Shown one piece after another: positions 1 through 64,000 of a stretch of DNA of 64,000 bases. Numbering within the stretch: position 1 is the stretch's first letter; each line of letters starts with the position of its first letter. The notes under the pieces were generated by a model. It had not been told where the DNA came from. It saw only the letters and a program-made list of their open reading frames with translations, and searched no databases. Made by a program: the position numbers and the translations under genes. The DNA is from a virus. The stretch lies in IMG/VR virus record IMGVR_UViG_3300028553_001580, positions 27,388-91,387 of that record, one strand, 5' to 3'.

Positions 1-5
1 AAAAA

Positions 6-197
6 TCAAGAAGATAAATGATTTCTTTTCTTTTGAAGGTAAGCCGCCTTTATTTTTTGTTTTCTATTTCTAACAGATTTTTTTTCAAACTCTTGTCTAT
101 CTCTTAAAAATTCTAATTGTTTTGTTTTATAAACTTTAAATTTATATTGTTTTAACGCTTGCTCAATATTGTTTTTTTTAACTTCAATAATAATCAT
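6..197 (-). CDS. rpsU: Phage-encoded ribosomal protein bS21
   Basis: A 63-residue basic protein that matches bS21 across its length. It has the N-terminal strand MIIIEVKKN, a helix with ALKQYKFKVYKT, then a Lys/Arg-rich helix with FLRDRQEFEKKSVRNRKQKIKAA. bS21 sits on the 30S platform near the 3' end of 16S rRNA. In Flavobacterium ribosomes, bS21 together with bS18 and bS6 is known to cover the anti-Shine-Dalgarno sequence; Tyr53 in KAAYLQ is a plausible equivalent of the C-terminal Tyr involved (from memory of that work). The gene is leftward, divergent from the capsid block, and has a TATTTAT motif 28 bases upstream, suggesting late expression. The family call is firm; its effect on host translation is inference. 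Confidence 0.88.
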   Translation of the reverse strand: MIIIEVKKNNIEQALKQYKFKVYKTKQLEFLRDRQEFEKKSVRNRKQKIKAAYLQKKRNHLSS

Positions 198-211
198 AAA
201 TTTTTTACCCT

Positions 212-225
212 TTTTGATATAAATA
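212..225 (-). promoter_or_regulatory. TATTTAT motif upstream of bS21
   Basis: On the minus strand the sequence reads TATTTATATCAAAA, 28 bases before the bS21 start codon. It fits the recurrent motif found before virion genes in this window. Promoter function is inferred from recurrence only. Confidence 0.45.
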
Positions 226-302
226 TACGAACTTTTTTAGGTTTTGACAAATTCTTTTATAATTGTTATATTTTATAAAAATAAACCTCTTACATATGAA
301 AA

Positions 303-752
303 ATGAAGAAAGGAAAAACATCAAAACTAAACATTTTTGATGATGCAAAATGTCAATATGGAACAGTCGATTCCAAAAATTTTAAATCAATTTATTTAAT
401 TTTACAAACGTGGGTTGAACCAAAAGATGATTACACAAACTGGGTTTCAATCACAGGAAGTATAAAAAGACAAATATTACACACATTACTTGAAGTTGTA
501 GACCATAAAATTTTTGAAAAAAAATATATAGTAGACTTGGACCTTAGAACAAGTGGACTTCAAAAAAACAAAAAAAGTTTTTTAAATTTAGAAGTAACAC
601 TTTTTATTCACAACGATACTTACGATTTTAAATCTTTAATTTTAAGGTCAAAAATAAAAAATATTTTATCTGCAATTTATAAGGATGATTTAAAAAATTC
701 ACTTTATTTCACATTAAGTAAGACAAAATTGGCAGAAACACAAGAAATATAA
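303..752 (+). CDS. Conserved-looking hypothetical protein before gp21
   Basis: A 149-residue protein, not recognised. It is rich in Lys, Ile and Leu, without signal peptide or membrane segment. Alternating hydrophobic stretches (for example KKYIVDLDLRTSG and FLNLEVTLFIH) suggest an alpha/beta fold. It starts at ATG 303; an ATG at 296 is out of frame and soon stops. It lies 20 bases before the prohead protease, in the position between portal and protease where T4 relatives carry small head genes (gp67/gp68). A head-assembly role is a positional guess only. Confidence 0.6.
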   Translation: MKKGKTSKLNIFDDAKCQYGTVDSKNFKSIYLILQTWVEPKDDYTNWVSITGSIKRQILHTLLEVVDHKIFEKKYIVDLDLRTSGLQKNKKSFLNLEVTLFIHNDTYDFKSLILRSKIKNILSAIYKDDLKNSLYFTLSKTKLAETQEI

Positions 753-770
753 TATTTATTAATAAAAATA
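753..770 (+). promoter_or_regulatory. TATTTAT motif before gp21
   Basis: TATTTATTAATAAAAATA lies between the 149-residue gene and gp21, with its first T 20 bases before the ATG at 773. The same motif and spacing occur before several other virion genes. Confidence 0.5.
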
Positions 771-772
771 TT

Positions 773-1486
773 ATGAAAATTTTAGGACCAAAAGATACGG
801 GTAAAGGAATTCTTGTTGAATGGGATGCAGGAATTATAAATCCAAACGAACCAAGAAACCAAAATATAATTAGAGAATCATACGGACAACTTGACCATTC
901 AAAACCATTTGTTTTTTATGCAACACTACAGAAATACGGTGTTCCAAATAGAAACGGAAGAGTTTATCCCGAAAAAATATTAAAAAGAGAATCTGAAAAA
1001 TACCAAGATGTTATCAAAAGAGGAATGTCTATATCAGAACTTAATCACCCTGAATCATCGTTAGTAGATTTAGATAGAGTATCTCACCTCATTACTGAAA
1101 CGTGGTGGGAAGGAAATATTTTAATGGGTAAAATTAAATTATTAACTAGCCCCGGTTTTCACGAAAGAGGAATAGTAACATCAAAGGGTGATGTTGCCGC
1201 AAATCTTATGAGACAAGGAGTCACCATGGGAGTATCTTCTCGTGGAGTCGGGTCTTTGGTAAAAAAGGGTGACGAAAACGAAGTACAAGATGATTTTGAG
1301 TTAATTTGTTTTGACCTTGTATCTTCACCATCAACACCTGGAGCTTATCTATATTTAAATGCTGAAGACAGACCAAGATATGAAGAAAAATTGGCTGAAC
1401 ACGAAAATACATATGGTGGTGGTAATAGTGGTTTAGATAAATCTGTTGACTTAATGAAAAGATTATCGGATTATTTAGGTAAATAA
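773..1486 (+). CDS. 21: Prohead core protein protease (T4 gp21-like)
   Basis: A 237-residue serine protease of the T4 gp21 type (family S80), which matures the prohead by cutting scaffold and capsid proteins after [LI]xE. The expected triad is visible: His92 in ELNHPES, Ser155/156 in MGVSSRGVGS and Asp181 in LICFDLVSSPS. The N-terminal part contains the usual YATLQKYGVPNRNGRVYP segment. Length is close to T4 gp21 (212 residues). It precedes the scaffold and gp23, the same order as in T4. Its activity is supported by a matching cleavage site in the capsid protein here (after Glu60). The last residues (DKSVDLMKRLSDYLGK) form an amphipathic tail. Confidence 0.93.
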   Translation: MKILGPKDTGKGILVEWDAGIINPNEPRNQNIIRESYGQLDHSKPFVFYATLQKYGVPNRNGRVYPEKILKRESEKYQDVIKRGMSISELNHPESSLVDLDRVSHLITETWWEGNILMGKIKLLTSPGFHERGIVTSKGDVAANLMRQGVTMGVSSRGVGSLVKKGDENEVQDDFELICFDLVSSPSTPGAYLYLNAEDRPRYEEKLAEHENTYGGGNSGLDKSVDLMKRLSDYLGK

Positions 1487-1496
1487 TATTAATAAA

Positions 1497-1706
1497 ATGG
1501 ATGAGAAGTATTTTGTAGCAAAAATCACAACTGATATGGTTGATGATAACACAGGAAAAATTAAAAAAATGAGAGAAGAAAAACTTGTTAAAGGTTTTTC
1601 ACCAACGGATGTTGAGGCGAAAGTCACAAAAGTTTATGAAACTTATACTTTAGATTGGCGTATAACCGCTATTGTTGAAAGTAAGATTGATGAAGTGATT
1701 GAGTAA
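1497..1706 (+). CDS. Small hypothetical protein, possibly DUF4494-like
   Basis: A 69-residue protein starting 10 bases after gp21. It opens with YFVAKITTDMVDDNTGKIKK and continues EEKLVKGFSPTDVEAKVTKVYE, resembling the start of DUF4494 proteins of Bacteroidota (a strand pair followed by a helix with a [FA]tEAea pattern). The family link is from memory and unproven. It is followed by a strong terminator at 1728-1746, so it closes the gp21 transcription unit. Confidence 0.6.
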   Translation: MDEKYFVAKITTDMVDDNTGKIKKMREEKLVKGFSPTDVEAKVTKVYETYTLDWRITAIVESKIDEVIE

Positions 1707-1727
1707 TTTTTTTATTATCTAATGATG

Positions 1728-1746
1728 AGGTCCCCAAAAGGGACCT
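1728..1746 (+). terminator. Intrinsic terminator after the gp21 unit
   Basis: AGGTCCC, loop CAAAA, GGGACCT, followed directly by a run of T. A 7-bp perfect stem, 22 bases after the stop of the 69-residue gene. Confidence 0.85.
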
Positions 1747-1799
1747 TTTTTATTTTATGGGTTTTTTGTGTTAAAATAAAACTTTTTGGAATGTAGATA

Positions 1800-1818
1800 T
1801 ATTTATTATAAAATAAAC
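1800..1818 (+). promoter_or_regulatory. TATTTAT motif before the scaffold gene
   Basis: TATTTATTATAAAATAAAC, first T 39 bases before the scaffold ATG at 1839 and just after the terminator. This places a new transcription start before scaffold and capsid genes. Confidence 0.5.
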
Positions 1819-1838
1819 GCAAATATTAATGCTTTTTA

Positions 1839-3329
1839 ATGAGTAACAGAAAAACAGAATCCTTAGTCGAAGAGGCTTTATTACAAATGAAGTCTATTGA
1901 GGAAGCGATTAGTGAAAATGCAAAAGGAATACTTGCTTCAACTATGAAGGAAGAAATCGGCGAATTAGTAAGAGAATCTATTTTAGGTTCTAAAAGGTCT
2001 TTAAGGGAACAATCACAAGGTGGTGAAGAACCACAAGAACCAGAACAAGAAGGCGAAGAAGATGTGTCTGCTGAAGAGGAAGTTGTAACACAACAACCTG
2101 AAGTAGGTGCTGATAATGGTAAAGGTGCGATGCCACCATCAGGTGAAGAATTACCTCCACTTGATATGTCAAACGCTTCAATGCCCGAGTTAATGAAAGT
2201 TTTCAAGGCTATGGGTGATGAGGATGGTTTTATTATCAAAAAAGATGGTGATTATGTTCATTTAAAAGATGGTAAAGCAAATACTGAATATTTAATCAGT
2301 TTAGCGGCAGAAGAACCCGAACAACCAATGGAACAACCAATTGAACAAATGGCTGAAAACACAACATATGAGTTGGTTTTTGAAGATGATTCAATGATGG
2401 GAGGTATGTCAGAACTTGACTATAGAGAAGGTATGGGTCATATGGACGAAGACATGTACGAAATGGACTACAACGAAGGTATGGGTCATATGGATGAAGA
2501 CATGTACGAAATGGACTACAACGAAGGTATGGGTCATATGGATGAAATGTATGAAGATATGGATGAAGACATGTACGAAATGGACTACAACGAAGGTATG
2601 GGTCATATGGATGAAATGTATGAAGATATGGATGAAGACATGTACGAAATGGACGACCAAGTTTATGAAATCGACCAAGAATCATTGGAAAATGTTGTTG
2701 AAGCTTTTAAAGCGAAAGGAAAAATCGGAAAACTTAAAACTAAGATTTATCCTTCAAAATTAAAGCATGGTGTTACTGAAACTGATGAGGATGAAATCTC
2801 AGATGGTTGGATGGACGAAGAAGAAGATGATGATGATGATGTAGAAACTGCTGAAGCTGCTAGAACTTATGGAAATGGTTCTAAAAAAGGTAGAGGTTTA
2901 AGAAAGGCAATCACTCCAAACAGAAATTTAACTTTTGAGTCTCACGAATTTGAAACTTTAAAAGAAAAAAATGAAGAGTATAGAAAAGCATTAGACTTTT
3001 TTAGAAATAAATTAAATGAAGTTGCAATTTTCAATTCAAACTTGGCTTACGCTACACGTTTGTTTACAGAACACTCAACAACAAAACAAGAAAAAATCAA
3101 CATTCTTAGAAGATTCGATAATGTAGACTCTTTGAAAGAATCAAAAACACTTTATAAATCAATCAAGGAAGAATTAGGTGATACACCAAATTCAGTAGTA
3201 ACTGAATCAATTACACAAAAAGTTATTAAAACTCCAAGTAATGGTTCATCTTCTAACTTGATTGAATCTAAAGCTTATGAAAATCCTCAATTTATGAGGA
3301 TGAAGGATTTAATGTCCAAAATAAAATAA
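1839..3329 (+). CDS. 22: Prohead core scaffold protein (T4 gp22-like position)
   Basis: A 496-residue, very acidic protein between gp21 and gp23, the place of the T4 scaffold gp22 (269 residues). The N-terminus is helical (ESLVEEALLQMKSIEEAI) with a possible gp21 site LVE after residue 11. The middle (about residues 195-275) holds a Met/Asp/Glu/Tyr-rich tandem repeat. An Asp/Glu stretch (EEEDDDDDVE) follows near residue 330, then a helical C-terminal half (about 365-496) ending QFMRMKDLMSKIK. Scaffold cores are typically acidic, helical and later digested. The call rests on synteny and composition, not on a domain match. Confidence 0.75.
   Translation: MSNRKTESLVEEALLQMKSIEEAISENAKGILASTMKEEIGELVRESILGSKRSLREQSQGGEEPQEPEQEGEEDVSAEEEVVTQQPEVGADNGKGAMPPSGEELPPLDMSNASMPELMKVFKAMGDEDGFIIKKDGDYVHLKDGKANTEYLISLAAEEPEQPMEQPIEQMAENTTYELVFEDDSMMGGMSELDYREGMGHMDEDMYEMDYNEGMGHMDEDMYEMDYNEGMGHMDEMYEDMDEDMYEMDYNEGMGHMDEMYEDMDEDMYEMDDQVYEIDQESLENVVEAFKAKGKIGKLKTKIYPSKLKHGVTETDEDEISDGWMDEEEDDDDDVETAEAARTYGNGSKKGRGLRKAITPNRNLTFESHEFETLKEKNEEYRKALDFFRNKLNEVAIFNSNLAYATRLFTEHSTTKQEKINILRRFDNVDSLKESKTLYKSIKEELGDTPNSVVTESITQKVIKTPSNGSSSNLIESKAYENPQFMRMKDLMSKIK
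2421..2655 (+). repeat. In-frame tandem repeat in the scaffold gene
   Basis: Four units built on GMGHMDEDMYEMDYNE. The first two are 48 bases (16 residues); the next two have an extra MYEDMDE and are 69 bases (23 residues). Copies are nearly identical at DNA level, so the expansion is recent. All unit lengths are multiples of three and the frame is kept. Confidence 0.9.
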
Positions 3330-3363
3330 AAAAAATAAAATAAACTCTAAAAAAAATTTAAAA

Positions 3364-5250
3364 ATGGGAGCATTATTAGAATCAGGTCTTGTTGGTAACA
3401 TCGGGTTAAAACACCTTAAAGTTATCAAAGAAGATACAATTAACAAATGGGATAGATTAGGATTCCTAGACGGTCTTAAAGGACACATCAAAGAGAACAT
3501 GGCACAGTTATATGAAAACCAAGCGTCTCACCTAATTAACGAAGCTGCGTCTACAGATAGCTCAGGTTCTTTTGAAACTGTAGTTTTCCCTATCGTAAGA
3601 CGTGTATTCTCTAAATTGTTGGCTAACGATTTAGTTTCTGTACAAGCAATGAACTTACCTATTGGTAAATTGTTCTATTTTGTACCTAAAATCCAAGGAT
3701 ACTCTGGTGGTACTGTTCAAAATAATTTGGGTATCACTTCAGGAACACATTATGGACCAATCGGTTCACCAAGTATGCAAGGACAAACTAACGATGGTTA
3801 TAATAACACAAATGGTGATTACAATCCTTCTTATACTAGAAGTCTTTATGATTTATTTTATGAAGGTTCTGAACCAGGATTGAATCCATCTGGTTTATTC
3901 GATTACTCAAAAGGTCAGTTTGTAACTGTAACAGGTTCTACACCAACAGTTGCTTGGTCAAATGGAAGTCTTATCGCATCTGCATATACAACAGCTGTAA
4001 GTGCAATTGCGGGTGTTGAGTATAGAAAAATCCTTGTAGCTATGTCAGGATTTTCTTCTGCGGGTGTTGGTAAATTAATTGGACCTGATGGTCAAGAAAT
4101 TGATAACGAAGCGTTTTTATCTAATTTGGTATTGTATACTGAAAGTTCAGCAGCAGCTGCTAACCTTGGGACATCTACATACACACCATTATTATTCAGA
4201 GTGGTTACTCAAAAATATGGTCAAGGTATTGTAGGACCAACTTCAACAAGTACTTCAGCCCCTTTTGGTAGTGGATTTGCAAGTTCTACAGCAGGTAACG
4301 GAGGTTCTTATGATAATATCTGTTCTCAAACAGGTTTTATATATTTAGAAATCGACGCACAAGTACCAGTATGTGTATCTTGTTCTAACGCACAAACTAT
4401 TGATGGTTATTCAGGAGCAACTCTTACAAGTGCTTGGTCTGGAGCAGGTGCTAACACAGTTATCAAGGCGGCTTACAGACGTTACAAAGAACTTGAATTC
4501 GAAGACCAAATTGGTGAGGTTTCTTTCGACCTTGAGTCAGTTACTGTATCTGTGACAGAAAGAAAACTAAGAGCACAATGGTCTCCTGAATTGGCACAAG
4601 ACGTTTCTGCATTCCACAACATCGACGCTGAAGCTGAATTAACAGCTTTATTGTCTGAGCAAGTTGCTGCAGAAATTGACCGTGAGATTCTTCGTGACCT
4701 TCGTAAAGGAGCGGCTTGGAACTTACGTTGGGATTACAACGGATGGAGAAGATTGTCTAACACAACTTCTTACACTCAAAAAGACTGGAACCAAACTTTG
4801 ATTACAGCAATCAACCAATTGTCAGCACAAATCCACAAGTCTACACTTCGTGGTGGAGCTAACTGGATTGTTGTTTCTTCTGAGGTTTCTGCAATCTTTG
4901 ATGACCTTGAGTACTTCCACGTATCAAACGCATCTCCTGAGCAAGACCAATACAACATGGGTATTGAAAGAGTTGGTACATTAGCAGGTCGTTACCAAGT
5001 ATATCGTGACCCTTACTTCCCAGCAAACCAAGTATTGTTAGGACACAAAGGTACATCACTTCTTGATACTGGTTACGTATATGCACCATATGTTCCACTT
5101 CAATTAACACCTACAATGTACAACCCATTCAACTTTACACCTATTAAAGGTATAATGACAAGATACGCTAAGAAAATGGTTAACAACCGTTTCTACGGAC
5201 GTATCACAGTTGATGGTGTTCGTTCATTCGACTTACAAGAATTGAGATAA
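3364..5250 (+). CDS. 23: Major capsid protein (T4 gp23-like)
   Basis: A 628-residue capsid subunit of the HK97-fold T4 type (T4: 521). Typical segments are the N-terminal GHIKENMAQLYENQASHLINE, FPIVRRVFSKLLANDLVSVQAMNLP (about 73-97), the central YKELEFEDQIGEVSFDLESVTV with AAEIDREI, and the C-terminal NRFYGRITVDGVRSFD. Gly/Ser/Thr-rich sequence between about residues 115 and 375 accounts for the extra length. A gp21 processing site is predicted after Glu60 (LINE, then AAS), close to T4's Glu65. The leader is A-rich with no Shine-Dalgarno. A strong terminator follows. Codons are richer in C and G than in neighbours, as expected of a highly expressed gene. Confidence 0.96.
   Translation: MGALLESGLVGNIGLKHLKVIKEDTINKWDRLGFLDGLKGHIKENMAQLYENQASHLINEAASTDSSGSFETVVFPIVRRVFSKLLANDLVSVQAMNLPIGKLFYFVPKIQGYSGGTVQNNLGITSGTHYGPIGSPSMQGQTNDGYNNTNGDYNPSYTRSLYDLFYEGSEPGLNPSGLFDYSKGQFVTVTGSTPTVAWSNGSLIASAYTTAVSAIAGVEYRKILVAMSGFSSAGVGKLIGPDGQEIDNEAFLSNLVLYTESSAAAANLGTSTYTPLLFRVVTQKYGQGIVGPTSTSTSAPFGSGFASSTAGNGGSYDNICSQTGFIYLEIDAQVPVCVSCSNAQTIDGYSGATLTSAWSGAGANTVIKAAYRRYKELEFEDQIGEVSFDLESVTVSVTERKLRAQWSPELAQDVSAFHNIDAEAELTALLSEQVAAEIDREILRDLRKGAAWNLRWDYNGWRRLSNTTSYTQKDWNQTLITAINQLSAQIHKSTLRGGANWIVVSSEVSAIFDDLEYFHVSNASPEQDQYNMGIERVGTLAGRYQVYRDPYFPANQVLLGHKGTSLLDTGYVYAPYVPLQLTPTMYNPFNFTPIKGIMTRYAKKMVNNRFYGRITVDGVRSFDLQELR
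3532..3546 (+). other. Predicted gp21 cleavage site in the capsid protein
   Basis: Codons for residues Leu57-Ile-Asn-Glu60 followed by Ala61. This fits the T4 gp21 consensus [LI]xE before a small residue and lies at nearly the same place as in T4 gp23. The removed delta piece would be 60 residues. Confidence 0.75.
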
Positions 5251-5272
5251 TCAATTTAAAGGTTAATAAAAG

Positions 5273-5298
5273 AAAAGGTCAGAGAAATCTGACCTTTT
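5273..5298 (+). terminator. Intrinsic terminator after the capsid gene
   Basis: AAAAGGTCAGA, loop GAAA, TCTGACCTTTT followed by more T. An 11-bp perfect stem closed by a stable GAAA tetraloop, 22 bases after the gp23 stop; the strongest terminator seen in the window. Confidence 0.92.
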
Positions 5299-5300
5299 TT

Positions 5301-5319
5301 TATTTATATAATATTTATA
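5301..5319 (+). promoter_or_regulatory. Double TATTTATA motif before the 244-residue gene
   Basis: TATTTATATAATATTTATA contains two copies of the motif directly behind the capsid terminator; the ATG is at 5323. Confidence 0.45.
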
Positions 5320-5322
5320 ATT

Positions 5323-6057
5323 ATGATAGAAAATATTATTCAAAAAGTCATAAAAGAAATAACTTCAAGTAGATATGCTGGATATTATAATGGTCCTTTA
5401 ACTATGGGTGAAATTGATTGGGAAGAAAGTGAATTAGGCCCTTTTAAAACAAAAGTTTCTAAATATTTTAATGCAGATTTAGAATACGATAGTTATGATG
5501 GTTCATTGGAATCTAATAGAAAAAATGTTAAAAACCTTGAACAAAAATCAAAAAAAATATCCCATTATAATAAAAAACACAAAAAACAAAATGATGAGGA
5601 TGGAGGTATTATAAATCAAAATGCCGACAGTAAGTTAAGAATAGTCCCAATTGAAGTAATCGGAAAAAAAATGAATGAATGGTATGATTTAAACAAAATT
5701 CCATTGAATGAAGATTTAGCCGTATGGTTTGGTAAAAAAAAGAAACCTAAAGGTTCTTCACAACCAAAAGGTCCTTGGGTTGATATTTGTAGAAAAGTAG
5801 ATGGTAAACATCCTCCTTGTGGTCGAAGTGACACATCTAAAGGTTCTTATCCGAAATGTAGAGCTGCTGGGGTTGCAGGTAAAATGAGTACATCTGAAAA
5901 AAGGGCTGCATGTCAACAAAAAAGAAGGGCTGAAAAACAAGATACACAAACAGGTAAAGGTCAAAAACCAATAATGACATCATACAAACCAAAAAAGAAA
6001 AGGACTCAAAATGAGTCCTTAGAAATTCTTATAAATAAAATATTAAGGTCTATTTAA
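5323..6057 (+). CDS. Cys-containing basic protein with possible capsid-targeting N-terminus
   Basis: A 244-residue basic protein. The N-terminus IIQKVIKE then ITSSRY resembles that of the facing gene (INKVLRE, SSRY) and ends in IxE, the gp21 cleavage pattern. The C-terminal half (about 145-215) carries GPWVDICRKVDGKHPPCGR, SYPKCRAAG and a CQQKRRAEK tail: a Cys/Lys-rich module I know from many phage and giant-virus proteins, probably DUF5872/DUF6321, function unknown. Three or four Cys spaced like a metal site are visible. It follows the gp23 terminator with its own promoter-like motif. Its stop overlaps the facing gene's stop by 4 bases. A virion internal protein that binds nucleic acid is possible but unproven. 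Confidence 0.75.
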   Translation: MIENIIQKVIKEITSSRYAGYYNGPLTMGEIDWEESELGPFKTKVSKYFNADLEYDSYDGSLESNRKNVKNLEQKSKKISHYNKKHKKQNDEDGGIINQNADSKLRIVPIEVIGKKMNEWYDLNKIPLNEDLAVWFGKKKKPKGSSQPKGPWVDICRKVDGKHPPCGRSDTSKGSYPKCRAAGVAGKMSTSEKRAACQQKRRAEKQDTQTGKGQKPIMTSYKPKKKRTQNESLEILINKILRSI

Positions 6058-6518
6058 CAAAAAGCACCAGAACATCTTCTCTTTCCGTCAAGTCCTTTAA
6101 TTTTTCCTTTACATACTTGTATTGCGTGTCCATTACTATAGGCTGAGGGGTGAACCTCATATTTTGCTTTGGCGGACGCCAATCCCCTAGCGCAAAGTTT
6201 TGTACCTGTTTTTTTACGACCTTCTTGCATCATCATTTCTTCGTTGTCGTACATATCGTCTTTTTGGAAATCTGCGTTAACTTCATTCATTAAAAAATCA
6301 AAAACTTGGTCCATATTATTTTTAGCTTCAGAAATATGGTCTTGAGCCCAATCGTGGCCATTTTCAAGAATTTCTTCAATCATAGAGTGGTCCAAATCAA
6401 GTAACAAATCACATTGTCTTCTCATCTGTTCTAAATTTGAAAAGAACATATATCTAGAACTTTTATTTTCGTGTTCTTCTCTTAGAACTTTATTAATTAT
6501 TTGTGATAAATTTTTCAT
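6054..6518 (-). CDS. Small Cys motif protein with possible capsid-targeting N-terminus
   Basis: A 154-residue protein. It begins LSQIINKVLRE followed by SSRYMFF; the LRE could be cut by gp21. An acidic helical middle (about 30-95) follows. The C-terminal 45 residues carry KLCARGLASAKAKYEVHPSA, then AIQVCKGKIKG and RRCSGAFC. This CARGxAxAK...VxPSAYxN...VCxGK module recurs in many tailed-phage and giant-virus proteins without known function. Four Cys could bind metal. It is the last gene of the 28-kb leftward block, with a 4-base stop overlap to the gene opposite. Confidence 0.72.
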   Translation of the reverse strand: MKNLSQIINKVLREEHENKSSRYMFFSNLEQMRRQCDLLLDLDHSMIEEILENGHDWAQDHISEAKNNMDQVFDFLMNEVNADFQKDDMYDNEEMMMQEGRKKTGTKLCARGLASAKAKYEVHPSAYSNGHAIQVCKGKIKGLDGKRRCSGAFC

Positions 6519-6520
6519 AT

Positions 6521-7144
6521 TTAAGAATTTAATCCGTTAAAACCTCCGAGTGTAATCATGTTCAATTGTGTTACAGAATTACCTTGAGTGTTAGAATATT
6601 GTGGGTGTGGAGGTGTTACAACAACAACAGAACTTCCTGTACCTCCAGTCACACATATATATTCACAAACAAATACTTCAGTATTCGCTGATTGAGGTAA
6701 ACTTAAAACTGTACATTGGGGGCAATCAACATATGGTCCTTCTATACTTACTAATCCTTCTGTCGCACTACCAACTGATTCATAACTAAGAAAAGTAAAA
6801 CAGTTTAAAGTGCCGGAGCTTGTCAATATACTATAAACTTGATTGAGTTGTGGAACTATTGGAAATTCAATAACGTCTATTGATGGTTGGTCGGAAGGAT
6901 TTGCACAATTTTCGAATTCAAAAACCCCTCCAGTAGTTTGTATACATTCTAAACAAGTTGTATATACCGATACAAAATTTAAAGTTGCAACCCCAACCAA
7001 ATTAACCTCAGTTATTGTGTAACACCCAATTGATGGGGTAAATAATGATACAACTTGACCAACCGAGTATAGTGTGGTTGAACTAAAAACTCCTGTATCG
7101 TTTTGGTCAACACAATTTTCAACCGTATAAAAATAATCTGCCAT
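6521..7144 (-). CDS. Cys-rich repeat virion or adhesin-like protein
   Basis: A 207-residue protein made of two divergent copies of about 70 residues. Each begins near F/Y-x-V/F-ENC, has a central C[YF]T[IF] strand and ends in CxxC (TTCLEC, VDCPQC). A Gly/Val/Pro-rich tail (GGTGSSVVVVTPPHP) ends the protein. No signal peptide, few Lys. The repeat resembles Cys-rich modules at the end of the long tail protein at 33877-36582. A surface-exposed tail or adhesin role is inferred from composition, neighbours and the late-type motif upstream. Confidence 0.65.
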   Translation of the reverse strand: MADYFYTVENCVDQNDTGVFSSTTLYSVGQVVSLFTPSIGCYTITEVNLVGVATLNFVSVYTTCLECIQTTGGVFEFENCANPSDQPSIDVIEFPIVPQLNQVYSILTSSGTLNCFTFLSYESVGSATEGLVSIEGPYVDCPQCTVLSLPQSANTEVFVCEYICVTGGTGSSVVVVTPPHPQYSNTQGNSVTQLNMITLGGFNGLNS

Positions 7145-7147
7145 AAT

Positions 7148-7164
7148 CTTTTATAATATAAATA
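7148..7164 (-). promoter_or_regulatory. TATTTAT motif before 7144 gene
   Basis: Minus strand TATTTATATTATAAAAG, first T 20 bases before the start codon at 7144. Confidence 0.5.
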
Positions 7165-7169
7165 TATCT

Positions 7170-8651
7170 TTATTTTTTATTTACAATTTGAAATTGTAAT
7201 TCTCTTTTATAAGTGTCCACATTTCTATCACTAACAACTTTAATATCGACAAAATATTCATTTGGAATTTTATCAGTTGTATCAAAAATGAAATAAAACC
7301 CATCAGGAACTTCATTAATTCTTGTCCAATCTTGTACTTGTACTTCAGTACTTGCCCCTTCTCTAACATATATTCTATAGTATGCCTCAACAGTTGTGAG
7401 TGGCGTATTAGAAGAATATGCTTGTTTTATTATTACGTTAACTTTTCTAATATCCGTATTTAAAACTTTTTCATTTTGTCTTATGCCGTTAAATTCAAAA
7501 CCATATATTTTTGGTTGTTGGGTGACTGAACCTATTTGAAAATTACCATTTTTAGGTAGTAGTGCAAATTCCAAAGTCACATCTGATATGGATACGGTGT
7601 TTGCAGATAAACCTTTCCATACGTCGTAGTATAAACAAGGTACGGTAGACGCTGTTAAATTATTTATATCACATTTATAAACACCCTTTGTTACTTGACA
7701 TGTTGATAATCCTGTAAATCCGGTCAGTGGGTTTTGGTTTAAATCCAATATGTCTACTGTTGGAAGTGCGTCTAAATTAACCGCATTACCGTTTTCATAA
7801 ACATATAAATAAAGTTCATTATTATTTCCTGAATAAAATTTATTTCTATCATCAAGTATTAAATCGTCATAATTTGTTTCTAAAAATGGTTCGTAAAATG
7901 TTTGGGTATGTGGTGAAAAGAATCCAACGGAATAGTTTTCAGTCATACCACTAATATTTTCCACATCAGGATAAAATGCAACACCCCATCCTGTTACCCC
8001 AGTTAGTGTTCCATTCAAAATATTATTTATTTCACTTGACATATCAAATTCAATATCTTCATCACCAAATTCAAAATGTTGTGTATCAACAATAGTCAAT
8101 GCCGAATAATTTAATCCACTAAATCCACCCGTTTGCGAATTTGTATTATCATAAATCCCATTTAAACTCCACCCACTTATAATTGTTGCTTCATACCAAT
8201 TTGAGGGTCTTTGTGAAAATGACCTATCATTTAAATTTGTTACTTGATAATCATAATAGTCATAACCAACACCACTATCCCAATTTTGAGCAAGTCCTGT
8301 GGTTCCTGATGTTTTGGGTATTCTAAATAACACTAAATCAAAAGACGTGGCCCTTCTTCTACCTTGTGATGTTTTATCGTTAATTAAACTTTCATCAAAG
8401 TACGAAGTATTTGTCATACGAAGGGTATGTGTAAAATTTGTGCCACAGCCAGAAGTAATAATTTTATCTGAAATTCTTGATTGGAGGTCTGTTAAATCTA
8501 TATCAAAAATATAACGACTAAATCCTATTGGCGCACTTAAATTATCTACGCGACCATAAAATAATTCCACAATCGGGTTTCTTCCCGTGTTTGTGTAACT
8601 ATTTTGTATTATTGTATCACTTTTATCGAAGTATGACCTGTAAATTGACAT
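7170..8651 (-). CDS. Putative tail or baseplate structural protein
   Basis: A 493-residue protein, beta-rich by composition (many Thr, Asn, Gly, Tyr), no signal peptide. It opens MSIYRSYFDKSDTIIQNSY followed by NPIVELFYG; the C-terminal 180 residues (VTLEFALLPKNGNFQIGS, YYRIYVREG, YFVDIKVVSDRNVDTYKREL) look like two immunoglobulin-like beta-sandwiches. No family recognised. It lies between the spike-like protein and the Cys-rich protein, and has its own motif upstream. A tail-fibre or peripheral baseplate role is likely from context. Confidence 0.62.
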   Translation of the reverse strand: MSIYRSYFDKSDTIIQNSYTNTGRNPIVELFYGRVDNLSAPIGFSRYIFDIDLTDLQSRISDKIITSGCGTNFTHTLRMTNTSYFDESLINDKTSQGRRRATSFDLVLFRIPKTSGTTGLAQNWDSGVGYDYYDYQVTNLNDRSFSQRPSNWYEATIISGWSLNGIYDNTNSQTGGFSGLNYSALTIVDTQHFEFGDEDIEFDMSSEINNILNGTLTGVTGWGVAFYPDVENISGMTENYSVGFFSPHTQTFYEPFLETNYDDLILDDRNKFYSGNNNELYLYVYENGNAVNLDALPTVDILDLNQNPLTGFTGLSTCQVTKGVYKCDINNLTASTVPCLYYDVWKGLSANTVSISDVTLEFALLPKNGNFQIGSVTQQPKIYGFEFNGIRQNEKVLNTDIRKVNVIIKQAYSSNTPLTTVEAYYRIYVREGASTEVQVQDWTRINEVPDGFYFIFDTTDKIPNEYFVDIKVVSDRNVDTYKRELQFQIVNKK

Positions 8652-8658
8652 TAAACTA

Positions 8659-8673
8659 TTTTATATATAAATA
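8659..8673 (-). promoter_or_regulatory. TATTTAT motif before 8651 gene
   Basis: Minus strand TATTTATATATAAAA, first T 22 bases before the start codon at 8651, squeezed between that start and the stop of the preceding gene (8675). Confidence 0.52.
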
Positions 8674-8674
8674 G

Positions 8675-10267
8675 TTAGTTAATTCGAATATTACTGTTTA
8701 AAACTTTTTGATATGCCTCTAACATTTTTTTGGTTAAATCGTCAATACTAGTTCCATCATAAGCAACCCCTGACGGAGGTAATAATGGATATGGGTGAAC
8801 GTGACTAACTAAAAATCCAACAATAGATTCTAATAGTTCCAATAGTTCTTCACCTCTAACCATAGAAGACGTTTTAGGTTCCACCTCATCAAAAACTTGT
8901 GTTGGACTGATTCCCGAAACTGAACCAGGTAAAGATATTTTACCTTTTCCGGGTATTGATGTGTCGTGTGATAGTAGATAAAGTTGGGACGCTCCAATAA
9001 GACCTACTGTATTATCAATTTGTTCTGTTTTAATTGGTGTGAAAACTTCTCTTTTTGGTAAGAATGGTAACTCAGGGCTTACTTTTCTATCCAAAACTAA
9101 CCCATAACCAGGGCTAACATCGGTTGTTGTAATTAAAACTTTTGATATTAACTGATTCATATTTGTAAAATCAGTAATTGTGTTTTGACTTGGTAAAGAT
9201 TTTATTATATTTCTAATTCTTTTTGACGGTCTGTAATAAAAAGGAAATTGTAACTCATTTGCCGAGTTGTTGTTTTGATTTACCGTACCATTTGCCGGTA
9301 AATTAGAAATCATTAGTTCAGGAGTATCTTTAAGTGCAACTATTTGGTCAGATACAAATTTTGCAAAATCATCAATACCCAAAGGTTGGTCTATTTTTAC
9401 AATTCTGACTTTGGATAAAGTTGAACCGGTGATTTCAGTATCCCACTCAAATTGACTTGTTTTAGTTGACCTCGATTCTTTATCAGGTAATTGATAAATT
9501 GTTACATCTCCTTGAAAAATTTGAGGAGCACTTTCAGGGTTATAGACATCATATTCAATTAAGTATTTTAATTGTTGTTCTTGTCTTTCTAATCTGACAT
9601 AAGATTCAGGAGCACCGTATGAAAGTTTGTTTGTAAATTTTGATAATTGAATAAAAGCTCTGTTGTCATCATATTCAGGTATTTCCCCTGTTTTAAAAGG
9701 TTTGTGTTTACCTGCTCTTAATAACAAATCATTATTTTTTAATATAAAATCTGCCGTACCTCTACCATTAATTGATATGTCATCAGGTTCTGGAAAAACT
9801 CCCGCATTTTTGTTATTTGGGTATTCTTTTGAATAAGGGTCTTTGATATTTGGTAATTTTTCTCTTGAGTTTTGATACCCCATATCTGTATGAGTCCTTG
9901 ATGACCTATTATCTTCATTTTCAATCGTTGTGGGGGATGAGTATGGTCCAATTAAATAAAACCTATTTCTACCCTTTGTAAGTTGGTTATTAAAGTATAT
10001 AATCATAACCATTTCATCCTTTTTAGGTACTTGATTAACAAAATATGGTAAAAATGGTAAAAATATAAATGGGTCTTTTTCACCCCAAGGACCATTTAAA
10101 GTACTTTTACTTTTTTCATTAAACCCTTTAATGGTGCCTTTCATCGCCTCGATGTTTTCTTGTATTGGATGACATCTTATTCTTCCAAGCATCAATGGGT
10201 CTTGATTGTCTACACAAACACCAAAGAAAATTATTTGACTATTGGGAAGTGGTAATTCGTTTGACAT
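8675..10267 (-). CDS. 5: Baseplate spike/hub protein with gp5-type OB fold
   Basis: A 530-residue protein. The N-terminal 120 residues (IIFFGVCVDNQDPLMLGRIR, then FLPYFVNQVPKKDEMVMIIY and FYLIGPYSSP) match the OB-fold domain of T4 gp5/Mu gp45-type spikes, which sits between hub and needle. The rest is beta-rich. The C-terminus has LLELLESIVGFLVSHVHPYP, a conserved feature of such spikes in related phages. No T4-lysozyme domain and no clear beta-helix repeats are seen, so this is a hub/spike without the lysozyme of T4 gp5. It overlaps the upstream gene by one base. Confidence 0.7.
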   Translation of the reverse strand: MSNELPLPNSQIIFFGVCVDNQDPLMLGRIRCHPIQENIEAMKGTIKGFNEKSKSTLNGPWGEKDPFIFLPFLPYFVNQVPKKDEMVMIIYFNNQLTKGRNRFYLIGPYSSPTTIENEDNRSSRTHTDMGYQNSREKLPNIKDPYSKEYPNNKNAGVFPEPDDISINGRGTADFILKNNDLLLRAGKHKPFKTGEIPEYDDNRAFIQLSKFTNKLSYGAPESYVRLERQEQQLKYLIEYDVYNPESAPQIFQGDVTIYQLPDKESRSTKTSQFEWDTEITGSTLSKVRIVKIDQPLGIDDFAKFVSDQIVALKDTPELMISNLPANGTVNQNNNSANELQFPFYYRPSKRIRNIIKSLPSQNTITDFTNMNQLISKVLITTTDVSPGYGLVLDRKVSPELPFLPKREVFTPIKTEQIDNTVGLIGASQLYLLSHDTSIPGKGKISLPGSVSGISPTQVFDEVEPKTSSMVRGEELLELLESIVGFLVSHVHPYPLLPPSGVAYDGTSIDDLTKKMLEAYQKVLNSNIRIN

Positions 10268-10488
10268 TAAAATTGATTTGTTCTTTTATTTATTTCTTCT
10301 AAAATTTTGTTGTAACTATTTTCCGTTGTATCCAAATGATTGGTTAATTTAATAATTAGGTCTTTTGTTTTTTCAAAATCTTCATATAGAAAATCTAAAA
10401 CCGCAATCAAATCTTTATTTGGTGTTTTTTTATACTCTGATAAAATTTCCAATACTTTTTCAGATGATAATTTAGAGTGCTTTTCCAT
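10267..10488 (-). CDS. Small coiled-coil protein
   Basis: A 73-residue, almost wholly helical protein (KLSSEKVLEILSEYKK, DLIAVLDFLYEDFEKTKDLI). Heptad spacing suggests a short coiled coil. It overlaps the upstream 660-residue gene by 17 bases and the spike gene by one base, so it is translated in a coupled tail operon. Function unknown; an assembly helper for the hub is a guess. Confidence 0.6.
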   Translation of the reverse strand: MEKHSKLSSEKVLEILSEYKKTPNKDLIAVLDFLYEDFEKTKDLIIKLTNHLDTTENSYNKILEEINKRTNQF

Positions 10489-12454
10489 ATCCTTTTGAAG
10501 GTAAAGTTATACCAGCCGGTGTCATAGTCAATGGTGGAATAAAAATTTCAGCTTTACCATTTTCCGCCTGTTCTTGATTCATTCCTTTAATTAAAGACAT
10601 CATAGACATATTCATAAAGTTTGGACCACCGTCAGGGGCCGCTCCGGTTGGTAGACCTTGACTCTGTAGTTTTTCAACAACATTTGAAAATGCTCTTGTA
10701 TCAGATACACCACCTAATAAAGAAGACCCAGCTAAAATAAACTGAGGTAATCCCAAATTTAATTGTGAAAGACCAAGATTCAATAATTTTAATATTTCAT
10801 CAATAACACTTTTACAGTTTCTAAAATCTACAACCCCCTGACCAATCACTAAAAGTATATATACAATATTTGCGTACATACTAATTTGTTTATTTTTAGC
10901 CTCTTTAATTATTTCTAAAAGTATTGTTTCTACTAACACTTTAATTTGTTTTTTTAAAATTTTAAAAAGTTCTTCAACAAATATGGATGTGATTTTTTTC
11001 ATAAAGTTTAAAATAAACTTTTTAAAGGTTTTCATAAAATTTGTTAGGTCATCAAATGCGTCGTCTAACTTTTCTGATATTTCATTTTTAATTGCTTTAA
11101 CCATAATTAAAAACCCTAACATAACTTTTGGTGATAAAATGGTTTTAAGAACCATCAAAGGTAGTCCTAAAATTATATTACTTTGTAAAAGTGACTTTAT
11201 ATTTAAATCTAAACCAAGACCCGGAACTAATGATTTCCATTTTGGGTCATTTGCCATATTATCTAAAGACTTTTCAAATTTTTCAATTTTTGCATTATCT
11301 GAGTTTTCATTTACAATTTCTTCTTGTGATTTTCTATCTGCCAAAACATTAATAGGTAATTTAATACCTTCACACCCTTCGTATTCAACAACACCATTGA
11401 GTGTGTTGTTTATTTTTTGTTCAATAGACATCAATTCTTGATTTGTAACATCAAAGAAAGAATCATCAATTTCATCCACATCACTTAGTTTGGAAGTCCC
11501 TGCAACATCGATTTTTTTGTTTGGGTCTTCACAAATCCCCATTATTCTTTTTAAAACTTTTTCAAATTTAGACTCTTCCCTTAATTGGTCACTTGATAAT
11601 CCGGCCGAAAAATCAAATGAACCACTTAACATATTTTTTAAATTAACTGCTAAATTATCAAAAGGCATAACATCAATACTTGTGTAATAATCTTGTAAAA
11701 AATCTGTAACAGTAGTTCTATTATTTGCCTGATTATTAAGAGTAACTTTGAAAAAGTCCCCAGTAACCTGAAGGTTATTCGGACCCAAATAATTTTGTAC
11801 ATATTGTATATCAAAAATTTGTGATGCCGATGCTCCTTTATATGTTTGACCATTACCACCCGTAGTATCTTGTAAAAACGATTGTGAAGGATTTTGTAAT
11901 CTTTTATATAATTGTTGGTTCATTGCATAAGGTGTTGAACCATTGTTTGTTGTATTTTTTTCGTATTGAAACTTGTAATCTTCGTCATCAGGAGAGTATT
12001 TTAATATCTTAAATAAATCTACCTGATTAACTTTAATATATATTGGTTGGTTTGGAGTGTACGCTTGTTCTTCTGAACAACCAATAGTTGTTACAATTTC
12101 ACTAACAAGAGCTTCTTGTATTCTAGGTTTTGTGTTATTTGCTGCTTGAAGAAATACATTAGTTAAAACTTTTAATGATGAACCCCCACCACTTGGTAGA
12201 GTTGATTTAAATAAATCTAAAAGTTGTTCTAATTGATTTTTAACTTCATTTTTAATTTCTTTTTTTTTGTCGCTAGCCCCTTTCTTTAAATCGTTGATAC
12301 TTTTTTGAACCTCACTTTTCTTTTTGTCAGTATTGGCTTTTGTTTTTTCTTTCTGTTGTTTATTATCGTCTTCCTTACTTTGTTTTACAGTTTGGTATGC
12401 ACTGATTTTACTTTTAGCGTCCGAGTAACCTTTATTAATATCTAAATTAGCCAT
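10472..12454 (-). CDS. Large tail/baseplate protein with hydrophobic helices
   Basis: A 660-residue protein. Residues 1-80 are a charged Lys/Glu coiled coil (QKSINDLKKGASDKKKEIKN). A beta-type region follows (about 130-260). Residues about 410-560 are a long series of hydrophobic and amphipathic helices (IILGLPLMVLKTILSPKVML, FKKFILNFMKKITSIFVEEL, MYANIVYILLVIGQG). The C-terminus is Gly/Pro/Met-rich and ends LPSKGYGKAL. No family recognised. Its place before the spike gene suggests a baseplate hub component or ejected protein; the hydrophobic helices would suit a protein that meets the host membrane. Start chosen because the gene begins 3 bases after the upstream stop. Confidence 0.62.
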   Translation of the reverse strand: MANLDINKGYSDAKSKISAYQTVKQSKEDDNKQQKEKTKANTDKKKSEVQKSINDLKKGASDKKKEIKNEVKNQLEQLLDLFKSTLPSGGGSSLKVLTNVFLQAANNTKPRIQEALVSEIVTTIGCSEEQAYTPNQPIYIKVNQVDLFKILKYSPDDEDYKFQYEKNTTNNGSTPYAMNQQLYKRLQNPSQSFLQDTTGGNGQTYKGASASQIFDIQYVQNYLGPNNLQVTGDFFKVTLNNQANNRTTVTDFLQDYYTSIDVMPFDNLAVNLKNMLSGSFDFSAGLSSDQLREESKFEKVLKRIMGICEDPNKKIDVAGTSKLSDVDEIDDSFFDVTNQELMSIEQKINNTLNGVVEYEGCEGIKLPINVLADRKSQEEIVNENSDNAKIEKFEKSLDNMANDPKWKSLVPGLGLDLNIKSLLQSNIILGLPLMVLKTILSPKVMLGFLIMVKAIKNEISEKLDDAFDDLTNFMKTFKKFILNFMKKITSIFVEELFKILKKQIKVLVETILLEIIKEAKNKQISMYANIVYILLVIGQGVVDFRNCKSVIDEILKLLNLGLSQLNLGLPQFILAGSSLLGGVSDTRAFSNVVEKLQSQGLPTGAAPDGGPNFMNMSMMSLIKGMNQEQAENGKAEIFIPPLTMTPAGITLPSKGYGKAL

Positions 12455-12457
12455 TTT

Positions 12458-12826
12458 TTAGAGTGTAAAATCATTATTATTATTTTGACTAACGTCTTTT
12501 TGAATTAAACTTTGTAATACGGTTTCATCCATATCAGACAACGAAAAGTTATCTTCTTTGGCGTTGTTTGATTTTTCCCAAATAGTTGATTGAAGTTTTG
12601 ACAAACTAAGTTTTTTCTCAATAGTGTCGTTAATAATTTTTTGTTGTTCTTTAATGACAGGACCAATAACCGTCATATCTTCGGCATCTTTTAGAAGAGC
12701 TAACATTTTATTTTGAATTCGTATGGCTGTCGACCTTTGCTCAACGAGTTCGTTATATATTTCTTGCATAAGACCTAAAACGGAGTCTTTATTAAGTGCA
12801 ATTTCTTTTTTTCTTTTTCTATCCAT
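12458..12826 (-). CDS. Helical hypothetical protein
   Basis: A 122-residue protein, mostly helical: DSVLGLMQEIYNELVEQRST, IKEQQKIINDTIEKKLSLSK. The C-terminus is Asn/Asp-rich and probably disordered. It lies between the late sigma factor and the 660-residue tail protein. Not recognised. A TATTTAT motif sits immediately upstream, so it may begin a late unit separate from the sigma gene. Confidence 0.58.
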   Translation of the reverse strand: MDRKRKKEIALNKDSVLGLMQEIYNELVEQRSTAIRIQNKMLALLKDAEDMTVIGPVIKEQQKIINDTIEKKLSLSKLQSTIWEKSNNAKEDNFSLSDMDETVLQSLIQKDVSQNNNNDFTL

Positions 12827-12838
12827 ACTAAATAAATA
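12827..12838 (-). promoter_or_regulatory. TATTTAT motif before 12826 gene
   Basis: Minus strand TATTTATTTAGT, first T 12 bases before the start codon. A weaker match without the ATAAAA part. Confidence 0.35.
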
Positions 12839-12846
12839 GATAAATT

Positions 12847-13590
12847 TTAATTATTATTTATTCTTCTAATGGTACTTAAATATAAAACTTTATATTTTTT
12901 TAAGTATGTTCTTATTTCTTTTGTTGAAAGATTTGTCATTTCACGAAGTGATAATAAAACAATATTTTTATTGAACTTATTATTATCATTTCCTATAAAA
13001 ATGTTACCATAATTTTCAAATAATTCAATGAGTGCGCTTCCCAACTTATACTCACCATCATGCATTGAAGTTGTTTTTACATGTTCTTTCAGGTCATTAA
13101 GAAATATATCAATAATTTTTTCAGCATCCATTTTCTCAAATTCTAAATAATAAACCATATCTGGTCTATTTTCTAATGTTGCTGATATATCTTCGTAAGA
13201 CACCCTTCTATTTGTTTCCTTTTGGTCTTTTTGTATTTGACCCATAAGGTAATTTTTACAAATAGTACCAAAGTATGAATACGCTTTTTTGTTTTTAGCA
13301 GGTTTAAACTTATCCACTTTAGTTATCAAAAAAGAATGCGTATCAGTGTGTAAATCCCTATACTCCATATCTTTTCGATATAACTTATAACGTCTGATAA
13401 TAGATTCAATCATTTTATCTAACGGTTCTTTAAGAAATTTATTATATATTTCTTCTTTTTCTAATTGGGTTTCGGCGGTGATATAATTTTTCACCGCCTC
13501 TTCCTCTCTAACATCAAAATAATTTTTACTTTTTTTTTCTGTCTTTTGCTTTTCTTCTAAATTGTTGGGGTTTGTCTCCTCCAAAAACAT
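12847..13590 (-). CDS. 55: Late-transcription sigma factor (T4 gp55-like)
   Basis: A 247-residue protein related to sigma-70 region 2 and phage gp55 (T4: 185). The region 2 pattern is visible at about residues 45-130: LDKMIESIIRRYKLY, MEYRDLHTDTHSFLITKVDKF, KKAYSYFGTICKNYLMGQI. The C-terminal part (NIVLLSLREMTNLSTKEIRT) resembles a reduced region 4 helix-turn-helix. In T4, gp55 directs host RNA polymerase to late promoters with the sliding clamp. The recurrent TATTTAT motif upstream of virion genes is the obvious candidate target. It overlaps the glycosyltransferase gene upstream by one base. Confidence 0.75.
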   Translation of the reverse strand: MFLEETNPNNLEEKQKTEKKSKNYFDVREEEAVKNYITAETQLEKEEIYNKFLKEPLDKMIESIIRRYKLYRKDMEYRDLHTDTHSFLITKVDKFKPAKNKKAYSYFGTICKNYLMGQIQKDQKETNRRVSYEDISATLENRPDMVYYLEFEKMDAEKIIDIFLNDLKEHVKTTSMHDGEYKLGSALIELFENYGNIFIGNDNNKFNKNIVLLSLREMTNLSTKEIRTYLKKYKVLYLSTIRRINNN

Positions 13591-14402
13591 TATACACTTT
13601 GCGGTTCAAATTTTATGTTTCTATCGGTCGTAAAGAAATGTTCTTTTTTGGCCGACTCAATCCAAAAAGATACCTCATCATCTGTAATTTTATTTTCTCC
13701 GTTTTTGTATTTCCAAAATATTGAACCTGGTCTTAAGTTCATATGTTTGTACCCAATTCTTGGGATTGTCATAATTTTAACAGAATTATATGTCAATCTT
13801 AAAAGGTATTCATAAACAAATGTTAATTTCATACTTGGTTTAAAACCTCCGTTATCTTCAAATACTGATTTTCTAATAACCATTCCACTTGATTGGAAGT
13901 TTTGATAATTTAATAATGTGTCATTATTTAAATAACCAATTTCTGAATTCATACTTACTGCAAATGTTGCTTCATTAGTAAACCCAACAAATACTCCTTT
14001 CTCGTCTGTGTCAATTACAATTGGTAAAAACGCATCTACCTCAGGATAAGCCTTTTCATATCTATCAAAGTTTTTAAACCAAATTGTTGAATACTCGTCG
14101 TCAAATTCTAAAATGGAAATCCAACTACTTTTAGCGTGTTTTACTCCAATATTAATCTGTGAACAAAAATCAAATTCATTTTCGTTTTCAACTAATGTCA
14201 CAGTAAGACCACTGAAATCAAAATTATCAAGTGTATTTTTCAACAACTCTTCTCCTGAATGTACAATTACAAGTTCATTAATTGGTTTAGTTTGTGATTG
14301 AATTGAAATGATTGCTCGATTAAATAAATCATTGAACATTACATTTTTTGCCGAATCTATTGGTAAAATTACCGATACATCTAATTTTTCTAAGTTTTCC
14401 AT
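13590..14402 (-). CDS. Family 2-type glycosyltransferase (GT-A)
   Basis: A 270-residue protein with the GT2 layout: N-terminal LDVSVILPIDSA, then SIQSQTKPINELVIVHSG, SQINIGVKHAKSSWISILEF and an acidic metal-site candidate EFDDEYS near residue 120. SSGMVIRKSVFEDNGGF (about 185) is the usual acceptor-side segment. GT2 enzymes move sugars from nucleotide donors. Donor and acceptor cannot be read here. It is placed directly before the late sigma gene and after another glycosyltransferase in the same leftward operon. The classical DxD is replaced by DDE, still likely able to bind metal. Confidence 0.75.
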   Translation of the reverse strand: MENLEKLDVSVILPIDSAKNVMFNDLFNRAIISIQSQTKPINELVIVHSGEELLKNTLDNFDFSGLTVTLVENENEFDFCSQINIGVKHAKSSWISILEFDDEYSTIWFKNFDRYEKAYPEVDAFLPIVIDTDEKGVFVGFTNEATFAVSMNSEIGYLNNDTLLNYQNFQSSGMVIRKSVFEDNGGFKPSMKLTFVYEYLLRLTYNSVKIMTIPRIGYKHMNLRPGSIFWKYKNGENKITDDEVSFWIESAKKEHFFTTDRNIKFEPQSV

Positions 14403-14406
14403 ATTT

Positions 14407-15471
14407 TTAATTTTCTTCAGTTATTTTTAATTTTTCCAATTGTTGACTAAACATTTCTTTTCTTACTTGAAAATATTCATTAAATAATGTTTCCACTTTT
14501 TCATCAAACAAAGGTTTGTTTTGAAACTTTTCTCCCGTTTCAGTCATATTAGTGTATAAATCTTCACTAATATTATCTTCAAGCCAGTTTTGTGAAAAGT
14601 TTGCCAAAATATCAATAACCTCATTAAAAGAGTAAGTCCAAACACCATTATTTTCATTCATCCAATCAGGTTTTAAGTTTGGAACCACACCAATTACCGG
14701 TGTATTTGAAATCATACTTTCAATTGGGAAAGTACCAAATCCAGATTCTCTATCAATCCAAACAGATACAAAAGACTCTTTTAAAAATTTAGAAAAGTCT
14801 GTTTGACTAATGTTTTTCATATCACGAAAAGTAAACCATCTATATTGTGGATATTTCATATAGAAACTTTTAATGATTTTTGCAGTATCTCTTGGTTCTC
14901 TACAATGAATAGAAACGATTGGTTTAGAAGGTTTTTCTTTTTTTGTGAAAATTTCAGAAACAACAGGTTCAACAATATCAACACTAACGTTTTTAAATAC
15001 TGAACGAATATATTCTTTTTGGAATTCAGATGTTGTAATACATTTTATAAATCCATAATTAGCCCAAGAAATACCAGGAGGTAATGTTTCCAACATATAA
15101 TCATAAGCTTGACATAATACTAATTTACCACAAGGATAGTTCTTTAATTGTTCCATAACGTGAGCGTATAGCTCAGGAATAACAACAAAGTCTTCAGGTG
15201 AAATTGGAAGGTTCTGACCTTCAATAGGTAAATGTTCAATTTCCATATACTCTTTTCCTAACCATTCTTCAACTCCTTGGTAGTCTTTTGTTTCGTGAAT
15301 CATTTTCACATTAAATCCTTTATTTCTTAATGACATTGCCATTTGATAAATGTAAGCAATACCCGCTTTAGGATTTCCTTTAGTATCCTGTACTAAAAAA
15401 TAAATTCTAGCAGATTTGTCCCCAAGTTTTTCAACCGAGGTTTCGATTTTTTTGATTTTGTCTAATTCCAT
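14407..15471 (-). CDS. GT-B-type glycosyltransferase
   Basis: A 354-residue protein. The N-terminal half (ARIYFLVQDTKGNPKAGIAY, MAMSLRNKGFNVKMIH) and the C-terminal half (KPIVSIHCREPRDTAKII, SFVSVWIDRESGFGTFPIES, NTPVIGVVPNLKPDW) form the two Rossmann-like lobes of GT-B enzymes; the ESGFGTFPIES segment is the place of the usual donor-binding E-x7-E motif. Sugar specificity unknown. It is 4 bases from each neighbour in the operon. Confidence 0.7.
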   Translation of the reverse strand: MELDKIKKIETSVEKLGDKSARIYFLVQDTKGNPKAGIAYIYQMAMSLRNKGFNVKMIHETKDYQGVEEWLGKEYMEIEHLPIEGQNLPISPEDFVVIPELYAHVMEQLKNYPCGKLVLCQAYDYMLETLPPGISWANYGFIKCITTSEFQKEYIRSVFKNVSVDIVEPVVSEIFTKKEKPSKPIVSIHCREPRDTAKIIKSFYMKYPQYRWFTFRDMKNISQTDFSKFLKESFVSVWIDRESGFGTFPIESMISNTPVIGVVPNLKPDWMNENNGVWTYSFNEVIDILANFSQNWLEDNISEDLYTNMTETGEKFQNKPLFDEKVETLFNEYFQVRKEMFSQQLEKLKITEEN

Positions 15472-15474
15472 TTT

Positions 15475-15777
15475 TTATAACTTTTTTATTATGTTGTTTA
15501 TTAATAGTGTATTAAATGCAAACTTAAAAGGGATTGATAAATTTTTAGCACTGTGAATACCCAAATTTTCATCAAGTTCTTCTCTTTCTGATAATATAAC
15601 ATCTATTAAATTTTTATATACTTCCCACTTTGCAACACTTATATGTGGTTCATTTTGACCATCAATCTCAATTGATTCTAACGTATATGGGATTGCTATT
15701 TTATTATCAATTTCTTGTACGTCAATATAATACTGTTCTCCTAAAAATTCTAACATATTCCTAATTTTTGTAAACAT
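15475..15777 (-). CDS. Hypothetical protein
   Basis: A 100-residue protein, not recognised. Helical start (FTKIRNMLEFLGEQYYIDVQ), a short strand region and a helical end (FKFAFNTLLINNIIKKL). It overlaps the HAD-like gene upstream by 28 bases in another frame, with its ATG well inside that gene. No conserved motif seen. Confidence 0.55.
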   Translation of the reverse strand: MFTKIRNMLEFLGEQYYIDVQEIDNKIAIPYTLESIEIDGQNEPHISVAKWEVYKNLIDVILSEREELDENLGIHSAKNLSIPFKFAFNTLLINNIIKKL

Positions 15778-16400
15778 TCATCTAACTCACCAAGTGAACT
15801 GATTTCGTGTTTTGATTTATTTTTTTTGTTATAATCAGTTTTAAATTTAATTATAACTTTATCTGATGGGTGTTCATCAATTAAGTTTGGGTTTGCGGTT
15901 ATTAAAATATCAACCTCATCCCATATGGAGTTTTTAGTTGTATCTGAATAAAATTTTACTTTTTCTAATTGACATCCAAACTTTGATAAAAAGAAAAGAG
16001 TTGCCGGTTTTGATTTACCTATTTCATCTGACAATATTAAAAAGTCATTACTGTTTCTATATTTAATATAAACATCATTTAGTGTATGAAAAGTATGCAT
16101 CTCTGTAGATTCAGCATGACCAAAAATTTGCATTGCAAACTCTTGATATAAAAAATCATATAATTCGTCTTCTGATTTAAAGGCAAAATGGGACATCAAA
16201 TTTAAACTGTCCACATTTTCTAATAACTTATATTCAAAAGATTCATTTTCAACAATAGATTCAGTATTTCCCGATGAATCCAACATAAATGTTTTTTCTT
16301 CGGAATTATTTTCAATCATAAATTTTTCATAAGTTTGGCGTATTTTACCTAAAGTATTTCTTAAAACACCATTAACTTCAATCCCGATTTTCTTCGTCAT
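15750..16400 (-). CDS. HAD-like protein with altered active site
   Basis: A 216-residue protein with the outline of a small HAD nucleotidase. Motif I is KKIGIEVNGVLRNT, where the usual DxDGV(L) is ExNGVL. A helical cap comes next, then FLILSDEIGKSKPATLFFLS and VKFYSDTTKNSIWDEVDILI (the motif IV area) and NPNLIDEHPSDKVIIKF. The nucleophile and acid Asp are replaced by Glu and Asn, so catalysis by the usual mechanism is doubtful. It overlaps phoH by 23 bases at the start. It may be a regulatory or binding derivative; function unknown. Confidence 0.6.
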   Translation of the reverse strand: MTKKIGIEVNGVLRNTLGKIRQTYEKFMIENNSEEKTFMLDSSGNTESIVENESFEYKLLENVDSLNLMSHFAFKSEDELYDFLYQEFAMQIFGHAESTEMHTFHTLNDVYIKYRNSNDFLILSDEIGKSKPATLFFLSKFGCQLEKVKFYSDTTKNSIWDEVDILITANPNLIDEHPSDKVIIKFKTDYNKKNKSKHEISSLGELDECLQKLGIC

Positions 16401-17112
16401 ACCTTTCTAGAATTTTACCAATAAGTGGATTTCTAACGTTTTTAGCATTTCTAAAGTCATATATACCAATGTCATTAACATTTTGAAACCTTTGAAGTGC
16501 GTCGTATAACCCTGATTGTTTTTTATCTTTATATCGGTCAGTTTGTTCTAAATCCCCCGATATAAAAAATTTACTATTATAACCAATCCTTGTCAATAGT
16601 AATTTAATTTGGTTTGGGGTTGCATTTTGTGCTTCTTCAAAAATTAAAATAGAATTATCGATATTCATTCCTCGCATATATGCCAATGCAAACACTTCAA
16701 TAATTTCAGCCTCTTTTAGTTTTTCTCTTGTATCTTTCCCAATAATTTTATTTAATAGGTAATAAGATGGAAAAATATATGGGTCCAATTTTTCTTCCAA
16801 ATTACCAGGTAAACTACCTAACTTTTCTTCTGCTTCAACCGCCGGCCTTACAATTATAATTTTTTCGTAAGTGTTAGTTGGGTCCATAAGTAAATCAACA
16901 GCAGCTTTCATTGCTATGTAACTTTTACCAACACCTGCAGGACCTGAACAAATTGTAATTTGACTACTTACTAATATGTCGTAGTAGTCTTTTTGGTTAT
17001 CAGATAAAAATTTACTTTTTTGTTTTCTTTTTATTACTGAATTAATAAAGTCTTTTTTTGTAAAAGACTGCGGTATAACAGGTTCATCTGTTGTTGTTTT
17101 TTTTCTTGTCAT
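16378..17112 (-). CDS. phoH: PhoH-like P-loop ATPase
   Basis: A 244-residue PhoH-family ATPase/putative RNA helicase, common in T4-like phages. Walker A GPAGVGKS at residues 57-64, IVRPAVEAEEKLGSLPG, Walker B ILIFEEAQNATPNQIK (Glu in place of the usual Asp), and the sensor SGDLEQTDR. The family is linked to phosphate stress and RNA metabolism, but its role in phages is unsettled. It is in the middle of the leftward metabolic operon, 1 base from gmd. Confidence 0.92.
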   Translation of the reverse strand: MTRKKTTTDEPVIPQSFTKKDFINSVIKRKQKSKFLSDNQKDYYDILVSSQITICSGPAGVGKSYIAMKAAVDLLMDPTNTYEKIIIVRPAVEAEEKLGSLPGNLEEKLDPYIFPSYYLLNKIIGKDTREKLKEAEIIEVFALAYMRGMNIDNSILIFEEAQNATPNQIKLLLTRIGYNSKFFISGDLEQTDRYKDKKQSGLYDALQRFQNVNDIGIYDFRNAKNVRNPLIGKILERYDEENRD

Positions 17113-17113
17113 A

Positions 17114-18100
17114 TTATAATATTTTTTTGTTCAATAGTTTCTCCATCCACCCATCAATCATGTTATCCATTAATGATTCAAAACTATATTCTGGTTCCCA
17201 TCCTAAAACTGTTCTAATTTTTGTGGAGTCTCCTTTTAAGTATTTTAACTCCTCTGACCTTAAAAACTTTTCATTTTGAGTTACATATTTTGTATAGTCC
17301 AAATCAAGTTTTTTAAATACATATTCAACCATTTCTCTTACGGAGTGTGTAGTCATTGTTGAAACAACAAAATCATCAGGATTTTCGTGGTTGACTATCA
17401 TGTGCATAGCCCTTACATAATCTTTTGAGTGACCCCAATCTCTATATGAATCCATATTACCTAATTCTAATTTGTTAGTTAAACCTAATTTGATTTCTAC
17501 CGCAGTTTTAACAACTTTATTTGTAACAAAATTAGAACCACGTCTTGGGGATTCGTGGTTGAAAAGAATACCGTTACAGGCGTGTAGATTGTATGCGTTT
17601 CTATAGTTCCTAACAATATTATATCCAAATACTTTAGAACAACCATAAGGGGATACAGGATTCATTGGTGTTGTTTCTCTTTGGAACCCATCGGAGTCAA
17701 CCGAATTTCCAAACATTTCAGAAGAGCTGGCTTGATAGAATTTAGCAGTTGGACATGAACGTCTGTAGGCTTCTAATATGTTTAAGATACCAATCGCATT
17801 TGTTTGAACGGTAAATTGTGGGATATCAAAACTAATTCTAACATGGCTTTGAGCGGCAAGATTATAGATTTCATCTGGTTGGATTTGGTCTAATAACTTT
17901 TCTAATCCGCCTTGGTCTAATAAATCTCCGTAGTGAATATTGACTTTGTTTCTTACCTCATCTGAAAACCTACTTTGTTGTGATTCTACACTTGAATTTC
18001 TTCTTATAATTCCGTGCACTTCATATCCTAATTCTAAAAGATATTCAGTTAAATATGAACCATCTTGTCCATTAATTCCTGTGATAAATGCTTTTTTCAT
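17114..18100 (-). CDS. gmd: GDP-mannose 4,6-dehydratase
   Basis: A 328-residue short-chain dehydratase that converts GDP-D-mannose to GDP-4-keto-6-deoxy-D-mannose. Visible: the NAD(P) motif ITGINGQDGSYL (residues 6-17), IRRNSS for the cofactor phosphate, YNLAAQSHVRISF, the catalytic SSSEMFG and YGCSK, and LFNHESPRRG, a signature of the family. Length fits bacterial Gmd (about 340-370, slightly short). Its product is the branch point for GDP-fucose, GDP-perosamine and GDP-rhamnose; the next gene encodes a PLP aminotransferase-like domain, and four fucosyltransferase-like genes follow. No GDP-fucose synthase (fcl) is in the window. Confidence 0.95.
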   Translation of the reverse strand: MKKAFITGINGQDGSYLTEYLLELGYEVHGIIRRNSSVESQQSRFSDEVRNKVNIHYGDLLDQGGLEKLLDQIQPDEIYNLAAQSHVRISFDIPQFTVQTNAIGILNILEAYRRSCPTAKFYQASSSEMFGNSVDSDGFQRETTPMNPVSPYGCSKVFGYNIVRNYRNAYNLHACNGILFNHESPRRGSNFVTNKVVKTAVEIKLGLTNKLELGNMDSYRDWGHSKDYVRAMHMIVNHENPDDFVVSTMTTHSVREMVEYVFKKLDLDYTKYVTQNEKFLRSEELKYLKGDSTKIRTVLGWEPEYSFESLMDNMIDGWMEKLLNKKIL

Positions 18101-18132
18101 TTTTTGTTTTTATTTTTATATTTTTAGTTCTT

Positions 18133-19575
18133 TTATTTTAATAAGTCAAGCTTGGAAAACACTTTACTTGCATCAACATATGTTGTGTGATTTCCGGTAT
18201 CTTCATTAACGTTCGGAACGTTATCCATTAAAATAATACCTCTAGCGGCATCTTCTGGTGTCATATACATGTGATACCCAAGCATTTTAATATGGTTTTC
18301 ATCGGTATATGGTGTTGTTAAATCTCTACCGTCATATGAGGCCAATTTGAGCCATTTATAAGACTCTAAACTATCGGTTAAAATAATACCACCTTTACCT
18401 ATTGGTACTCTTTTTTTTAATTGGAATGATACTATTTGTAATGCATTACCCCCAACATACATATTTTTGGTCCATCTAACCGCACCATCCCAAACTCTAG
18501 AACCTTTAAGTTGGTAAACACCGGACCACTCCAAGTCTTCGAATTCTACTTTATTTCCTGCTTGTATGATTTGCATAGGTGCGGAAATGTATGTCATTTT
18601 TGGTATGGTAAGGGTAGAGTCTTTTTCTAGCTCACCAATCGATTGTAAATATTTTAAAGCTAAAAATAATCCGTGAGAACAACAATCAACCGTTACCGCA
18701 TATTTGCAACCGGCAAAATTGGCGACTTTAGTTTCAAAAATGTCAATCACATCTCTAGGGTCCGCCCAATTATACCCTAATTCTTTTAATTGGTCTAACT
18801 CCGGTCTTTGCATGTGTTTTGGTACCCGACCAATTGGCCAACTATCATATTTGACTTCATTTGATATATTTGGAATTGAGTCAATAACTTCTTTAGAAAC
18901 TCTAACATCTTCAATATCGTAAGATTTGATGATGTTTATGTAGTTGTTGTTATCTATTTCATTTAAAAACAATCCCCCTGTAAAACTATTTGGTTGAATA
19001 TTTAATTCCCAAATGTCATAAAATTCAGTTGTTTTAACCAAAGTGGCACCTTTATCATAGGTAGTCTTAATGGCAATAAAACAAACTTTAAAGTTTTTGA
19101 AATTATGAACAGTTTGTAACAACCCAACCATTTTTTCTAGTTGTTGAATTGTTGGTGCATTTTCCCAAGTATTGTATGTGTAATTGAATAATGTATTAAA
19201 ATTAACTAATTTTTTAAATCTTTGGTGGCACTTAATAAAATGACTTTTATCTTTTTCATTATTTAAGTTGTGGTGCGGAAATAATGCGTTGTCCATACTT
19301 ACAGTTTCATCATAAAAACGATTTGCCGTTCTTAAGGAGTTTGGTAAGCGAACTCCGGTTTCTGGGTCGATTGTCAATACGTTACATTCAACGGTCACAT
19401 TATTTTCAGGTTTTAATAATTCTTTAAAATCATCGGCAATTATATGGTTTATAATTTCAATTTTAGATGTGTTCATAAAATCAAAAAATCCAGAAAACTC
19501 TCTATAGTTGTAATGTTTCAAAATTTCAGAATTTTGACATCTACTACCTAAACTGTGTATTGTATTAAATTTCAT
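18133..19575 (-). CDS. DUF1796 domain fused to DegT-type aminotransferase
   Basis: A 480-residue two-part protein. Residues 1-230 match DUF1796, a putative papain-like family: HSLGSRCQNSEILK, GFFDFMNTSKIEI, then a conserved HFIKCHQRFKKL. Residues about 260-480 match the large domain of DegT/DnrJ/EryC1 sugar aminotransferases: FETKVANFAGCKYAVTVDCC, VWDGAVRW (PLP-binding Asp) and VSFQLKKRVPIGKGG, where the sixth residue aligns with the PLP Lys; GYHMYMTPEDAARG follows. The usual C-terminal small domain (about 100 residues) is missing. Beside gmd, a GDP-perosamine-type 4-amination is the best guess. The fusion is unusual; whether the short DegT part is active is open. Confidence 0.72.
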   Translation of the reverse strand: MKFNTIHSLGSRCQNSEILKHYNYREFSGFFDFMNTSKIEIINHIIADDFKELLKPENNVTVECNVLTIDPETGVRLPNSLRTANRFYDETVSMDNALFPHHNLNNEKDKSHFIKCHQRFKKLVNFNTLFNYTYNTWENAPTIQQLEKMVGLLQTVHNFKNFKVCFIAIKTTYDKGATLVKTTEFYDIWELNIQPNSFTGGLFLNEIDNNNYINIIKSYDIEDVRVSKEVIDSIPNISNEVKYDSWPIGRVPKHMQRPELDQLKELGYNWADPRDVIDIFETKVANFAGCKYAVTVDCCSHGLFLALKYLQSIGELEKDSTLTIPKMTYISAPMQIIQAGNKVEFEDLEWSGVYQLKGSRVWDGAVRWTKNMYVGGNALQIVSFQLKKRVPIGKGGIILTDSLESYKWLKLASYDGRDLTTPYTDENHIKMLGYHMYMTPEDAARGIILMDNVPNVNEDTGNHTTYVDASKVFSKLDLLK

Positions 19576-20371
19576 TTTTAATGTATTTTAAATATATATA
19601 ATCTTCGGCGACCAATAAATCTTTCGCCCTTTTAAAGTTGTCTATGACTGCATTTATTTTTGAATTATATAAATCAAAAGATAAATCTTCAATTTTAAAT
19701 TCTTCATTTAATACAATAATACCATCTTTGTTGAAAAAATCACCTATGTTGGGTATTCCGTAATAAACTGGTATAGTTCCAGTCATAAAACAATCAGTAA
19801 TTTTTTCAGTAAACATATTCGAATAAGTCCCATTTTCCATTGTGATAGAAAAACAATAATCTCTTAAACCATCTTCTTTGTTTGATAATTCTCTAAAACC
19901 TCTACCATAATGGTCACATTGGTTTGAAAATTTATTAATCATTTGTTGTCTAAAAACGTGTTCACTACATATTACTTTATTAGATGCAATCATTGAAACT
20001 ATTTTTGTTTTTTTGTAAATTTCACCTTCATTAATAAATGATTTGCCGCTACATTGAGTTAATGCAAAAATATCAGAATATTTGGCTAACTCTACATCGT
20101 GTGTGAATACCAAAATAAAGTTTTGTTTTAAATAATCAACATTATTTTTAGCCCATTCATATAAATCGTTAATTATTGTTTTTGATTCAGATAACCATCC
20201 ATAATTTTTTGTATTTGGATTAGTTGGTGACGTTAACCCTTGGTCAACATAGATTGATATTGGTGCCGTTTGAACACCTTTGACCCATTTTATGTATAAT
20301 GGGTCAAAACCTGATGTTGATGGGCTGTGTTGGAAACCACCACCTATTAAATTAATTTCTTGTCTGTTCAT
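19565..20371 (-). CDS. Family 10-type (alpha-1,3/4) fucosyltransferase-like protein
   Basis: A 268-residue protein. The C-terminal half has the GT10 donor-binding signature: YCFSITMENGTYSNMFTEKI, then DCFMTGTIPVYYGIPNIGDFF, matching the FxxxFENxxxxxYxTEK...GxxPVxxG pattern (GDP-fucose site). YGRGFRE precedes it, as in the family. GT10 enzymes transfer L-fucose or related 6-deoxy sugars from GDP donors. It overlaps the upstream SGNH gene by 20 bases and the DegT fusion gene by 11 bases. Confidence 0.8.
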   Translation of the reverse strand: MNRQEINLIGGGFQHSPSTSGFDPLYIKWVKGVQTAPISIYVDQGLTSPTNPNTKNYGWLSESKTIINDLYEWAKNNVDYLKQNFILVFTHDVELAKYSDIFALTQCSGKSFINEGEIYKKTKIVSMIASNKVICSEHVFRQQMINKFSNQCDHYGRGFRELSNKEDGLRDYCFSITMENGTYSNMFTEKITDCFMTGTIPVYYGIPNIGDFFNKDGIIVLNEEFKIEDLSFDLYNSKINAVIDNFKRAKDLLVAEDYIYLKYIKNEI

Positions 20372-21050
20372 CTATATATTTTGAAAAGGCCTTAATCAAT
20401 AGTGGCATCGCCTCTTGTGATAAGTGTATGTCATCCATAATGAATTTTGGGTCCGTTGTCCCATCCGGTAACATTAGAGATTTTGATATATCTACAAAAG
20501 GTATATTGTTTTCAATACATTTATTATTTAGATAACTATTAAAAATCAACGTCATATTATTTCTAAAAACGACTTCACCATAGTCAATCGGTGTTTGTCT
20601 ACCAACAGATGATGCCGGTGACCCATAAACACCCACATTAATACCTTTGTTTTTTAAATATAAAACTGTTTCCATATACCTATCAATACAAATTTTAATA
20701 CCTTCTTCAAAAGTAATACCTTGTCTATCAGCATTAAATCCAATGTGGTTTCTTATGTCTATTTCACCAAAACACGTAAAAACATAATCTTTTTCACTAA
20801 CACCATATTCTAATATTGCTTGTTCTATTCTTGGTAATTTATCAAAAGAATTATATGCAGTATTTGACCCAATTTTGATAGGACAAAAATACGGTATTCT
20901 TTGTTCAAAACGATTAATTAAAGGTCTTAATTGACCCGAAGACAGTGTGTAACACGTCCCAAATTCTGGTTGAATGTGCCTCAACCCATCATGTGTCTTA
21001 TCGGTGCCCGAAAAAACTGAAACATGACTATCACCAATTATATAAATCAT
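20352..21050 (-). CDS. SGNH/GDSL-type hydrolase
   Basis: A 232-residue protein with the SGNH blocks: YIIGDSHVSVF (nucleophile Ser8), the central CFGEIDIRNHIG (in place of the Asn block), and IMDDIHLSQEA (Asp and His). SGNH enzymes include carbohydrate esterases and acetyl-removing or adding enzymes. In this sugar cluster an O-acetyl-modifying role is plausible. No signal peptide, so it would act in the cytoplasm. It overlaps the upstream gene by 4 bases (ATGA). Confidence 0.7.
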   Translation of the reverse strand: MIYIIGDSHVSVFSGTDKTHDGLRHIQPEFGTCYTLSSGQLRPLINRFEQRIPYFCPIKIGSNTAYNSFDKLPRIEQAILEYGVSEKDYVFTCFGEIDIRNHIGFNADRQGITFEEGIKICIDRYMETVLYLKNKGINVGVYGSPASSVGRQTPIDYGEVVFRNNMTLIFNSYLNNKCIENNIPFVDISKSLMLPDGTTDPKFIMDDIHLSQEAMPLLIKAFSKYIDEQTRN

Positions 21051-21874
21051 ACTCTATAAACTTGTTTTATGTTTTCTGCTAAAATACTAGCAATAATAGA
21101 TACTGAAGAAACATCTGCCTTTAACATATAATCACATTTTGCTAATGTAAATATTTCTTGAATACACTCAATACCTAGTTTGTATTTGTGTTGTTCTCTA
21201 TTCCCAATAAACCTATCATATGGGTGTAGGTGAGGGTTCTGTTCATCTGCTCTGAACATATCTTTATAATATATAACGGGTATTTTAACACTTTCTTTTA
21301 TGTTTTTTATTATCGTACCGTCATCTGTTGCTAAAAAAATCTGTTTTATTTCTGGTTTTTCAACCAAAATATTATTTATTTTGTCAAGGTATTTGTCAAT
21401 AGTTGAAACATTATGATAATGTTTCATGTCTGTTAATCTAACTTGAACACCTAAAGTAGTCTTTCCCTCAATATTATTAACATAAAAGTCTTCTAACATT
21501 TCTTTCAAATAAGTCTTTAATTGAAACGAATTGTAAAATTTATTTTTCAATTCAATGAAGTTTTGCGGATACATAAACATTTCTCTGTCCTCATAATTTA
21601 TCTTAGCAGAAATCAGACTATTCATGTTGGTGAATGCCTCACCTTCATTTATTTTTGTTTGCTCAAAGTAATATTCCCAACAATTATTTGTGTTGTGAAT
21701 AGTTGAGCCAATTTCCGTACAAACACATTCATTTGTTTCCATATCAACGTGTAACTTATCATCTAAATTTATATGTGTTAAAGCGTTTAACGTAATAAAT
21801 ATGTTACCAGCAAAACCAACGCCAGCAAACTGGTGTGATGGTGATATTTTTACAAATTGTAAATTATATTTCAT
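21047..21874 (-). CDS. Fucosyltransferase-like protein (NodZ/FUT8-type fold), copy 1
   Basis: A 275-residue protein. The C-terminal half shows LGVQVRLTDMKHYHN, the place of the GDP-binding HxRxTD motif of alpha-1,6- and O-fucosyltransferases, IKQIFLATDDGTIIKNIK and CDYMLKADVSSVSIIASILA. A shared ending (NIKQVYRV against NIKQVFKI) shows it is a paralogue of the gene at 22969-23826. Specificity unproven. It overlaps both neighbours by 4 and 11 bases. Confidence 0.65.
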   Translation of the reverse strand: MKYNLQFVKISPSHQFAGVGFAGNIFITLNALTHINLDDKLHVDMETNECVCTEIGSTIHNTNNCWEYYFEQTKINEGEAFTNMNSLISAKINYEDREMFMYPQNFIELKNKFYNSFQLKTYLKEMLEDFYVNNIEGKTTLGVQVRLTDMKHYHNVSTIDKYLDKINNILVEKPEIKQIFLATDDGTIIKNIKESVKIPVIYYKDMFRADEQNPHLHPYDRFIGNREQHKYKLGIECIQEIFTLAKCDYMLKADVSSVSIIASILAENIKQVYRV

Positions 21875-22391
21875 AACCTAATTTTTTATAGTTTTCAATT
21901 ATCTTTTCTGAATTTATTTTTTTTACTAATACGGCGGGGTTACCTTTGTAAACCCCCCATTCTTCAGTATCACCAATAAGTAAGCTACCTGCGGTTAAAA
22001 GTACCCCACGTCTAAGTATTGACCCAGGTAATACAATCGCGTTTGTCCCAATATTAGAAAACTTTTCCATAATAACGGGTTTGATTATTTGACTACCTTT
22101 TAAATCATCAGGAATCATAGCGCCAAATAAACCACTATCATCAAATCTATCTGAACCACAAATAATTCTAGCACCTGCCATTATGTTATTAAAACCTTTT
22201 GCCGTAAAAGAACTATTTTTTCCACCTATAATTGTAACGTATGGACTAATATGTACATAATCACCTATTGTGACGTTTGTTGAGCAATATACACCTTTAT
22301 CTATTGCAACATGTGAACCACTTATAGTTAAATTTTGTTTAGATAATACATCGTTATCAATAAACACGTCATCACCAATTATATTAATCAT
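21864..22391 (-). CDS. Left-handed beta-helix acyltransferase
   Basis: A 175-residue protein built of hexapeptide repeats: VFIDNDVLSK, VAIDKGVYCSTNVTIGDYVH, ISPYVTIIGG, and a second set IGTNAIVLPGSILRRGVLLT. The end WGVYKGNPAVLVKK is the standard close of sugar O- or N-acetyltransferases. In Gmd plus aminotransferase clusters, such an enzyme often acetylates a 4-amino-6-deoxy sugar (PerB-type), a fitting but unproven role here. ATGA overlap with the methyltransferase gene. Confidence 0.8.
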   Translation of the reverse strand: MINIIGDDVFIDNDVLSKQNLTISGSHVAIDKGVYCSTNVTIGDYVHISPYVTIIGGKNSSFTAKGFNNIMAGARIICGSDRFDDSGLFGAMIPDDLKGSQIIKPVIMEKFSNIGTNAIVLPGSILRRGVLLTAGSLLIGDTEEWGVYKGNPAVLVKKINSEKIIENYKKLGYEI

Positions 22392-22966
22392 ATCGTTTTT
22401 TTAAAATCTTCAACAGAAATCAAATTTAATAATCTAATTCTATCATTTTCTAACATTTCCCACGTTAATTCTGAATCAATTGTTATGATTTTTTGTTTAC
22501 CTTTTTTGATAATCCCACATCCGTAATCTGTATCAACTACCACCATATACAAATCATCACGTTCTGTTTTTAGTTTGACCCAAGCTTTCCAACAATCACC
22601 AGTCCATTCAGATTCCAACTTTGGTTGGGGATATCTTTGAATAAACTCTGAATGTGGGTTCATGTCGTGGCAAATAATAAATCCACCATCGTTTAAAACA
22701 CGTAACGAATTATTAATATCTTTATAAACTTGCTCGGACCAATGTAAACCATCAATAAAAATAATATCAAAAGTTTCATTGTTTTGGTCAAAAAAGTCAT
22801 CCGAAGTTAATCTAAATGTCACAGGAACAGTAGGTGTTGGGTCAACACAAATTTTATATTCACATTGAATGTTATTAAAATTAATTCCTGGCCCCATACC
22901 TATTTCTAGATATTTTTTTCCATTCGTTTTATTTATTAAAAATTGGATAATTTCTGTTCTTGTCAT
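22388..22966 (-). CDS. Class I SAM-dependent methyltransferase
   Basis: A 192-residue protein of the Methyltransf_24 type. Motif I is YLEIGMGPGINFNN (SAM binding), followed by CVDPTP, FDIIFIDGLHWSEQVYKDIN (post-II), LRVLNDGGFIICHDMNP. Such enzymes in sugar clusters O-methylate glycans. Substrate unknown. ATG starts 2 bases before the end of the preceding fucosyltransferase-like gene spacing and it is coupled to the acyltransferase by ATGA. Confidence 0.8.
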   Translation of the reverse strand: MTRTEIIQFLINKTNGKKYLEIGMGPGINFNNIQCEYKICVDPTPTVPVTFRLTSDDFFDQNNETFDIIFIDGLHWSEQVYKDINNSLRVLNDGGFIICHDMNPHSEFIQRYPQPKLESEWTGDCWKAWVKLKTERDDLYMVVVDTDYGCGIIKKGKQKIITIDSELTWEMLENDRIRLLNLISVEDFKKTI

Positions 22967-22968
22967 AA

Positions 22969-23826
22969 TTAAATTTTGAATACTTGTTTTATATTTTCAT
23001 TCCAAATCACAGCACCCGCTAAAACACCTGATAGTCGACCAAACAAATAATCACATTTACCTAATAATTTAGCTTGTATTATTGTTTCTTCACCTAATAA
23101 CTTACAATGGTCGGGTCTTTTTGTACTAACATTTGGCCAACAATGAACTTGGTTAATATACTCCATCGATTCATCTGTTCTTCTAAAAACGTTAGGCATA
23201 AAATAAGATGACGGAAATTTTTTATGTAGTTCATTAATATATTCCATGTCTTCACTGACAATTAAAAGTTTTGTTATTTTTGGGTTTTCATCCAGTATCT
23301 TACTGATTTCTTTAATGTAATCATTTACATCAAACACCCCGTACATTGGGTGATGTAGGTTATATTCAGTACCTCTGGCCATAACACCTAATACCACATG
23401 ACCTTTTAATTCTTGTTCATATATTTTGTCAATTTTATCTAAAATATATTGTTTAGGTTTAATATATAATTTATCAATTGTTTGTTGTCGGTTTAATTCC
23501 GATGGCTCATCAAAGTAATGTTTACTATGGTCAATTAAATCTGGTCTAGGTTTGTTGGTACAAAAGTTAACCGAATCTTCGGGACTCGGTATCTTTTGGT
23601 CAAACCAAAAATCAAAAGGATTGCCATTAGGGACTAATGTTGTTGATTCAAACGGATTAAATCCCTCAACCCAAGTTGTTTGACCCCAATCGATATATGG
23701 TATACCATTACCTCCAGTTTCGTGATGATGGATTAATTGCTCCAAACAAATTCTATAGTTTGAAAAAAATCCATACCCAAATCCCCATCCATGATTGATA
23801 GGTGCTATACGATAAAAATTAGTCAT
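22969..23826 (-). CDS. Fucosyltransferase-like protein (NodZ/FUT8-type fold), copy 2
   Basis: A 285-residue paralogue of the 21047-21874 product. It begins FYRIAPINHGWGFGYGFFSN, carries VVLGVMARGTEYNLHHPMYG in place of the HxRxTD motif, then ITKLLIVSEDMEYINEL and CDYLFGRLSGVLAGAVIW, ending NIKQVFKI. The Arg is kept but the Asp of the GDP-binding motif is Glu. The N-terminal halves of the two copies differ strongly, suggesting different acceptors. It overlaps the cupin gene by 8 bases. Confidence 0.62.
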   Translation of the reverse strand: MTNFYRIAPINHGWGFGYGFFSNYRICLEQLIHHHETGGNGIPYIDWGQTTWVEGFNPFESTTLVPNGNPFDFWFDQKIPSPEDSVNFCTNKPRPDLIDHSKHYFDEPSELNRQQTIDKLYIKPKQYILDKIDKIYEQELKGHVVLGVMARGTEYNLHHPMYGVFDVNDYIKEISKILDENPKITKLLIVSEDMEYINELHKKFPSSYFMPNVFRRTDESMEYINQVHCWPNVSTKRPDHCKLLGEETIIQAKLLGKCDYLFGRLSGVLAGAVIWNENIKQVFKI

Positions 23827-24238
23827 TCTTAATGAAGGTTTTATCTAAGGATTGACCTTCATAAGGTCCTGTTTTATACTCATAAACAATCGTATCATCT
23901 TCTAAAATCTCGTATGTGTGCCCACCATATAGTGTGAAGCTGGCATCACCAGCACCTAAAATTGGCGTTGATATTATTGTATCATCAATGTCGTATAATA
24001 TACATTTAACACGACCTTTTATAACCACCCAAGATTCTTGTGCAATTTGTTTTGGGTGGTGTCTATCTTTGGTTATGTGTTTGTGTGGCGGGAAAGTTTT
24101 TCTCCTTTCCATTCTTAATGTGGCACACTGAATAAAATTATCTTCTGGGACAATTTCAGTTCTTCCTTGTATTTCAGATAATCTATTAATAACATGTAAT
24201 AGTTTTCCTTTTTCAATTTTTGAATAAATTTTTTCCAT
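23819..24238 (-). CDS. Cupin-fold sugar-cluster protein (WbuC-like)
   Basis: A 139-residue single-domain cupin. Motif 1 is FPPHKHITKDRHHPKQIAQE (His and Glu ligands) and motif 2 lies around GAGDASFTLYGGHTYEILED. It resembles WbuC-family cupins found beside fucose-type O-antigen genes (function unknown) and, less, sugar 3,4-ketoisomerases. It sits between two fucosyltransferase-like genes, which fits the WbuC context. Confidence 0.72.
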   Translation of the reverse strand: MEKIYSKIEKGKLLHVINRLSEIQGRTEIVPEDNFIQCATLRMERRKTFPPHKHITKDRHHPKQIAQESWVVIKGRVKCILYDIDDTIISTPILGAGDASFTLYGGHTYEILEDDTIVYEYKTGPYEGQSLDKTFIKND

Positions 24239-24241
24239 TTT

Positions 24242-25045
24242 TTAAAACCTAATCCAATTTTCGGGTAATATATCCCCTGTGTTATGATGTATTGATTCTC
24301 CAAACCATTTTAAAGGTCCAATGACTTTTTTAAAAGGGTTATTATTTAACCATGCTCCCCACCAAGAAAATGAAGAGTTAGAAATAATATTATTCCTACA
24401 CAAACTCATTAAATACATTTCAATATAATCCTTTTCATTTTCAATGTAAAGTGAGTTGGGTAGATTTAAATTTTTCTTACACCATTCTATGTCGTCACTA
24501 AATGTTACAAACATATCAGTAATATTTTTTAATTTTTCAACCGCACAAAGGTAATATTCTAAGCTCTGTGTGGGGTGATGGTTTGGGAAATTTAAATAAT
24601 CTCCCCTCCTAATATGAAGTGATGTACAATTTTTTTGAAAAATTATTGGGTATTTTTCAAAAAGGTATTCTTTATCAATAAAACTAAAATCAATAAAATC
24701 TATTATATGTGTACGATTGTGTTTAAAATACTTTTCACTCTGAAAAAACCCATCTATGAAAACATCTTGTGTGATTGGGTCGGTTTCAATAAACTCAAAG
24801 GGATATTTAATTATTTGCGGTTGTGGGTTTGTTACGTTATCTGTTTTTAAATTTTTAAAAATTTTTATATACTCATTACTATGATTTAATTTTGGGTTGT
24901 GAGTATTTTCTAAATCTAAATAAGATAAATGATGATGTAAGTTTGGAAATGAGCAATTGGTGTTATTATCGATTGATAAGGATTTAGTAGCTGCAATTTG
25001 AAAAAACATATTTCCTAAACCCCCTTTCAAATTACAATATATCAT
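24242..25045 (-). CDS. Family 11 alpha-1,2-fucosyltransferase-like protein
   Basis: A 267-residue GT11 protein with all family landmarks: N-terminal NLKGGLGNMFFQIAATKSL, the donor motif SLHIRRGDYLNFPN (about residues 142-155), VTFSDDIEWCKKN, and IISNSSFSWWGAWLNNNP near residue 225. GT11 enzymes attach L-fucose through alpha-1,2 links, mostly from GDP-L-fucose. This is the firmest glycosyltransferase family call in the cluster. It implies that a GDP-fucose-like donor is available from the phage gmd plus a host or distant fcl gene. ATGA overlap with the GT2 gene. Confidence 0.9.
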   Translation of the reverse strand: MIYCNLKGGLGNMFFQIAATKSLSIDNNTNCSFPNLHHHLSYLDLENTHNPKLNHSNEYIKIFKNLKTDNVTNPQPQIIKYPFEFIETDPITQDVFIDGFFQSEKYFKHNRTHIIDFIDFSFIDKEYLFEKYPIIFQKNCTSLHIRRGDYLNFPNHHPTQSLEYYLCAVEKLKNITDMFVTFSDDIEWCKKNLNLPNSLYIENEKDYIEMYLMSLCRNNIISNSSFSWWGAWLNNNPFKKVIGPLKWFGESIHHNTGDILPENWIRF

Positions 25046-25761
25046 AACTTAGTATATGGTTTTTTATTTCTTATGATATTAACAATTTTTAAAATTTTTT
25101 CCATATTAACTTTGTGGTCATTAATTGGGTTACTTTCATTATAAATGTAATTAATTTCAGACATAAATTTATAATGCTCAATACCACTCATTTCGGCCAT
25201 CGGGTACATGAATGATAAATCCCCAGCAACGCTCCAATACTCCCCATCATGATTTTTCAAATCATCTTGATTTATTTTTCTCCATAAAAAAACTTTCCAA
25301 GTCCTAAGGTGTGTTAACGTAAACGTCTCATTTCTAATATTATCAAAACTTGTATATGGTTGAGCAAATCCCATTCTACCATCGTGGTATTTAAAAGAAC
25401 CATTTGCCAGCCAAATGTCACCACTATTATAATGATTCACTATTCTTTCAAAAACTTTGCTATCGGGTAACCAATCATCACCATCTACCTCAATACAAAT
25501 ATCATCATCTTCTACCCCATAGTTTCCTCTTATTACTTGGTCATAATTACCCGGCTGGTACATTTTGTTTTTGTTTTCAATTAAAATGAATCTATTATCC
25601 TCTTTTATAAAATTTTTTATTTTATTAACGGTTTGGTCAGTCGACATGTCATCGGTAATAAAACATCTAAAATCTTTATGTGTTTGTGTCATTATGGTTG
25701 CCAAACATTTTTCAATATAATCTTGACAGTTATATGTTGTTGTTAAAATAACTAAACTCAT
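25042..25761 (-). CDS. Family 2 glycosyltransferase
   Basis: A 239-residue GT-A enzyme: SLVILTTTYNCQDYIEKCLA, RCFITDDMSTDQTVNKI and the metal-binding VDGDDWLPD near residue 95. The later GEYWSVAGDLSFMYPMAE is typical of the acceptor side. Donor unknown. The next gene starts 1 base away. Confidence 0.85.
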   Translation of the reverse strand: MSLVILTTTYNCQDYIEKCLATIMTQTHKDFRCFITDDMSTDQTVNKIKNFIKEDNRFILIENKNKMYQPGNYDQVIRGNYGVEDDDICIEVDGDDWLPDSKVFERIVNHYNSGDIWLANGSFKYHDGRMGFAQPYTSFDNIRNETFTLTHLRTWKVFLWRKINQDDLKNHDGEYWSVAGDLSFMYPMAEMSGIEHYKFMSEINYIYNESNPINDHKVNMEKILKIVNIIRNKKPYTKL

Positions 25762-27399
25762 TTAATTTAAAATTTTAATATATAATTCTTTTATTTTTTT
25801 ACTTACTTCCAATGAATCAAATTTTTCAATATCACTTGGAGGTTCGTGTAATTTTTTATCTACAATATATCCACTACTTTCAACATTGTAAATCCATCCA
25901 GGTTTTCCACACATCCAACCTTCAATGGTTGTTCTTCCAAGAAGTATTCCTGCAGTTTCTGAACAGTTTTTAACAAACGTTTCAACTCTACTTGTTGCAT
26001 TGGAATGTTTTACGTGTTGATTAGTTAACAAGTCATCAAGGTAGTTTGATTTATTTTCTCCCACCAACCATAATTCTTTTCCCACTTCTTTAGAATATGA
26101 AACCAAATCTCTAATTGCGTTTTCTCTTAAGTAATCAATTGTTCCAACAAATAAAATGTAGTTTTCATCTTTTGTATTATTGGTATTAAATCTTTTTGAA
26201 TCAATTGGATTATAAACAACTTCAGTATTACTTGTATCAATATTAAATTTTTCTATAATATGTTCTTGAATTTCAGGTCTTATGCAAACATATTTTTTAA
26301 TTGATTCGTGTAATATCGGATTTTCTAACTCAATAACTTCTGAATGTATTGTTGATATTTTATTAATATTTGGATACATCTGACAAATTTGATTTGATAC
26401 AGGTGTATGTTGAGTATGTATAATATCAAAATTAACATCAGATATTTTATACATTACATTTGGTTGTGTTGGTTTAAACCCTTCTGGTGTGTTAAACCCC
26501 CATTTACCATCACCCAACTTATATCCGGGCGATTGTTGAAAAGGTAAAACTTTAATTCCTTGTTGTTTTGCCAATTGTGATAGAGGTCCATTAATATCAG
26601 ACACAACCGTAACATCACAATTTAATTTTTTTAACCCTCTTGCCAATTCATAAACATACATTTCTGAACCTGTAAAAGTTTTGAAAAACAAACATGACAA
26701 CATAACTTTCAATGGTGATTCTAAAGTTAAATTTCTTTTAATTTTTAATGGTAAAACATCTTTAAATTTTTCTGCAAATTCTTCTCTATTTTTTTCCCAT
26801 TGTTCATTTGTCATCCCGATTGATTTATGTGTAATTCTTACATCATACATAACACCAATTTTAACTCCTTCCAAATGGTTTCTAAATGAAAAGTCCACAT
26901 CATAAAAATGAAATCCTTTTACGTCTTCGTTGAAATTCTTTTTGATATTTTTTTTATTTATTGCAAGAAAAAGACCATCAACAAGTAAAACGTTGTCTAA
27001 TTGATTTCCAAGACTTGTAGAATATTTAGATTCCCATTTTTTTCCATCGTGTTCGTGATTGACAATTCCTTTTAATTTTGAAAAGTCTTCCCACCATTTG
27101 CCTGATGATGGAAGTGAAGTTGACCCTGCAACACCAAGAATGCCATAATCAGAATTTCTTTTAAAATAATTTAATATTTTGGAACCCCAATTTTTGCTAT
27201 CAAAATATATATCATCGTGACATAGAACAATAATGTCATTTTCAGATTTCTCTATCAATTTGTTGTAAACCTGACTTAGTGAAAATTCACCATTGTTTTC
27301 AACAGGTAATATTTCAATTTTAGAAACTCCTGATGTTTTTTTTAACATGGACACAAAATTGTCGTCCACTTTTCTTGTTGAAAATCCTACTGTTAACAT
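25762..27399 (-). CDS. Two-domain glycosyltransferase (GT-A plus GT-B fusion)
   Basis: About 545 residues from the preferred start. The N-terminal part (about 220 residues) is GT2-like: MLTVGFSTRKVDDNF, NDIIVLCHDDIYFDSKNWGS (acidic motif HDD), LLVDGLFLAINKKNI, FYDVDFSFRNH. The C-terminal part is a GT4-like GT-B: KVMLSCLFFKTFTGSEMYVY, HTQHTPVSNQICQMY, ENYILFVGTIDYLRENAIRD, GILLGRTTIEGWMCGKPGWI. The frame is open to 27468, but ATG 27399 is preferred: it begins at the natural first strand and overlaps by 7 bases the stop of a coupled 50-codon gene upstream. Confidence 0.82.
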   Translation of the reverse strand: MLTVGFSTRKVDDNFVSMLKKTSGVSKIEILPVENNGEFSLSQVYNKLIEKSENDIIVLCHDDIYFDSKNWGSKILNYFKRNSDYGILGVAGSTSLPSSGKWWEDFSKLKGIVNHEHDGKKWESKYSTSLGNQLDNVLLVDGLFLAINKKNIKKNFNEDVKGFHFYDVDFSFRNHLEGVKIGVMYDVRITHKSIGMTNEQWEKNREEFAEKFKDVLPLKIKRNLTLESPLKVMLSCLFFKTFTGSEMYVYELARGLKKLNCDVTVVSDINGPLSQLAKQQGIKVLPFQQSPGYKLGDGKWGFNTPEGFKPTQPNVMYKISDVNFDIIHTQHTPVSNQICQMYPNINKISTIHSEVIELENPILHESIKKYVCIRPEIQEHIIEKFNIDTSNTEVVYNPIDSKRFNTNNTKDENYILFVGTIDYLRENAIRDLVSYSKEVGKELWLVGENKSNYLDDLLTNQHVKHSNATSRVETFVKNCSETAGILLGRTTIEGWMCGKPGWIYNVESSGYIVDKKLHEPPSDIEKFDSLEVSKKIKELYIKILN

Positions 27400-27545
27400 T
27401 CTAAATTTAATTTTTTCAATTCTTCTACTAAAAGGTTTAGTTTTTCTTTCATGTGAATATTCCACCACCCATCATTTTTTTTTGACATCACTAATTCGAT
27501 TTTAGTTTTATATATTTCTTCACACAGTTTTTTTTTATCTTTCAT
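27393..27545 (-). CDS. 50-residue gene coupled to dUTPase
   Basis: A short frame starting ATGA over the dUTPase stop (ATG 27545-27543, TGA 27544-27542) and ending in TAA at 27393, overlapping the next glycosyltransferase start. Product begins MKDKKKLCEEIYKTKIELVM, has a central DGWWNIHMKEKLN and ends LLVEELKKLNLEC: two charged helices around a WW turn. The exact coupling at both ends and the helical pattern support a real gene. Function unknown. Confidence 0.6.
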   Translation of the reverse strand: MKDKKKLCEEIYKTKIELVMSKKNDGWWNIHMKEKLNLLVEELKKLNLEC

Positions 27546-28141
27546 AGACCAGTACTTCCAAATCCATTATCGTTTCTGTCTTTGTCATCCATACTTTTTG
27601 TTTGAATTAAAGAAACCCATTTACCATTTACCACAGGACAAAGAACGGCTTGTGCGATTTTCTGACCTTTTACTATTTTTACTTTTTCTGTTGTTGTATT
27701 AAAAATAATAACTTTAACTTCACCTAAATAACCACTATCAACGGTTCCTGGTGAATTTAAAACGAATAGTCCTTGGTTTAATGCCAAACCACTTTTTGAC
27801 CTAACTTGGATTTCATATCCGTCAGGAATATTGAATTTTAGACCGGTTGGTACTAATGACCTTGAGTTTGGAAAAACCCAAACATCTTCCGACGCTCTTA
27901 AATCAAAACCTGAATCACTTTTGTAAGCATATTCAGGATTAACATTTTCACTTTCATTAATAAATTTTAATTCAACTGAACTTGTAAATTGACTTTCAAA
28001 ATGTTGGTTTAAGTCATTCATATCAACACCCATAGACTTTAACATCGCTTCAGGGTTTGACATATCCACATCACCAAACTGTGTTTGAAGGTCTTTAAGT
28101 GCCTTCACGCTACTTTTAATATCTTTTATTTTATCAAACAT
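27542..28141 (-). CDS. dut: dUTPase (dUTP diphosphatase)
   Basis: A 199-residue trimeric-type dUTPase, which makes dUMP from dUTP and keeps uracil out of DNA. All five motifs are seen: SDSGFDLRA, VRSKSGLALNQG, NSPGTVDSGYLGEVKV, QKIAQAVLCPV and the C-terminal RNDNGFGSTG. A helical N-terminal extension of about 55 residues (FDKIKDIKSSVKALKDLQTQ) is not part of the usual enzyme (about 150 residues). It is coupled to the exonuclease gene upstream by one base and to the 50-codon gene downstream. Confidence 0.95.
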   Translation of the reverse strand: MFDKIKDIKSSVKALKDLQTQFGDVDMSNPEAMLKSMGVDMNDLNQHFESQFTSSVELKFINESENVNPEYAYKSDSGFDLRASEDVWVFPNSRSLVPTGLKFNIPDGYEIQVRSKSGLALNQGLFVLNSPGTVDSGYLGEVKVIIFNTTTEKVKIVKGQKIAQAVLCPVVNGKWVSLIQTKSMDDKDRNDNGFGSTGL

Positions 28142-28869
28142 TATTTTAATGATTTTAATTTTTTTATTGTTGAAATTAATACATCAACATCTTTTTCACA
28201 ATATTTTGCAATTTCATCTAATCTGTTAGACTCCCAATAAGCCGAATGAACCATTCCTCCATTGATTTCGCCATCTTTAGGTGTTGGTATATCTAAACAA
28301 GAGCACATTAAATCTAAAGAACCAATTGAGGTGTACGCTCCGTATTGCCATATTTCTTTAGTGTCAATGGCTTTAACTTCCCAAGGTTTAGTATCGTAAG
28401 ACGGTAGTATTTTAGATGGCATAATACCATTTACAATCATACGTTTAGCTAACATCGGTATGTCAAAGTTTTTAAGGTTGTGACCACAAAGATAAAAATC
28501 CAATTTATGACAACGGTCCAAAAGATTTCTCACTTCCAAAAGAAGTTTTTCTTCATCATCGTTTTTAAATGTTTGTTTTTTAACCTCACCATTTTCTAAA
28601 ACAAATGCCATTGACACACAAACAATTTTTGCAAACTCAGGCACTAACGCGGTACGTAATGAATAGACATCATTCATTTTTTGCATTTCATCTTCTAACC
28701 CGTTTGTTTCAACATCATCTTCAGGGAATCTTTTTAAAAACCAATCAAAGTATTTAACAAATTGTTCCGCAATAGTTGGGTTTGTTTTTTGACAAGTAGA
28801 CCAGTCTTTACAGATACCTACAGTTTCGATATCTAAAAATAAAATTTTTGTTATAGGAATATTAATCAT
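28141..28869 (-). CDS. DnaQ-like 3'-5' exonuclease (PolB exonuclease type)
   Basis: A 242-residue DEDDy exonuclease. ExoI is ILFLDIETVG, ExoII is LCGHNLKNFDIPMLAKRM, ExoIII is AKYCEKDVDVLI (Tyr and Asp). It resembles stand-alone exonucleases related to the proofreading domain of family B polymerases, widespread in Bacteroidota and their phages. The phage polymerase here has its own exonuclease domain, so this one likely serves repair or end processing. Coupled to dut. Confidence 0.88.
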   Translation of the reverse strand: MINIPITKILFLDIETVGICKDWSTCQKTNPTIAEQFVKYFDWFLKRFPEDDVETNGLEDEMQKMNDVYSLRTALVPEFAKIVCVSMAFVLENGEVKKQTFKNDDEEKLLLEVRNLLDRCHKLDFYLCGHNLKNFDIPMLAKRMIVNGIMPSKILPSYDTKPWEVKAIDTKEIWQYGAYTSIGSLDLMCSCLDIPTPKDGEINGGMVHSAYWESNRLDEIAKYCEKDVDVLISTIKKLKSLK

Positions 28870-28875
28870 TTTTAT

Positions 28876-29118
28876 TTAATTATTTGATGTTATTTTACCA
28901 CCAAAAGGAAATCCAGCAAACCCTTCTAAATCCATAATTGACTCTAAAAGTGAAATACAATAGGTTTCGTCTTTTGAATTAAATTGATGTGATTTAAACT
29001 TATATGATGAGTCATCAGTGATAATATAAAACAACATAAAATTTTCGTTTGTTGACGGATGATTGATATAGTTATCGTATACTTCTTGTGGTGTTAATTG
29101 TTGTGTTAATGTGTTCAT
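28876..29118 (-). CDS. Hypothetical protein
   Basis: An 80-residue protein, not recognised: LTQQLTPQEVYDNYINHPST, a strand pair FMLFYIITDDSSYKF, and GFAGFPFGGKITSNN at the end. It fits tightly between the exonuclease and a glycosyltransferase (3-6 bases), which supports it being a real gene. Confidence 0.58.
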   Translation of the reverse strand: MNTLTQQLTPQEVYDNYINHPSTNENFMLFYIITDDSSYKFKSHQFNSKDETYCISLLESIMDLEGFAGFPFGGKITSNN

Positions 29119-29121
29119 ATT

Positions 29122-30339
29122 TTATTTAATTAGGGATTTATATAGGTCTGCTCTATTTTTTGTGACAATATTAAGGTCGTACGTGTCTTTAACAGTTTCA
29201 TACAATTTTTGACCTAAGTCATATGCGAAGTTAGGGTTATCAATTAACTTTTTCATATATTTTGCCCAATCACTATGATTTCTTGATTCATCTACTAAAA
29301 GTGCATTTCCATCTGTAAATTGACCATTTTTTAATGAATGTTTTAAATCAATTGTATAAGGACCTATATTTGATGCAATAATCGCTTTTTTATAGAATCC
29401 AGCTTCAATTACTTTTAATTGTGATTTTACTCTGTTAAAAATATGATTTTTAATAGGGGATAAAGATACATCAAAAAGTCTATAATTTGATGCGTAAGAT
29501 GTTACAGGTTTGGTCCAAACACGATTGTAAAATGGTTCTTGTTCTAAGGTGTACTCAACGTCTTCAAACTTTTTTAAATACTCTAAATGTTGTGGTGAAA
29601 CCATTTTGTAGTTATCTGTAAAAATTTCTTCATAACGAGCCCAAACAGTTTCTTCAGGTTTAATTGGTCTTTGTTTTTGTTCTCCTGTTTGTTTGTTAAT
29701 TTCAGTTACAGTTCCTCTAGTATCAAAACCACATAAATGTAAAGAATATTTATCTTTTGAGTCTTTAAGTTTATTTACAACACCATCTAATAACTTTAAA
29801 TCGTGTAAGTGTGAAGAACCCCCTAACCAACCAAAACGAAGTTTTTCTGATGGTTTTGTTTCGTAATTAAACTGAGGTTCTTTTGGGTTAATCGCATTTG
29901 GTAAAACGTGAACATTTTTATTTATTTTAGAAATTTCTGAAGCAAATAAAGATGTAGTTGTTGTTATATGTGATGCAACTTTTAAATTTGCAACTATCTT
30001 TTGGTTTAATTTATTTTGCACAATTAACTGATGGATAGGATGTTCTTTTGTTGGTAACCAATAATCATCTAAATCCATTATTGTAATAATACCAATAGAG
30101 TTTAATTTTTGAATTAAATCAACCGCCATATCAAAATCTTGACCTATAGACCTATGAAAATGTACAATGTCATATTGTTTCCAATAGTTATAGTCATTGA
30201 TTTTGGGGTCGTAGTCAATATCTACGTGAAACTCATCTGAGTGATTATTTTGAAGACAAACGTGGGGGTCTACTGAACGGAATTTTCCAACTCCGGTCCG
30301 GTCGCTAGGGGTGACTAAAACCTTAATTTTTTTTGACAT
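29122..30339 (-). CDS. GT4-like (GT-B) glycosyltransferase
   Basis: A 405-residue GT-B enzyme. N-terminal lobe: KVLVTPSDRTGVGKFRSVDP, YDIVHFHRSIGQDFDMA, IITIMDLDDYWLPTKEHPIH, VHVLPNAINPKEPQF. C-terminal lobe: LRFGWLGGSSHLHDLKLLDG, YRLFDVSLSPIKNHIFNRVK, VIEAGFYKKAIIASNIGPYT (donor-site E). The call is secure at fold level; the sugar is unknown. Its start overlaps the stop of a homing endonuclease gene by 17 bases, so the endonuclease sits directly at the head of this gene. Confidence 0.85.
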   Translation of the reverse strand: MSKKIKVLVTPSDRTGVGKFRSVDPHVCLQNNHSDEFHVDIDYDPKINDYNYWKQYDIVHFHRSIGQDFDMAVDLIQKLNSIGIITIMDLDDYWLPTKEHPIHQLIVQNKLNQKIVANLKVASHITTTTSLFASEISKINKNVHVLPNAINPKEPQFNYETKPSEKLRFGWLGGSSHLHDLKLLDGVVNKLKDSKDKYSLHLCGFDTRGTVTEINKQTGEQKQRPIKPEETVWARYEEIFTDNYKMVSPQHLEYLKKFEDVEYTLEQEPFYNRVWTKPVTSYASNYRLFDVSLSPIKNHIFNRVKSQLKVIEAGFYKKAIIASNIGPYTIDLKHSLKNGQFTDGNALLVDESRNHSDWAKYMKKLIDNPNFAYDLGQKLYETVKDTYDLNIVTKNRADLYKSLIK

Positions 30340-31180
30340 ATTTTTTTATAATTTTATTTATTAATTTTGGGTTTTTGTTGTATTCCGTTTCCCAAATCAC
30401 TTCTAAATTATAACCATTACTTTTTATTAAATCAATTTTCTTTTTGTCATAATTCCATATTTCTTCTGCGGACATTTTTTTTAATTCATGATAATAATCA
30501 AAATTATACTTATTAGGGTTACAATGCCAATAGTCGCCATTATATTCTATAATTAAATTTAATTCAGGAATAAAAATATCACAAATATATGGCCTTAAAA
30601 CTTTACTATGTTTTGTATTAGTAAATTGTTTTTTTATTTTTTCAAATATTTCTATTTCACTTTTTGACCTACTATTAAAATTTATAGGATTAATTTCTAT
30701 TCTTTTTAGTAATATTTCTTTTAATTTTTCTCTGTTTTCTAATTTTGCCATAGAATTGTTTTTCCCCATTCCCTTACCCTTTCTACTTTTAGAAATTTCT
30801 TTTTTTGTTTTTTTTGTGTGTTTCTTTCCATAAAACGGGTTACCTGTTCCGATTTGGGATTCAAGTGAACATTTTTTACATTCTATATTTTTTTCAATTT
30901 TATTGAAATGATTTCTACATGCGATTGTTTTATTTTTTGACTTAGTTAAAATAGTTTTCTTACAACTAGGACAAACTCTTTCAACAATATAAAACTCATC
31001 TTTTTTAATAATATTTAAACTATTACACCTATCTCGTTTTCTTGTTACATTGTGTTTTTTTAATATTTTTAAAATTGTTGGTTTAGAAACCCCAAACTCT
31101 GATGACAACACCAATGAGCTTTTTCCACTAATATATTCTTGTAAAACTTTTTTTTCGTCTAAATTTATTTTATTTCCCAT
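30323..31180 (-). CDS. Free-standing homing endonuclease (NUMOD3, Vsr-like)
   Basis: A 285-residue site-specific endonuclease. Residues 1-45 are a helix-turn-helix (LVLSSEFGVSKPTILKILKK). Two Cys pairs follow (CPSCKKTI, ECKKC) forming a zinc ribbon. A NUMOD3 DNA-binding motif is at GTGNPFYGKKHTKKTKKEIS (about 110-130). The C-terminal domain is Vsr-like: RSKSEIEIFEKI, YICDIFIPELNLIIEYNGDY with the catalytic Asp and Glu, and WHCNPNKYN. Such genes spread by cutting alleles that lack them. It sits between a terminator and a glycosyltransferase gene and overlaps the latter. Low G+C and very high Lys set it apart from neighbours. Confidence 0.85.
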   Translation of the reverse strand: MGNKINLDEKKVLQEYISGKSSLVLSSEFGVSKPTILKILKKHNVTRKRDRCNSLNIIKKDEFYIVERVCPSCKKTILTKSKNKTIACRNHFNKIEKNIECKKCSLESQIGTGNPFYGKKHTKKTKKEISKSRKGKGMGKNNSMAKLENREKLKEILLKRIEINPINFNSRSKSEIEIFEKIKKQFTNTKHSKVLRPYICDIFIPELNLIIEYNGDYWHCNPNKYNFDYYHELKKMSAEEIWNYDKKKIDLIKSNGYNLEVIWETEYNKNPKLINKIIKKYVKKN

Positions 31181-31263
31181 GCTTTTGTTTTCTTGAATGT
31201 TTTATTTCACTTTAATAATCATAAATAGTCCTGTTCTATCAAATGGTAAATTATTACAATAAA

Positions 31264-31288
31264 AAATCCACCCTTTTGAGGTGGATTT
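31264..31288 (-). terminator. Intrinsic terminator for leftward transcription
   Basis: On the minus strand AAATCCACC, 7-base loop, GGTGGATTT followed by TTT. A 9-bp perfect stem 20 bases past the stop of the 213-residue gene. It separates the small-protein unit (31308-33827) from the endonuclease and glycan block. Confidence 0.85.
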
Positions 31289-31307
31289 AATTATTAATCT
31301 TTTTAAA

Positions 31308-31949
31308 TTATTTAAGTTTTTGAATTTTGGTAACTCTACCCATAAAAATATGTTTACCAACTTTAAATTGTATTACTTCATTTGCGTTTTCAGTTGACTC
31401 ACTTAAAATACCCGCCTCTTGTAATTCTTCTCTAATAACATCTCTAACCGTATCTCTAATAACATCTCTAATCATTGTTTTCATTTCATTCATATTGAAT
31501 GAAGTATTTGTTGTTTGTTGTTGTTGTTTTTGTTGTGTTTTAGGTTGTGATGTTACATTATCTTGTACCATATTTGGTTTATCCATTTTCATAAGTCTTT
31601 GGGCACCTTCTATGATATCATTTGAAATTGTGGTACTGCCCATTGAGTTTGGTTGAACAATTGGTTGTTCAATCATTAATTTTTTAATTTCATCGGGTAG
31701 TTTTGAATTCAAAATTTTTGTTTGTTCAATTGGTTTAGTTGGGTCAAAATTTGACCTTGGTTGTGATTGTGGTTGTTCAGACAAAAACTCTTGTGGTAAA
31801 TTATAAGTTGCTTGAGGTGTTTCAAAACTTTCAAGCATCGGTGTTGTATTAATATGTTGTGGTAAATCACCTCTTTTGATTGAGCTTTGTCTATCCATAA
31901 TTTTTTTGGATACTGCCAATCTTTGCATTAAATCTTCAGCTGCTGACAT
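31308..31949 (-). CDS. Gln/Pro-rich hypothetical protein
   Basis: A 213-residue protein. N-terminal helix SAAEDLMQRLAVSKKIMDRQ, then a disordered Gln/Pro/Ser/Thr-rich middle (about 35-140, including QPKTQQKQQQQTTN), a helical pair NEMKTMIRDVIRDTVRDVIR, and a small C-terminal strand unit VIQFKVGKHIFMGRVTKIQK. The layout resembles phage scaffold or virion-associated proteins, but no family is recognised. Last gene before the terminator. Confidence 0.6.
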   Translation of the reverse strand: MSAAEDLMQRLAVSKKIMDRQSSIKRGDLPQHINTTPMLESFETPQATYNLPQEFLSEQPQSQPRSNFDPTKPIEQTKILNSKLPDEIKKLMIEQPIVQPNSMGSTTISNDIIEGAQRLMKMDKPNMVQDNVTSQPKTQQKQQQQTTNTSFNMNEMKTMIRDVIRDTVRDVIREELQEAGILSESTENANEVIQFKVGKHIFMGRVTKIQKLK

Positions 31950-31965
31950 AATATTTTAATTTTTT

Positions 31966-32355
31966 TTATTCGTTATCAAATTTAGCGTTAACTAAAACTC
32001 TAATCATTGATTTATCCCCTGTTGGGTTGTAGTTAGGTCTTACTGTATCAAACTTATCAAAGGTTGGTTTATATGTAAAGATTTTATCAACTCTAAATAA
32101 CCTCCATCCTGGTAAGAAATTACCATCGTTTTTCGCACTATAGGATGAACCTTCTCTTTCCCACGCTCTTAATACCATATTGTCTCTTTTTGAAAACCCA
32201 AGACAAACGGGTTCTATAACTCTATATCCCTTACCTCCATTGTCTTTACCGTCGTAATAAATTGATACTACGTTTCTTTTTTTAATAGAATCCGTCATAT
32301 CAGAAATTGCCGCAATCTCTGTAATCAATTGACTAAGATTATTGACTAGTTTCAT
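31966..32355 (-). CDS. WYL-domain-like small protein
   Basis: A 129-residue protein with the core of a WYL domain: KRNVVSIYYDG, GYRVIEPVCLGFSKRDNMVL, then GWRLFRVDKI. WYL domains bind nucleic acid or small ligands and regulate transcription or defence; here there is no DNA-binding partner domain. The N-terminus LVNNLSQLITE resembles the LSQII start of the 6054-6518 product and ends in IxE, a possible gp21 site. It overlaps the 97-residue gene by 4 bases. Confidence 0.6.
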   Translation of the reverse strand: MKLVNNLSQLITEIAAISDMTDSIKKRNVVSIYYDGKDNGGKGYRVIEPVCLGFSKRDNMVLRAWEREGSSYSAKNDGNFLPGWRLFRVDKIFTYKPTFDKFDTVRPNYNPTGDKSMIRVLVNAKFDNE

Positions 32356-32645
32356 GTTACTGTGTAGTAAGGATTTTGTGGTGAAAATTTATTAACTTTT
32401 AAATCATCTTTTCTTTCAAATCTGTCGGTAATTGTTCCTGCGTTTTGATTATATATATCTAAATCACCACCAGTACCTCTTCCTTTACCATCACCATCAG
32501 CCAACGCTGCAGGATTTACAGATGAATACGGGTTAACTTCTTTAAAGTCGTTTCTTGCAAACATCTTTTTTCTTTGTTCTTCTGCAATTTTAGACAATGT
32601 ATTGTCTGGTTGCGAAAAATCTAATTTATCTGATTGAACTGCCAT
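32352..32645 (-). CDS. Small hypothetical protein
   Basis: A 97-residue, probably mostly disordered protein rich in Asp, Asn and Gly (ALADGDGKGRGTGGDLDIYN) ending KFSPQNPYYTVT. Not recognised. It overlaps both neighbours by 1-4 bases in a tight unit of five small genes (31308-33827) that probably encodes minor virion or assembly proteins. Confidence 0.58.
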   Translation of the reverse strand: MAVQSDKLDFSQPDNTLSKIAEEQRKKMFARNDFKEVNPYSSVNPAALADGDGKGRGTGGDLDIYNQNAGTITDRFERKDDLKVNKFSPQNPYYTVT

Positions 32646-33109
32646 TATAATATTTTTTTAATTAAATAGTTTATTTTTTCAACTTCTTCTTTTATTGAGG
32701 TGTCAAATTTGTTTATTCCTTTTTCGTGTCTTTTGTTAGGTGAAATATTAACTCCATTTTTTTCGTGAGTATCTAAAAATTGATTTTGCATTCCTGTATC
32801 ACTTTTTATTTTTTTTCCACCCTCAACATTATTTCTCCAAGTATTTAAAACCTCATCACACCAATTTTTCATTCTATCACCCCCGTTTAAAATGAATGGT
32901 GCATCTTCTTTATTTCCATTAAAGTTATCAAACCAACTTTTAATTCTTTTTATTTGTTGGTATGTTGCAACTTTTGAATCTCTTAATTCTTTATTTCTTT
33001 TATACCCTTCAGTGTTTTCATTACCATTAGAAGAACTAAAACATTGTTCTAAATGTTTCAATAATGTGTCGGGTATAACGGCTTTTCTATCGTATAATGA
33101 ACTATTCAT
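32645..33109 (-). CDS. Hypothetical protein
   Basis: A 154-residue protein, not recognised. Helical N-terminal half: PDTLLKHLEQCFSSS, TYQQIKRIKSWFDNFNG, DRMKNWCDEVLNTWRNNVEG. The C-terminal 50 residues are basic, and it ends EEVEKINYLIKKIL, an amphipathic helix. It overlaps the upstream gene by 8 bases. Confidence 0.58.
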   Translation of the reverse strand: MNSSLYDRKAVIPDTLLKHLEQCFSSSNGNENTEGYKRNKELRDSKVATYQQIKRIKSWFDNFNGNKEDAPFILNGGDRMKNWCDEVLNTWRNNVEGGKKIKSDTGMQNQFLDTHEKNGVNISPNKRHEKGINKFDTSIKEEVEKINYLIKKIL

Positions 33110-33827
33110 CTTTTAACATATAAATTAATTCTTGAATGGATACATTATTATCACTCGCCATTTTTTTTAACGCTCTAACATTTTTTTTAATTAAATCCCC
33201 AATAACACCATCATCCGTTTTTTTGTCTTTGTTGAACAACATATCTTCATATAATTCATCGGTTTCAAGTTCTTTTAATATTTCCCTATCAATAAATCCT
33301 TTTTTCTTTTTAATACTAGGTGGAGTTTTTTTGTCCAAACCTTTCTTTTTACCTTGGTCTAGTGTTCTTATTTTTGCATTTTGAGGTTTCAACTTAAGTT
33401 CTTTTTTATAAAACTTTTCTGTTTCTTCTGCATCCATAAATTTAGTATCCTCAAACCCAAACGCTTTAGACATATCAATTTCTTTAACGTGACCTTCACC
33501 ATAGTATCCATACCAACCTCTTAATAATGGGTCTCTTGGGTTTTTACTCATAAAGACAATTTTATCGGTAATTGTTGGATTATTTTTAGTTCCAGTAGTT
33601 GCAGGATTTAATATTGGAACTGAAGAAGTTTCCCACGTTCCATCATAATCTACAAGTTCGGTCACTTCACCTTCGGTGTTTTTTGTCTTTTTCAAAAATA
33701 TTTCATGGCTCTTACACGGCATGTAAATTTTCTTACCTTTTTCAGTATGTTGGTGTGAGCCGGTACAATTAATTGTTTTTGCAACCCTTTCAGCTCTTTC
33801 TTTTGTAGAATATTTATAGGTCTTCAT
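33102..33827 (-). CDS. Putative zinc-motif virion-associated protein
   Basis: A 241-residue protein. The N-terminus carries AERVAKTINCTGSHQHTEKG then IYMPCKSHEIF: a C-x3-H-x-H ... C-x2-H arrangement that recurs in proteins of T4-like marine and freshwater phages, perhaps a metal site. A beta region (30-110), a Lys-rich linker (KKKGLDKKTPPSIKKKKG) and a helical C-terminus (VRALKKMASDNNVSIQELIY) follow. First gene of the 28-kb leftward block, with a late-type motif upstream. Role unknown. Confidence 0.6.
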   Translation of the reverse strand: MKTYKYSTKERAERVAKTINCTGSHQHTEKGKKIYMPCKSHEIFLKKTKNTEGEVTELVDYDGTWETSSVPILNPATTGTKNNPTITDKIVFMSKNPRDPLLRGWYGYYGEGHVKEIDMSKAFGFEDTKFMDAEETEKFYKKELKLKPQNAKIRTLDQGKKKGLDKKTPPSIKKKKGFIDREILKELETDELYEDMLFNKDKKTDDGVIGDLIKKNVRALKKMASDNNVSIQELIYMLKDE

Positions 33828-33832
33828 TTAAT

Positions 33833-33848
33833 ACTTTTTATATAAATA
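33833..33848 (-). promoter_or_regulatory. TATTTAT motif before 33827 gene
   Basis: Minus strand TATTTATATAAAAAGT, first T 21 bases before the start codon. It lies in a 49-base divergent region shared with the motif at 33862. Confidence 0.52.
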
Positions 33849-33861
33849 TCTTCGTTTAAAG

Positions 33862-33876
33862 TATTTATAAATAAAA
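33862..33876 (+). promoter_or_regulatory. TATTTATAAATA motif before 33877 gene
   Basis: TATTTATAAATAAAA ends at the base before the ATG. Its first 12 bases are a perfect palindrome and contain TATAAATA, the T4 late-promoter core, on both strands. Confidence 0.52.
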
Positions 33877-36582
33877 ATGCCAAGTCAAAGTATTAATTCA
33901 TATTTTACGCCAAAATATTCGCAAAAATTAAATTTTGGGAATTATTTTGATTTTACTCTCGTTGGGGATGAAAAAGACTACGACGAGGAGGTAGTTTTTT
34001 CAGATGATTTGATAGCAATTAATGACGGCAATAGGTTACCGATTATATATGATTTATCTAATCCCGACACCTGTCCTCAAGTATCTATGTTATTTAATAA
34101 TTTTTATAGTAGTGCAACATTAGTTTCCAAAAATTATTACAACCCAAATAATGTAGATTTGGATTGTATTTCTGCTTTCACAGGTACTTGTGATGTTGGT
34201 TTGACAGCAACTGACAACGGACTATTTACCCTTTTAACTGGTCAAACATTGAATTATACAATGGGTATAAGAAACGACTTTAAATTTAACCCATACTACT
34301 ACGATAGAAGAATGAAAATGCATATGGTCACAGGTTACACTAACTCACCAAATATTGTATTTAATGGTAGACCAAAACAATCTATGTATAATATAGTTTC
34401 CGTAGTAGATTTGGTTGCGGGATATCACCAACAACTATATGGAGGATTTTATCAAGGTTTTTACAAATTATTCGGTTATGACTATGAAGTTTTTCCAGAA
34501 AGACTAAATAAAGGGTGGACAATGGAAACTTTGATTAAACCAAGAAACATCGACCTTTATTCTATTGACACTTCAACTCAAGAATATTTAAACACTAAAT
34601 ATCCAAATAATGCCGGTACTTTTTTCTACTTTGGTACAAGAGCAGAAAACAAATATTATCATTATGCCGGTGGAAGTCCAGAATCAGATTCAGGATATAC
34701 TCGTGTAACATCAGGATTTACAAGTTTAAGTAGTTGTACTTGTTACGAAACCGGATATACAAACGCTAACTGTGTAAATTTATACCCTATGAGTTCTACA
34801 ACTGCCTACCATAATATTGGTTGTAATTGCGGTGGAGCTTGTACCGAAGAAATACCGAATCCTCCGTTGGACCCAAAATTTGATGTATTATCAAACGCAC
34901 TTTCTATGAGATTTAGCGGTTGCCCTTTAAATCCAAGTTTATGTGTAAAATACATAAAAATCACAGGAGACTGTGTTACCACAGGAGTATGTGAAACTAC
35001 AGGGGTGACTTTTCAAACAGGTTATACGATAACTGAAGTTTGCACACCACCAATTTATGATATATGTGATTATGTATGTGGAACAATCACTGAAGATAGA
35101 TGGGTTATGGTTACTGCTGTATTTGAAAGGTATACAACAATAGAAGAATGCGACTTATTGAATCTTGGAGGTCTTGGTGATATTAGAGAAGTTACTTATC
35201 AATCAATATTAAATGGAACTTCATATAATTTAATAATGCCACCTGAAACTCATTCGGGAGATACAAAAGAAAATAAAGTTTATAGAATTATTTTTGACCG
35301 TAAATGGTTTGATGATACTTGGTATAGACTCGGTAGATTAAAATTATATATAAATGGTTACTTATTTACGGTAATTGAAAATTTTGAAGAAATAATACCT
35401 CGTGAATTAAACTGTGAAAAAGAAAAACAAATAGGTGTTCCTTTTAACATTTCTTGGGGTGGAGGTAGTCAGGGTCTTCACGATAATTTAATTTTCAAAG
35501 AATGCGCTGATTGGGGATGGTCAGTTGGTAGTGGAGTTACAACTTTATCATATATTTCGTGTAATGGTTCGTCAGTAAGTTTAACAGGTCTGACTAATCA
35601 ATCTGGAACTATAAGTACACAACCCGGTACTACTCCAACTTTTAACATTTCTTCAAGTGCTAATACTTTAACTTTTAGTGGAAATAGTATTCCTTTAAAT
35701 GGACCTTACCAACAAGACCCCGAAGCGTTTCCAAACGAAATATTATCAGCGTCAACTTATAATTCATTGACCACCGATATACTTGTTGAACAAAATTTTG
35801 GAGGCTCTTTTATGGGTGGTATTTCACAATTTAGAATGTATACAGAACCTTTTTCTAGCCCTCAAGTCCAACATAATTTTAGAATATTAAAAGACCAATT
35901 TAATTTATTTGATTATTGGTGTCCGAATTGTTTATCTTTACCTTTACCTACACCTACACCAACACCGAGCCCTACACCAACACCTACTCCGACACCTACA
36001 CCAACACCTACACCAACACCGAGCCCTACACCCGCATATATTACGGCGATGGCGTTTCCTTGTGGTGGTGAATTTGCAGCAGAAGTAATATCAATTCCTT
36101 CGCAATATCAGAATTTGGATAACTACTACGTTGTTGGGGCAACAAATGGGGAATGTTATATTGTCGGAGGACCAACCGCGAGTCCTTCAACTATAACATG
36201 GAACGGTCAAGTTTATGGTCAAGGTGGTGATTGTAATTTATGTCCTCCACCACCAACACCAGTACCTTGTTTAACAACTCACCCATACTTATCTTCTAAT
36301 ATAATATTCGGTGTTAGCTTCGTATCTATAACCAACGATTACTCTGCAGCATGTAATGGTCTTGCTTGTTTACAGGCATCAACATGCTCCCCGACTGGTG
36401 GTTTTTCCCCAAACTACATAGACACACCATTAGTACAAGTTGGCACAGTATTTTATGGAAACGCAACCACTTGTAATTACTACACATTTAGTGGATGGTA
36501 TATTGTACAAAACTCAGGAAGTTATGTGTTAATTAGTTTATCTAATGGAATTGTGACAACGGTTTTAACCACTTGTCCATAA
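33877..36582 (+). CDS. Long tail or adhesin protein with Pro-Thr linker
   Basis: A 901-residue protein. The N-terminal 690 residues are beta-rich; GWTMETLIKPRNIDLYS, FFYFGTRAENKYYHY and FNISWGGGSQGLHDNLIFKE suggest a concanavalin/laminin-G-like sugar-binding fold interrupted by Cys/Gly-rich loops (CTCYETGYTNANC). A (PT)n linker spans about 689-719. The C-terminal 180 residues are Cys-rich modules (GECYIVGG, GGDCNLCPPPP). The polymerase-type linker and lectin-like body suit a receptor-binding or decoration protein. It is divergent from the 28-kb leftward block and followed by a beta-sandwich tail protein. Function inferred from composition. Confidence 0.65.
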   Translation: MPSQSINSYFTPKYSQKLNFGNYFDFTLVGDEKDYDEEVVFSDDLIAINDGNRLPIIYDLSNPDTCPQVSMLFNNFYSSATLVSKNYYNPNNVDLDCISAFTGTCDVGLTATDNGLFTLLTGQTLNYTMGIRNDFKFNPYYYDRRMKMHMVTGYTNSPNIVFNGRPKQSMYNIVSVVDLVAGYHQQLYGGFYQGFYKLFGYDYEVFPERLNKGWTMETLIKPRNIDLYSIDTSTQEYLNTKYPNNAGTFFYFGTRAENKYYHYAGGSPESDSGYTRVTSGFTSLSSCTCYETGYTNANCVNLYPMSSTTAYHNIGCNCGGACTEEIPNPPLDPKFDVLSNALSMRFSGCPLNPSLCVKYIKITGDCVTTGVCETTGVTFQTGYTITEVCTPPIYDICDYVCGTITEDRWVMVTAVFERYTTIEECDLLNLGGLGDIREVTYQSILNGTSYNLIMPPETHSGDTKENKVYRIIFDRKWFDDTWYRLGRLKLYINGYLFTVIENFEEIIPRELNCEKEKQIGVPFNISWGGGSQGLHDNLIFKECADWGWSVGSGVTTLSYISCNGSSVSLTGLTNQSGTISTQPGTTPTFNISSSANTLTFSGNSIPLNGPYQQDPEAFPNEILSASTYNSLTTDILVEQNFGGSFMGGISQFRMYTEPFSSPQVQHNFRILKDQFNLFDYWCPNCLSLPLPTPTPTPSPTPTPTPTPTPTPTPTPSPTPAYITAMAFPCGGEFAAEVISIPSQYQNLDNYYVVGATNGECYIVGGPTASPSTITWNGQVYGQGGDCNLCPPPPTPVPCLTTHPYLSSNIIFGVSFVSITNDYSAACNGLACLQASTCSPTGGFSPNYIDTPLVQVGTVFYGNATTCNYYTFSGWYIVQNSGSYVLISLSNGIVTTVLTTCP
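35941..36033 (+). repeat. Pro-Thr coding microrepeat
   Basis: About 90 bases of repeated CCTACACCAACA-type hexanucleotides encode alternating Pro-Thr with occasional Ser, an extended interdomain linker in the 901-residue tail protein. Confidence 0.9.
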
Positions 36583-36602
36583 AAAATATTTTTAAATAGA
36601 AA

Positions 36603-36956
36603 ATGGAATTTTTTATAAATCAAAACTCAACACTACCCATTTTAAAAATGGAACCTGTCATTGATGGGAAAAGTGACTCATATAAAAATATTATAGAAAT
36701 ATTAGACAATGCGATTATTAGGTTTTCTATGAAAAATGAAGGCAACGGAATTCAAAAAATATTTATGAATCAAGCATACATTGTAGAAAAATTTAAAAAT
36801 AATCCTGACACCCCTTGGGAATATTATCTATACTACAAGTGGAATGCAAATGATACAAAAATTAAAGGTAGGTTCATAGGTGAATTTTCAATTGTATTGG
36901 AAAATGGAGAATTAATCACACCAATTAGAGAAAATCTTTACATCAATATTATTTGA
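36603..36956 (+). CDS. Small beta-sandwich tail-associated protein (BppU-N-like)
   Basis: A 117-residue protein: NSTLPILKMEPVIDGKSDSY, IRFSMKNEGNGIQKIFMNQA, WEYYLYYKWNANDTKIKGRF, then IVLENGELITPI. The pattern (polarised strands, a DTK.KGR.xGEF turn, then an NGELITPI end) resembles the N-terminal domain of BppU-type baseplate proteins, seen in many phages of Bacteroidota. It follows the long adhesin by 20 bases, which supports a role in attaching tail appendages. Confidence 0.65.
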   Translation: MEFFINQNSTLPILKMEPVIDGKSDSYKNIIEILDNAIIRFSMKNEGNGIQKIFMNQAYIVEKFKNNPDTPWEYYLYYKWNANDTKIKGRFIGEFSIVLENGELITPIRENLYINII

Positions 36957-36983
36957 CAAGAGTAGATTTTACACTTATATTTA
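36952..36983 (+). promoter_or_regulatory. Host-type promoter before DNA polymerase
   Basis: TTTG at 36952-36955 and TATATTTA at 36976-36983 are 20 bases apart, close to the Bacteroidota -33/-7 arrangement (TTTG, TAnnTTTG). The same bases can be read as TTGACA, 17 bases, TATATT. The late-type motif is absent. It begins inside the end of the 117-residue gene. Confidence 0.55.
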
Positions 36984-36996
36984 AGACTAAGGTAAA

Positions 36997-37014
36997 TGTT
37001 ACACCTATGTAACA
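36997..37014 (+). promoter_or_regulatory. Dyad in the polymerase leader
   Basis: TGTTAC, loop ACCTAT, GTAACA, 31 bases before the DNA polymerase ATG. T4 and RB69 polymerases repress their own mRNA by binding a leader hairpin; this dyad is a candidate for such control, without further evidence. Confidence 0.35.
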
Positions 37015-37044
37015 GCTAATACACCAAACTTAAATATAAACATT

Positions 37045-39873
37045 ATGGTCCCACAAGAAGAAATTGAACGCTTTTTATTAGGCGAAGACGAAGAAAAATA
37101 TATAGTATCTTTAGAATACGATTACAAAACATCAAAAATTTATAAAATAATTCAGGACCCTGTAAAGGGTAAATTGTTACGTCCTGACACATTCATTCCA
37201 TTTGCTTGGGTTGGTGATTTGAAAGGTAAAAACTTTTATAAAAGTGATAAACATGCACAAAAACGTGCAATGAGTGAAAATGGTATTATCATTGAAAAAT
37301 TAGACACTCACGGAGATGAACGTTTAGAAAACGGACTCAAGTATATTGTTAAAACAACAAAAACATATTCGAACCTTGTAAACTTTTTTAAAGGTGGAGG
37401 TTTAGACCCGTGGGGTAGAGATAATACTGACTCCATACAAATACTTTCACCCGTTGAACAATACTTGGTTCAAAAAAACAAAAGACTTTTTAAAGGATTT
37501 GAAGAATACGATGAAATTCACAGATTTGTATTCGATATTGAGACCACAGGTCTTGACCCCAAAACAAGTAAGATATTCTTGATTGGAATGAAAGATAATC
37601 GTGGTTTTATAAAACTATTATCGGCACAAAATGAAGATGCAGAAAGACAAATGATTATTGATTTTTTTAAAACAATAGACGATTTAAAACCATCTTTAGT
37701 TGGTGGTTACAACTCGGCATTCTTTGACTTCCCATTTATTTTAAAACGTGCAGAAATTTTAAAAGTTAATATCAAAAAAATATGTAAAACCTTACATCCC
37801 GATTATAGTTTAAAACAAAAAGATGGTATCTTGAAGTTAGCAAACGAAATGGAACCATATGTTCAAACTCAGATGTGGGGATATAACATTGTGGATATAG
37901 CACATGCTGTTCGTAGAGCACAAGCAATTAACTCAGACATTAAGAGTTGGTCTTTGAAGTATATTACAAAGTTTATTGAAGCAGAAAAACCAAATCGTGT
38001 TTATGTGGAAGGTGATAAGATTGGTAAAATATATTTCGAAAACGAAGAGTTTTGGATGAATAAAGAAAATGGAGCATACAAAAAAGTTGGTTTAGATTCT
38101 AAAATTGATGAAATATGCGGTAGACGTGATGATGTTTATAAATTAGTTACAGGTTCAAAGATTATTGAAGACTACTTGGATGATGACCTTTATGAAACAA
38201 TGATTGTTGATGAGCAGTTTAATCAAGCAAACTTTTTGTTGTCCAAACTTGTACCAACAACATATGAAAGACTTTCAACTATGGGGACCGCAACATTATG
38301 GAAAATGATTATGGCCTCTTGGTCATACAAACATAATTTGGCACTTCCAAAAAAGTTAGAAAAAAGAAAGTTTACAGGTGGTCTTTCTCGTTTGGTTCAA
38401 GTTGGGTTCTCTAAAAATGTATTAAAACTTGACTACTCTTCACTATACCCATCTATTCAGTTGGTTCACGACGTGTTTCCTGCTTGTGATGTTACAGGTG
38501 CGATGAAAAGTATGTTAAAGTATTTTCGTGATACTCGTATTAAATATAAGAACTTGGCGAGTGAATATAAAACAATAGACCCAAAGTTAGCAATTTCATA
38601 CGACAGAAAACAATTACCAATTAAAATCTTTATCAACGCATTCTTTGGTTCATTATCAGCACCTCAAGTATTTCCGTGGGGTGACATTGATATGGGTGAA
38701 CAGATTACTTGTACAGGAAGACAATATCTTCGTCAGATGATTATGTTTTTTATGCAAAGAGGATATGTTCCCCTTGTAATGGATACGGATGGTGTTAACT
38801 TTGAAACTCCATCAGACCGTGATGAATACAAATACATCGGTAAAGGTCTTAACGGATTGGTTAAAGAAAATAAAGAATATGTTGGCGCTGAAGCTGATGT
38901 TGCAGAATACAATGATTTATTCTTACGAGGTGAAATGGGATTAGACATTGATGGGGTTTGGTCTTCAACGATTAATGTGGCTCGAAAAAACTACGCACTT
39001 CTTACTGATAAAGGAAAAGTAAAACTTACAGGAAATACAATTAAATCTAAAAAACTTCAAACATATGTTGCTGAATTTTTGGATAAAGGACTTCGATTGT
39101 TATTAGATGGTAAAGGTGGTGAGTTTTTAGATTTCTACTATGAGTATGTTGATAAGTTGTATAACAAACAAATTCCTTTAGCAAAAATTGCAAACAAGGC
39201 TCGAGTTAAACAATCTATTGATGATTATAAAGTTCACATAACAAAAACTACAAGGGCCGGTAATATGATGTCAAGACAAGCTCATATGGAACTTTTGATT
39301 AAAGAAAATAAAAGTCCTGGTCTTGGTGACACTATCTATTATGTTAATAATGGTGAAAAAAAATCACACGGTGATGTTCAAAAGAAAAAAGATGAACTTG
39401 TTTTAAATTGTTATTTAATTAATGAAGAGGACATTGAAAAAAATCCTGATTTATTAGGAGATTATAATGTTGCAAGATATATGGCAGCATTCAATAAAAG
39501 AATTGAACCATTACTTGTTGTGTATAACCCTGAAATCAGAGAAGACATTTTAATTGAGGACCCTAAAGATAGACCCATATTTACAAAAACACAAACAGAA
39601 CTTGTAAGGGGTTACCCAATGAAAGAGGCTCATCAAGATACTTTAGAGGAGGTTTTGACTCTATCCGATATGGAATTAACTTTTTGGAAAAGTGTTGGGA
39701 TTGACCCGTATTATATGTATATTGAAAACACGTTAGATTTAGTTGATACACAATGGGTTTCAAAAAATAGAAAAATGATGGATGAGTTTGTTAGTAAAAA
39801 CGACAAAGTAGACCAAGATGAATACTATGAGTTTGATGCTGAAGGTGATTTAATGGCTCTTAGTTTTGACTAA
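37045..39873 (+). CDS. 43: Family B DNA polymerase (T4 gp43-like)
   Basis: A 942-residue replicative polymerase with 3'-5' proofreading (T4: 898). ExoI is FVFDIETTGLDP (Asp164, Glu166); ExoII is GGYNSAFFDFPF (Asp228). Palm motif A is LKLDYSSLYPS (Asp463), motif B KIFINAFFG (Lys527, Asn531, Gly535), motif C VMDTDGVNF (Asp580, Asp582), with Gly in place of the usual Ser in DTDS. The C-terminus is acidic and could carry the clamp-binding peptide. It has a host-type promoter and leader dyad, suited to early or middle expression. Its stop overlaps the facing gene by 4 bases. Confidence 0.96.
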   Translation: MVPQEEIERFLLGEDEEKYIVSLEYDYKTSKIYKIIQDPVKGKLLRPDTFIPFAWVGDLKGKNFYKSDKHAQKRAMSENGIIIEKLDTHGDERLENGLKYIVKTTKTYSNLVNFFKGGGLDPWGRDNTDSIQILSPVEQYLVQKNKRLFKGFEEYDEIHRFVFDIETTGLDPKTSKIFLIGMKDNRGFIKLLSAQNEDAERQMIIDFFKTIDDLKPSLVGGYNSAFFDFPFILKRAEILKVNIKKICKTLHPDYSLKQKDGILKLANEMEPYVQTQMWGYNIVDIAHAVRRAQAINSDIKSWSLKYITKFIEAEKPNRVYVEGDKIGKIYFENEEFWMNKENGAYKKVGLDSKIDEICGRRDDVYKLVTGSKIIEDYLDDDLYETMIVDEQFNQANFLLSKLVPTTYERLSTMGTATLWKMIMASWSYKHNLALPKKLEKRKFTGGLSRLVQVGFSKNVLKLDYSSLYPSIQLVHDVFPACDVTGAMKSMLKYFRDTRIKYKNLASEYKTIDPKLAISYDRKQLPIKIFINAFFGSLSAPQVFPWGDIDMGEQITCTGRQYLRQMIMFFMQRGYVPLVMDTDGVNFETPSDRDEYKYIGKGLNGLVKENKEYVGAEADVAEYNDLFLRGEMGLDIDGVWSSTINVARKNYALLTDKGKVKLTGNTIKSKKLQTYVAEFLDKGLRLLLDGKGGEFLDFYYEYVDKLYNKQIPLAKIANKARVKQSIDDYKVHITKTTRAGNMMSRQAHMELLIKENKSPGLGDTIYYVNNGEKKSHGDVQKKKDELVLNCYLINEEDIEKNPDLLGDYNVARYMAAFNKRIEPLLVVYNPEIREDILIEDPKDRPIFTKTQTELVRGYPMKEAHQDTLEEVLTLSDMELTFWKSVGIDPYYMYIENTLDLVDTQWVSKNRKMMDEFVSKNDKVDQDEYYEFDAEGDLMALSFD

Positions 39874-40202
39874 GAGTTTTTAAGTCCATCAGAAGAAAGA
39901 ATATACCAAAACCTATTAACTTTTTTGAATTCTACACAAGCTCCTTTTTCCATTTCAACTTCTTCAAACTGTTCATCAATTAATGCGTCCGTCTTAACTA
40001 AAACATTTGTCATAGCTTTAACAACTACGTGGTCTGTGTTTGATGAATTTAAAAAAAGTTCGCAATTTTCAACACCTGTTACAACAATAACATATTCACC
40101 ATTTGTTTCGTAAGTTGTATTTGAAACAACTGCCGATTCTGATGTTTCTATTTTATTACCATTAATTATTCTGGTAGATGAAACTGACCTAAATACTGCC
40201 AT
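39870..40202 (-). CDS. Small beta-type virion protein
   Basis: A 110-residue protein: FRSVSSTRIINGNKIETSES, then YVIVVTGVENCELFLNSSNT, HVVVKAMTNVLVKTDALIDE, FKKVNRFWYILSSDG. All-beta by pattern, resembling small head-decoration or tail proteins of related phages; not assigned. It lies 7 bases downstream of the gp13-like gene in the same unit. Its stop overlaps the polymerase stop. Confidence 0.58.
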   Translation of the reverse strand: MAVFRSVSSTRIINGNKIETSESAVVSNTTYETNGEYVIVVTGVENCELFLNSSNTDHVVVKAMTNVLVKTDALIDEQFEEVEMEKGACVEFKKVNRFWYILSSDGLKNS

Positions 40203-40209
40203 AAAAAAA

Positions 40210-41331
40210 TTATATAATATTATAAGGACTTGTAAATGGTCTGAATTTTAAAGCTTTATTTATATTTTCAGCTTGAGCCGCCTTTACTTCTAATTGTTTT
40301 TCAGGTCTTAATCTTTCAAGTCTAGTTTTCAATTCTTCCCACAGTGTTGCTTTTTCGTCTTTTGCTTCAGTGTTCAAACTTTGCCATTCTAACGTCAATT
40401 CAGAATCAGGAGTTTTCAAACTTCCACTATACTTACCTCTTACTTTAGCCAAAGTTTCTTTACAATATGCGGTAAACCATCTTCTAACCCATGTTTGTGC
40501 GGGTGAGTTTAATTCATCCCACCTCATTTCATCTATTGGAACATCAGACGGTAGTCTTACAACATCAGGATTTTTAGCTAAACAATCATCCCTATCAAAT
40601 GTATCATAATACCAATACCACACACGATGCTTTTGGTAGTTAATATTTCCAAAATCAAATTTACCTCCAGGAACATTCATTAAATGTAGTGCCTTCTTAC
40701 CCTCAGGAAGTGCTGTAATTCTATAAGTTAAATCTCCTGTTATGATTCTTCTTTTCATTTGAATGTCTGACATTCTTAAAAGAATATCAAATGCTGGAGT
40801 AATAAAATAATTGCCCGTTGTCCCCATCTGAGAAAAACCGGCACCACCACCAAGACCGATACCACCAAATCCACCAAATCCACCCATAAATGGGTCAAAG
40901 TAAGCGGCATCTAATTCAGACCTAGCGAACCATAAAATTTCGTTTATTTCACGACCTGCCGGAATTTCATATATTTGTTGGTTGGCTACTAATTCGATGT
41001 AATCTTTTTTCAACACCCAATCTCCACCAGCTTGTAATCCCACTATTTTAGAATAAGCATATGTAAACTGAGTTTCATAATCTAAACTTCTTGTTGTAAA
41101 TGCTCTTGTAAGTGATTGTTCATCTAAGTTAAGACCCGCTAAAGATGTCCATTGAGATTCAATTAACCAATCATTAACGTGTTGGGCATAATCTTGAATT
41201 GACAATTCTAATAATGAATCCATCATTTCATCTTCCAATTCGACACTACGAAGAGGGGCTCCTAAAAGATTTTTTATTCTTTTATAAAGTTTACTTCTAT
41301 CAGGTTCAGTAATTATTACAGTAGTTGCCAT
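40210..41331 (-). CDS. 13: Neck protein (T4 gp13-like)
   Basis: A 373-residue protein. Helical N-terminal part: SKLYKRIKNLLGAPLRSVEL, MMDSLLELSIQDYAQHVNDW, then KKDYIELVANQQIYEIPAGR (a strand), an insert rich in Gly/Phe (GGFGGFGGIGLGGGAGFSQM, about 150-170), and a helical C-terminal half with YCKETLAKVRGKYSG. The last segment is a feature I associate with gp13-type neck/connector proteins of T4-like phages. gp13 joins the filled head to the tail with gp14. gp14- and gp15-like genes follow at 45008 and 45526, consistent with T4 order. Medium certainty. Confidence 0.6.
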   Translation of the reverse strand: MATTVIITEPDRSKLYKRIKNLLGAPLRSVELEDEMMDSLLELSIQDYAQHVNDWLIESQWTSLAGLNLDEQSLTRAFTTRSLDYETQFTYAYSKIVGLQAGGDWVLKKDYIELVANQQIYEIPAGREINEILWFARSELDAAYFDPFMGGFGGFGGIGLGGGAGFSQMGTTGNYFITPAFDILLRMSDIQMKRRIITGDLTYRITALPEGKKALHLMNVPGGKFDFGNINYQKHRVWYWYYDTFDRDDCLAKNPDVVRLPSDVPIDEMRWDELNSPAQTWVRRWFTAYCKETLAKVRGKYSGSLKTPDSELTLEWQSLNTEAKDEKATLWEELKTRLERLRPEKQLEVKAAQAENINKALKFRPFTSPYNII

Positions 41332-41337
41332 AATATA

Positions 41338-41352
41338 TTTTATATATAAATA
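41338..41352 (-). promoter_or_regulatory. TATTTAT motif before gp13-like gene
   Basis: Minus strand TATTTATATATAAAA, first T 21 bases before the start at 41331, in the gap behind the superoxide dismutase stop. Confidence 0.52.
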
Positions 41353-41357
41353 TTCTT

Positions 41358-42077
41358 TTAGTCATTAAGTTTTGACTGCGTCGAATATAAATCATTTACA
41401 AACCCCCAATTAACCACCTTCCAAAAGTTTGAAACGTACTTATCCCTTTGATTTTTATACTTTAAATAATACGCATGTTCCCAAACATCTAACCCCAAAA
41501 GAGGATATCCTCTAACTTCTTGGTTGTCCATTAATGGGTTATCTTGATTTGCGGTTGTAACAATTTTTAGTCTATTAGTTTTAGTTAATATTAACCAAAC
41601 CCACCCTGAACCAAATCTTGATTTTGCCTCTTCTTCAAACTTTTCTTTAAATTTTTCAAAAGAACCAAAAGTTTTTTCAATTTTAGATTTTATTGGGTCT
41701 TCAAGTTTTTGTTTTTTTGGTGAAAGCATTTTCCAAAATAATGCATGATTAAATGCTCCGCCACCATTATTTCTAACAACAGTATTAAACTTTGATATGT
41801 CTGAAACTATTTGTTCCAAATCTAAATCTTTCCCTTTAACTTTTTCTAATTCTTTGTTTAACTTATCAACATAACCTTTGTAATGTTTGTTGTAGTGAGT
41901 ATTCATAGTCTCACTATCAATAAAAACTTCTAAAGAATTATAATCATATGGTAATTTATCTATACTGATTTTTTTAATTTCACTAATTAAGGTGATTTTT
42001 TCAGATGATTCAATTTCTAATAATGATTCAATATGATTGATTGTTTTTAAGTACCCTTCGAAAATTTTTGATTTCAT
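41358..42077 (-). CDS. sodA: Mn-type superoxide dismutase with N-terminal extension
   Basis: A 239-residue Fe/Mn superoxide dismutase, which turns superoxide into hydrogen peroxide and oxygen. All four metal ligands are present: His61 (MNTHYNKHYKGYV), His111 (NNGGGAFNHALFW), Asp197 and His201 (GLDVWEHAYY). GGG before the second His and TANQDNPL (Gln178) are of the manganese type. The enzyme core starts near LPYDYNSLEVFIDSETM at residue 42; about 40 residues before it are extra, helical and charged, and include IFE after residue 7 and ISE at 31-33 (possible gp21 sites). It lies between helicase and gp13-like genes. Auxiliary gene; virion packaging is speculation. Confidence 0.9.
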   Translation of the reverse strand: MKSKIFEGYLKTINHIESLLEIESSEKITLISEIKKISIDKLPYDYNSLEVFIDSETMNTHYNKHYKGYVDKLNKELEKVKGKDLDLEQIVSDISKFNTVVRNNGGGAFNHALFWKMLSPKKQKLEDPIKSKIEKTFGSFEKFKEKFEEEAKSRFGSGWVWLILTKTNRLKIVTTANQDNPLMDNQEVRGYPLLGLDVWEHAYYLKYKNQRDKYVSNFWKVVNWGFVNDLYSTQSKLND

Positions 42078-42080
42078 ATA

Positions 42081-42089
42081 GAATAAATA
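42081..42089 (-). promoter_or_regulatory. Partial TATTTAT motif before superoxide dismutase
   Basis: Minus strand TATTTATTC, first T 12 bases before the ATG at 42077. The ATAAAA part is missing, so this is a weak match. Confidence 0.3.
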
Positions 42090-44954
42090 TCACCTCCTAT
42101 AGGAAATCATATTTAACATTTCTTCAATTGTCGATGCGTCATCCATCATATCGTCACCCATAACTGTTGCTATGATTTTTTTCTTCCTATTGAGTATGTC
42201 GTATATCGCACCTTCAATAGTGTTTTCAAAAAGTGGATAATAAACAGATGTGGAATTTTTTTGTCCTATTCTATGGGACCTGTCTTCGGCTTGTGAATGT
42301 TCTGCAGGAACAAATGATAAATCATTCATTATCACGGCTTCAGCTGACGTTAAAGTAATACCAACCCCTGCAGCTTTCAGGTTTCCAACAAATACTCTTA
42401 TTTTGTCGTTTGTTTGAAATTCATCCACAGCGTTTTGTCTATGAAACTTAGAACAACTACCGTCAAGATAGACCGCTTGTTTTCCAAAATGATTGTAAAT
42501 TATGTTTAATGTATCTGTAAAATTTGTAAAAATAATAACCTTTTTACCTTGCTCAATAATATTTTCAGCTAACTCAATTGTATTATTTATTTTTTCTTGA
42601 GCGATAACTTTTCTAACTTTCATTAACTTTGAAAACTGAATTGTTAACGATGAAGACTCTTCAGGTCTTGAATCGTACCAATCAAAATATTCCCCCATTA
42701 ACTCTTCATAATCTTTTGACTTTAGTCTTAAATAAACAGGAGTTATAATTTTTTCAGGTAAATCTAACACTTCTTCTTTTAATCTTCTAAGAATATGTGT
42801 TTGAGTTCTTTCTCTTAATTCTTCTAAATTTGATGCCCCTGTTACGTTCCAAACTTTTCTTTTACCAACACTAAATTGAAACCCATTACAATATCTTTTA
42901 GCGTATGCCATCCAATTCGCAGCCACAGGACTATCAACTAAATTTAATAAGTTATAATAATTCATAGGTCTTGAGGTTATAGGGGTTCCAGTTAATAACC
43001 AAACTCTTTCAATCGATGTTGCTATGTCATTTATTATTTTAGTGCGTTGAGCTTGTGGGTTACTCACAACATGACAATTACTGACTAAAATATTATTTGC
43101 AAAATAATTGTGATTATCTACAACTTCTAAATCGTATACGCTTGTATTTTTTTCAGACAATCCATTATATTGTTGTCGATTTCTTCGTTCCAAAATCTTA
43201 ATACTGTCCACCCCAATGAAGTTAATATTTCTGTTTTTCTTTTGTCTATAAATTTCCATTTTTTTAGTTTGTGGCTTTTCCCATCTATTTCTATAATTAA
43301 CATCAGTTTCAAATTGGCGATATCTACATTGTAATGATTTGGTAAACTTTTTTGATGTCCAATATAATCTTTTGTTAAAATAGTGTATTCCATTTCCCAC
43401 TCTTGACTTAAAACTTTGTATAATTTTTTTTGTTGTTTTGTTAATGTCCCGTTTCCGCCTCTCGATAAAAAAGTTTTTCCAGACAAAGATTTTTTCATTT
43501 TTTCCAATGATTCCAAATTGAACATTGGGTTGTTTTTTTTCATTCTTTCCGACGATTCCTTCCTTATATTTGGATTTTTCCTGTGAACTTCTTTCATTTT
43601 TTCTGACATATTGTGTTTTTTCATGGAGTTTTTCCACTTCTGTCTTGTTTCTTCTTTTTTCCATTTCATTTTGCTTGCGCAACTTATTGAACAACAAATT
43701 TGTTTTTTCATTTGTGATTGTGTTTGAAATTTCATTATTTCTCCACAATGTAAACATTTTTTTTGATGTTTTAATTCTATTTCTTTTTTTTGTGGTGGAT
43801 TTTTTTTGTAACGATATGTCGTGCTGCAAGATTTTGAACAAGTTTGACTCTTCTTCATTATTTGTTTTTTTGTTAATAATTTTTGACAATTCAAACACAT
43901 AGTCGTTTGTATTAATTTTATCGGCTCTAACATATCCTTTATCTTTTACATATATTTTATGATTTGGTGTACACTCTATAAATACTCCGTTGTGTAATTT
44001 AATTTGAAGTATAGTGTCTGTTTTTTTAAATAATTTTCTAAATATTTTTTTGTATTCGGTTTTTTTTGTGTTGTGATTATAAGACAAAATATCTACATCT
44101 AAATTTTTTTCAACAATATCACCAATTTTAATTTCACCTTTATTTGTTGTTATTTTAGTGTCGTAAGTAAAACATTCGTCAGCAATTAAAAGGTCAAAAT
44201 TAGATTTTAATATTTCAGAATTTTCTTTATTTTTAGGGTCGTGAAAGTTTTTTAAAATGTCGTAATTTATTATCACAATGTCGTGATTCGTTGAAAACTT
44301 CTTCCCTTCAGCAATATAAACATTACGGTCACTATATATATTAATCTCTCTTTGCCAATTTATTTTAAGCGAAGCGGGACATATTATTAGTATTTTTTTA
44401 ATATCAGATTCTAACGCGGCGATTACTGACGAACCCGTTTTTGCAAGTCCCATATCGTCAGCTAAAATAAACTTTTTATTACCAACCAATTTTTCAATAG
44501 CAACCTTTTGATGTTCCATTGGTGGTCTAACGTAATACTTGCTATAATCAATAACAATATTTTTTACTTCGTTGTCTTTAATGATTGCAGATTTTGGTAT
44601 CCAAAAATCGTGTAATGTTTCACCACTAAAAATCTTACCCCAAATATGAAAAGCTTTATCTTTTTCTACTAATAACTTTTCAACATAAATTTCAGAAGGT
44701 TCTTTTGTATACATTTTGTCCTCCATAAGTTTTTTACCAAAATATGAGTCTAACTTAACCCATTTTTTTGCAACCTTTGGATTTGTGTTCCTATAATTTA
44801 TTATGTATTCAGATTGACTTCTTGTTGGGGTAAAAGATTTACTATTTTCCTTTTTGTGTTTTAAATTTAGGATATAGTTATTTGACCCTTCATAATCTTC
44901 TAATATTAAAAGGGCCTTTGACTCTGGTGTTTTTGACACAAAATCTTCACTCAT
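42090..44954 (-). CDS. SNF2-type helicase (UvsW-like role) interrupted by an intein
   Basis: A 954-residue frame; removing a 366-residue intein (residues 261-626) leaves a 588-residue SF2 helicase/translocase. Motif I is LADDMGLAKTGSS (Ala for the usual Gly of GLGKT). Motif II, ADECH, is split by the intein between Glu and Cys. Motif III is LLTGTPITSRPMNYYNLL. After it come LRRLKEEVLDLPEKI, KVIIFTNFTDTLNIIYNHF, GVGITLTSAEAVIMND (motif V) and EDRSHRIGQKNSTSVYY (motif VI), all of SNF2 type. The role in phage is likely recombination or fork processing, as for T4 UvsW. It must splice to be active because the intein breaks the Walker B motif. Confidence 0.9.
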   Translation of the reverse strand: MSEDFVSKTPESKALLILEDYEGSNNYILNLKHKKENSKSFTPTRSQSEYIINYRNTNPKVAKKWVKLDSYFGKKLMEDKMYTKEPSEIYVEKLLVEKDKAFHIWGKIFSGETLHDFWIPKSAIIKDNEVKNIVIDYSKYYVRPPMEHQKVAIEKLVGNKKFILADDMGLAKTGSSVIAALESDIKKILIICPASLKINWQREINIYSDRNVYIAEGKKFSTNHDIVIINYDILKNFHDPKNKENSEILKSNFDLLIADECFTYDTKITTNKGEIKIGDIVEKNLDVDILSYNHNTKKTEYKKIFRKLFKKTDTILQIKLHNGVFIECTPNHKIYVKDKGYVRADKINTNDYVFELSKIINKKTNNEEESNLFKILQHDISLQKKSTTKKRNRIKTSKKMFTLWRNNEISNTITNEKTNLLFNKLRKQNEMEKRRNKTEVEKLHEKTQYVRKNERSSQEKSKYKEGIVGKNEKKQPNVQFGIIGKNEKIFVWKNFFIERRKRDINKTTKKIIQSFKSRVGNGIHYFNKRLYWTSKKFTKSLQCRYRQFETDVNYRNRWEKPQTKKMEIYRQKKNRNINFIGVDSIKILERRNRQQYNGLSEKNTSVYDLEVVDNHNYFANNILVSNCHVVSNPQAQRTKIINDIATSIERVWLLTGTPITSRPMNYYNLLNLVDSPVAANWMAYAKRYCNGFQFSVGKRKVWNVTGASNLEELRERTQTHILRRLKEEVLDLPEKIITPVYLRLKSKDYEELMGEYFDWYDSRPEESSSLTIQFSKLMKVRKVIAQEKINNTIELAENIIEQGKKVIIFTNFTDTLNIIYNHFGKQAVYLDGSCSKFHRQNAVDEFQTNDKIRVFVGNLKAAGVGITLTSAEAVIMNDLSFVPAEHSQAEDRSHRIGQKNSTSVYYPLFENTIEGAIYDILNRKKKIIATVMGDDMMDDASTIEEMLNMISYRR
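43077..44174 (-). mobile_element. Intein in helicase motif II
   Basis: A 366-residue intein. Block A is CFTYDTKITTNKGEIKIGDI from Cys1; block B is GVFIECTPNHKIYV (Thr and His); block F is SVYDLEVVDNHNYFANNILV; the end is Ser-Asn, followed by extein Cys (+1) in CHVV. The penultimate residue is Ser rather than the usual His, a known but less common variant. Between blocks B and F lie about 270 residues that, in the intein frame, are Lys/Arg/Asn-rich without any domain. The same DNA in the +1 frame encodes a homing endonuclease (43127-43933). Confidence 0.92.
43127..43933 (-). CDS. Homing endonuclease nested out of frame inside the intein
   Basis: A 268-residue protein in the +1 frame relative to the helicase-intein frame. 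It has two zinc-ribbon-like units (MCLNCQKLLTKK with CSKSC; CLHCGEIMKFQ with CCSISC), a NUMOD-like basic middle (NNPMFNLESLEKMKKSLSGK), and a C-terminal Vsr/DUF559-type nuclease domain: YNVDIANLKLMLIIEIDGKS, KRKTEILTSLGWTVLRFWNE with the Asp and Glu of a PD-(D/E)xK site. It spans almost exactly the linker between intein blocks B and F. Start ATG 43933, or the ATG 11 codons later before CLNC. It is the coding frame by domain content, yet the intein frame is also open throughout. Confidence 0.85.
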   Translation of the reverse strand: MLEPIKLIQTTMCLNCQKLLTKKQIMKKSQTCSKSCSTTYRYKKNPPQKKEIELKHQKKCLHCGEIMKFQTQSQMKKQICCSISCASKMKWKKEETRQKWKNSMKKHNMSEKMKEVHRKNPNIRKESSERMKKNNPMFNLESLEKMKKSLSGKTFLSRGGNGTLTKQQKKLYKVLSQEWEMEYTILTKDYIGHQKSLPNHYNVDIANLKLMLIIEIDGKSHKLKKWKFIDKRKTEILTSLGWTVLRFWNEEIDNNIMDCLKKIQAYTI

Positions 44955-44996
44955 ATATTATAATATAGTATAATACAAACAAAAAATCAATTAAAG

Positions 44997-45006
44997 TATT
45001 TATAGG
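44997..45006 (+). promoter_or_regulatory. TATTTATA motif before gp14-like gene
   Basis: TATTTATAGG, first T only 11 bases before the ATG at 45008. On the other strand it contains TATAAATA, 50 bases before the helicase start, so its direction is uncertain. Confidence 0.35.
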
Positions 45007-45007
45007 T

Positions 45008-45523
45008 ATGACACAACCTAAAGTTCCAATTACAAGATTAAATAAGTTTTTTGCCGAAGATGATTTTAATTTAGACATTAAAATGGGTAGAGAATGGTTA
45101 GAGGGTGATATGAATTTCACATTGGTATTATATAAAATTGACAGACAAAAAACAAATAATGACGATGTTTATGGTGAAGCACTAAAAGGTGGTATCCAAT
45201 TTTTACCACCTATTGAGTTTAAAGGTTTAGTAAAAATTGACGCTCCATCAAATTCAGATTACGGTGCCACAAAATTAGAACAGCTTGAACCTGGAAATTT
45301 AACAGTTAGTGTTTATCAAGATTATTTAGATGATTTAGAAATTGATATTGAGTTTGGTGATTACATTGGTTATTACGAAACTGAAACAAGAGTTAGGTAT
45401 TATAGTGTTGTTAATGATGGTAGAGTTTTCACCGATAATAAACACACGTATGGTGGTTACAAAAGATTTTATAGAACAATTCTTGCAACACCTGTCACAA
45501 ATAATGAGTTTGAAGGTATATAA
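45008..45523 (+). CDS. Putative neck protein (gp14-like by position)
   Basis: A 171-residue protein, beta-rich: MNFTLVLYKIDRQKTNND, IEFKGLVKIDAPSNSDYG, LTVSVYQDYLDDLEIDIEFG, then DYIGYYETETRVRYYSVVND and a C-terminal YKRFYRTILATPV. The late part looks like a head-closure or neck fold in which an edge loop meets the tail. It directly precedes the gp15-like gene (2-base gap), which is the place of gp14 in T4. No direct similarity to T4 gp14 recognised. Confidence 0.55.
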   Translation: MTQPKVPITRLNKFFAEDDFNLDIKMGREWLEGDMNFTLVLYKIDRQKTNNDDVYGEALKGGIQFLPPIEFKGLVKIDAPSNSDYGATKLEQLEPGNLTVSVYQDYLDDLEIDIEFGDYIGYYETETRVRYYSVVNDGRVFTDNKHTYGGYKRFYRTILATPVTNNEFEGI

Positions 45524-45525
45524 TT

Positions 45526-46758
45526 ATGGCGTTTCCTAAACAAATAAAAAAACATTTACCTTTAATTCCACAAAAATTTGGTGTGGAAAGAAGGGAAGAA
45601 ATGCTTGATGATGTCACAAGACACGGAACTTATTTACCAAAAGGAGTTCTTCATGCAGATTTAGATAGAGGATTTTTAGATTTTGTTAAAGAAAGATTAA
45701 TGTTAACTGTTGATGGAAAAAAAGTACCAACTATCGATAGAATCATTACAAATCAAAATTGGTCTCAATTTACACAAACTTGGAACTTTCAAGATTTAGA
45801 TAAAAATATATCATTACCATTTGTTGCGATTGTTAGAACACCTGAAGTAAAACTTGGTAAATTAGTTGGGGGTAAGTATAATGTTCCCGAAAAATTAAGA
45901 ATAAATTATTTTACCGTACCTACTTGGGATGGTCAAAGAAAAGGGGCCGACGTATACAAAGTACCTCAACCTATTGCTGTTGATTTAGTTTTTAACGTAA
46001 AATTATTTTGTAATAGAATGAGAGAAAACAACGAGTTTAATAAAATCGTTTTACAAACGTTTGCATCTGCTCAAGCTCACACTCAAATTAACGGTCACTA
46101 CATGCCAATTCTTTTAGATGAGGTATCTGATGAATCGGTTAAAGATTTAGAAAAAAGAAAGTATTATATTATAAATTATAAAATGACACTTCAAGGATTT
46201 TTATTAGATGAAAAAGACTTTCAAGTATCACCAGCAATATCAAGATATTTGACAATGTTTGAAGTTGACACTAAAGTTAAAAGTAAAAGAGTTGAAATAG
46301 AACCACCAAGACCTGACAATTTTGATTTTGATTTTACTTTCTTACCAGGAGTCACCCAACTTTCAGAGGTAATTAGGTATACTGCGGATTTAAAAGTTGT
46401 TGAGTTAGAAAATTTAACAAATTGTTATAATTTTTCATATACGTCTAATACATCCAACACTTTATTTTTTACCCCTTGTGGTGGTGGACCGGCAACGGTA
46501 TCGGGAATAACAAGTGGTTCTTCATCATCTTATTGTGTACAAGGTGGGACAACACCAACATTTTCAAACCCCACTGGTGTCACAACAAACTCAACAACTT
46601 CTTGTGGTAATGCGTTTTCAGTATTTATAAACGGATTATATGTGGGTGACGATTTACAAACAATACAAGTTAATGATGGTGATACTTTAGTGGTTAAAGT
46701 TTATAAAAAACTAATTAGTGAAACATCAGTGATTAAAACTGTTGCATACCTAGTTTAA
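45526..46758 (+). CDS. 15: Tail terminator/sheath stabiliser (T4 gp15-like)
   Basis: A 410-residue protein (T4 gp15: 272). The central part follows the gp15 plan: SLPFVAIVRTPEVKLGKL, QPIAVDLVFNVKLFCNRMRE, KIVLQTFASAQAHTQINGHY, ILLDEVSDESVKDLEKRKYY, INYKMTLQGFLLDEKDFQV, comparable to the IKMIYELSIFTRYEDDMFQI and ALT-type strands of gp15. The C-terminal 110 residues are an added Ser/Thr/Gly-rich immunoglobulin-like domain (FSVFINGLYVGDDLQTIQVN). gp15 caps the tail and joins it to the neck. Its stop overlaps a small gene on the other strand by 3-4 bases. Confidence 0.55.
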   Translation: MAFPKQIKKHLPLIPQKFGVERREEMLDDVTRHGTYLPKGVLHADLDRGFLDFVKERLMLTVDGKKVPTIDRIITNQNWSQFTQTWNFQDLDKNISLPFVAIVRTPEVKLGKLVGGKYNVPEKLRINYFTVPTWDGQRKGADVYKVPQPIAVDLVFNVKLFCNRMRENNEFNKIVLQTFASAQAHTQINGHYMPILLDEVSDESVKDLEKRKYYIINYKMTLQGFLLDEKDFQVSPAISRYLTMFEVDTKVKSKRVEIEPPRPDNFDFDFTFLPGVTQLSEVIRYTADLKVVELENLTNCYNFSYTSNTSNTLFFTPCGGGPATVSGITSGSSSSYCVQGGTTPTFSNPTGVTTNSTTSCGNAFSVFINGLYVGDDLQTIQVNDGDTLVVKVYKKLISETSVIKTVAYLV

Positions 46759-46916
46759 TCTTCACCGTATATATCTTTAGGTTTTGCACAAGTTTTAACT
46801 ATTAAATTTTCTAAAAACTTATACATCTTTAATCCGTTTTTTTCGCAGTATTTTTTTAATACATCGTGTACCTCTTCAGATATTTTTAAGTTTTTTATTT
46901 TTTTGGTTTTTGTCAT
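46755..46916 (-). CDS. Small ribbon-helix-helix-like protein
   Basis: A 53-residue protein below the usual length cut-off: MTKTKKIKNLKISEEVHDVL, KKYCEKNGLKMYKFLENLIV, then KTCAKPKDIYGED. A basic strand followed by two helices fits the CopG/Arc ribbon-helix-helix fold of DNA-binding dimers. It is the only leftward gene in the rightward tail block and overlaps the gp15-like stop by 3 bases. A hairpin lies 18 bases upstream of its start. A transcription regulator is likely by fold; target unknown. Confidence 0.65.
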   Translation of the reverse strand: MTKTKKIKNLKISEEVHDVLKKYCEKNGLKMYKFLENLIVKTCAKPKDIYGED

Positions 46917-46933
46917 AATTATGTGGTAGAAAA

Positions 46934-46955
46934 AAGGCAGAATTTAGTCTGCCTT
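46934..46955 (-). terminator. Hairpin with T run upstream of the small regulator gene
   Basis: Minus strand AAGGCAGA, loop CTAAAT, TCTGCCTT then TTTT. An 8-bp perfect stem followed by T, looking like an intrinsic terminator pointing into the start of the 53-residue gene. It could insulate that gene, act as attenuator, or be the operator of the regulator. Confidence 0.7.
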
Positions 46956-47002
46956 GTTAGATAAATATATTATAGTCAATAGTTTTTTGCAAAAATTGAA
47001 TG

Positions 47003-47018
47003 TATTTATATATAAAAC
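47003..47018 (+). promoter_or_regulatory. TATTTAT motif before tail sheath
   Basis: TATTTATATATAAAAC, first T 40 bases before the sheath ATG at 47043. Confidence 0.55.
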
Positions 47019-47042
47019 ATAAAAAGCTAAAACATAATTAAA

Positions 47043-50000
47043 ATGGCATCTAGTAATAAGGTTTTCGTCTCACCGGGAGTTTATACTTCAGAAAGAGATT
47101 TAACATTTGTAGCACAAAGCGTTGGTGTAACAACTTTAGGTATTGTTGGGGAAACTCTACAAGGACCTGCATTCGAACCGATATTCATCACAAATTTTGA
47201 TGAATACCAAGTTTATTTTGGTGGAACAAGTCCTGAAAAATTTGTAAACACACAAATTCCAAAATATGAAACGTCATATATTGCAAAATCATATTTAAGT
47301 CAATCAAATCAGTTATTTGTAACAAGAGTTCTTGGTTTATCAGGGTATGACGCTGGTCCGTCTTGGTCAGTTGTTACAATTGCTAATCCTGACCCAGGAA
47401 CAATATCGGCTACCGGTAACACAACAGGTATTACTCTTAACTTTACAGGTACAACAGGTACAAGTGGTAACATTACAATCACATCGGTACCTGCTCAATT
47501 ATCTGCAGATTTCTACAATACTTACACAACATTTAATGGTGGTACGTCATCATTAAACGCTGACTTCCAAAATTATATTTCTACAAATGTTAATGCGTTT
47601 AGTACAAGTGCTGCGACTTCAGCGACAACTGCAATTTATTGGGGTACGTTAAGTGCTGATACATTAACATATGTGTCCGGCTCTTCAGTAAATACCGTAA
47701 CCACCAACACTGAAACTTTTGGTGTTGATAATTTGAATTTATCTTTGGCTAATCTATCAGCAGGTACTAATGACACTTGGTACTACGCACTATTTGATTA
47801 TAATAAAGTACAGAGTGTTGGAAGTTACTATGGATATGGATTTGGGGCATCAATTGGAGGTATGACCACATTAGGTGGTGGAGTTTTCTCAGGTATATGT
47901 AATATTGGTATGACATTCTACTCAGGGTCACCTTATTCTGAATGGGATGATTTAGTTGTTTCAACATTACGTTCAAGAGGTTTAACAAGTTATTCTTCAA
48001 CACAACACGGTCCACAATATTGGGTTACAGGAACAAGTGACGTTCAAATGGTTTGTACTGGTACATACTCGGCTGTAACTAGCAACCCTTATTCAACATT
48101 TGTAATTTCAGGTATAACATATGATTCTGACACATTTAGTTTTGAAACTTCGATGCAGTCTACAAACTCTAACTATATGTCTAGTTTGTTTGGTAAATCA
48201 AATTTTGCTAAAGATAGAAATGAAGTTCCATTATTTGTTGAGGAAATTTACCCAAGTTTATTAAATTCAGGATACAATAATAGTAAAATTAGAGGTTTAT
48301 TTTGTGATTTAATTGCACTTGACAGTGCAGAATCTTTGAATACTGAAACAATTGGTTTCTATTTAGAACAATATCAAACACCTAAAACACCTTATTTAGT
48401 GTCTGAATTACGTGGTAATTTAGTTTACAAATTATTTAGATTTGTATTAATATCTGATGGTAACGCAGCTAACCGATTGGTTAAACTTTCTATCGGTAAT
48501 ATATCATTTACAAATAATACATTTGATGTATTTGTAAGAGACTTCTTTGACACTGACCAAAATGTTAGAGTTGTTGAAAGTTTTACAAACTGCTCATTAG
48601 ACCCAACACAAAACAACTTTGTGGCTAACAAAATCGGTACATCTAACGGTGAATATCAAGTTAAGTCAAAATACATTATGATTGAAATGGCTGACGAGGC
48701 ACCTACAAACGCACTTCCTTGTGGTTTTGAAGGTTACATTATGAGAGAATACTCGAACGCAACACCTCCATTTGTTAATTACAAAACAAGATATTTACAA
48801 CCTGGTGACCAAATTGATAACCCACCTTTTGGTTCTGCTAACGGTGGTGATAACATTAGAATATCTTCAGGTGAAAATGTTAGAAGGGCTTATTTGGGTA
48901 TTTCAAATATCACAGGAGTTGATTATGACTTCTTTGATTATAAAGGAAAACAATTACCAACAAATATTGCAACCGATACAACAGGTCCTGATTGGGGTTA
49001 TGTAACAAAAGGTTTCCACTTAGATAGTGGAGCGACTATTGTAACAATATCTAACAATTATGTAACATCAGGTCAATCAGCATTTGAAGTTGGAACGGGG
49101 TCGTTTTCAAGTGAACCACTTGATTCTGATAATCCATATTACAGATTGAATACTCGTAAATATACTTTATATGCTTACGGAGGTTTTGACGGATGGGACA
49201 TATACAGAGAATATAGAACAAATGCGGATACATTCGCACTTGGTCAAACAGGTTACAAATTTGGAGCAGCCGCTTCGGCAACATACCCAACAGCATCAGG
49301 ATGGGGAGCGTTTAAACAAATATCAGGGCCTAACCAAGAAACTTGGGCGAATACTGACTTTTACGCATACAAATGGGGTCAAACAACATTTGCAAACCCT
49401 GAAGCAACTAACATTAATGTGTTTGTTACACCAGGAATTGATTATGTAAATAACAGTAATCTTGTTGAAGATGCGGTTAATATGATTGAAGAAGATAGAG
49501 CCGACTCAATTTACATTACAACTACACCCGATTTTAATTTGTTTTTACCATCTTACCAAAATATAACCGAAGGATTAATTTACCCACAAGAGGTTGTAGA
49601 TAATTTAGAAAACACAGGTATTGATTCAAGTTACGCGGCAACTTACTACCCTTGGGTTCTTACTCGGGATGCGGTTAATAACACTCAAATTTATCTACCA
49701 CCAACCGCTGAAGTAACTAAAAACTTGGCGTTAACGGATAATATTGCATTCCCTTGGTTCGCATCTGCGGGTTATACAAGAGGTCTTGTAAATGCTATTC
49801 AAGCAAGAAAGAAACTGACACAAGAAGATAGAGATACTCTTTATAAAGGTAGAGTCAATCCAATTGCAACATATAATGACGTGGGTACAGTGATTTGGGG
49901 TAATAAAACATTACAAGTTAGAGAGTCTGCGCTTGACAGAATTAATGTTAGAAGATTATTGTTACAAGCTCGTAAATTGATTTCTGCGGTAGCTATTAGA

Positions 50001-50246
50001 TTACTATTTGAACAAAACGATGATAAAGTAAGACAAGACTTCCTTGATTCAGTTAACCCAATATTAGATTCAATAAGAAGAGATAGAGGTTTAATTGATT
50101 TCCGTGTGACGGTATCAAACACACCTGAAGATTTGGATTCAAATACACTAACAGGTAAAATTTACCTAAAACCAACAAGAGCTCTTGAATATATTGACAT
50201 TGAATTTGTTATTACACCTACAGGAGCATCATTTGATAATGTATAA
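47043..50246 (+). CDS. 18: Tail sheath protein (T4 gp18-like)
   Basis: A 1067-residue contractile sheath subunit (T4: 659). The N-terminus VFVSPGVYTSERDLTF and YIAKSYLSQSNQLFVTRVLG are typical of gp18. Residues about 112-380 are a Ser/Thr/Gly-rich insertion of beta type, absent from smaller sheaths, probably surface domains. The C-terminal core is conserved: GLVNAIQARKKLTQEDRDTL, YNDVGTVIWGNKTLQVRESA, LDRINVRRLLLQARKLISAV, YLKPTRALEYIDIEFVITPT. It is led by a late-type motif and followed by a weak hairpin. Confidence 0.95.
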   Translation: MASSNKVFVSPGVYTSERDLTFVAQSVGVTTLGIVGETLQGPAFEPIFITNFDEYQVYFGGTSPEKFVNTQIPKYETSYIAKSYLSQSNQLFVTRVLGLSGYDAGPSWSVVTIANPDPGTISATGNTTGITLNFTGTTGTSGNITITSVPAQLSADFYNTYTTFNGGTSSLNADFQNYISTNVNAFSTSAATSATTAIYWGTLSADTLTYVSGSSVNTVTTNTETFGVDNLNLSLANLSAGTNDTWYYALFDYNKVQSVGSYYGYGFGASIGGMTTLGGGVFSGICNIGMTFYSGSPYSEWDDLVVSTLRSRGLTSYSSTQHGPQYWVTGTSDVQMVCTGTYSAVTSNPYSTFVISGITYDSDTFSFETSMQSTNSNYMSSLFGKSNFAKDRNEVPLFVEEIYPSLLNSGYNNSKIRGLFCDLIALDSAESLNTETIGFYLEQYQTPKTPYLVSELRGNLVYKLFRFVLISDGNAANRLVKLSIGNISFTNNTFDVFVRDFFDTDQNVRVVESFTNCSLDPTQNNFVANKIGTSNGEYQVKSKYIMIEMADEAPTNALPCGFEGYIMREYSNATPPFVNYKTRYLQPGDQIDNPPFGSANGGDNIRISSGENVRRAYLGISNITGVDYDFFDYKGKQLPTNIATDTTGPDWGYVTKGFHLDSGATIVTISNNYVTSGQSAFEVGTGSFSSEPLDSDNPYYRLNTRKYTLYAYGGFDGWDIYREYRTNADTFALGQTGYKFGAAASATYPTASGWGAFKQISGPNQETWANTDFYAYKWGQTTFANPEATNINVFVTPGIDYVNNSNLVEDAVNMIEEDRADSIYITTTPDFNLFLPSYQNITEGLIYPQEVVDNLENTGIDSSYAATYYPWVLTRDAVNNTQIYLPPTAEVTKNLALTDNIAFPWFASAGYTRGLVNAIQARKKLTQEDRDTLYKGRVNPIATYNDVGTVIWGNKTLQVRESALDRINVRRLLLQARKLISAVAIRLLFEQNDDKVRQDFLDSVNPILDSIRRDRGLIDFRVTVSNTPEDLDSNTLTGKIYLKPTRALEYIDIEFVITPTGASFDNV

Positions 50247-50251
50247 TAAAT

Positions 50252-50269
50252 GTGGGGGGAAACCCCTAC
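50252..50269 (+). terminator. Weak hairpin after the sheath gene
   Basis: GTGGGG, loop GGAAA, CCCC(T)AC followed by TTATTTTT. A short G/C stem with a bulge 5 bases after the stop; a possible partial terminator that would lower expression of the next genes. Confidence 0.5.
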
Positions 50270-50291
50270 TTATTTTTAAAATTTTAAAAAA

Positions 50292-50429
50292 ATGAAAATT
50301 AAAAAGAAAGTTATTAAAGAATCTGTCGGAATAAGACAAACATCCGATTCTACTTACTCAACAAAAAAACAAAACGTAATTGTAACTGAAAGTCAGTTAG
50401 AAAAACTTTTAGAAAAACTTCAAAAGTAA
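50292..50429 (+). CDS. 45-residue basic protein with IKE N-terminus
   Basis: A short gene between sheath and HAD genes: MKIKKKVIKESVGIRQTSDS, then TYSTKKQNVIVTESQLEKLL, ending EKLQK. Its stop TAA shares a base with the ATG of the HAD gene (TAATG), so translation is coupled. The start KKKVIKE matches IIQKVIKE of the 5323 product and ends in IxE. Probably a real small gene; function unknown. Confidence 0.6.
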   Translation: MKIKKKVIKESVGIRQTSDSTYSTKKQNVIVTESQLEKLLEKLQK

Positions 50430-51319
50430 TGGATATAAAAGGGTATGTTAGAAAATTTGTTCGACAAAGATTGAACGAAGGTTTTGATGATGTAGGTAGA
50501 CCCGACTTAAAATATTATGCGTTTGATTGGGATGACAATATTATGTTTATGCCAACTTCAATTCTTGTTATGGATGAAGATGAAAATGAAGTTCAAATGT
50601 CAACTGAAGACTTTGCTGAATATCGTGAAAAAATTGGTTTTGAATCTTTTAATTATAAGGGAAAAAGAATAGTTGCATATTCTATTGGTGCATTTAAAAA
50701 CTTTAGAGAACCGGGTAATAAAAGATTTATTATTGACTCTATGATTGCAAAAACGGGACCTGCTTGGCCTGATTTTGTGGAGTGTATTAATGGTGGGTCT
50801 ATATTTGCTATTATTACCGCTAGAGGTCATAGTCCAAAAACTTTAAGAGAGGCTGTTTATAATCTTATAATGAGTAATAAAAATGGTTTGGATTCAAGAG
50901 AATTGGCAAAAAACCTTCATAAATATAGAGATATAGGAAACAAAGTGAGTAGTGATAAAACCGTAAAGTCTTTGTCACCGGCAGAACTTAACGAGTATTT
51001 AGATATGTGTAAATTTGAACCCGTATCTTATGGGGCAAATAATGCAGCTAACCCTGAACAAGCAAAGTTTGATGCACTCAAAAACTTTGTATCTTATTGT
51101 AGAAGTTTGGCAAGTGAATTAAAAAGTAAGTATGGGGTGGACGGTAATCCAATGTTTAAAAATGATTTGGAGTTTAACGCTTCTTGGGAACCATATATAG
51201 GTTTTTCAGATGACGATTTAAGAAATATTGAAAAAATTAAAGAATTAATATCAAAAGAATATGAAGAATCGCCAGTAAACTTATATTTAACTAAAGGAGG
51301 TAATAAAACTAGATATTAA
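50429..51319 (+). CDS. HAD-superfamily hydrolase
   Basis: A 296-residue protein. Motif I is YYAFDWDDNIMFMPT with Asp33 and Asp35; motif II is IFAIITARGHSPKTL (Thr); motif IV is YIGFSDDDLRNIEK with paired Asp. The helical insert between (about 135-235) is a large cap. The substrate is unknown; a nucleotide or polynucleotide phosphatase is possible, as in T4 Pnkp. The first 17 residues (DIKGYVRKFVRQRLNE) are a basic amphipathic helix outside the HAD fold and end in LxE before Gly, matching a gp21 cleavage site. It is coupled to the 45-residue gene and lies between sheath and tube genes. Confidence 0.75.
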   Translation: MDIKGYVRKFVRQRLNEGFDDVGRPDLKYYAFDWDDNIMFMPTSILVMDEDENEVQMSTEDFAEYREKIGFESFNYKGKRIVAYSIGAFKNFREPGNKRFIIDSMIAKTGPAWPDFVECINGGSIFAIITARGHSPKTLREAVYNLIMSNKNGLDSRELAKNLHKYRDIGNKVSSDKTVKSLSPAELNEYLDMCKFEPVSYGANNAANPEQAKFDALKNFVSYCRSLASELKSKYGVDGNPMFKNDLEFNASWEPYIGFSDDDLRNIEKIKELISKEYEESPVNLYLTKGGNKTRY

Positions 51320-51380
51320 GTTCTAGTTATAGGATAACTTTAAAAAAATTCAAAGTAAATAGAAAAAATTAATTTACAGA

Positions 51381-51396
51381 TATTTATAATAAAAAT
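51381..51396 (+). promoter_or_regulatory. TATTTAT motif before tail tube
   Basis: TATTTATAATAAAAAT, first T 39 bases before the tube ATG at 51420, within a 100-base gap. Confidence 0.52.
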
Positions 51397-51419
51397 AAAA
51401 AAAACAAAAAACAAAAGAT

Positions 51420-51908
51420 ATGGCTGATTTATTAATGAGAATGCCCTTTCAGTATGAACCGAAATTAAAAAATCGTTTTATATTAACATTCCCTTCATCA
51501 TTGGGGATTAACTCTTGGTATGTTGAAAGTTCAGGTAAACCTTCAATTACAATTGATAAAAAAGAAATTAAATTTTTGAACACCGAAACTTACGTATCAA
51601 CTAACTTTAAATGGGGTGAAATCACAGTTAAATTTAGAGACCCAATTGGTCCTTCTGCGACACAGGCAGTAATGGAATGGGTACGTTTACATGCTGAGTC
51701 AGTTACTGGTCGTATGGGTTACGCTGCTGGTTATAAAAAAGACGTTGATTTAGAAATGTTAGACCCTACAGGAGTTGCAGTAGAAAAATGGATTCTTCAA
51801 AACTGTCTTATAACAAGTGCATCTTTTGATGGTGCCGATTATGGTAGTGCGGACTTATCAACAGTAGAAATAAAATTGCAACCTGATAGATGTATATTAG
51901 TTTACTAA
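51420..51908 (+). CDS. 19: Tail tube protein (T4 gp19-like)
   Basis: A 162-residue protein, nearly the length of T4 gp19 (163). Typical: PFQYEPKLKNRFILTFPSSL, TYVSTNFKWGEITVKFRDPI, ATQAVMEWVRLHAESVTGRM, YAAGYKKDVDLEMLDPTGVA, VEKWILQNCLITSASFDGAD and the final STVEIKLQPDRCIL. It forms the inner tube through which DNA passes. It follows the sheath (with a small gene and HAD between) and is closed by a terminator. Confidence 0.95.
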   Translation: MADLLMRMPFQYEPKLKNRFILTFPSSLGINSWYVESSGKPSITIDKKEIKFLNTETYVSTNFKWGEITVKFRDPIGPSATQAVMEWVRLHAESVTGRMGYAAGYKKDVDLEMLDPTGVAVEKWILQNCLITSASFDGADYGSADLSTVEIKLQPDRCILVY

Positions 51909-51930
51909 AAAAATAATTCAAATTTTTATA

Positions 51931-51957
51931 AAAATCCCGTCAATATGATGGGATTTT
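51931..51957 (+). terminator. Intrinsic terminator after tail tube
   Basis: AAAATCCC, 11-base loop, GGGATTTT followed by TT. An 8-bp perfect stem 22 bases after the gp19 stop. Confidence 0.8.
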
Positions 51958-52002
51958 TTATTTACTAACGTATTTTGTAAAGTATTTTTTTATTAAAAAA
52001 CT

Positions 52003-52755
52003 ATGGAAGATAATATAAAATATGGTCAGGAAAATTTTTCATTACCACACGATGTAATAAAATTACCATCAAAAGGTGTTTTTTACAAACCAAAAAGAGA
52101 TTCTATTAAAGTTGGTTATTTAACGGCTAATGATGAAAACACTTTAATGTCACAAAACAATGATAAGGAAGGAATTATCTATACGTTACTAAGACAAAAA
52201 ATTTATGAACCAGGATTTAATATTAACGATATGTTAGATTGTGACGTTCAGGCTGTATTAATTTTTCTTAGAAACACTGCGTTTGGACCTGAATATAATT
52301 TTACGGTTACCGACCCAAATACACAAAAAACATTTGAAACAACAGTTTTGTTGGACTCTTTGGATTATAAAGAAATGGAACATAATCCTGATTTTGAAGG
52401 GTTATTTTCATACCTTCTTCCGAAGTCAAAAAAAATGGTTAAATTTAAACTTCTAACAATTGGTGACCAAAAAGAAATTGATAAAATTGTTTCACAATAT
52501 CCAAAAGGTATGACGGCACCTATCGCAACAAAAAGGTTGGAAAAACAAATAGTTGAAATAGATGGAGTTAAAGATACTTTAGAAATAACTAAATTTATAA
52601 ATCAAATGCCAATATCAGATGCGAAGGACCTTAGAAAATTTTCAAATAAATGCGAACCAAAAATAGATTTACAAAAAGTAATTCAAACCCCGTCTGGAGA
52701 AAAAGTGACTATCGATGTTACTTTTGGGGTGGAGTTTTTTCGCCCTTTCTTCTGA
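52003..52755 (+). CDS. 26: Baseplate hub assembly protein (T4 gp26-like)
   Basis: A 250-residue protein of the T4 baseplate family typified by gp26 (T4: 208). Characteristic start: HDVIKLPSKGVFYKPKRDSI, VGYLTANDENTLMSQNN, then IYTLLRQKIYEPGFNINDML and VQAVLIFLRNTAFGPEYNFT. A middle strand region and helical C-terminal part follow. gp26-type proteins act as chaperones or hub parts in tail assembly. The last 41 bases overlap a second small gene in the +1 frame. Confidence 0.75.
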   Translation: MEDNIKYGQENFSLPHDVIKLPSKGVFYKPKRDSIKVGYLTANDENTLMSQNNDKEGIIYTLLRQKIYEPGFNINDMLDCDVQAVLIFLRNTAFGPEYNFTVTDPNTQKTFETTVLLDSLDYKEMEHNPDFEGLFSYLLPKSKKMVKFKLLTIGDQKEIDKIVSQYPKGMTAPIATKRLEKQIVEIDGVKDTLEITKFINQMPISDAKDLRKFSNKCEPKIDLQKVIQTPSGEKVTIDVTFGVEFFRPFF

Positions 52756-52894
52756 TTATCAAAAATATTTATTGGACGAAATTTATTATTTGGTTAAGTA
52801 CGGTAGATTTTCATACCGAGATGTCACACAAATGCCCACATTTGAAAGAAAGTACTTTATAAATAAACTTGTTGAAGAAAATCAACCAAAATAG
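52715..52894 (+). CDS. 59-residue overlapping tail assembly protein (gp51-like position)
   Basis: A short gene starting at ATG 52715 inside the gp26-like gene, in the +1 frame: MLLLGWSFFALSSDYQKYLL, DEIYYLVKYGRFSYRDVTQM, PTFERKYFINKLVEENQPK. The helical pattern EIYYLVKYGRFSYxDVxxMPxxERxxFIxxL is like the short second products next to tail chaperone genes in contractile-tail systems. Its end is 20 bases before the tape measure. The long overlap and the T run near 52735 also allow a frameshifted gp26 extension. The T4 gp51 comparison is positional only. Confidence 0.68.
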   Translation: MLLLGWSFFALSSDYQKYLLDEIYYLVKYGRFSYRDVTQMPTFERKYFINKLVEENQPK

Positions 52895-52911
52895 TATTTA
52901 TCAAATAAAAG
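52895..52911 (+). promoter_or_regulatory. TATTTAT motif before tape measure
   Basis: TATTTATCAAATAAAAG, first T 20 bases before the ATG at 52915; it begins one base after the stop codon's start in the small upstream gene. Confidence 0.48.
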
Positions 52912-52914
52912 AAT

Positions 52915-54975
52915 ATGTGGCTTTTACAAACTACTGACCCATTTAAATCTACTACGCCAGGTTTATATACCGAAGACCAATTAGTTTCTAACTTTGCACA
53001 AAAAGTTAATCAAGCATTCAACGATGCTACATCTTTACAAAGAATTGAAGATTTCTTTTTAACTTTAGAAAGTAATGCTAAAAAGTTTAATACAACTTTA
53101 GGTAATGGAATGGCAACTAGTGCCAAAAAGTTTGAACAAGTTATTTATGATGTTTATAAAGGTGGTTTAGAATTTGGAATTGCGTTTAATGATACTGGAA
53201 AATATTTAGATAAAGTTGGTACCGCAATGGAACGTTTGGTACCAATTAACGCCCAAACAACTAAAGACGCTCTTATATTCGGAAAGACAATTGGAGCAAC
53301 ACCTGAAGTGGTTGGAGAATTAATTTCAAATATGACAGCTTATGGTGTAACTCAGTCTAAATCTGTAGAAATAATGAACAAAGTCGCCGCCACCGCAAAG
53401 GCCTCAGGACTGAATGCTAGTAAATTAACCTCGGCGGTTTCAAAGGATTTATACAAAACACAGATTTATGGATTTAGAAATGGTGTGGATGGATTAACTA
53501 AAATGGCAGCACAGGCTCAAAGAGTTGGATTTTCATTAGAAAAAGCTCAAGTAACCGCAAATAAAATTTTGGATGGGGGACCTGAAAGGGCCATAGAAAT
53601 GGCTAGTCAATTACAGGCACTTGGAGGAAACATAGGAGCTCTGGGTGACCCATTTCAATTAATTCATATGGCTCAGTATGATATGGAAGGTCTTCAAGAC
53701 CAAATAATTAATGCTTCTGCATCTGCCGTTCAATTTAATGAAACAACCGGTGATTTTAAAATTTCTGGTGAAGAAATGTTAAGATTAAGACAACAGGCTG
53801 ACATTTTAGGATTATCATATGAAGATGTAGCTAAGGGTGCGATTAATATGAGAAAGGAGCAAGAAATTGCATCAAGAATAACATTCCCCTCAACAATTTC
53901 TGAAGAACAGAAAAATTTGGTAGCAAGTTTAGCAGAAATTGGTCCAGGGGGTTCAGTAAAAATTGACTTACCTGGGTTTGAAGGCGGAGTCCAAGATTTA
54001 CAAACAGCAATGAATAATCCGGGCTTTATGGATGCATTGAATAAGTATGGTGAAGATTTAAAAATTTCAAATGACCCAGCAGCCTTACAACTGGCTATGT
54101 ATACAAATGCTCAAAATCAGTTAAGTACTTCAGACAAAATGTTATTAACTTTACAGACAATTCAAAACCAAGGTATTTTTGGTATGGGATTAGATAGAGG
54201 TCAAAAAATTGTTAAATCTGGTGAAGATGAAACAATGTATGGGAAAATTGCACCAACATACGATAAAATGTTTGCCGAGTTCCAAAAACAATATCAAGCT
54301 GGAGGTGACGCTATAGTTGTAGCCTACCAAAACTTTTCTACTGTAGTTCAAACTTACTTAACAACATTAACAAATAGCATTGCAACTTTGGTTGATAGTA
54401 TATCATTATTGGTCGGAAGTATACCACTACCAACACCAGCAGGTCCTGCGGCTACAATCAACGATGCATTTATACCTTCAGGTGGAAGCGGTATGGTGAA
54501 AACAGATTTTGGGCAATTATTACCTAACACCGCTGATGAAATGTTATTTAGTCCTGGTATAAGTGATTTCTTTGCAAAATACAATGAATCTGAAAAAAGA
54601 CTTCAAGAGATTGGAATACCTAAAGGTGGTGATTTATCTATGATGTATAAAAACGCAAGTGCTACACCCACATCTTCCATAACAAACTTGGAGTATCAAA
54701 ATGCTGTTGCAGCACCAACACCTTCTATAACAGACTTGATGAGTAAAATCGGAACAATTTCACAACCACCTATGGAAGTTAAACAAACCGTTGAAATTGG
54801 TGGTAAAACTGAAGTTACTTTAAATATTAATACAAATATTCCACAAAACTTAATAAGTCAGGTGTTAGATGCTTCACAACTTAAAGAAACAATTATGAAT
54901 ACAGTGAATACAAGATTAAGTGCAGAATTTTCTGACAAACTATCGAATGCATTAATTACTCAAAAACGAGGATAA
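52915..54975 (+). CDS. Tail tape measure protein
   Basis: A 686-residue helical, Ala/Gln-rich protein. The central part (about 120-330) is typical of tape measures: AQRVGFSLEKAQVTANKILD, AIEMASQLQALGGNIGALGD, LIHMAQYDMEGLQDQIINAS. A hydrophobic stretch TLTNSIATLVDSISLLVGSI (about 480-500) could span a membrane. The C-terminal 60 residues form a beta unit (KQTVEIGGKTEVTLNINTNI) and a helix. It sits after tube and chaperone genes and before the baseplate genes, the standard place. It fills the tube and sets tail length; T4 gp29 has this job (590 residues). Confidence 0.78.
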   Translation: MWLLQTTDPFKSTTPGLYTEDQLVSNFAQKVNQAFNDATSLQRIEDFFLTLESNAKKFNTTLGNGMATSAKKFEQVIYDVYKGGLEFGIAFNDTGKYLDKVGTAMERLVPINAQTTKDALIFGKTIGATPEVVGELISNMTAYGVTQSKSVEIMNKVAATAKASGLNASKLTSAVSKDLYKTQIYGFRNGVDGLTKMAAQAQRVGFSLEKAQVTANKILDGGPERAIEMASQLQALGGNIGALGDPFQLIHMAQYDMEGLQDQIINASASAVQFNETTGDFKISGEEMLRLRQQADILGLSYEDVAKGAINMRKEQEIASRITFPSTISEEQKNLVASLAEIGPGGSVKIDLPGFEGGVQDLQTAMNNPGFMDALNKYGEDLKISNDPAALQLAMYTNAQNQLSTSDKMLLTLQTIQNQGIFGMGLDRGQKIVKSGEDETMYGKIAPTYDKMFAEFQKQYQAGGDAIVVAYQNFSTVVQTYLTTLTNSIATLVDSISLLVGSIPLPTPAGPAATINDAFIPSGGSGMVKTDFGQLLPNTADEMLFSPGISDFFAKYNESEKRLQEIGIPKGGDLSMMYKNASATPTSSITNLEYQNAVAAPTPSITDLMSKIGTISQPPMEVKQTVEIGGKTEVTLNINTNIPQNLISQVLDASQLKETIMNTVNTRLSAEFSDKLSNALITQKRG

Positions 54976-54990
54976 AAATAAAAAAATATC

Positions 54991-55005
54991 TATTTATAAA
55001 ATAAA
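54991..55005 (+). promoter_or_regulatory. TATTTAT motif before giant baseplate gene
   Basis: TATTTATAAAATAAA, first T 22 bases before the ATG at 55013. Confidence 0.52.
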
Positions 55006-55012
55006 CAAATAA

Positions 55013-58000
55013 ATGGATAGTCCACTTTCATTTAATTCTTCTGAAAATTTTAGAAAAAGATTACTGACAAGAAATCTTAAACCATACCGTGTTGACGATT
55101 CTTTTAGTTTTGGAGACGTTGCTCAAAATAAAGAGTTTCAAATTGTTGATTATGCTGTAAAAGACTCCGTTGAGGTATCAACTATTGGTAACGTACAAGA
55201 AAAAGAACTCTACAAACAAAATAAATACGGACCTGAAAATTCAAGTTCAACCTACGGTGATACTGTTCAAATAAATGTTAATTTAAATGTTGAATCCAAT
55301 TTTGGTCTTTATGGATTTAAAAACTCAATAGGTTCACAGTTAGAAAAAATTGGAGACGGTCAAGAAAAACTTCTTTTTGTAAATAACATATATGGACCAC
55401 CTGAATTTTCCACTTCATATGGGAATACCGTTGAAATTAACAAAAATTTACAACAAGAAACAAATAAAGGTAAATATGGTTATCCTTTAGCGATTGGTAG
55501 TGACTTAGAAAAAATTGGGGATGGTCAAGAAAAAATTCTTTTTGTTAATAACATCTATGGACCAACTGAATTTTCAACTTCATATGGGGATACGGTCGAA
55601 ATTAACAAAAATTTACAACAAGAAACAAATAAAGGTAAATATGGTTATCCTTTAGCGATTGGTAGCGAATTAGAAAAAATTGGTGATACAAAAGAAAAAG
55701 AATTAATTGTTACAAATTTATACAAACCACTTAATAGAAATGATAGAGGTTTTGGTGATACTGTTTGGTTTATAAATAATAATCAAACAATCCAATCAAG
55801 AGGTGAAGGTGAATATACAATTTCAGACACACAAAATAGTTTTTTAAATTCAATTGGTAACGAACAAGAAATTTTATCTAAAGTAAGAAATGTTTATAAA
55901 AGTACAGGGCCTGACTTTGGGTTCCCCGTTTATTGGATTAACAATTTAAAAAACATTTTAACAAATGGACAAGGAGAATATTCAGTTGCCGATACAGTTA
56001 ACAGTTATTTAAATTCAATTGGTAACCAAAAAGAAATTGAATTAAAAGTTTTAAATGTATATAAGCCAACAACTACAGGTTTTGGTTTTCCCGTTTATTG
56101 GATACAAAACAACCAAGTGGTACAAACCGTTGGTTCTGGAGTGTATAATATTTCAGACACTATAGGAAGTTATTTAGAAACAAAAGGTAATGAACAAGAA
56201 GTTCTGATGAGGGTTATTAATAAATATACACCAGCAACTTCGGCTCCAGGATACGGTTCAACAAAATACTCTATTAATAATATATTATCATTAGGTTCAA
56301 ATGAAGGTGAATATGACTTTTCAGATACCGTTGGTAGTGAATTAGAATTGGAAGGTATCAGTGAAAGAAATGTTTTATATCCACTTAATCAATATGGTCC
56401 AGTTGCTGGCTACACAATTTCAGTATTTCCTTGGAACAACTATCAAACAAACCCAAATGAAGAAGAATATGACCCAAGTGATGCGATAAATAGTAAATTA
56501 GAAACTGAGGCTGAAACTATTAGACTTACCTTGTTTCCTATTAATCAATATGGTCCTGTAAATGGACAATCACAAAGCGAAGTTTCAATAAATAACAATG
56601 TTCAAACAAATAGTAACGAAGGAAACTATGATTATGGTGATACCATTAATAGTGAATTAGAACAAGATGCTAACTCTTTTAGAACCGATTTAATTCCACT
56701 TAATGAATACACACCGCAAAACACACCGATAAATACTGTTGACATAAACGTTAATAATGGAAAATTATCTAATGGTGGTGAATATAATTATTTAAGTACT
56801 AAAGGTTCTGAGTTGGAAGTTGTGGGGTCTAAAAAAGAAAATGAGGCTTACATAAACAACAAGTATGTAACTGGTGACGGAAACTATGATTTAATCACAA
56901 TAGACGACATTATACCAACAAGTTATGGTAATGCCTATGCTAATTCATTAACACCAATTAACTTTATACCATCAACCTATAAACCTATTAATATTTTATT
57001 AAGTGATAATCCGGCAGGCTCCAATGGTAGTCTATCCCAAGATTCCGCTTTAGCGTTTATAGGTGCAAGACAATTAAGAAGAGAATATAGATATAGAATC
57101 GCAAGTGAGTTAGTATCCCAAACTTTGGGTAGAATAAACGCTCTTGATTCTGAAATTGACCCTGATAGTGGGGGTGTTTCAGTTAAACCAAATTTAAATC
57201 CATTTGATGCTGCCGGTATTATATCGGGAAATATTCCATTATTGGCAAGAAATTATGTTATCACTTCACCTGAATCATTAATTGGTAGGGCTTTAAATTT
57301 TACAGCAAAACTTGGAGGATTATATTCACCATATTCAATAATCCCTGGCGAGTACTTTGACTACCCCGATAAAAGAATGTTAAATAGACTTGTTGAAAAT
57401 CCTGTTGAAGTTTTAACAAGTACAGTCATGGGAGCTATAAGAACTATCACAGGACAAAAAAACAAAAGAGGTTCAAAGTTGATGTTGGCAAACACTTCAA
57501 ACGCGACAAGAAGTTTATTGTTTGGACAACTTTTTTATAATACTTATAGACCCGACTACAGCGGGTTAACATTAAGAAGACCAACTTTATTTGCACCCAA
57601 ACCAAATTTTTATGGAGGTGGAGATTCTGATGATATTTTTTCAAGTTTAATTTCACCTGCAAATGCTCAACCTTTAGATAAAAATGGAGAACCAAGTGGT
57701 GCTCCCGTTTATTCTGTTGGTGAAATAGGAAAATACTATGAAGGTGAAAATTTTCAAAAATTTAAATTTGGATTAAATACAAGAAGTTATTCTGATGGTA
57801 CAACGACTATTGGTGGAGGATTTACTTGGGCATCAAAAAGAGGATATTTTAAAGTTGGTGAATTGGCAGGACCTGGCGGTCTACAAAGATTTGGTACTAA
57901 TGATGTGTTTACAAAAAACTTTGAATCAGCCTTTAAAGATACTGAATCTTGGAAAATAGAAGAAAATAATGTTTGGAGGGATGGTTCAATATTAGACACC

Positions 58001-61000
58001 ACACAAAAATTAGTAGATTCTGCAGATAGAAGTGGAATAAAAAAATTAGAACATGTTGGTACTGCAATAAACCAAATATCAAAAGTATTTAATGACGGTT
58101 ATGTTGAAATGACTAAGGGTTCAAGGGTTATTAGATATACAACAAAAAATTCAATTGACAGTAGTAGTAGCTCATTGAAAGGTTTTGAATATTGTAGATT
58201 ATTCACAAAGGATACTCCTTTTTTAACTTATTCACAACTACAGAAAACTGAAGGTAATATTAGAAACTATACTTATTCTGTTTTTGATAATACATATAAT
58301 TTGAATATTGTTCCACACAATGACAAGAATGGTCAGTCAACAAACATTATTGATGGGCAAGTAAAAAAATACATGTTGTCTTTGGAAAATTTAGCTTGGA
58401 GAACATCTAACAAACCTGGATTTACCACTGAAGATTTACCTGCTTGTGAAAGAGGACCTAATGGTGGTCGAATTATGTGGTTTCCACCTTATAACTTAGA
58501 TTTTTCTGATTCTACAAGGGCTGACTTTGGTGACAATTCTTTTATTGGTAGACCCGAAAAAATTTACACATATAAGAATACTGAAAGAAGTGGAAAACTT
58601 GATTTTGACATTATTGTTGACCACCCTTCTATTTCAAATCTTTTAGTAGACCAAGAATTCAAAGATATAAGACCTGAATCTGAAATGACAAAAGTTATGG
58701 ACTCATTTTTTGCAGGTTGTCTTAAATATGATTTATATACCTTAACAAGAAGATTTGCATTTTTAGCACCACAAGATATACAAACCGCAATTAATTTAAT
58801 TAAATATCCCGAACAGGCAACAACAATTGTAAAAGAAACACCTGAACCCGAGCCAACAAAAACCGAAGAAGTTAAATCAACACCTCCAGCATCAAATGAT
58901 AAAATTTCAGACCCTAAATTTGAAGAAATATTTTTATTTTTTGAAAACGCTCAACCAAATGACTCATCAGGAACATCAACAAGTAAAGATTTTGAATATT
59001 GGTATAATCAGTATGTTGCAGATAAAAATAATTACACAACAGTTAAACCACTTAATAAAGTATTCAAGTATTCGGACGCAAATAAAGTGGCTTTGAATAC
59101 AACTACAACACCTAACTTTTCATTAAAAGAATATGTTGATGCTAGAAAAGAAACAGTTGGTGGGTTTTTCTCAAATATTGAAACAGAATTTCAAGACCTT
59201 AAAGAATTTTTAGGTGAAGTGTTTAATATACTTAATGGTGGGGGTGAAGTAAGTTTTGACTTGTTAGGGACTGCTAGTTCAACAAATACAAGTGGTAATC
59301 AAAATTTATCAGAAAGAAGAAATGACTCTGTTTTAAAATTTATAGAAAATTTTAAAGTTAATGATAAAACTTTGAAAACATTCACAGAAAGTAACCCTCC
59401 CAAATTAAGAATAACTAAAAAGGCAGAAGGGTCTAGCGGGACAATTAAAGACCCTAAATACTCAGAAATAGAATGTAATAAAGCTTTTAAATCACCATAT
59501 GAGGAAGGTATATATTCAGTCCAAGCAATGGCCTGTAGAAGAACTAAAATTGGAAATATAACTTTTAAACCTGCACCACCTGTTCAATCCCAAACACCAC
59601 CTGCACAAACAGAATCAACAACCCCGAACCCAACGGCAGCAGAAACTACTACACCAAAACCAACACCTCAGAATGAGATTATTAATAATTTCAAACAAAC
59701 CCCACAATATAAGGATTTGGCTAAAAAAATTATTAGAAGACTTTTGACGGAATGTAATTATTTCCAAATGATTAAAGAGGAAAATCCTATTGTCTATGAT
59801 AATATTAGAAGTAAGTTTCAATATTTTAATCCAGTATTTCACTCAATCACTCCTGAAGGTTTGAATTCACGATTAGTTTTTTTACAACAATGTATGAGAC
59901 CTGGAGACACTATACCAACCGTATCACAAACTGCGGGAGGTAACTTTAAGTTAGATTATAGTGATGCATTCAATAGTGCATTTGGTTCACCACCTATTTT
60001 GGTATTAAGAGTTGGCGATTTTTATCATACAAAAATAATACCTAAAGATTTATCAATATCTTATTCTAATCAGGCAGGTGCTCTTTTTGACTTAAACCCC
60101 GAAGGTATTGGAGTACAACCGATGGTTGCAAATATTAGTTTAAGTTTTGATATGATTGGAGGTCACGGTCTTGCGGGTCCTGTTGCTGAACTACAAAATG
60201 CACTATCTTTTAATTATTACGCTAATACAGAAATGTATGATGAAAGGGCAACAATAACTGAAGACGTTACATCACAATATGATGCAGAATTTTTTGAAGC
60301 AATAAGAACAAACCCTTTGGCTAAACCACAACAATTACAACAAAATAAAATTGGTACTACCATAGGTAAACAAGATACGTATAAATATGATACAACATTA
60401 AGTGGGTTTACGGGAGTTCTTTCATATAAAGAAAATATGAAAAATTTTATAGACTTAACTAAAGACTATTCTCAAAACGTATTACAAAATTTAAAGAACA
60501 TTAATTCTAAACTACTAATCGGTGGAATATTAATTTTCACAAAAGATAGGAAATATCAAAATGGTTATTTTAATAACATTAATCAACCTGCAACAAATTT
60601 AGTTAAAATTTTTGGAAAAAGTGAGTACGAAGAAAAAGTTAATTTACTTTTTTCTGGGGCAAAAGATGATATTGAAAATGAAACAAGTCCAATTCTTGCG
60701 AGTTTGAATCTACAAAATTTTACAAACATTTCAACAAGAAAAATAAAAAGAAAACTCAAAGATATGATAGAAAGTAGACAATCAACTTATCTATCGGTTC
60801 TTAGTGATGCGTCTAACAACATAGTTAATAGTGAGGTTAATGAAACAAAAATGATTGATGTTTTGGACCAATTAAATTATGTGTGTAATGCATTTGATGG
60901 TTACGCTAATGACAAAAATGAAATTTTAGTTTTTTCTTTAACTGGAACAACACCTGTAGATGCGTCCAACACTTCTTACGCAAATACATTAGATGAACTA

Positions 61001-61573
61001 CGAGGGGATTTACAAATTGTCGGAAGTAAACTTTCAGCATTTACAAATAATTTAGAAACGTATAGTCTAATACCTACAGATAATGAAGAAGTTTATAATG
61101 ATAATTTTCAATTTAACACATTTATTGATTCAGACCCGTTAGCAATATCTCCCGAAGAAAATAGATTTTTTATGGTTTTTGGAAAAGAAATAATAGACGA
61201 TTATAATAAGTTTGTTAATGAAGTTGTTGATGTGGTTAACAATAATGAAAGAAAAACTGAATGGACAAATTACTTAAAAAGTAACTTAGGTATTAATCCT
61301 CAAGACGGTTCAGAACTCCCAACGGGAATAGTTGCTCAATATAAATCATCAAAAGATTTTGTGGACAAAAGATTTGAAAGTTTTGAAACAAATTATTACA
61401 ACTCTGTTTTTTGTGCAACTTGTAGTTATGATATAAATAAAGATAAAGAAAGAAAAATGAATTTTTCACAAGTTTTATTTCCAAATCAGATTGAGGTTGA
61501 CAATATGAAAGCCATAAATTCTTCTGTAAATTCTACAGGAGATGAATATAATTTAAAAGTATCTTTTAATTAA
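55013..61573 (+). CDS. Giant repeat-containing baseplate protein with OmpA-like segment
   Basis: A 2186-residue protein. Residues about 59-650 are ten full and one partial tandem units of 52-58 residues (for example GDGQEKILFVNNIYGP...SYGDTVEINKNL). Residues about 680-1260 include SDSTRADFGDNSFIGRPEKI and KLDFDIIVDHPSISNLLVDQ, shared with baseplate proteins of related phages. Pro/Thr linkers lie near 1275 and 1525. Between them, about 1410-1470, FDLLGTASSTNTSGNQNLSE and RRNDSVLKFIENF look like an OmpA-C peptidoglycan-binding core. Residues about 1640-1760 (PPILVLRVGDFYHTKIIPKD, GVQPMVANISLSFDMIGGHG) resemble tube-cap/wedge proteins (T4 gp48/gp54 type). Probably several baseplate functions in one chain. 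Confidence 0.7.
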   Translation: MDSPLSFNSSENFRKRLLTRNLKPYRVDDSFSFGDVAQNKEFQIVDYAVKDSVEVSTIGNVQEKELYKQNKYGPENSSSTYGDTVQINVNLNVESNFGLYGFKNSIGSQLEKIGDGQEKLLFVNNIYGPPEFSTSYGNTVEINKNLQQETNKGKYGYPLAIGSDLEKIGDGQEKILFVNNIYGPTEFSTSYGDTVEINKNLQQETNKGKYGYPLAIGSELEKIGDTKEKELIVTNLYKPLNRNDRGFGDTVWFINNNQTIQSRGEGEYTISDTQNSFLNSIGNEQEILSKVRNVYKSTGPDFGFPVYWINNLKNILTNGQGEYSVADTVNSYLNSIGNQKEIELKVLNVYKPTTTGFGFPVYWIQNNQVVQTVGSGVYNISDTIGSYLETKGNEQEVLMRVINKYTPATSAPGYGSTKYSINNILSLGSNEGEYDFSDTVGSELELEGISERNVLYPLNQYGPVAGYTISVFPWNNYQTNPNEEEYDPSDAINSKLETEAETIRLTLFPINQYGPVNGQSQSEVSINNNVQTNSNEGNYDYGDTINSELEQDANSFRTDLIPLNEYTPQNTPINTVDINVNNGKLSNGGEYNYLSTKGSELEVVGSKKENEAYINNKYVTGDGNYDLITIDDIIPTSYGNAYANSLTPINFIPSTYKPINILLSDNPAGSNGSLSQDSALAFIGARQLRREYRYRIASELVSQTLGRINALDSEIDPDSGGVSVKPNLNPFDAAGIISGNIPLLARNYVITSPESLIGRALNFTAKLGGLYSPYSIIPGEYFDYPDKRMLNRLVENPVEVLTSTVMGAIRTITGQKNKRGSKLMLANTSNATRSLLFGQLFYNTYRPDYSGLTLRRPTLFAPKPNFYGGGDSDDIFSSLISPANAQPLDKNGEPSGAPVYSVGEIGKYYEGENFQKFKFGLNTRSYSDGTTTIGGGFTWASKRGYFKVGELAGPGGLQRFGTNDVFTKNFESAFKDTESWKIEENNVWRDGSILDTTQKLVDSADRSGIKKLEHVGTAINQISKVFNDGYVEMTKGSRVIRYTTKNSIDSSSSSLKGFEYCRLFTKDTPFLTYSQLQKTEGNIRNYTYSVFDNTYNLNIVPHNDKNGQSTNIIDGQVKKYMLSLENLAWRTSNKPGFTTEDLPACERGPNGGRIMWFPPYNLDFSDSTRADFGDNSFIGRPEKIYTYKNTERSGKLDFDIIVDHPSISNLLVDQEFKDIRPESEMTKVMDSFFAGCLKYDLYTLTRRFAFLAPQDIQTAINLIKYPEQATTIVKETPEPEPTKTEEVKSTPPASNDKISDPKFEEIFLFFENAQPNDSSGTSTSKDFEYWYNQYVADKNNYTTVKPLNKVFKYSDANKVALNTTTTPNFSLKEYVDARKETVGGFFSNIETEFQDLKEFLGEVFNILNGGGEVSFDLLGTASSTNTSGNQNLSERRNDSVLKFIENFKVNDKTLKTFTESNPPKLRITKKAEGSSGTIKDPKYSEIECNKAFKSPYEEGIYSVQAMACRRTKIGNITFKPAPPVQSQTPPAQTESTTPNPTAAETTTPKPTPQNEIINNFKQTPQYKDLAKKIIRRLLTECNYFQMIKEENPIVYDNIRSKFQYFNPVFHSITPEGLNSRLVFLQQCMRPGDTIPTVSQTAGGNFKLDYSDAFNSAFGSPPILVLRVGDFYHTKIIPKDLSISYSNQAGALFDLNPEGIGVQPMVANISLSFDMIGGHGLAGPVAELQNALSFNYYANTEMYDERATITEDVTSQYDAEFFEAIRTNPLAKPQQLQQNKIGTTIGKQDTYKYDTTLSGFTGVLSYKENMKNFIDLTKDYSQNVLQNLKNINSKLLIGGILIFTKDRKYQNGYFNNINQPATNLVKIFGKSEYEEKVNLLFSGAKDDIENETSPILASLNLQNFTNISTRKIKRKLKDMIESRQSTYLSVLSDASNNIVNSEVNETKMIDVLDQLNYVCNAFDGYANDKNEILVFSLTGTTPVDASNTSYANTLDELRGDLQIVGSKLSAFTNNLETYSLIPTDNEEVYNDNFQFNTFIDSDPLAISPEENRFFMVFGKEIIDDYNKFVNEVVDVVNNNERKTEWTNYLKSNLGINPQDGSELPTGIVAQYKSSKDFVDKRFESFETNYYNSVFCATCSYDINKDKERKMNFSQVLFPNQIEVDNMKAINSSVNSTGDEYNLKVSFN
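55187..56830 (+). repeat. Tandem coding repeats in the giant baseplate gene
   Basis: Ten complete units plus one partial. Units 2 and 3 are 165 bases (55 residues) apart and almost identical in DNA, for example at 55434 and 55599, showing a recent duplication; the others have diverged to a NxYxP...GDT...N...SxLExxG pattern. Confidence 0.88.
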
Positions 61574-61574
61574 A

Positions 61575-61892
61575 ATGCAGTACTATAACAGATACCAAAA
61601 TTTTTTAATAAATGGTCAACAAACTGTTGTACCTTTTGTAAGTTTACCACAAAGACCATCAGACCAAAGATACATTTATCTTAAAAATAAAAGTAGATTA
61701 GATAAAATTAGTTATGAAAAATACGGAACCCCATATTTTGGTTGGTTAATTTTAACCGCAAACCCAATTTATGGTGGATTGGAAACAAACATACCTGATG
61801 GGGCTGTTCTAATAATACCATATCCATTAATTAGTGCCTTACAAGGCTACAAAAGTGCGTTAGATACACATATTTTTTATTATGGCCGTTAA
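61575..61892 (+). CDS. Small baseplate wedge protein (gp53/LysM-like)
   Basis: A 105-residue protein: YYNRYQNFLINGQQTVVPFV, RYIYLKNKSRLDKISYEKYG, then TPYFGWLILTANPIYGGLET, IPDGAVLIIPYP. The RLDKIS..YG.P...WLI...N pattern is that of phage LysM-like/gpX and T4 gp53 wedge proteins, in which a LysM-type fold joins baseplate parts. It starts one base after the giant gene's stop and overlaps the next gene by 11 bases. Confidence 0.72.
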   Translation: MQYYNRYQNFLINGQQTVVPFVSLPQRPSDQRYIYLKNKSRLDKISYEKYGTPYFGWLILTANPIYGGLETNIPDGAVLIIPYPLISALQGYKSALDTHIFYYGR

Positions 61893-64000
61893 TGACCCAA
61901 CAAAATTCAGACAAATTTATAATAAAGAAAATAATATCTATGTCGAAGCAGACTACGATAATATTATTTTAATTGACCCAAACAAAGTTGTTGATGAAAA
62001 CAACAATGTAAAAGATAGATATATACAACAAGAAAATCTTGTTATGTATGCCAATTTGGAAACTCAAATTATTCCAAGAACAAAATTAGCAATTGGTGAT
62101 AACTTTGATAGTCCTGTAATAAATTCTCAAATTGCATCACTTTCTAATTTTCCTGATGATTTAAAACTCAACTTTCTTAGACCTAAAGGAAAAAAGGCGT
62201 TTGACACAAGTTGGTCTGATGAGTATACAGGTAGAGGTGTTAGACAAGGAAGAGGAGCGAATCAAAACGCAGAATATACTGTAAATCAAGACGGTAATAC
62301 AAGTTTTAAACAAAAAGTTTTAAACTATGAAGATACCCAAACATTAGGTATGACAGATATAACTGTAAGTATAAAACCCGCAAACGTCACTGAAGTTTCA
62401 ATAACCTTAGTTGATATTAGAGGAAGAGCCTTATTTGAACAAGGGGATAACTCTTTATATTCTGTTTTTTTTAATTTACCATATCCTCCATTTTTTTTAA
62501 TCTTAAAGGGTTATTATGGAAAGGCCATTAGATACCAATTAAACCTAACCGAGTTCAATGCTAGTTTTGAACCTGATAGTGGTAATTTTAAAATAACTTT
62601 AAAACTACTTAGTAGAAATACCGCAATATTAGCAGATAGTATTTTAGCATATGCTAAAAATTCACCTAAAATGTTTCAAACTGAAACTTTAATTACGCCA
62701 AGTAGTTCTAACTCTTCAAATAATGGTGTAAATACTAATAATGTTACAACAGTAGTTGAGTCTGTTGGTCTTCAAAAACTGAAAGAAGTTTACTCAATAT
62801 ACAAAAGTAAGGGATTAATTGCACAAGATTTTCCTGAAATTACTTTAGAAGAGTTTTCAGCAAGAATAGAAAATTTACAAACGTTGTTAAAACAAGAGGC
62901 GGATAAGGCAGGGTTTACTGTGTTTAACGATGTTTCGGATTTTCAAACTAACTTGAATAAATTAAGAAATTCTGTTTTTGCTAATTCTATAAGTGATTTT
63001 TTAGATGTATCTGAAAAAATATTTAAAGGTCAAGTTTATTACCCATATAAAGAAAATATATCATTTGCTGACAGACAAACTTACAAACAAAGAGTTGAAA
63101 CTGATATAAATACATATGTTGCAGCACTTAAAGCAAATGCAAGTTTTGGAACAAATGGTCAATACAAATTACCTGACAAAGGTACTATAAGTGGTGAAAT
63201 ACCCGTTAAATTTTCTATTAATGACGTTTTTGAACAAATAGATTTTAATACATTAACTGATGATGACTTTAGACAAAGTTATGTTATTAACTATGGGGCT
63301 AACCCAACCGATAACCAATTAAATAAGTATATCTCAGATTTTAAAAGTTTAAATCCAAATTTCTTATATAACGAACAGACTAATCAAGTAGTAAATGGAT
63401 TCCCTGAATGTTATAAGTTTGGGGATAAAGTGGGTAACGCTCAAAACTATGTTTTAAACAGTTTTCTTGATAAGATTCAAAAAGCAAGTGATGAACTAAA
63501 TAAAAAAAATCAGGAAATAGAACAAGCGTTAACTAAGTTTTTAAGTGACCAAATTATTAATAACCCTAAGGCTTTAGGGTTTGTACCAACAATAAGAAAC
63601 GTTATGGCGGTTATTTTTGCGGGGTTAGATGGTTTTTATAGGTTAATGGAGGATACACATGCTAGAGCTTGGAACCAAAGAACAAACCCGATTCGTTTAG
63701 AGTCAATAATACCATCATCAAAAAACTTTGGAGTTGACTCTAAAAATTTAGTAAACGGTACTAACCAATTAAACGATTTGAATGTTGTATATCCTTGGCC
63801 ACAATATTTTACAAATGAAACACAAAAAGATGGTTCAGAAATTTATGTTATAAAGTATCCGGGGGATGCTTCAGTTATAAACACAACAAAAGGATTTGAT
63901 AGTGTTGTTTGGCCTGAAATTGCGTTTACTGAAGAATTTATTTATGCTGCTAATCAAAAAACTATTCCACCAACACAAAACGCGTACACAATCCACAAAC
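61882..64000 (+). CDS. Large baseplate structural protein, partial at window end
   Basis: An open frame from ATG 61882 to the window edge (at least 706 residues). Start MAVNDPTKFRQIYNKENNIY; then MTDITVSIKPANVTEVSITL, LPYPPFFLILKGYYGKAIRY, NLTEFNASFEPDSGNFKITL, a pattern of baseplate wedge or arm proteins in T4-like phages of Bacteroidota. A helical region (about 290-400) and ALGFVPTIRNVMAVIFAGLD (about 565-585) follow. It overlaps the gp53-like gene by 11 bases, so it belongs to the same baseplate operon. Exact T4 counterpart not identified. Confidence 0.7.
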   Translation, partial: MAVNDPTKFRQIYNKENNIYVEADYDNIILIDPNKVVDENNNVKDRYIQQENLVMYANLETQIIPRTKLAIGDNFDSPVINSQIASLSNFPDDLKLNFLRPKGKKAFDTSWSDEYTGRGVRQGRGANQNAEYTVNQDGNTSFKQKVLNYEDTQTLGMTDITVSIKPANVTEVSITLVDIRGRALFEQGDNSLYSVFFNLPYPPFFLILKGYYGKAIRYQLNLTEFNASFEPDSGNFKITLKLLSRNTAILADSILAYAKNSPKMFQTETLITPSSSNSSNNGVNTNNVTTVVESVGLQKLKEVYSIYKSKGLIAQDFPEITLEEFSARIENLQTLLKQEADKAGFTVFNDVSDFQTNLNKLRNSVFANSISDFLDVSEKIFKGQVYYPYKENISFADRQTYKQRVETDINTYVAALKANASFGTNGQYKLPDKGTISGEIPVKFSINDVFEQIDFNTLTDDDFRQSYVINYGANPTDNQLNKYISDFKSLNPNFLYNEQTNQVVNGFPECYKFGDKVGNAQNYVLNSFLDKIQKASDELNKKNQEIEQALTKFLSDQIINNPKALGFVPTIRNVMAVIFAGLDGFYRLMEDTHARAWNQRTNPIRLESIIPSSKNFGVDSKNLVNGTNQLNDLNVVYPWPQYFTNETQKDGSEIYVIKYPGDASVINTTKGFDSVVWPEIAFTEEFIYAANQKTIPPTQNAYTIHK

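Follow-up and report, generated by a model that had tools for sequence, protein, structure and literature searches.

A phage intein with a putative homing endonuclease overprinted in the +1 frame of its own linker

Fractured genes with split inteins, in which an EDxHD/Vsr endonuclease lies between the intein halves, were reportedly described by Dassa et al. in 2009. Out-of-frame endonucleases as such have precedents, too. In the excerpt of PMC11855218 (2025) the ShiLan-type insertion is open in the host frame and contains an endonuclease in another frame with its own start codon; as described there, it has no splicing domain, the nuclease is of the HNH type and the insert is proposed to stay in the host protein. 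The same excerpt cites Gosselin et al. 2025 (10.1101/2025.01.02.630785; “Actinobacteriophage inteins ... non-canonical architecture”) and Gorbalenya 1998 (“Non-canonical inteins”) for overlapping frames in actinobacteriophages, and these two works may already describe an intein whose endonuclease is encoded out of frame. The Brucellaphage terminase insert combines an HNH nuclease with a terminase host according to the excerpt of PMC4422536. For a DUF559/Vsr nuclease no description of such an arrangement was found in our literature search, outside of which several key papers lay.

Here we analyzed a stretch of 64,000 nucleotides (the window) from a T4-like phage, which carries an intein together with an overprinted nuclease. 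It is very probable that this locus represents a mobile intein with a homing endonuclease overprinted in the +1 frame of its own linker.

A continuous helicase frame with an unsplit intein

All features are located on the minus strand. The open reading frame of a SNF2-type SF2 helicase with the intein (42090-44954, 954 aa) is stop-free throughout, and Pfam revealed Intein_splicing (5.9e-11), SNF2 and Helicase_C in this frame. The N-extein (44175..44954) covers the helicase up to motif II (...LIADE) with the SNF2-rel_dom in two stretches, and the C-extein (42090..43076) completes motif II with CH and contains the helicase C domain, as indicated by Pfam and by empty DE|AH alleles in relatives. 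The intein itself (44174-43077, 366 aa) is inserted in motif II (DE|CH), starts with Cys1 after ...LIADE and ends with ...LVSN before CHVV. This agrees with the earlier note on this DNA, whose coordinates are correct and which had described a continuous helicase frame with an unsplit intein.

The N splicing part (residues 1-99, 43878..44174) with Cys1 and the block B TxxH was recognized by Pfam Intein_splicing and by our own HMM on the identical record L001, and the C splicing part (residues 317-366, 43077..43226) with blocks F and G and Ser-Asn followed by Cys+1 by Pfam, our own HMM and the structural model. In the model, residues 1-90 show a Hint-like fold with a pLDDT over 90, the C splicing part has a high pLDDT with the exception of residues 334-340, and the fold matches of the intein ends are Hint proteins such as NrdJ-1 and DnaE (E 1e-7). 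C1, T69, H72 and N366 are invariant in 38 aligned inteins, the ends of which were picked by a pattern that itself demands Cys/Ser1 and Asn followed by Cys/Ser/Thr; the penultimate residue of the intein is Ser rather than His. With the Hint fold, Cys1, TxxH, terminal Asn and Cys+1 all present and an in-frame insertion at a conserved motif that is empty in relatives, the element is a complete intein that is predicted to splice. An RNA intron in place of the intein was also considered and rejected, as Rfam (gathering cut-offs) was empty in the window and the helicase frame itself carries the splicing domain.

The linker (43227..43877), on which the nuclease is overprinted, is free of stops and, as had been claimed, of domains: no Pfam domain was found in this frame, and the model has a pLDDT of 36-65 in blocks 101-310 and below 50 across residues 189-313. 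A genuine domain was rejected on account of the missing Pfam match, the mostly low-confidence model and the nearly neutral evolution of the linker.

The overprinted nuclease and selection on both frames

The nuclease frame (43127-43933, 268 aa), which is backed by an AlphaFold model and by w, starts with an ATG at 43931-43933, ends with a stop at 43127-43129 and is shifted by 1 nt relative to the helicase frame. Both frames are open and the third frame over the same stretch contains 34 stops. As stated in the earlier note, the nuclease is neither fused in frame, as in an ordinary large intein, nor part of a fractured gene with a split intein, since it sits in the +1 phase of a continuous host ORF above a domain-free linker. 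Pfam identified DUF559 in the +1 frame (2.2e-16), and Pfam, conserved residues and fold define a DUF559/Vsr-like catalytic domain (43139..43342), whose D/E/D/H/D residues are kept in 145-146 of 146 overprinted relatives. The zinc-ribbon-like part (43679..43756) contains C60, C63, C81 and C85, each with a conservation of 90% or more across an alignment of 43 nucleases, and a helical DNA-binding-like segment (43484..43636) with modelled helices and a conserved RM...NPM motif is NUMOD-like by appearance. Of the proposed zinc-ribbon, NUMOD-like and Vsr/DUF559 composition, DUF559 and the conserved cysteines were recovered; Pfam gave no NUMOD match in the window nuclease at E up to 1, and the middle part shows conserved cysteines and short helices. 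The AlphaFold model (mean pLDDT 87.2, pTM 0.50) matched 3hrl, 3r3p and 1vsr in Foldseek, none with an E below 0.001, and in a sequence-profile comparison with the EDxHD family proper the match to 3r3p is marginal (E 0.024). The catalytic fold and the conserved acidic/His residues of DUF559/EDxHD-Vsr homing endonucleases are present, and the nuclease is probably the predicted homing enzyme of the intein.

That two frames are open beyond chance, and that selection keeps the intein frame open, had been suspected from the sequence alone, and both ideas are borne out. Synonymous-codon shuffling of the window nuclease yielded 14.4 (sd 2.4) intein-frame stops with 0 seen, and 0 of 20,000 shuffles reached zero stops. 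Over 145 overprinted copies, 0 host-frame stops were seen versus 1213.4 expected, so that the linker frames of these relatives are not full of stops. In contrast, the six split copies (147 seen, 157.9 expected) and most of the five free-standing copies without intein (113 seen, 117.5 expected in all five) carry such stops at about the expected number. A third-base T before a codon starting with AA, AG or GA occurs in 0 of 5914 cases versus 4948 of 15610 elsewhere. An assembly error or chance as the source of the double open frame is refuted by these numbers, and nothing was found in favour of it; the IMG/VR record L001, which may stem from the same sample, matches the window exactly across the intein, and L002/L003 and L004 with 88-89% identity in the nuclease have the same two frames open, which also settles the worry about an indel.

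A comparison of rates in both frames over 18 pairs gave a w of about 0.37 for the nuclease, 0.74-1.19 for the linker and 0.38 for the N-splicing part, uncorrected for multiple hits and by a method that changes one base at a time and hence includes a share of changes that create stops (31.5 of 231 sites). For the nuclease, the comparison of L004 with L001, whose sequence equals that of the window, gave a w of 0.25, indicating purifying selection. Judged from these comparisons, both frames are under selection and the linker appears nearly free to vary, save for the absence of stops. In the +1 phase, zero linker stops can always be reached by synonymous choice, compared with 15 of 146 copies in the other same-strand phase. 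As every T-ending codon has a C-ending synonym, a linker in this phase can always be kept open without any change in the nuclease protein, and the cost of stop avoidance therefore accounts for the shared +1 phase.

Distribution, homing and the split form

Among 160 distinct related nucleases, 146 lie out of frame, in +1, within a continuous ORF of intein and host, a biased frequency since the search seeds were mostly overprinted members; six lie between split-intein halves (L040, L086, L095-L098), five have no intein, three are cut or decayed, and an in-frame fusion of nuclease and intein was found in 0 of 160. Distinct means neither identical nor contained in the core (132 clusters at 90% identity, 117 at 70%), and 80 loci per scan were taken from at least 225, at least 233, 460, 196 and 451 relatives. 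Outside the 160 there are 46 DUF559 proteins with up to 60 bits and eight with 60-75 bits, all without intein, and the latter eight served as outgroup. The overprinted copies occur in phages and in bacterial genome records, all in one phase (146/146). Corynebacterium phage phi673, a cultured phage of C. glutamicum, shows this design as well. A search of bacterial genomes with the window protein alone gave no match; the profile search (80 of 196 loci) revealed 21 distinct overprinted copies, two with the C part only and two inteinless family members, the remainder being repeats or ordinary DUF559 proteins. Using tblastn, the nuclease was detected in 40 public phage records, and at each match one host gene (helicase, hypothetical, coil-containing or P-loop protein) and no nuclease is annotated, so that the overprinted design is easily overlooked. 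The helicase plus SOD stretch as DNA query yielded only partial matches in the named-phage collection (1-11% of the query, five records), and the helicase matched 552 plasmid records, every one below 60% identity (five looked at).

In the six split inteins the two halves have kept a common phase and the nuclease its +1 position, and the split clade is nested among overprinted copies (support 95/95) in a careful tree that contains 61 of 146 overprinted rows, with a bootstrap not fully settled and a backbone without resolution. L068 is an unsplit copy close to the split ones. Because of this nesting, the split form seems to have descended from the overprinted one. The earlier note had offered an intermediate between in-frame and split inteins or a stable two-in-one design; with 146 copies in one phase the stable design is favoured, and of the intermediate only the link to the split form stands, as the absence of in-frame fusions among the 160 gives no sign of an in-frame stage. 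The recurrence in many phages and bacterial records makes overprinting look like an old, stable build of such elements. We give an even chance to the broader view that overprinting is ancestral and dominant in a large family of mobile inteins of SF2 helicases, that split inteins arise by linker stops once the halves trans-splice and that the genetic code fixes the phase.

For splicing, internal initiation with expression of the nuclease, and cleavage, we infer the following course, in which one DNA stretch would give two products. Ribosomes would translate helicase and intein straight through, and the Hint halves, located outside most of the overlap, would fold and splice out to restore motif II, with the absence of stops as sole requirement on the linker. 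Internal initiation at the nuclease start codon would produce a separate cysteine-rich DUF559/Vsr-like nuclease, which could cut inteinless motif-II (DEAH) alleles in co-infecting phages. Repair would then copy the intein and its flanks and convert DE-AH to DE-CH, thereby supplying the Cys+1 required for splicing.

The uninterrupted helicase allele expected in relatives was indeed found, as 79 of 80 fetched helicase relatives (80 of 451) lack the intein and have DE|AH intact. When the inteinless L324 is aligned with the window, identity is 96-99% in the region 400 to 1400 nt upstream of the insertion site, 92-98% in the region 100 to 800 nt downstream of it, and 60-83% closer to the site. The 30 nt adjoining the site are 87-90% identical to the intein-bearing L002/L004, a likeness limited to about 30-60 nt by the insertion. 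Further out, between 60 and 400 nt upstream, the identity of the window to either is 68-88%, so that these flanks do not point to a donor. The sequences thus document conserved frames under selection, presence and absence of the intein in close relatives and a co-conversion-like footprint in the flanks, part of which could stem from ordinary recombination. The nuclease distances correlate with those of the intein (r 0.57) no better than with those of the helicase (r 0.61), and frequent jumps between distant hosts are therefore unsupported.

Endonuclease function is commonly lost by inteins, and L264, in which the N splicing part was not found and two host-frame stops are present, shows decay; yet the low w values of the nuclease, the retained catalytic residues, the patchy intein presence and the flank footprint make it very unlikely that the window intein still splices next to an inactive remnant. 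The predicted own ATG of the nuclease is present, but its Shine-Dalgarno match is weak and badly spaced, and enrichment across the family is modest (mean -5.67 vs -4.86 kcal/mol, best of candidate starts). It is conceivable that +1 ribosomal frameshifting fuses the helicase N-terminus, the intein N part and the nuclease and leaves the start unused, as the phase is +1 in all copies and the window nuclease frame opens just four codons ahead of the ATG. However, a candidate start codon is found in 144 of 145 copies, the shared phase follows from stop avoidance and the nuclease is a separate gene in five relatives without an intein nearby, and we consider frameshifting unlikely.

The overprinted intein would add a third route, beside in-frame fusion and split genes, of joining protein splicing to homing, and with 146 distinct copies this architecture is recurrent and not unique to the window locus. 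It offers a concrete, testable path to natural split inteins, a source of candidate split-intein pairs and site-specific nucleases, and a clean natural experiment on overlapping genes, for which the split and the free-standing copies serve as controls.

Comparison with known systems

The catalytic fold matches I-Bth0305I (EDxHD, PDB 3r3p) with a probability of 1.00, a TM of 0.68-0.73 by target length and a Foldseek E of 0.0055-0.0072; I-Bth0305I presumably differs by further domains and its intron setting. The fractured genes of Dassa et al. 2009 share the Vsr-like nuclease between intein halves, and six relatives found here are likewise broken, whereas the window and the other overprinted copies are unbroken and their intein frame crosses the nuclease. 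The Brucellaphage terminase insert, known from its description (excerpt of PMC4422536), differs from the window in nuclease type (DUF559/Vsr-like here) and host (helicase here). Closest in layout is the ShiLan type, which, as far as the excerpt of PMC11855218 goes, shares with the window an insertion open in the host frame, an out-of-frame endonuclease with its own start and a disjunct distribution. Of the features that characterize this type, the window has the endonuclease ORF in another frame, but neither the lack of a splicing domain nor the HNH nuclease; instead, it combines a full intein, a DUF559/Vsr-like nuclease and an SF2 helicase host.

The helicase intein and its overprinted nuclease

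The helicase gene of the window is one continuous minus-strand reading frame of 954 aa (44954-42090) with SNF2-type helicase parts, Helicase_C and Intein_splicing matches, and it carries within helicase motif II an intein of 366 aa (44174-43077, minus; ...LIADE/CFTYDTK...NILVSN/CHVVSN, slashes marking the junctions). The +1 frame of the same DNA encodes a nuclease of 268 aa (43933-43127, minus; DUF559, 2.2e-16), and the remaining frame of the nuclease DNA contains 34 stops. These ORFs and Pfam matches confirm the earlier note, which had read an unbroken helicase-intein frame with a nuclease overprinted in +1. A one-base indel as source of the double frame, which the note had still to exclude, is ruled out by locus L001 from another IMG/VR record (possibly the window's own sample), which is identical over the intein, and by L002/L003 (3 differences in 10.8 kb from each other) and L004, in which, at 88-89% nuclease identity, both frames are likewise open and the third is full of stops. 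The window is part of a virus record of 91,387 bases, and the phage is T4-like, as judged from the match of its major capsid protein to Gp23 (1.8e-73).

The best fold matches of the nuclease were 3hrl, 3r3p (I-Bth0305I catalytic domain) and, ranking fifth, E. coli Vsr; Foldseek E-values ranged between 0.004 and 0.067, so that no match fell below 0.001. In the sequence profile search 3hrl reached 5.7e-12 and 3r3p only 0.024. Residues D, E, D, H and D are conserved in 145-146 of 146 overprinted nucleases. The predicted protein fits a Vsr-like putative homing endonuclease with a cysteine-rich N-terminal part. A candidate start codon close to where the N splicing part ends was found in 144 of 145 copies (121 ATG, 14 GTG, 9 TTG), and Shine-Dalgarno-like pairing is modestly enriched there; in the window itself this site is weak, and the nuclease start is therefore inferred. 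Judged from sequence, the helicase-intein precursor would most likely splice itself, and free nuclease would most likely be made by internal initiation on the same message.

Further mobile elements may be present in this phage. A stand-alone ORF with a NUMOD3 motif (30323-31180, minus) is probably another homing endonuclease gene, and a second intein (L321, in the phage's own genome record outside the window, G000:C1:23947-24864), whose own frame encodes HNH-like residues, lies in a large, portal-protein-like gene, the gene and the HNH residues both by reading only; this is apparently an ordinary in-frame design in the same genome. A phage-encoded Fe/Mn superoxide dismutase gene (41358-42077, minus) is located directly downstream of the helicase, and a long series of glycosyltransferase-, sugar-epimerase- and methyltransferase-like ORFs (13590-30339) was recognized by reading translations only.

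Distribution of the arrangement

Homologues were searched as the earlier note had proposed. Using tblastn with the nuclease against named phages, 40 records matched, and the annotated feature under all 40 matches is a single host gene (helicase, hypothetical, coil-containing or P-loop protein), never a nuclease. All six phages fetched (Pseudomonas MR14; Vibrio K391, CP-T1, 104E43.1 and 1.194.O; Corynebacterium phi673) have an unbroken helicase-like ORF, an intein at DE/CH and the nuclease in +1. A profile search gave at least 80 viral loci; in 85 of 90 loci (L001-L004, L006-L091) the host frame is open across the entire nuclease, and all 85 have splicing-domain matches in that frame, the N splicing part being missing in L017 and L022 only, which both start at a contig end. 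Helicase domains were detected by Pfam in 13 of 13 distinct host proteins (window, five of the six phages, seven more).

Three further scans led to 320 classified loci with 214 distinct nucleases, of which 160 exceed 75 bits to the family profile. As the seeds were mostly overprinted members, the counts hold among the matches listed: 146 of the 160 are overprinted, all 146 in +1, six are split, five have no intein nearby and three retain the C part only (L017, L260, L264), while an in-frame nuclease-intein fusion was found in none of the 160. L264 (4012-4683, a Polaromonas record) also has two host-frame stops and is likely a decayed copy. The overprinted copies come from 119 viral contigs, 6 named phages and 21 bacterial genome records (mostly metagenome bins, in which phage sequence may be included; ten phyla are represented, and two records name none), with a median pairwise identity of 40% and a GC content of 0.28 to 0.67. 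The host ORFs of L089 and L064 contain, besides the overprinted intein, an in-frame LAGLIDADG homing domain upstream.

The inteins could be delimited by pattern in 137 of 146 cases. Cys is the first residue in 136 of these, partly by construction, as the pattern demands Cys or Ser at the first position and an Asn preceding Cys/Ser/Thr, and 130 start directly behind D-E. Two of the other seven appear mis-delimited, as perhaps do some of the 12 inteins with Ser or Thr at +1.

Selection on two frames and the choice of phase

Synonymous codons were shuffled such that neither the nuclease protein sequence nor its codon usage changed. In the window, 14.4 (sd 2.4) stops are expected in the intein frame and none occurs, which was reached in 0 of 20,000 shuffles; the third frame has its 34 stops against 34.0 expected. 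Over 145 overprinted copies, the host frame has 0 stops versus 1213.4 expected, and zero was never reached in 500 shuffles for 113 of them. The double open frame, which the earlier note had called unlikely by chance, is thus not a chance effect. There is no general stop avoidance, since the third frame has slightly more stops than expected (2123 versus 1958.8), and the controls are near expectation (split copies 147 versus 157.9; copies without intein 113 versus 117.5). Third-base T before a codon starting with AA, AG or GA occurs at 0 of 5914 positions in overprinted copies versus 4948 of 15610 elsewhere.

The substitution comparison of both frames suggested in the note was based on 18 pairs sharing no sequence, chosen out of 71, and gave w = 0.37 for the nuclease, 0.38 for the first 70 intein residues, and 1.19 or 0.74, depending on the estimate, for the linker between the splicing parts. 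These substitution patterns indicate that nuclease and splicing part are conserved as proteins and that the linker is a spacer under almost no constraint except freedom from stops. The AlphaFold confidence agrees with this pattern: mean pLDDT is 87.2 for the nuclease; in the intein frame, pLDDT exceeds 90 at residues 1-90 and close to the C end, apart from a dip at 334-340, and is 36-65 across the linker blocks.

With the nuclease in +1, only those of its codons that have T in third position can give rise to a host-frame stop, and since each of these has a C-ending synonym, this phase can always be opened at no protein cost; exact minimization always reached 0 stops. In the other same-strand phase this was possible for only 15 of 146 nucleases (profile-aligned part), with a minimum of 8 stops for the window nuclease. 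A single origin would likewise account for the one phase and is compatible with the codon reason.

Probable homing, split inteins and comparison with known systems

The uninterrupted helicase allele sought by the note was found in 79 of the 80 viral loci fetched out of 451 (those fetched at 88-100% identity in the helicase C part), and these 79 read DE/AH; the sole intein-bearing one, L323, is a second fetch of L001's contig. Compared with the inteinless L324, the window is 96-99% identical at 400 to 1400 nt upstream, and 92-98% at 100 to 800 nt and 90% at 800-1000 nt downstream, versus 60-83% over the 400 nt immediately upstream of the site and 63-75% over the first 100 nt downstream. Over the nearest 30 nt, identity is 87-90% to L002/L004, which bear the intein, compared with 60-63% to L324. 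This pattern would be the footprint expected of gap repair copying the intein plus flanks, and is consistent with the Ala-to-Cys change at +1. The donor is absent among the loci compared, because identity to L002 or L004 is only 68-88% at 60 to 400 nt upstream. Nuclease distances follow the helicase (r 0.61) as well as the intein (r 0.57), with no closer tie to the intein.

In six loci (L040, L086, L095-L098; nuclease parts of L086 and L098 identical) the host frame is broken: the first ORF stops beyond intein block B, the nuclease comes next, in +1, and the C splicing part then opens a third ORF that is in phase with the first. They form one clade (100/99), which together with five overprinted copies makes up a clade of 11 (95/95; 83 in the larger quick tree). 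As the tree, rooted with ordinary DUF559 proteins, puts the split clade with overprinted copies, the overprinted form likely came first.

Three of the five copies without intein (L052, L167, L242) are immediately followed, with an overlap, by an intein-free helicase gene. Their position connects the nuclease with that target by an independent route; the other two (L062, L261) do not adjoin such a gene. The free-standing nuclease of L242 (3977-4579) has 19 would-be host-frame stops against 26.7 expected, below all 500 shuffles. As its sister L243 (99/94) is overprinted, this deficit may be left over from an overprinted state in the recent past. Directly downstream of the L167 nuclease, the helicase frame is disrupted (~4890-4915) exactly at the motif II codon that holds the intein in relatives; this disruption may have been left by cleavage or stem from a sequencing error.

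Endonucleases encoded out of frame within open insertions have already been published, judging from the excerpts of the respective papers, for ShiLan (PMC11855218) and the phage Applejack methylase (PMC12613952), and a brucellaphage terminase is said to contain an out-of-frame HNH gene encoded by an intein (PMC4422536). PMC11855218 also refers to Gosselin et al. 2025 and Gorbalenya 1998 for actinobacteriophages with overlapping frames, and PMC12350094 describes phage introns with a large unrecognized outgroup of EDxHD/Vsr homing endonucleases. In the excerpts compared, which included PMC3229294, PMC6801210 and PMC10448857, we found no account of a DUF559/Vsr-like family overprinted in an intein or of the motif II helicase site. 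This analysis adds the extent of the family, the selection controls, an explanation of the constant phase, the putative homing footprint and a link to split inteins.
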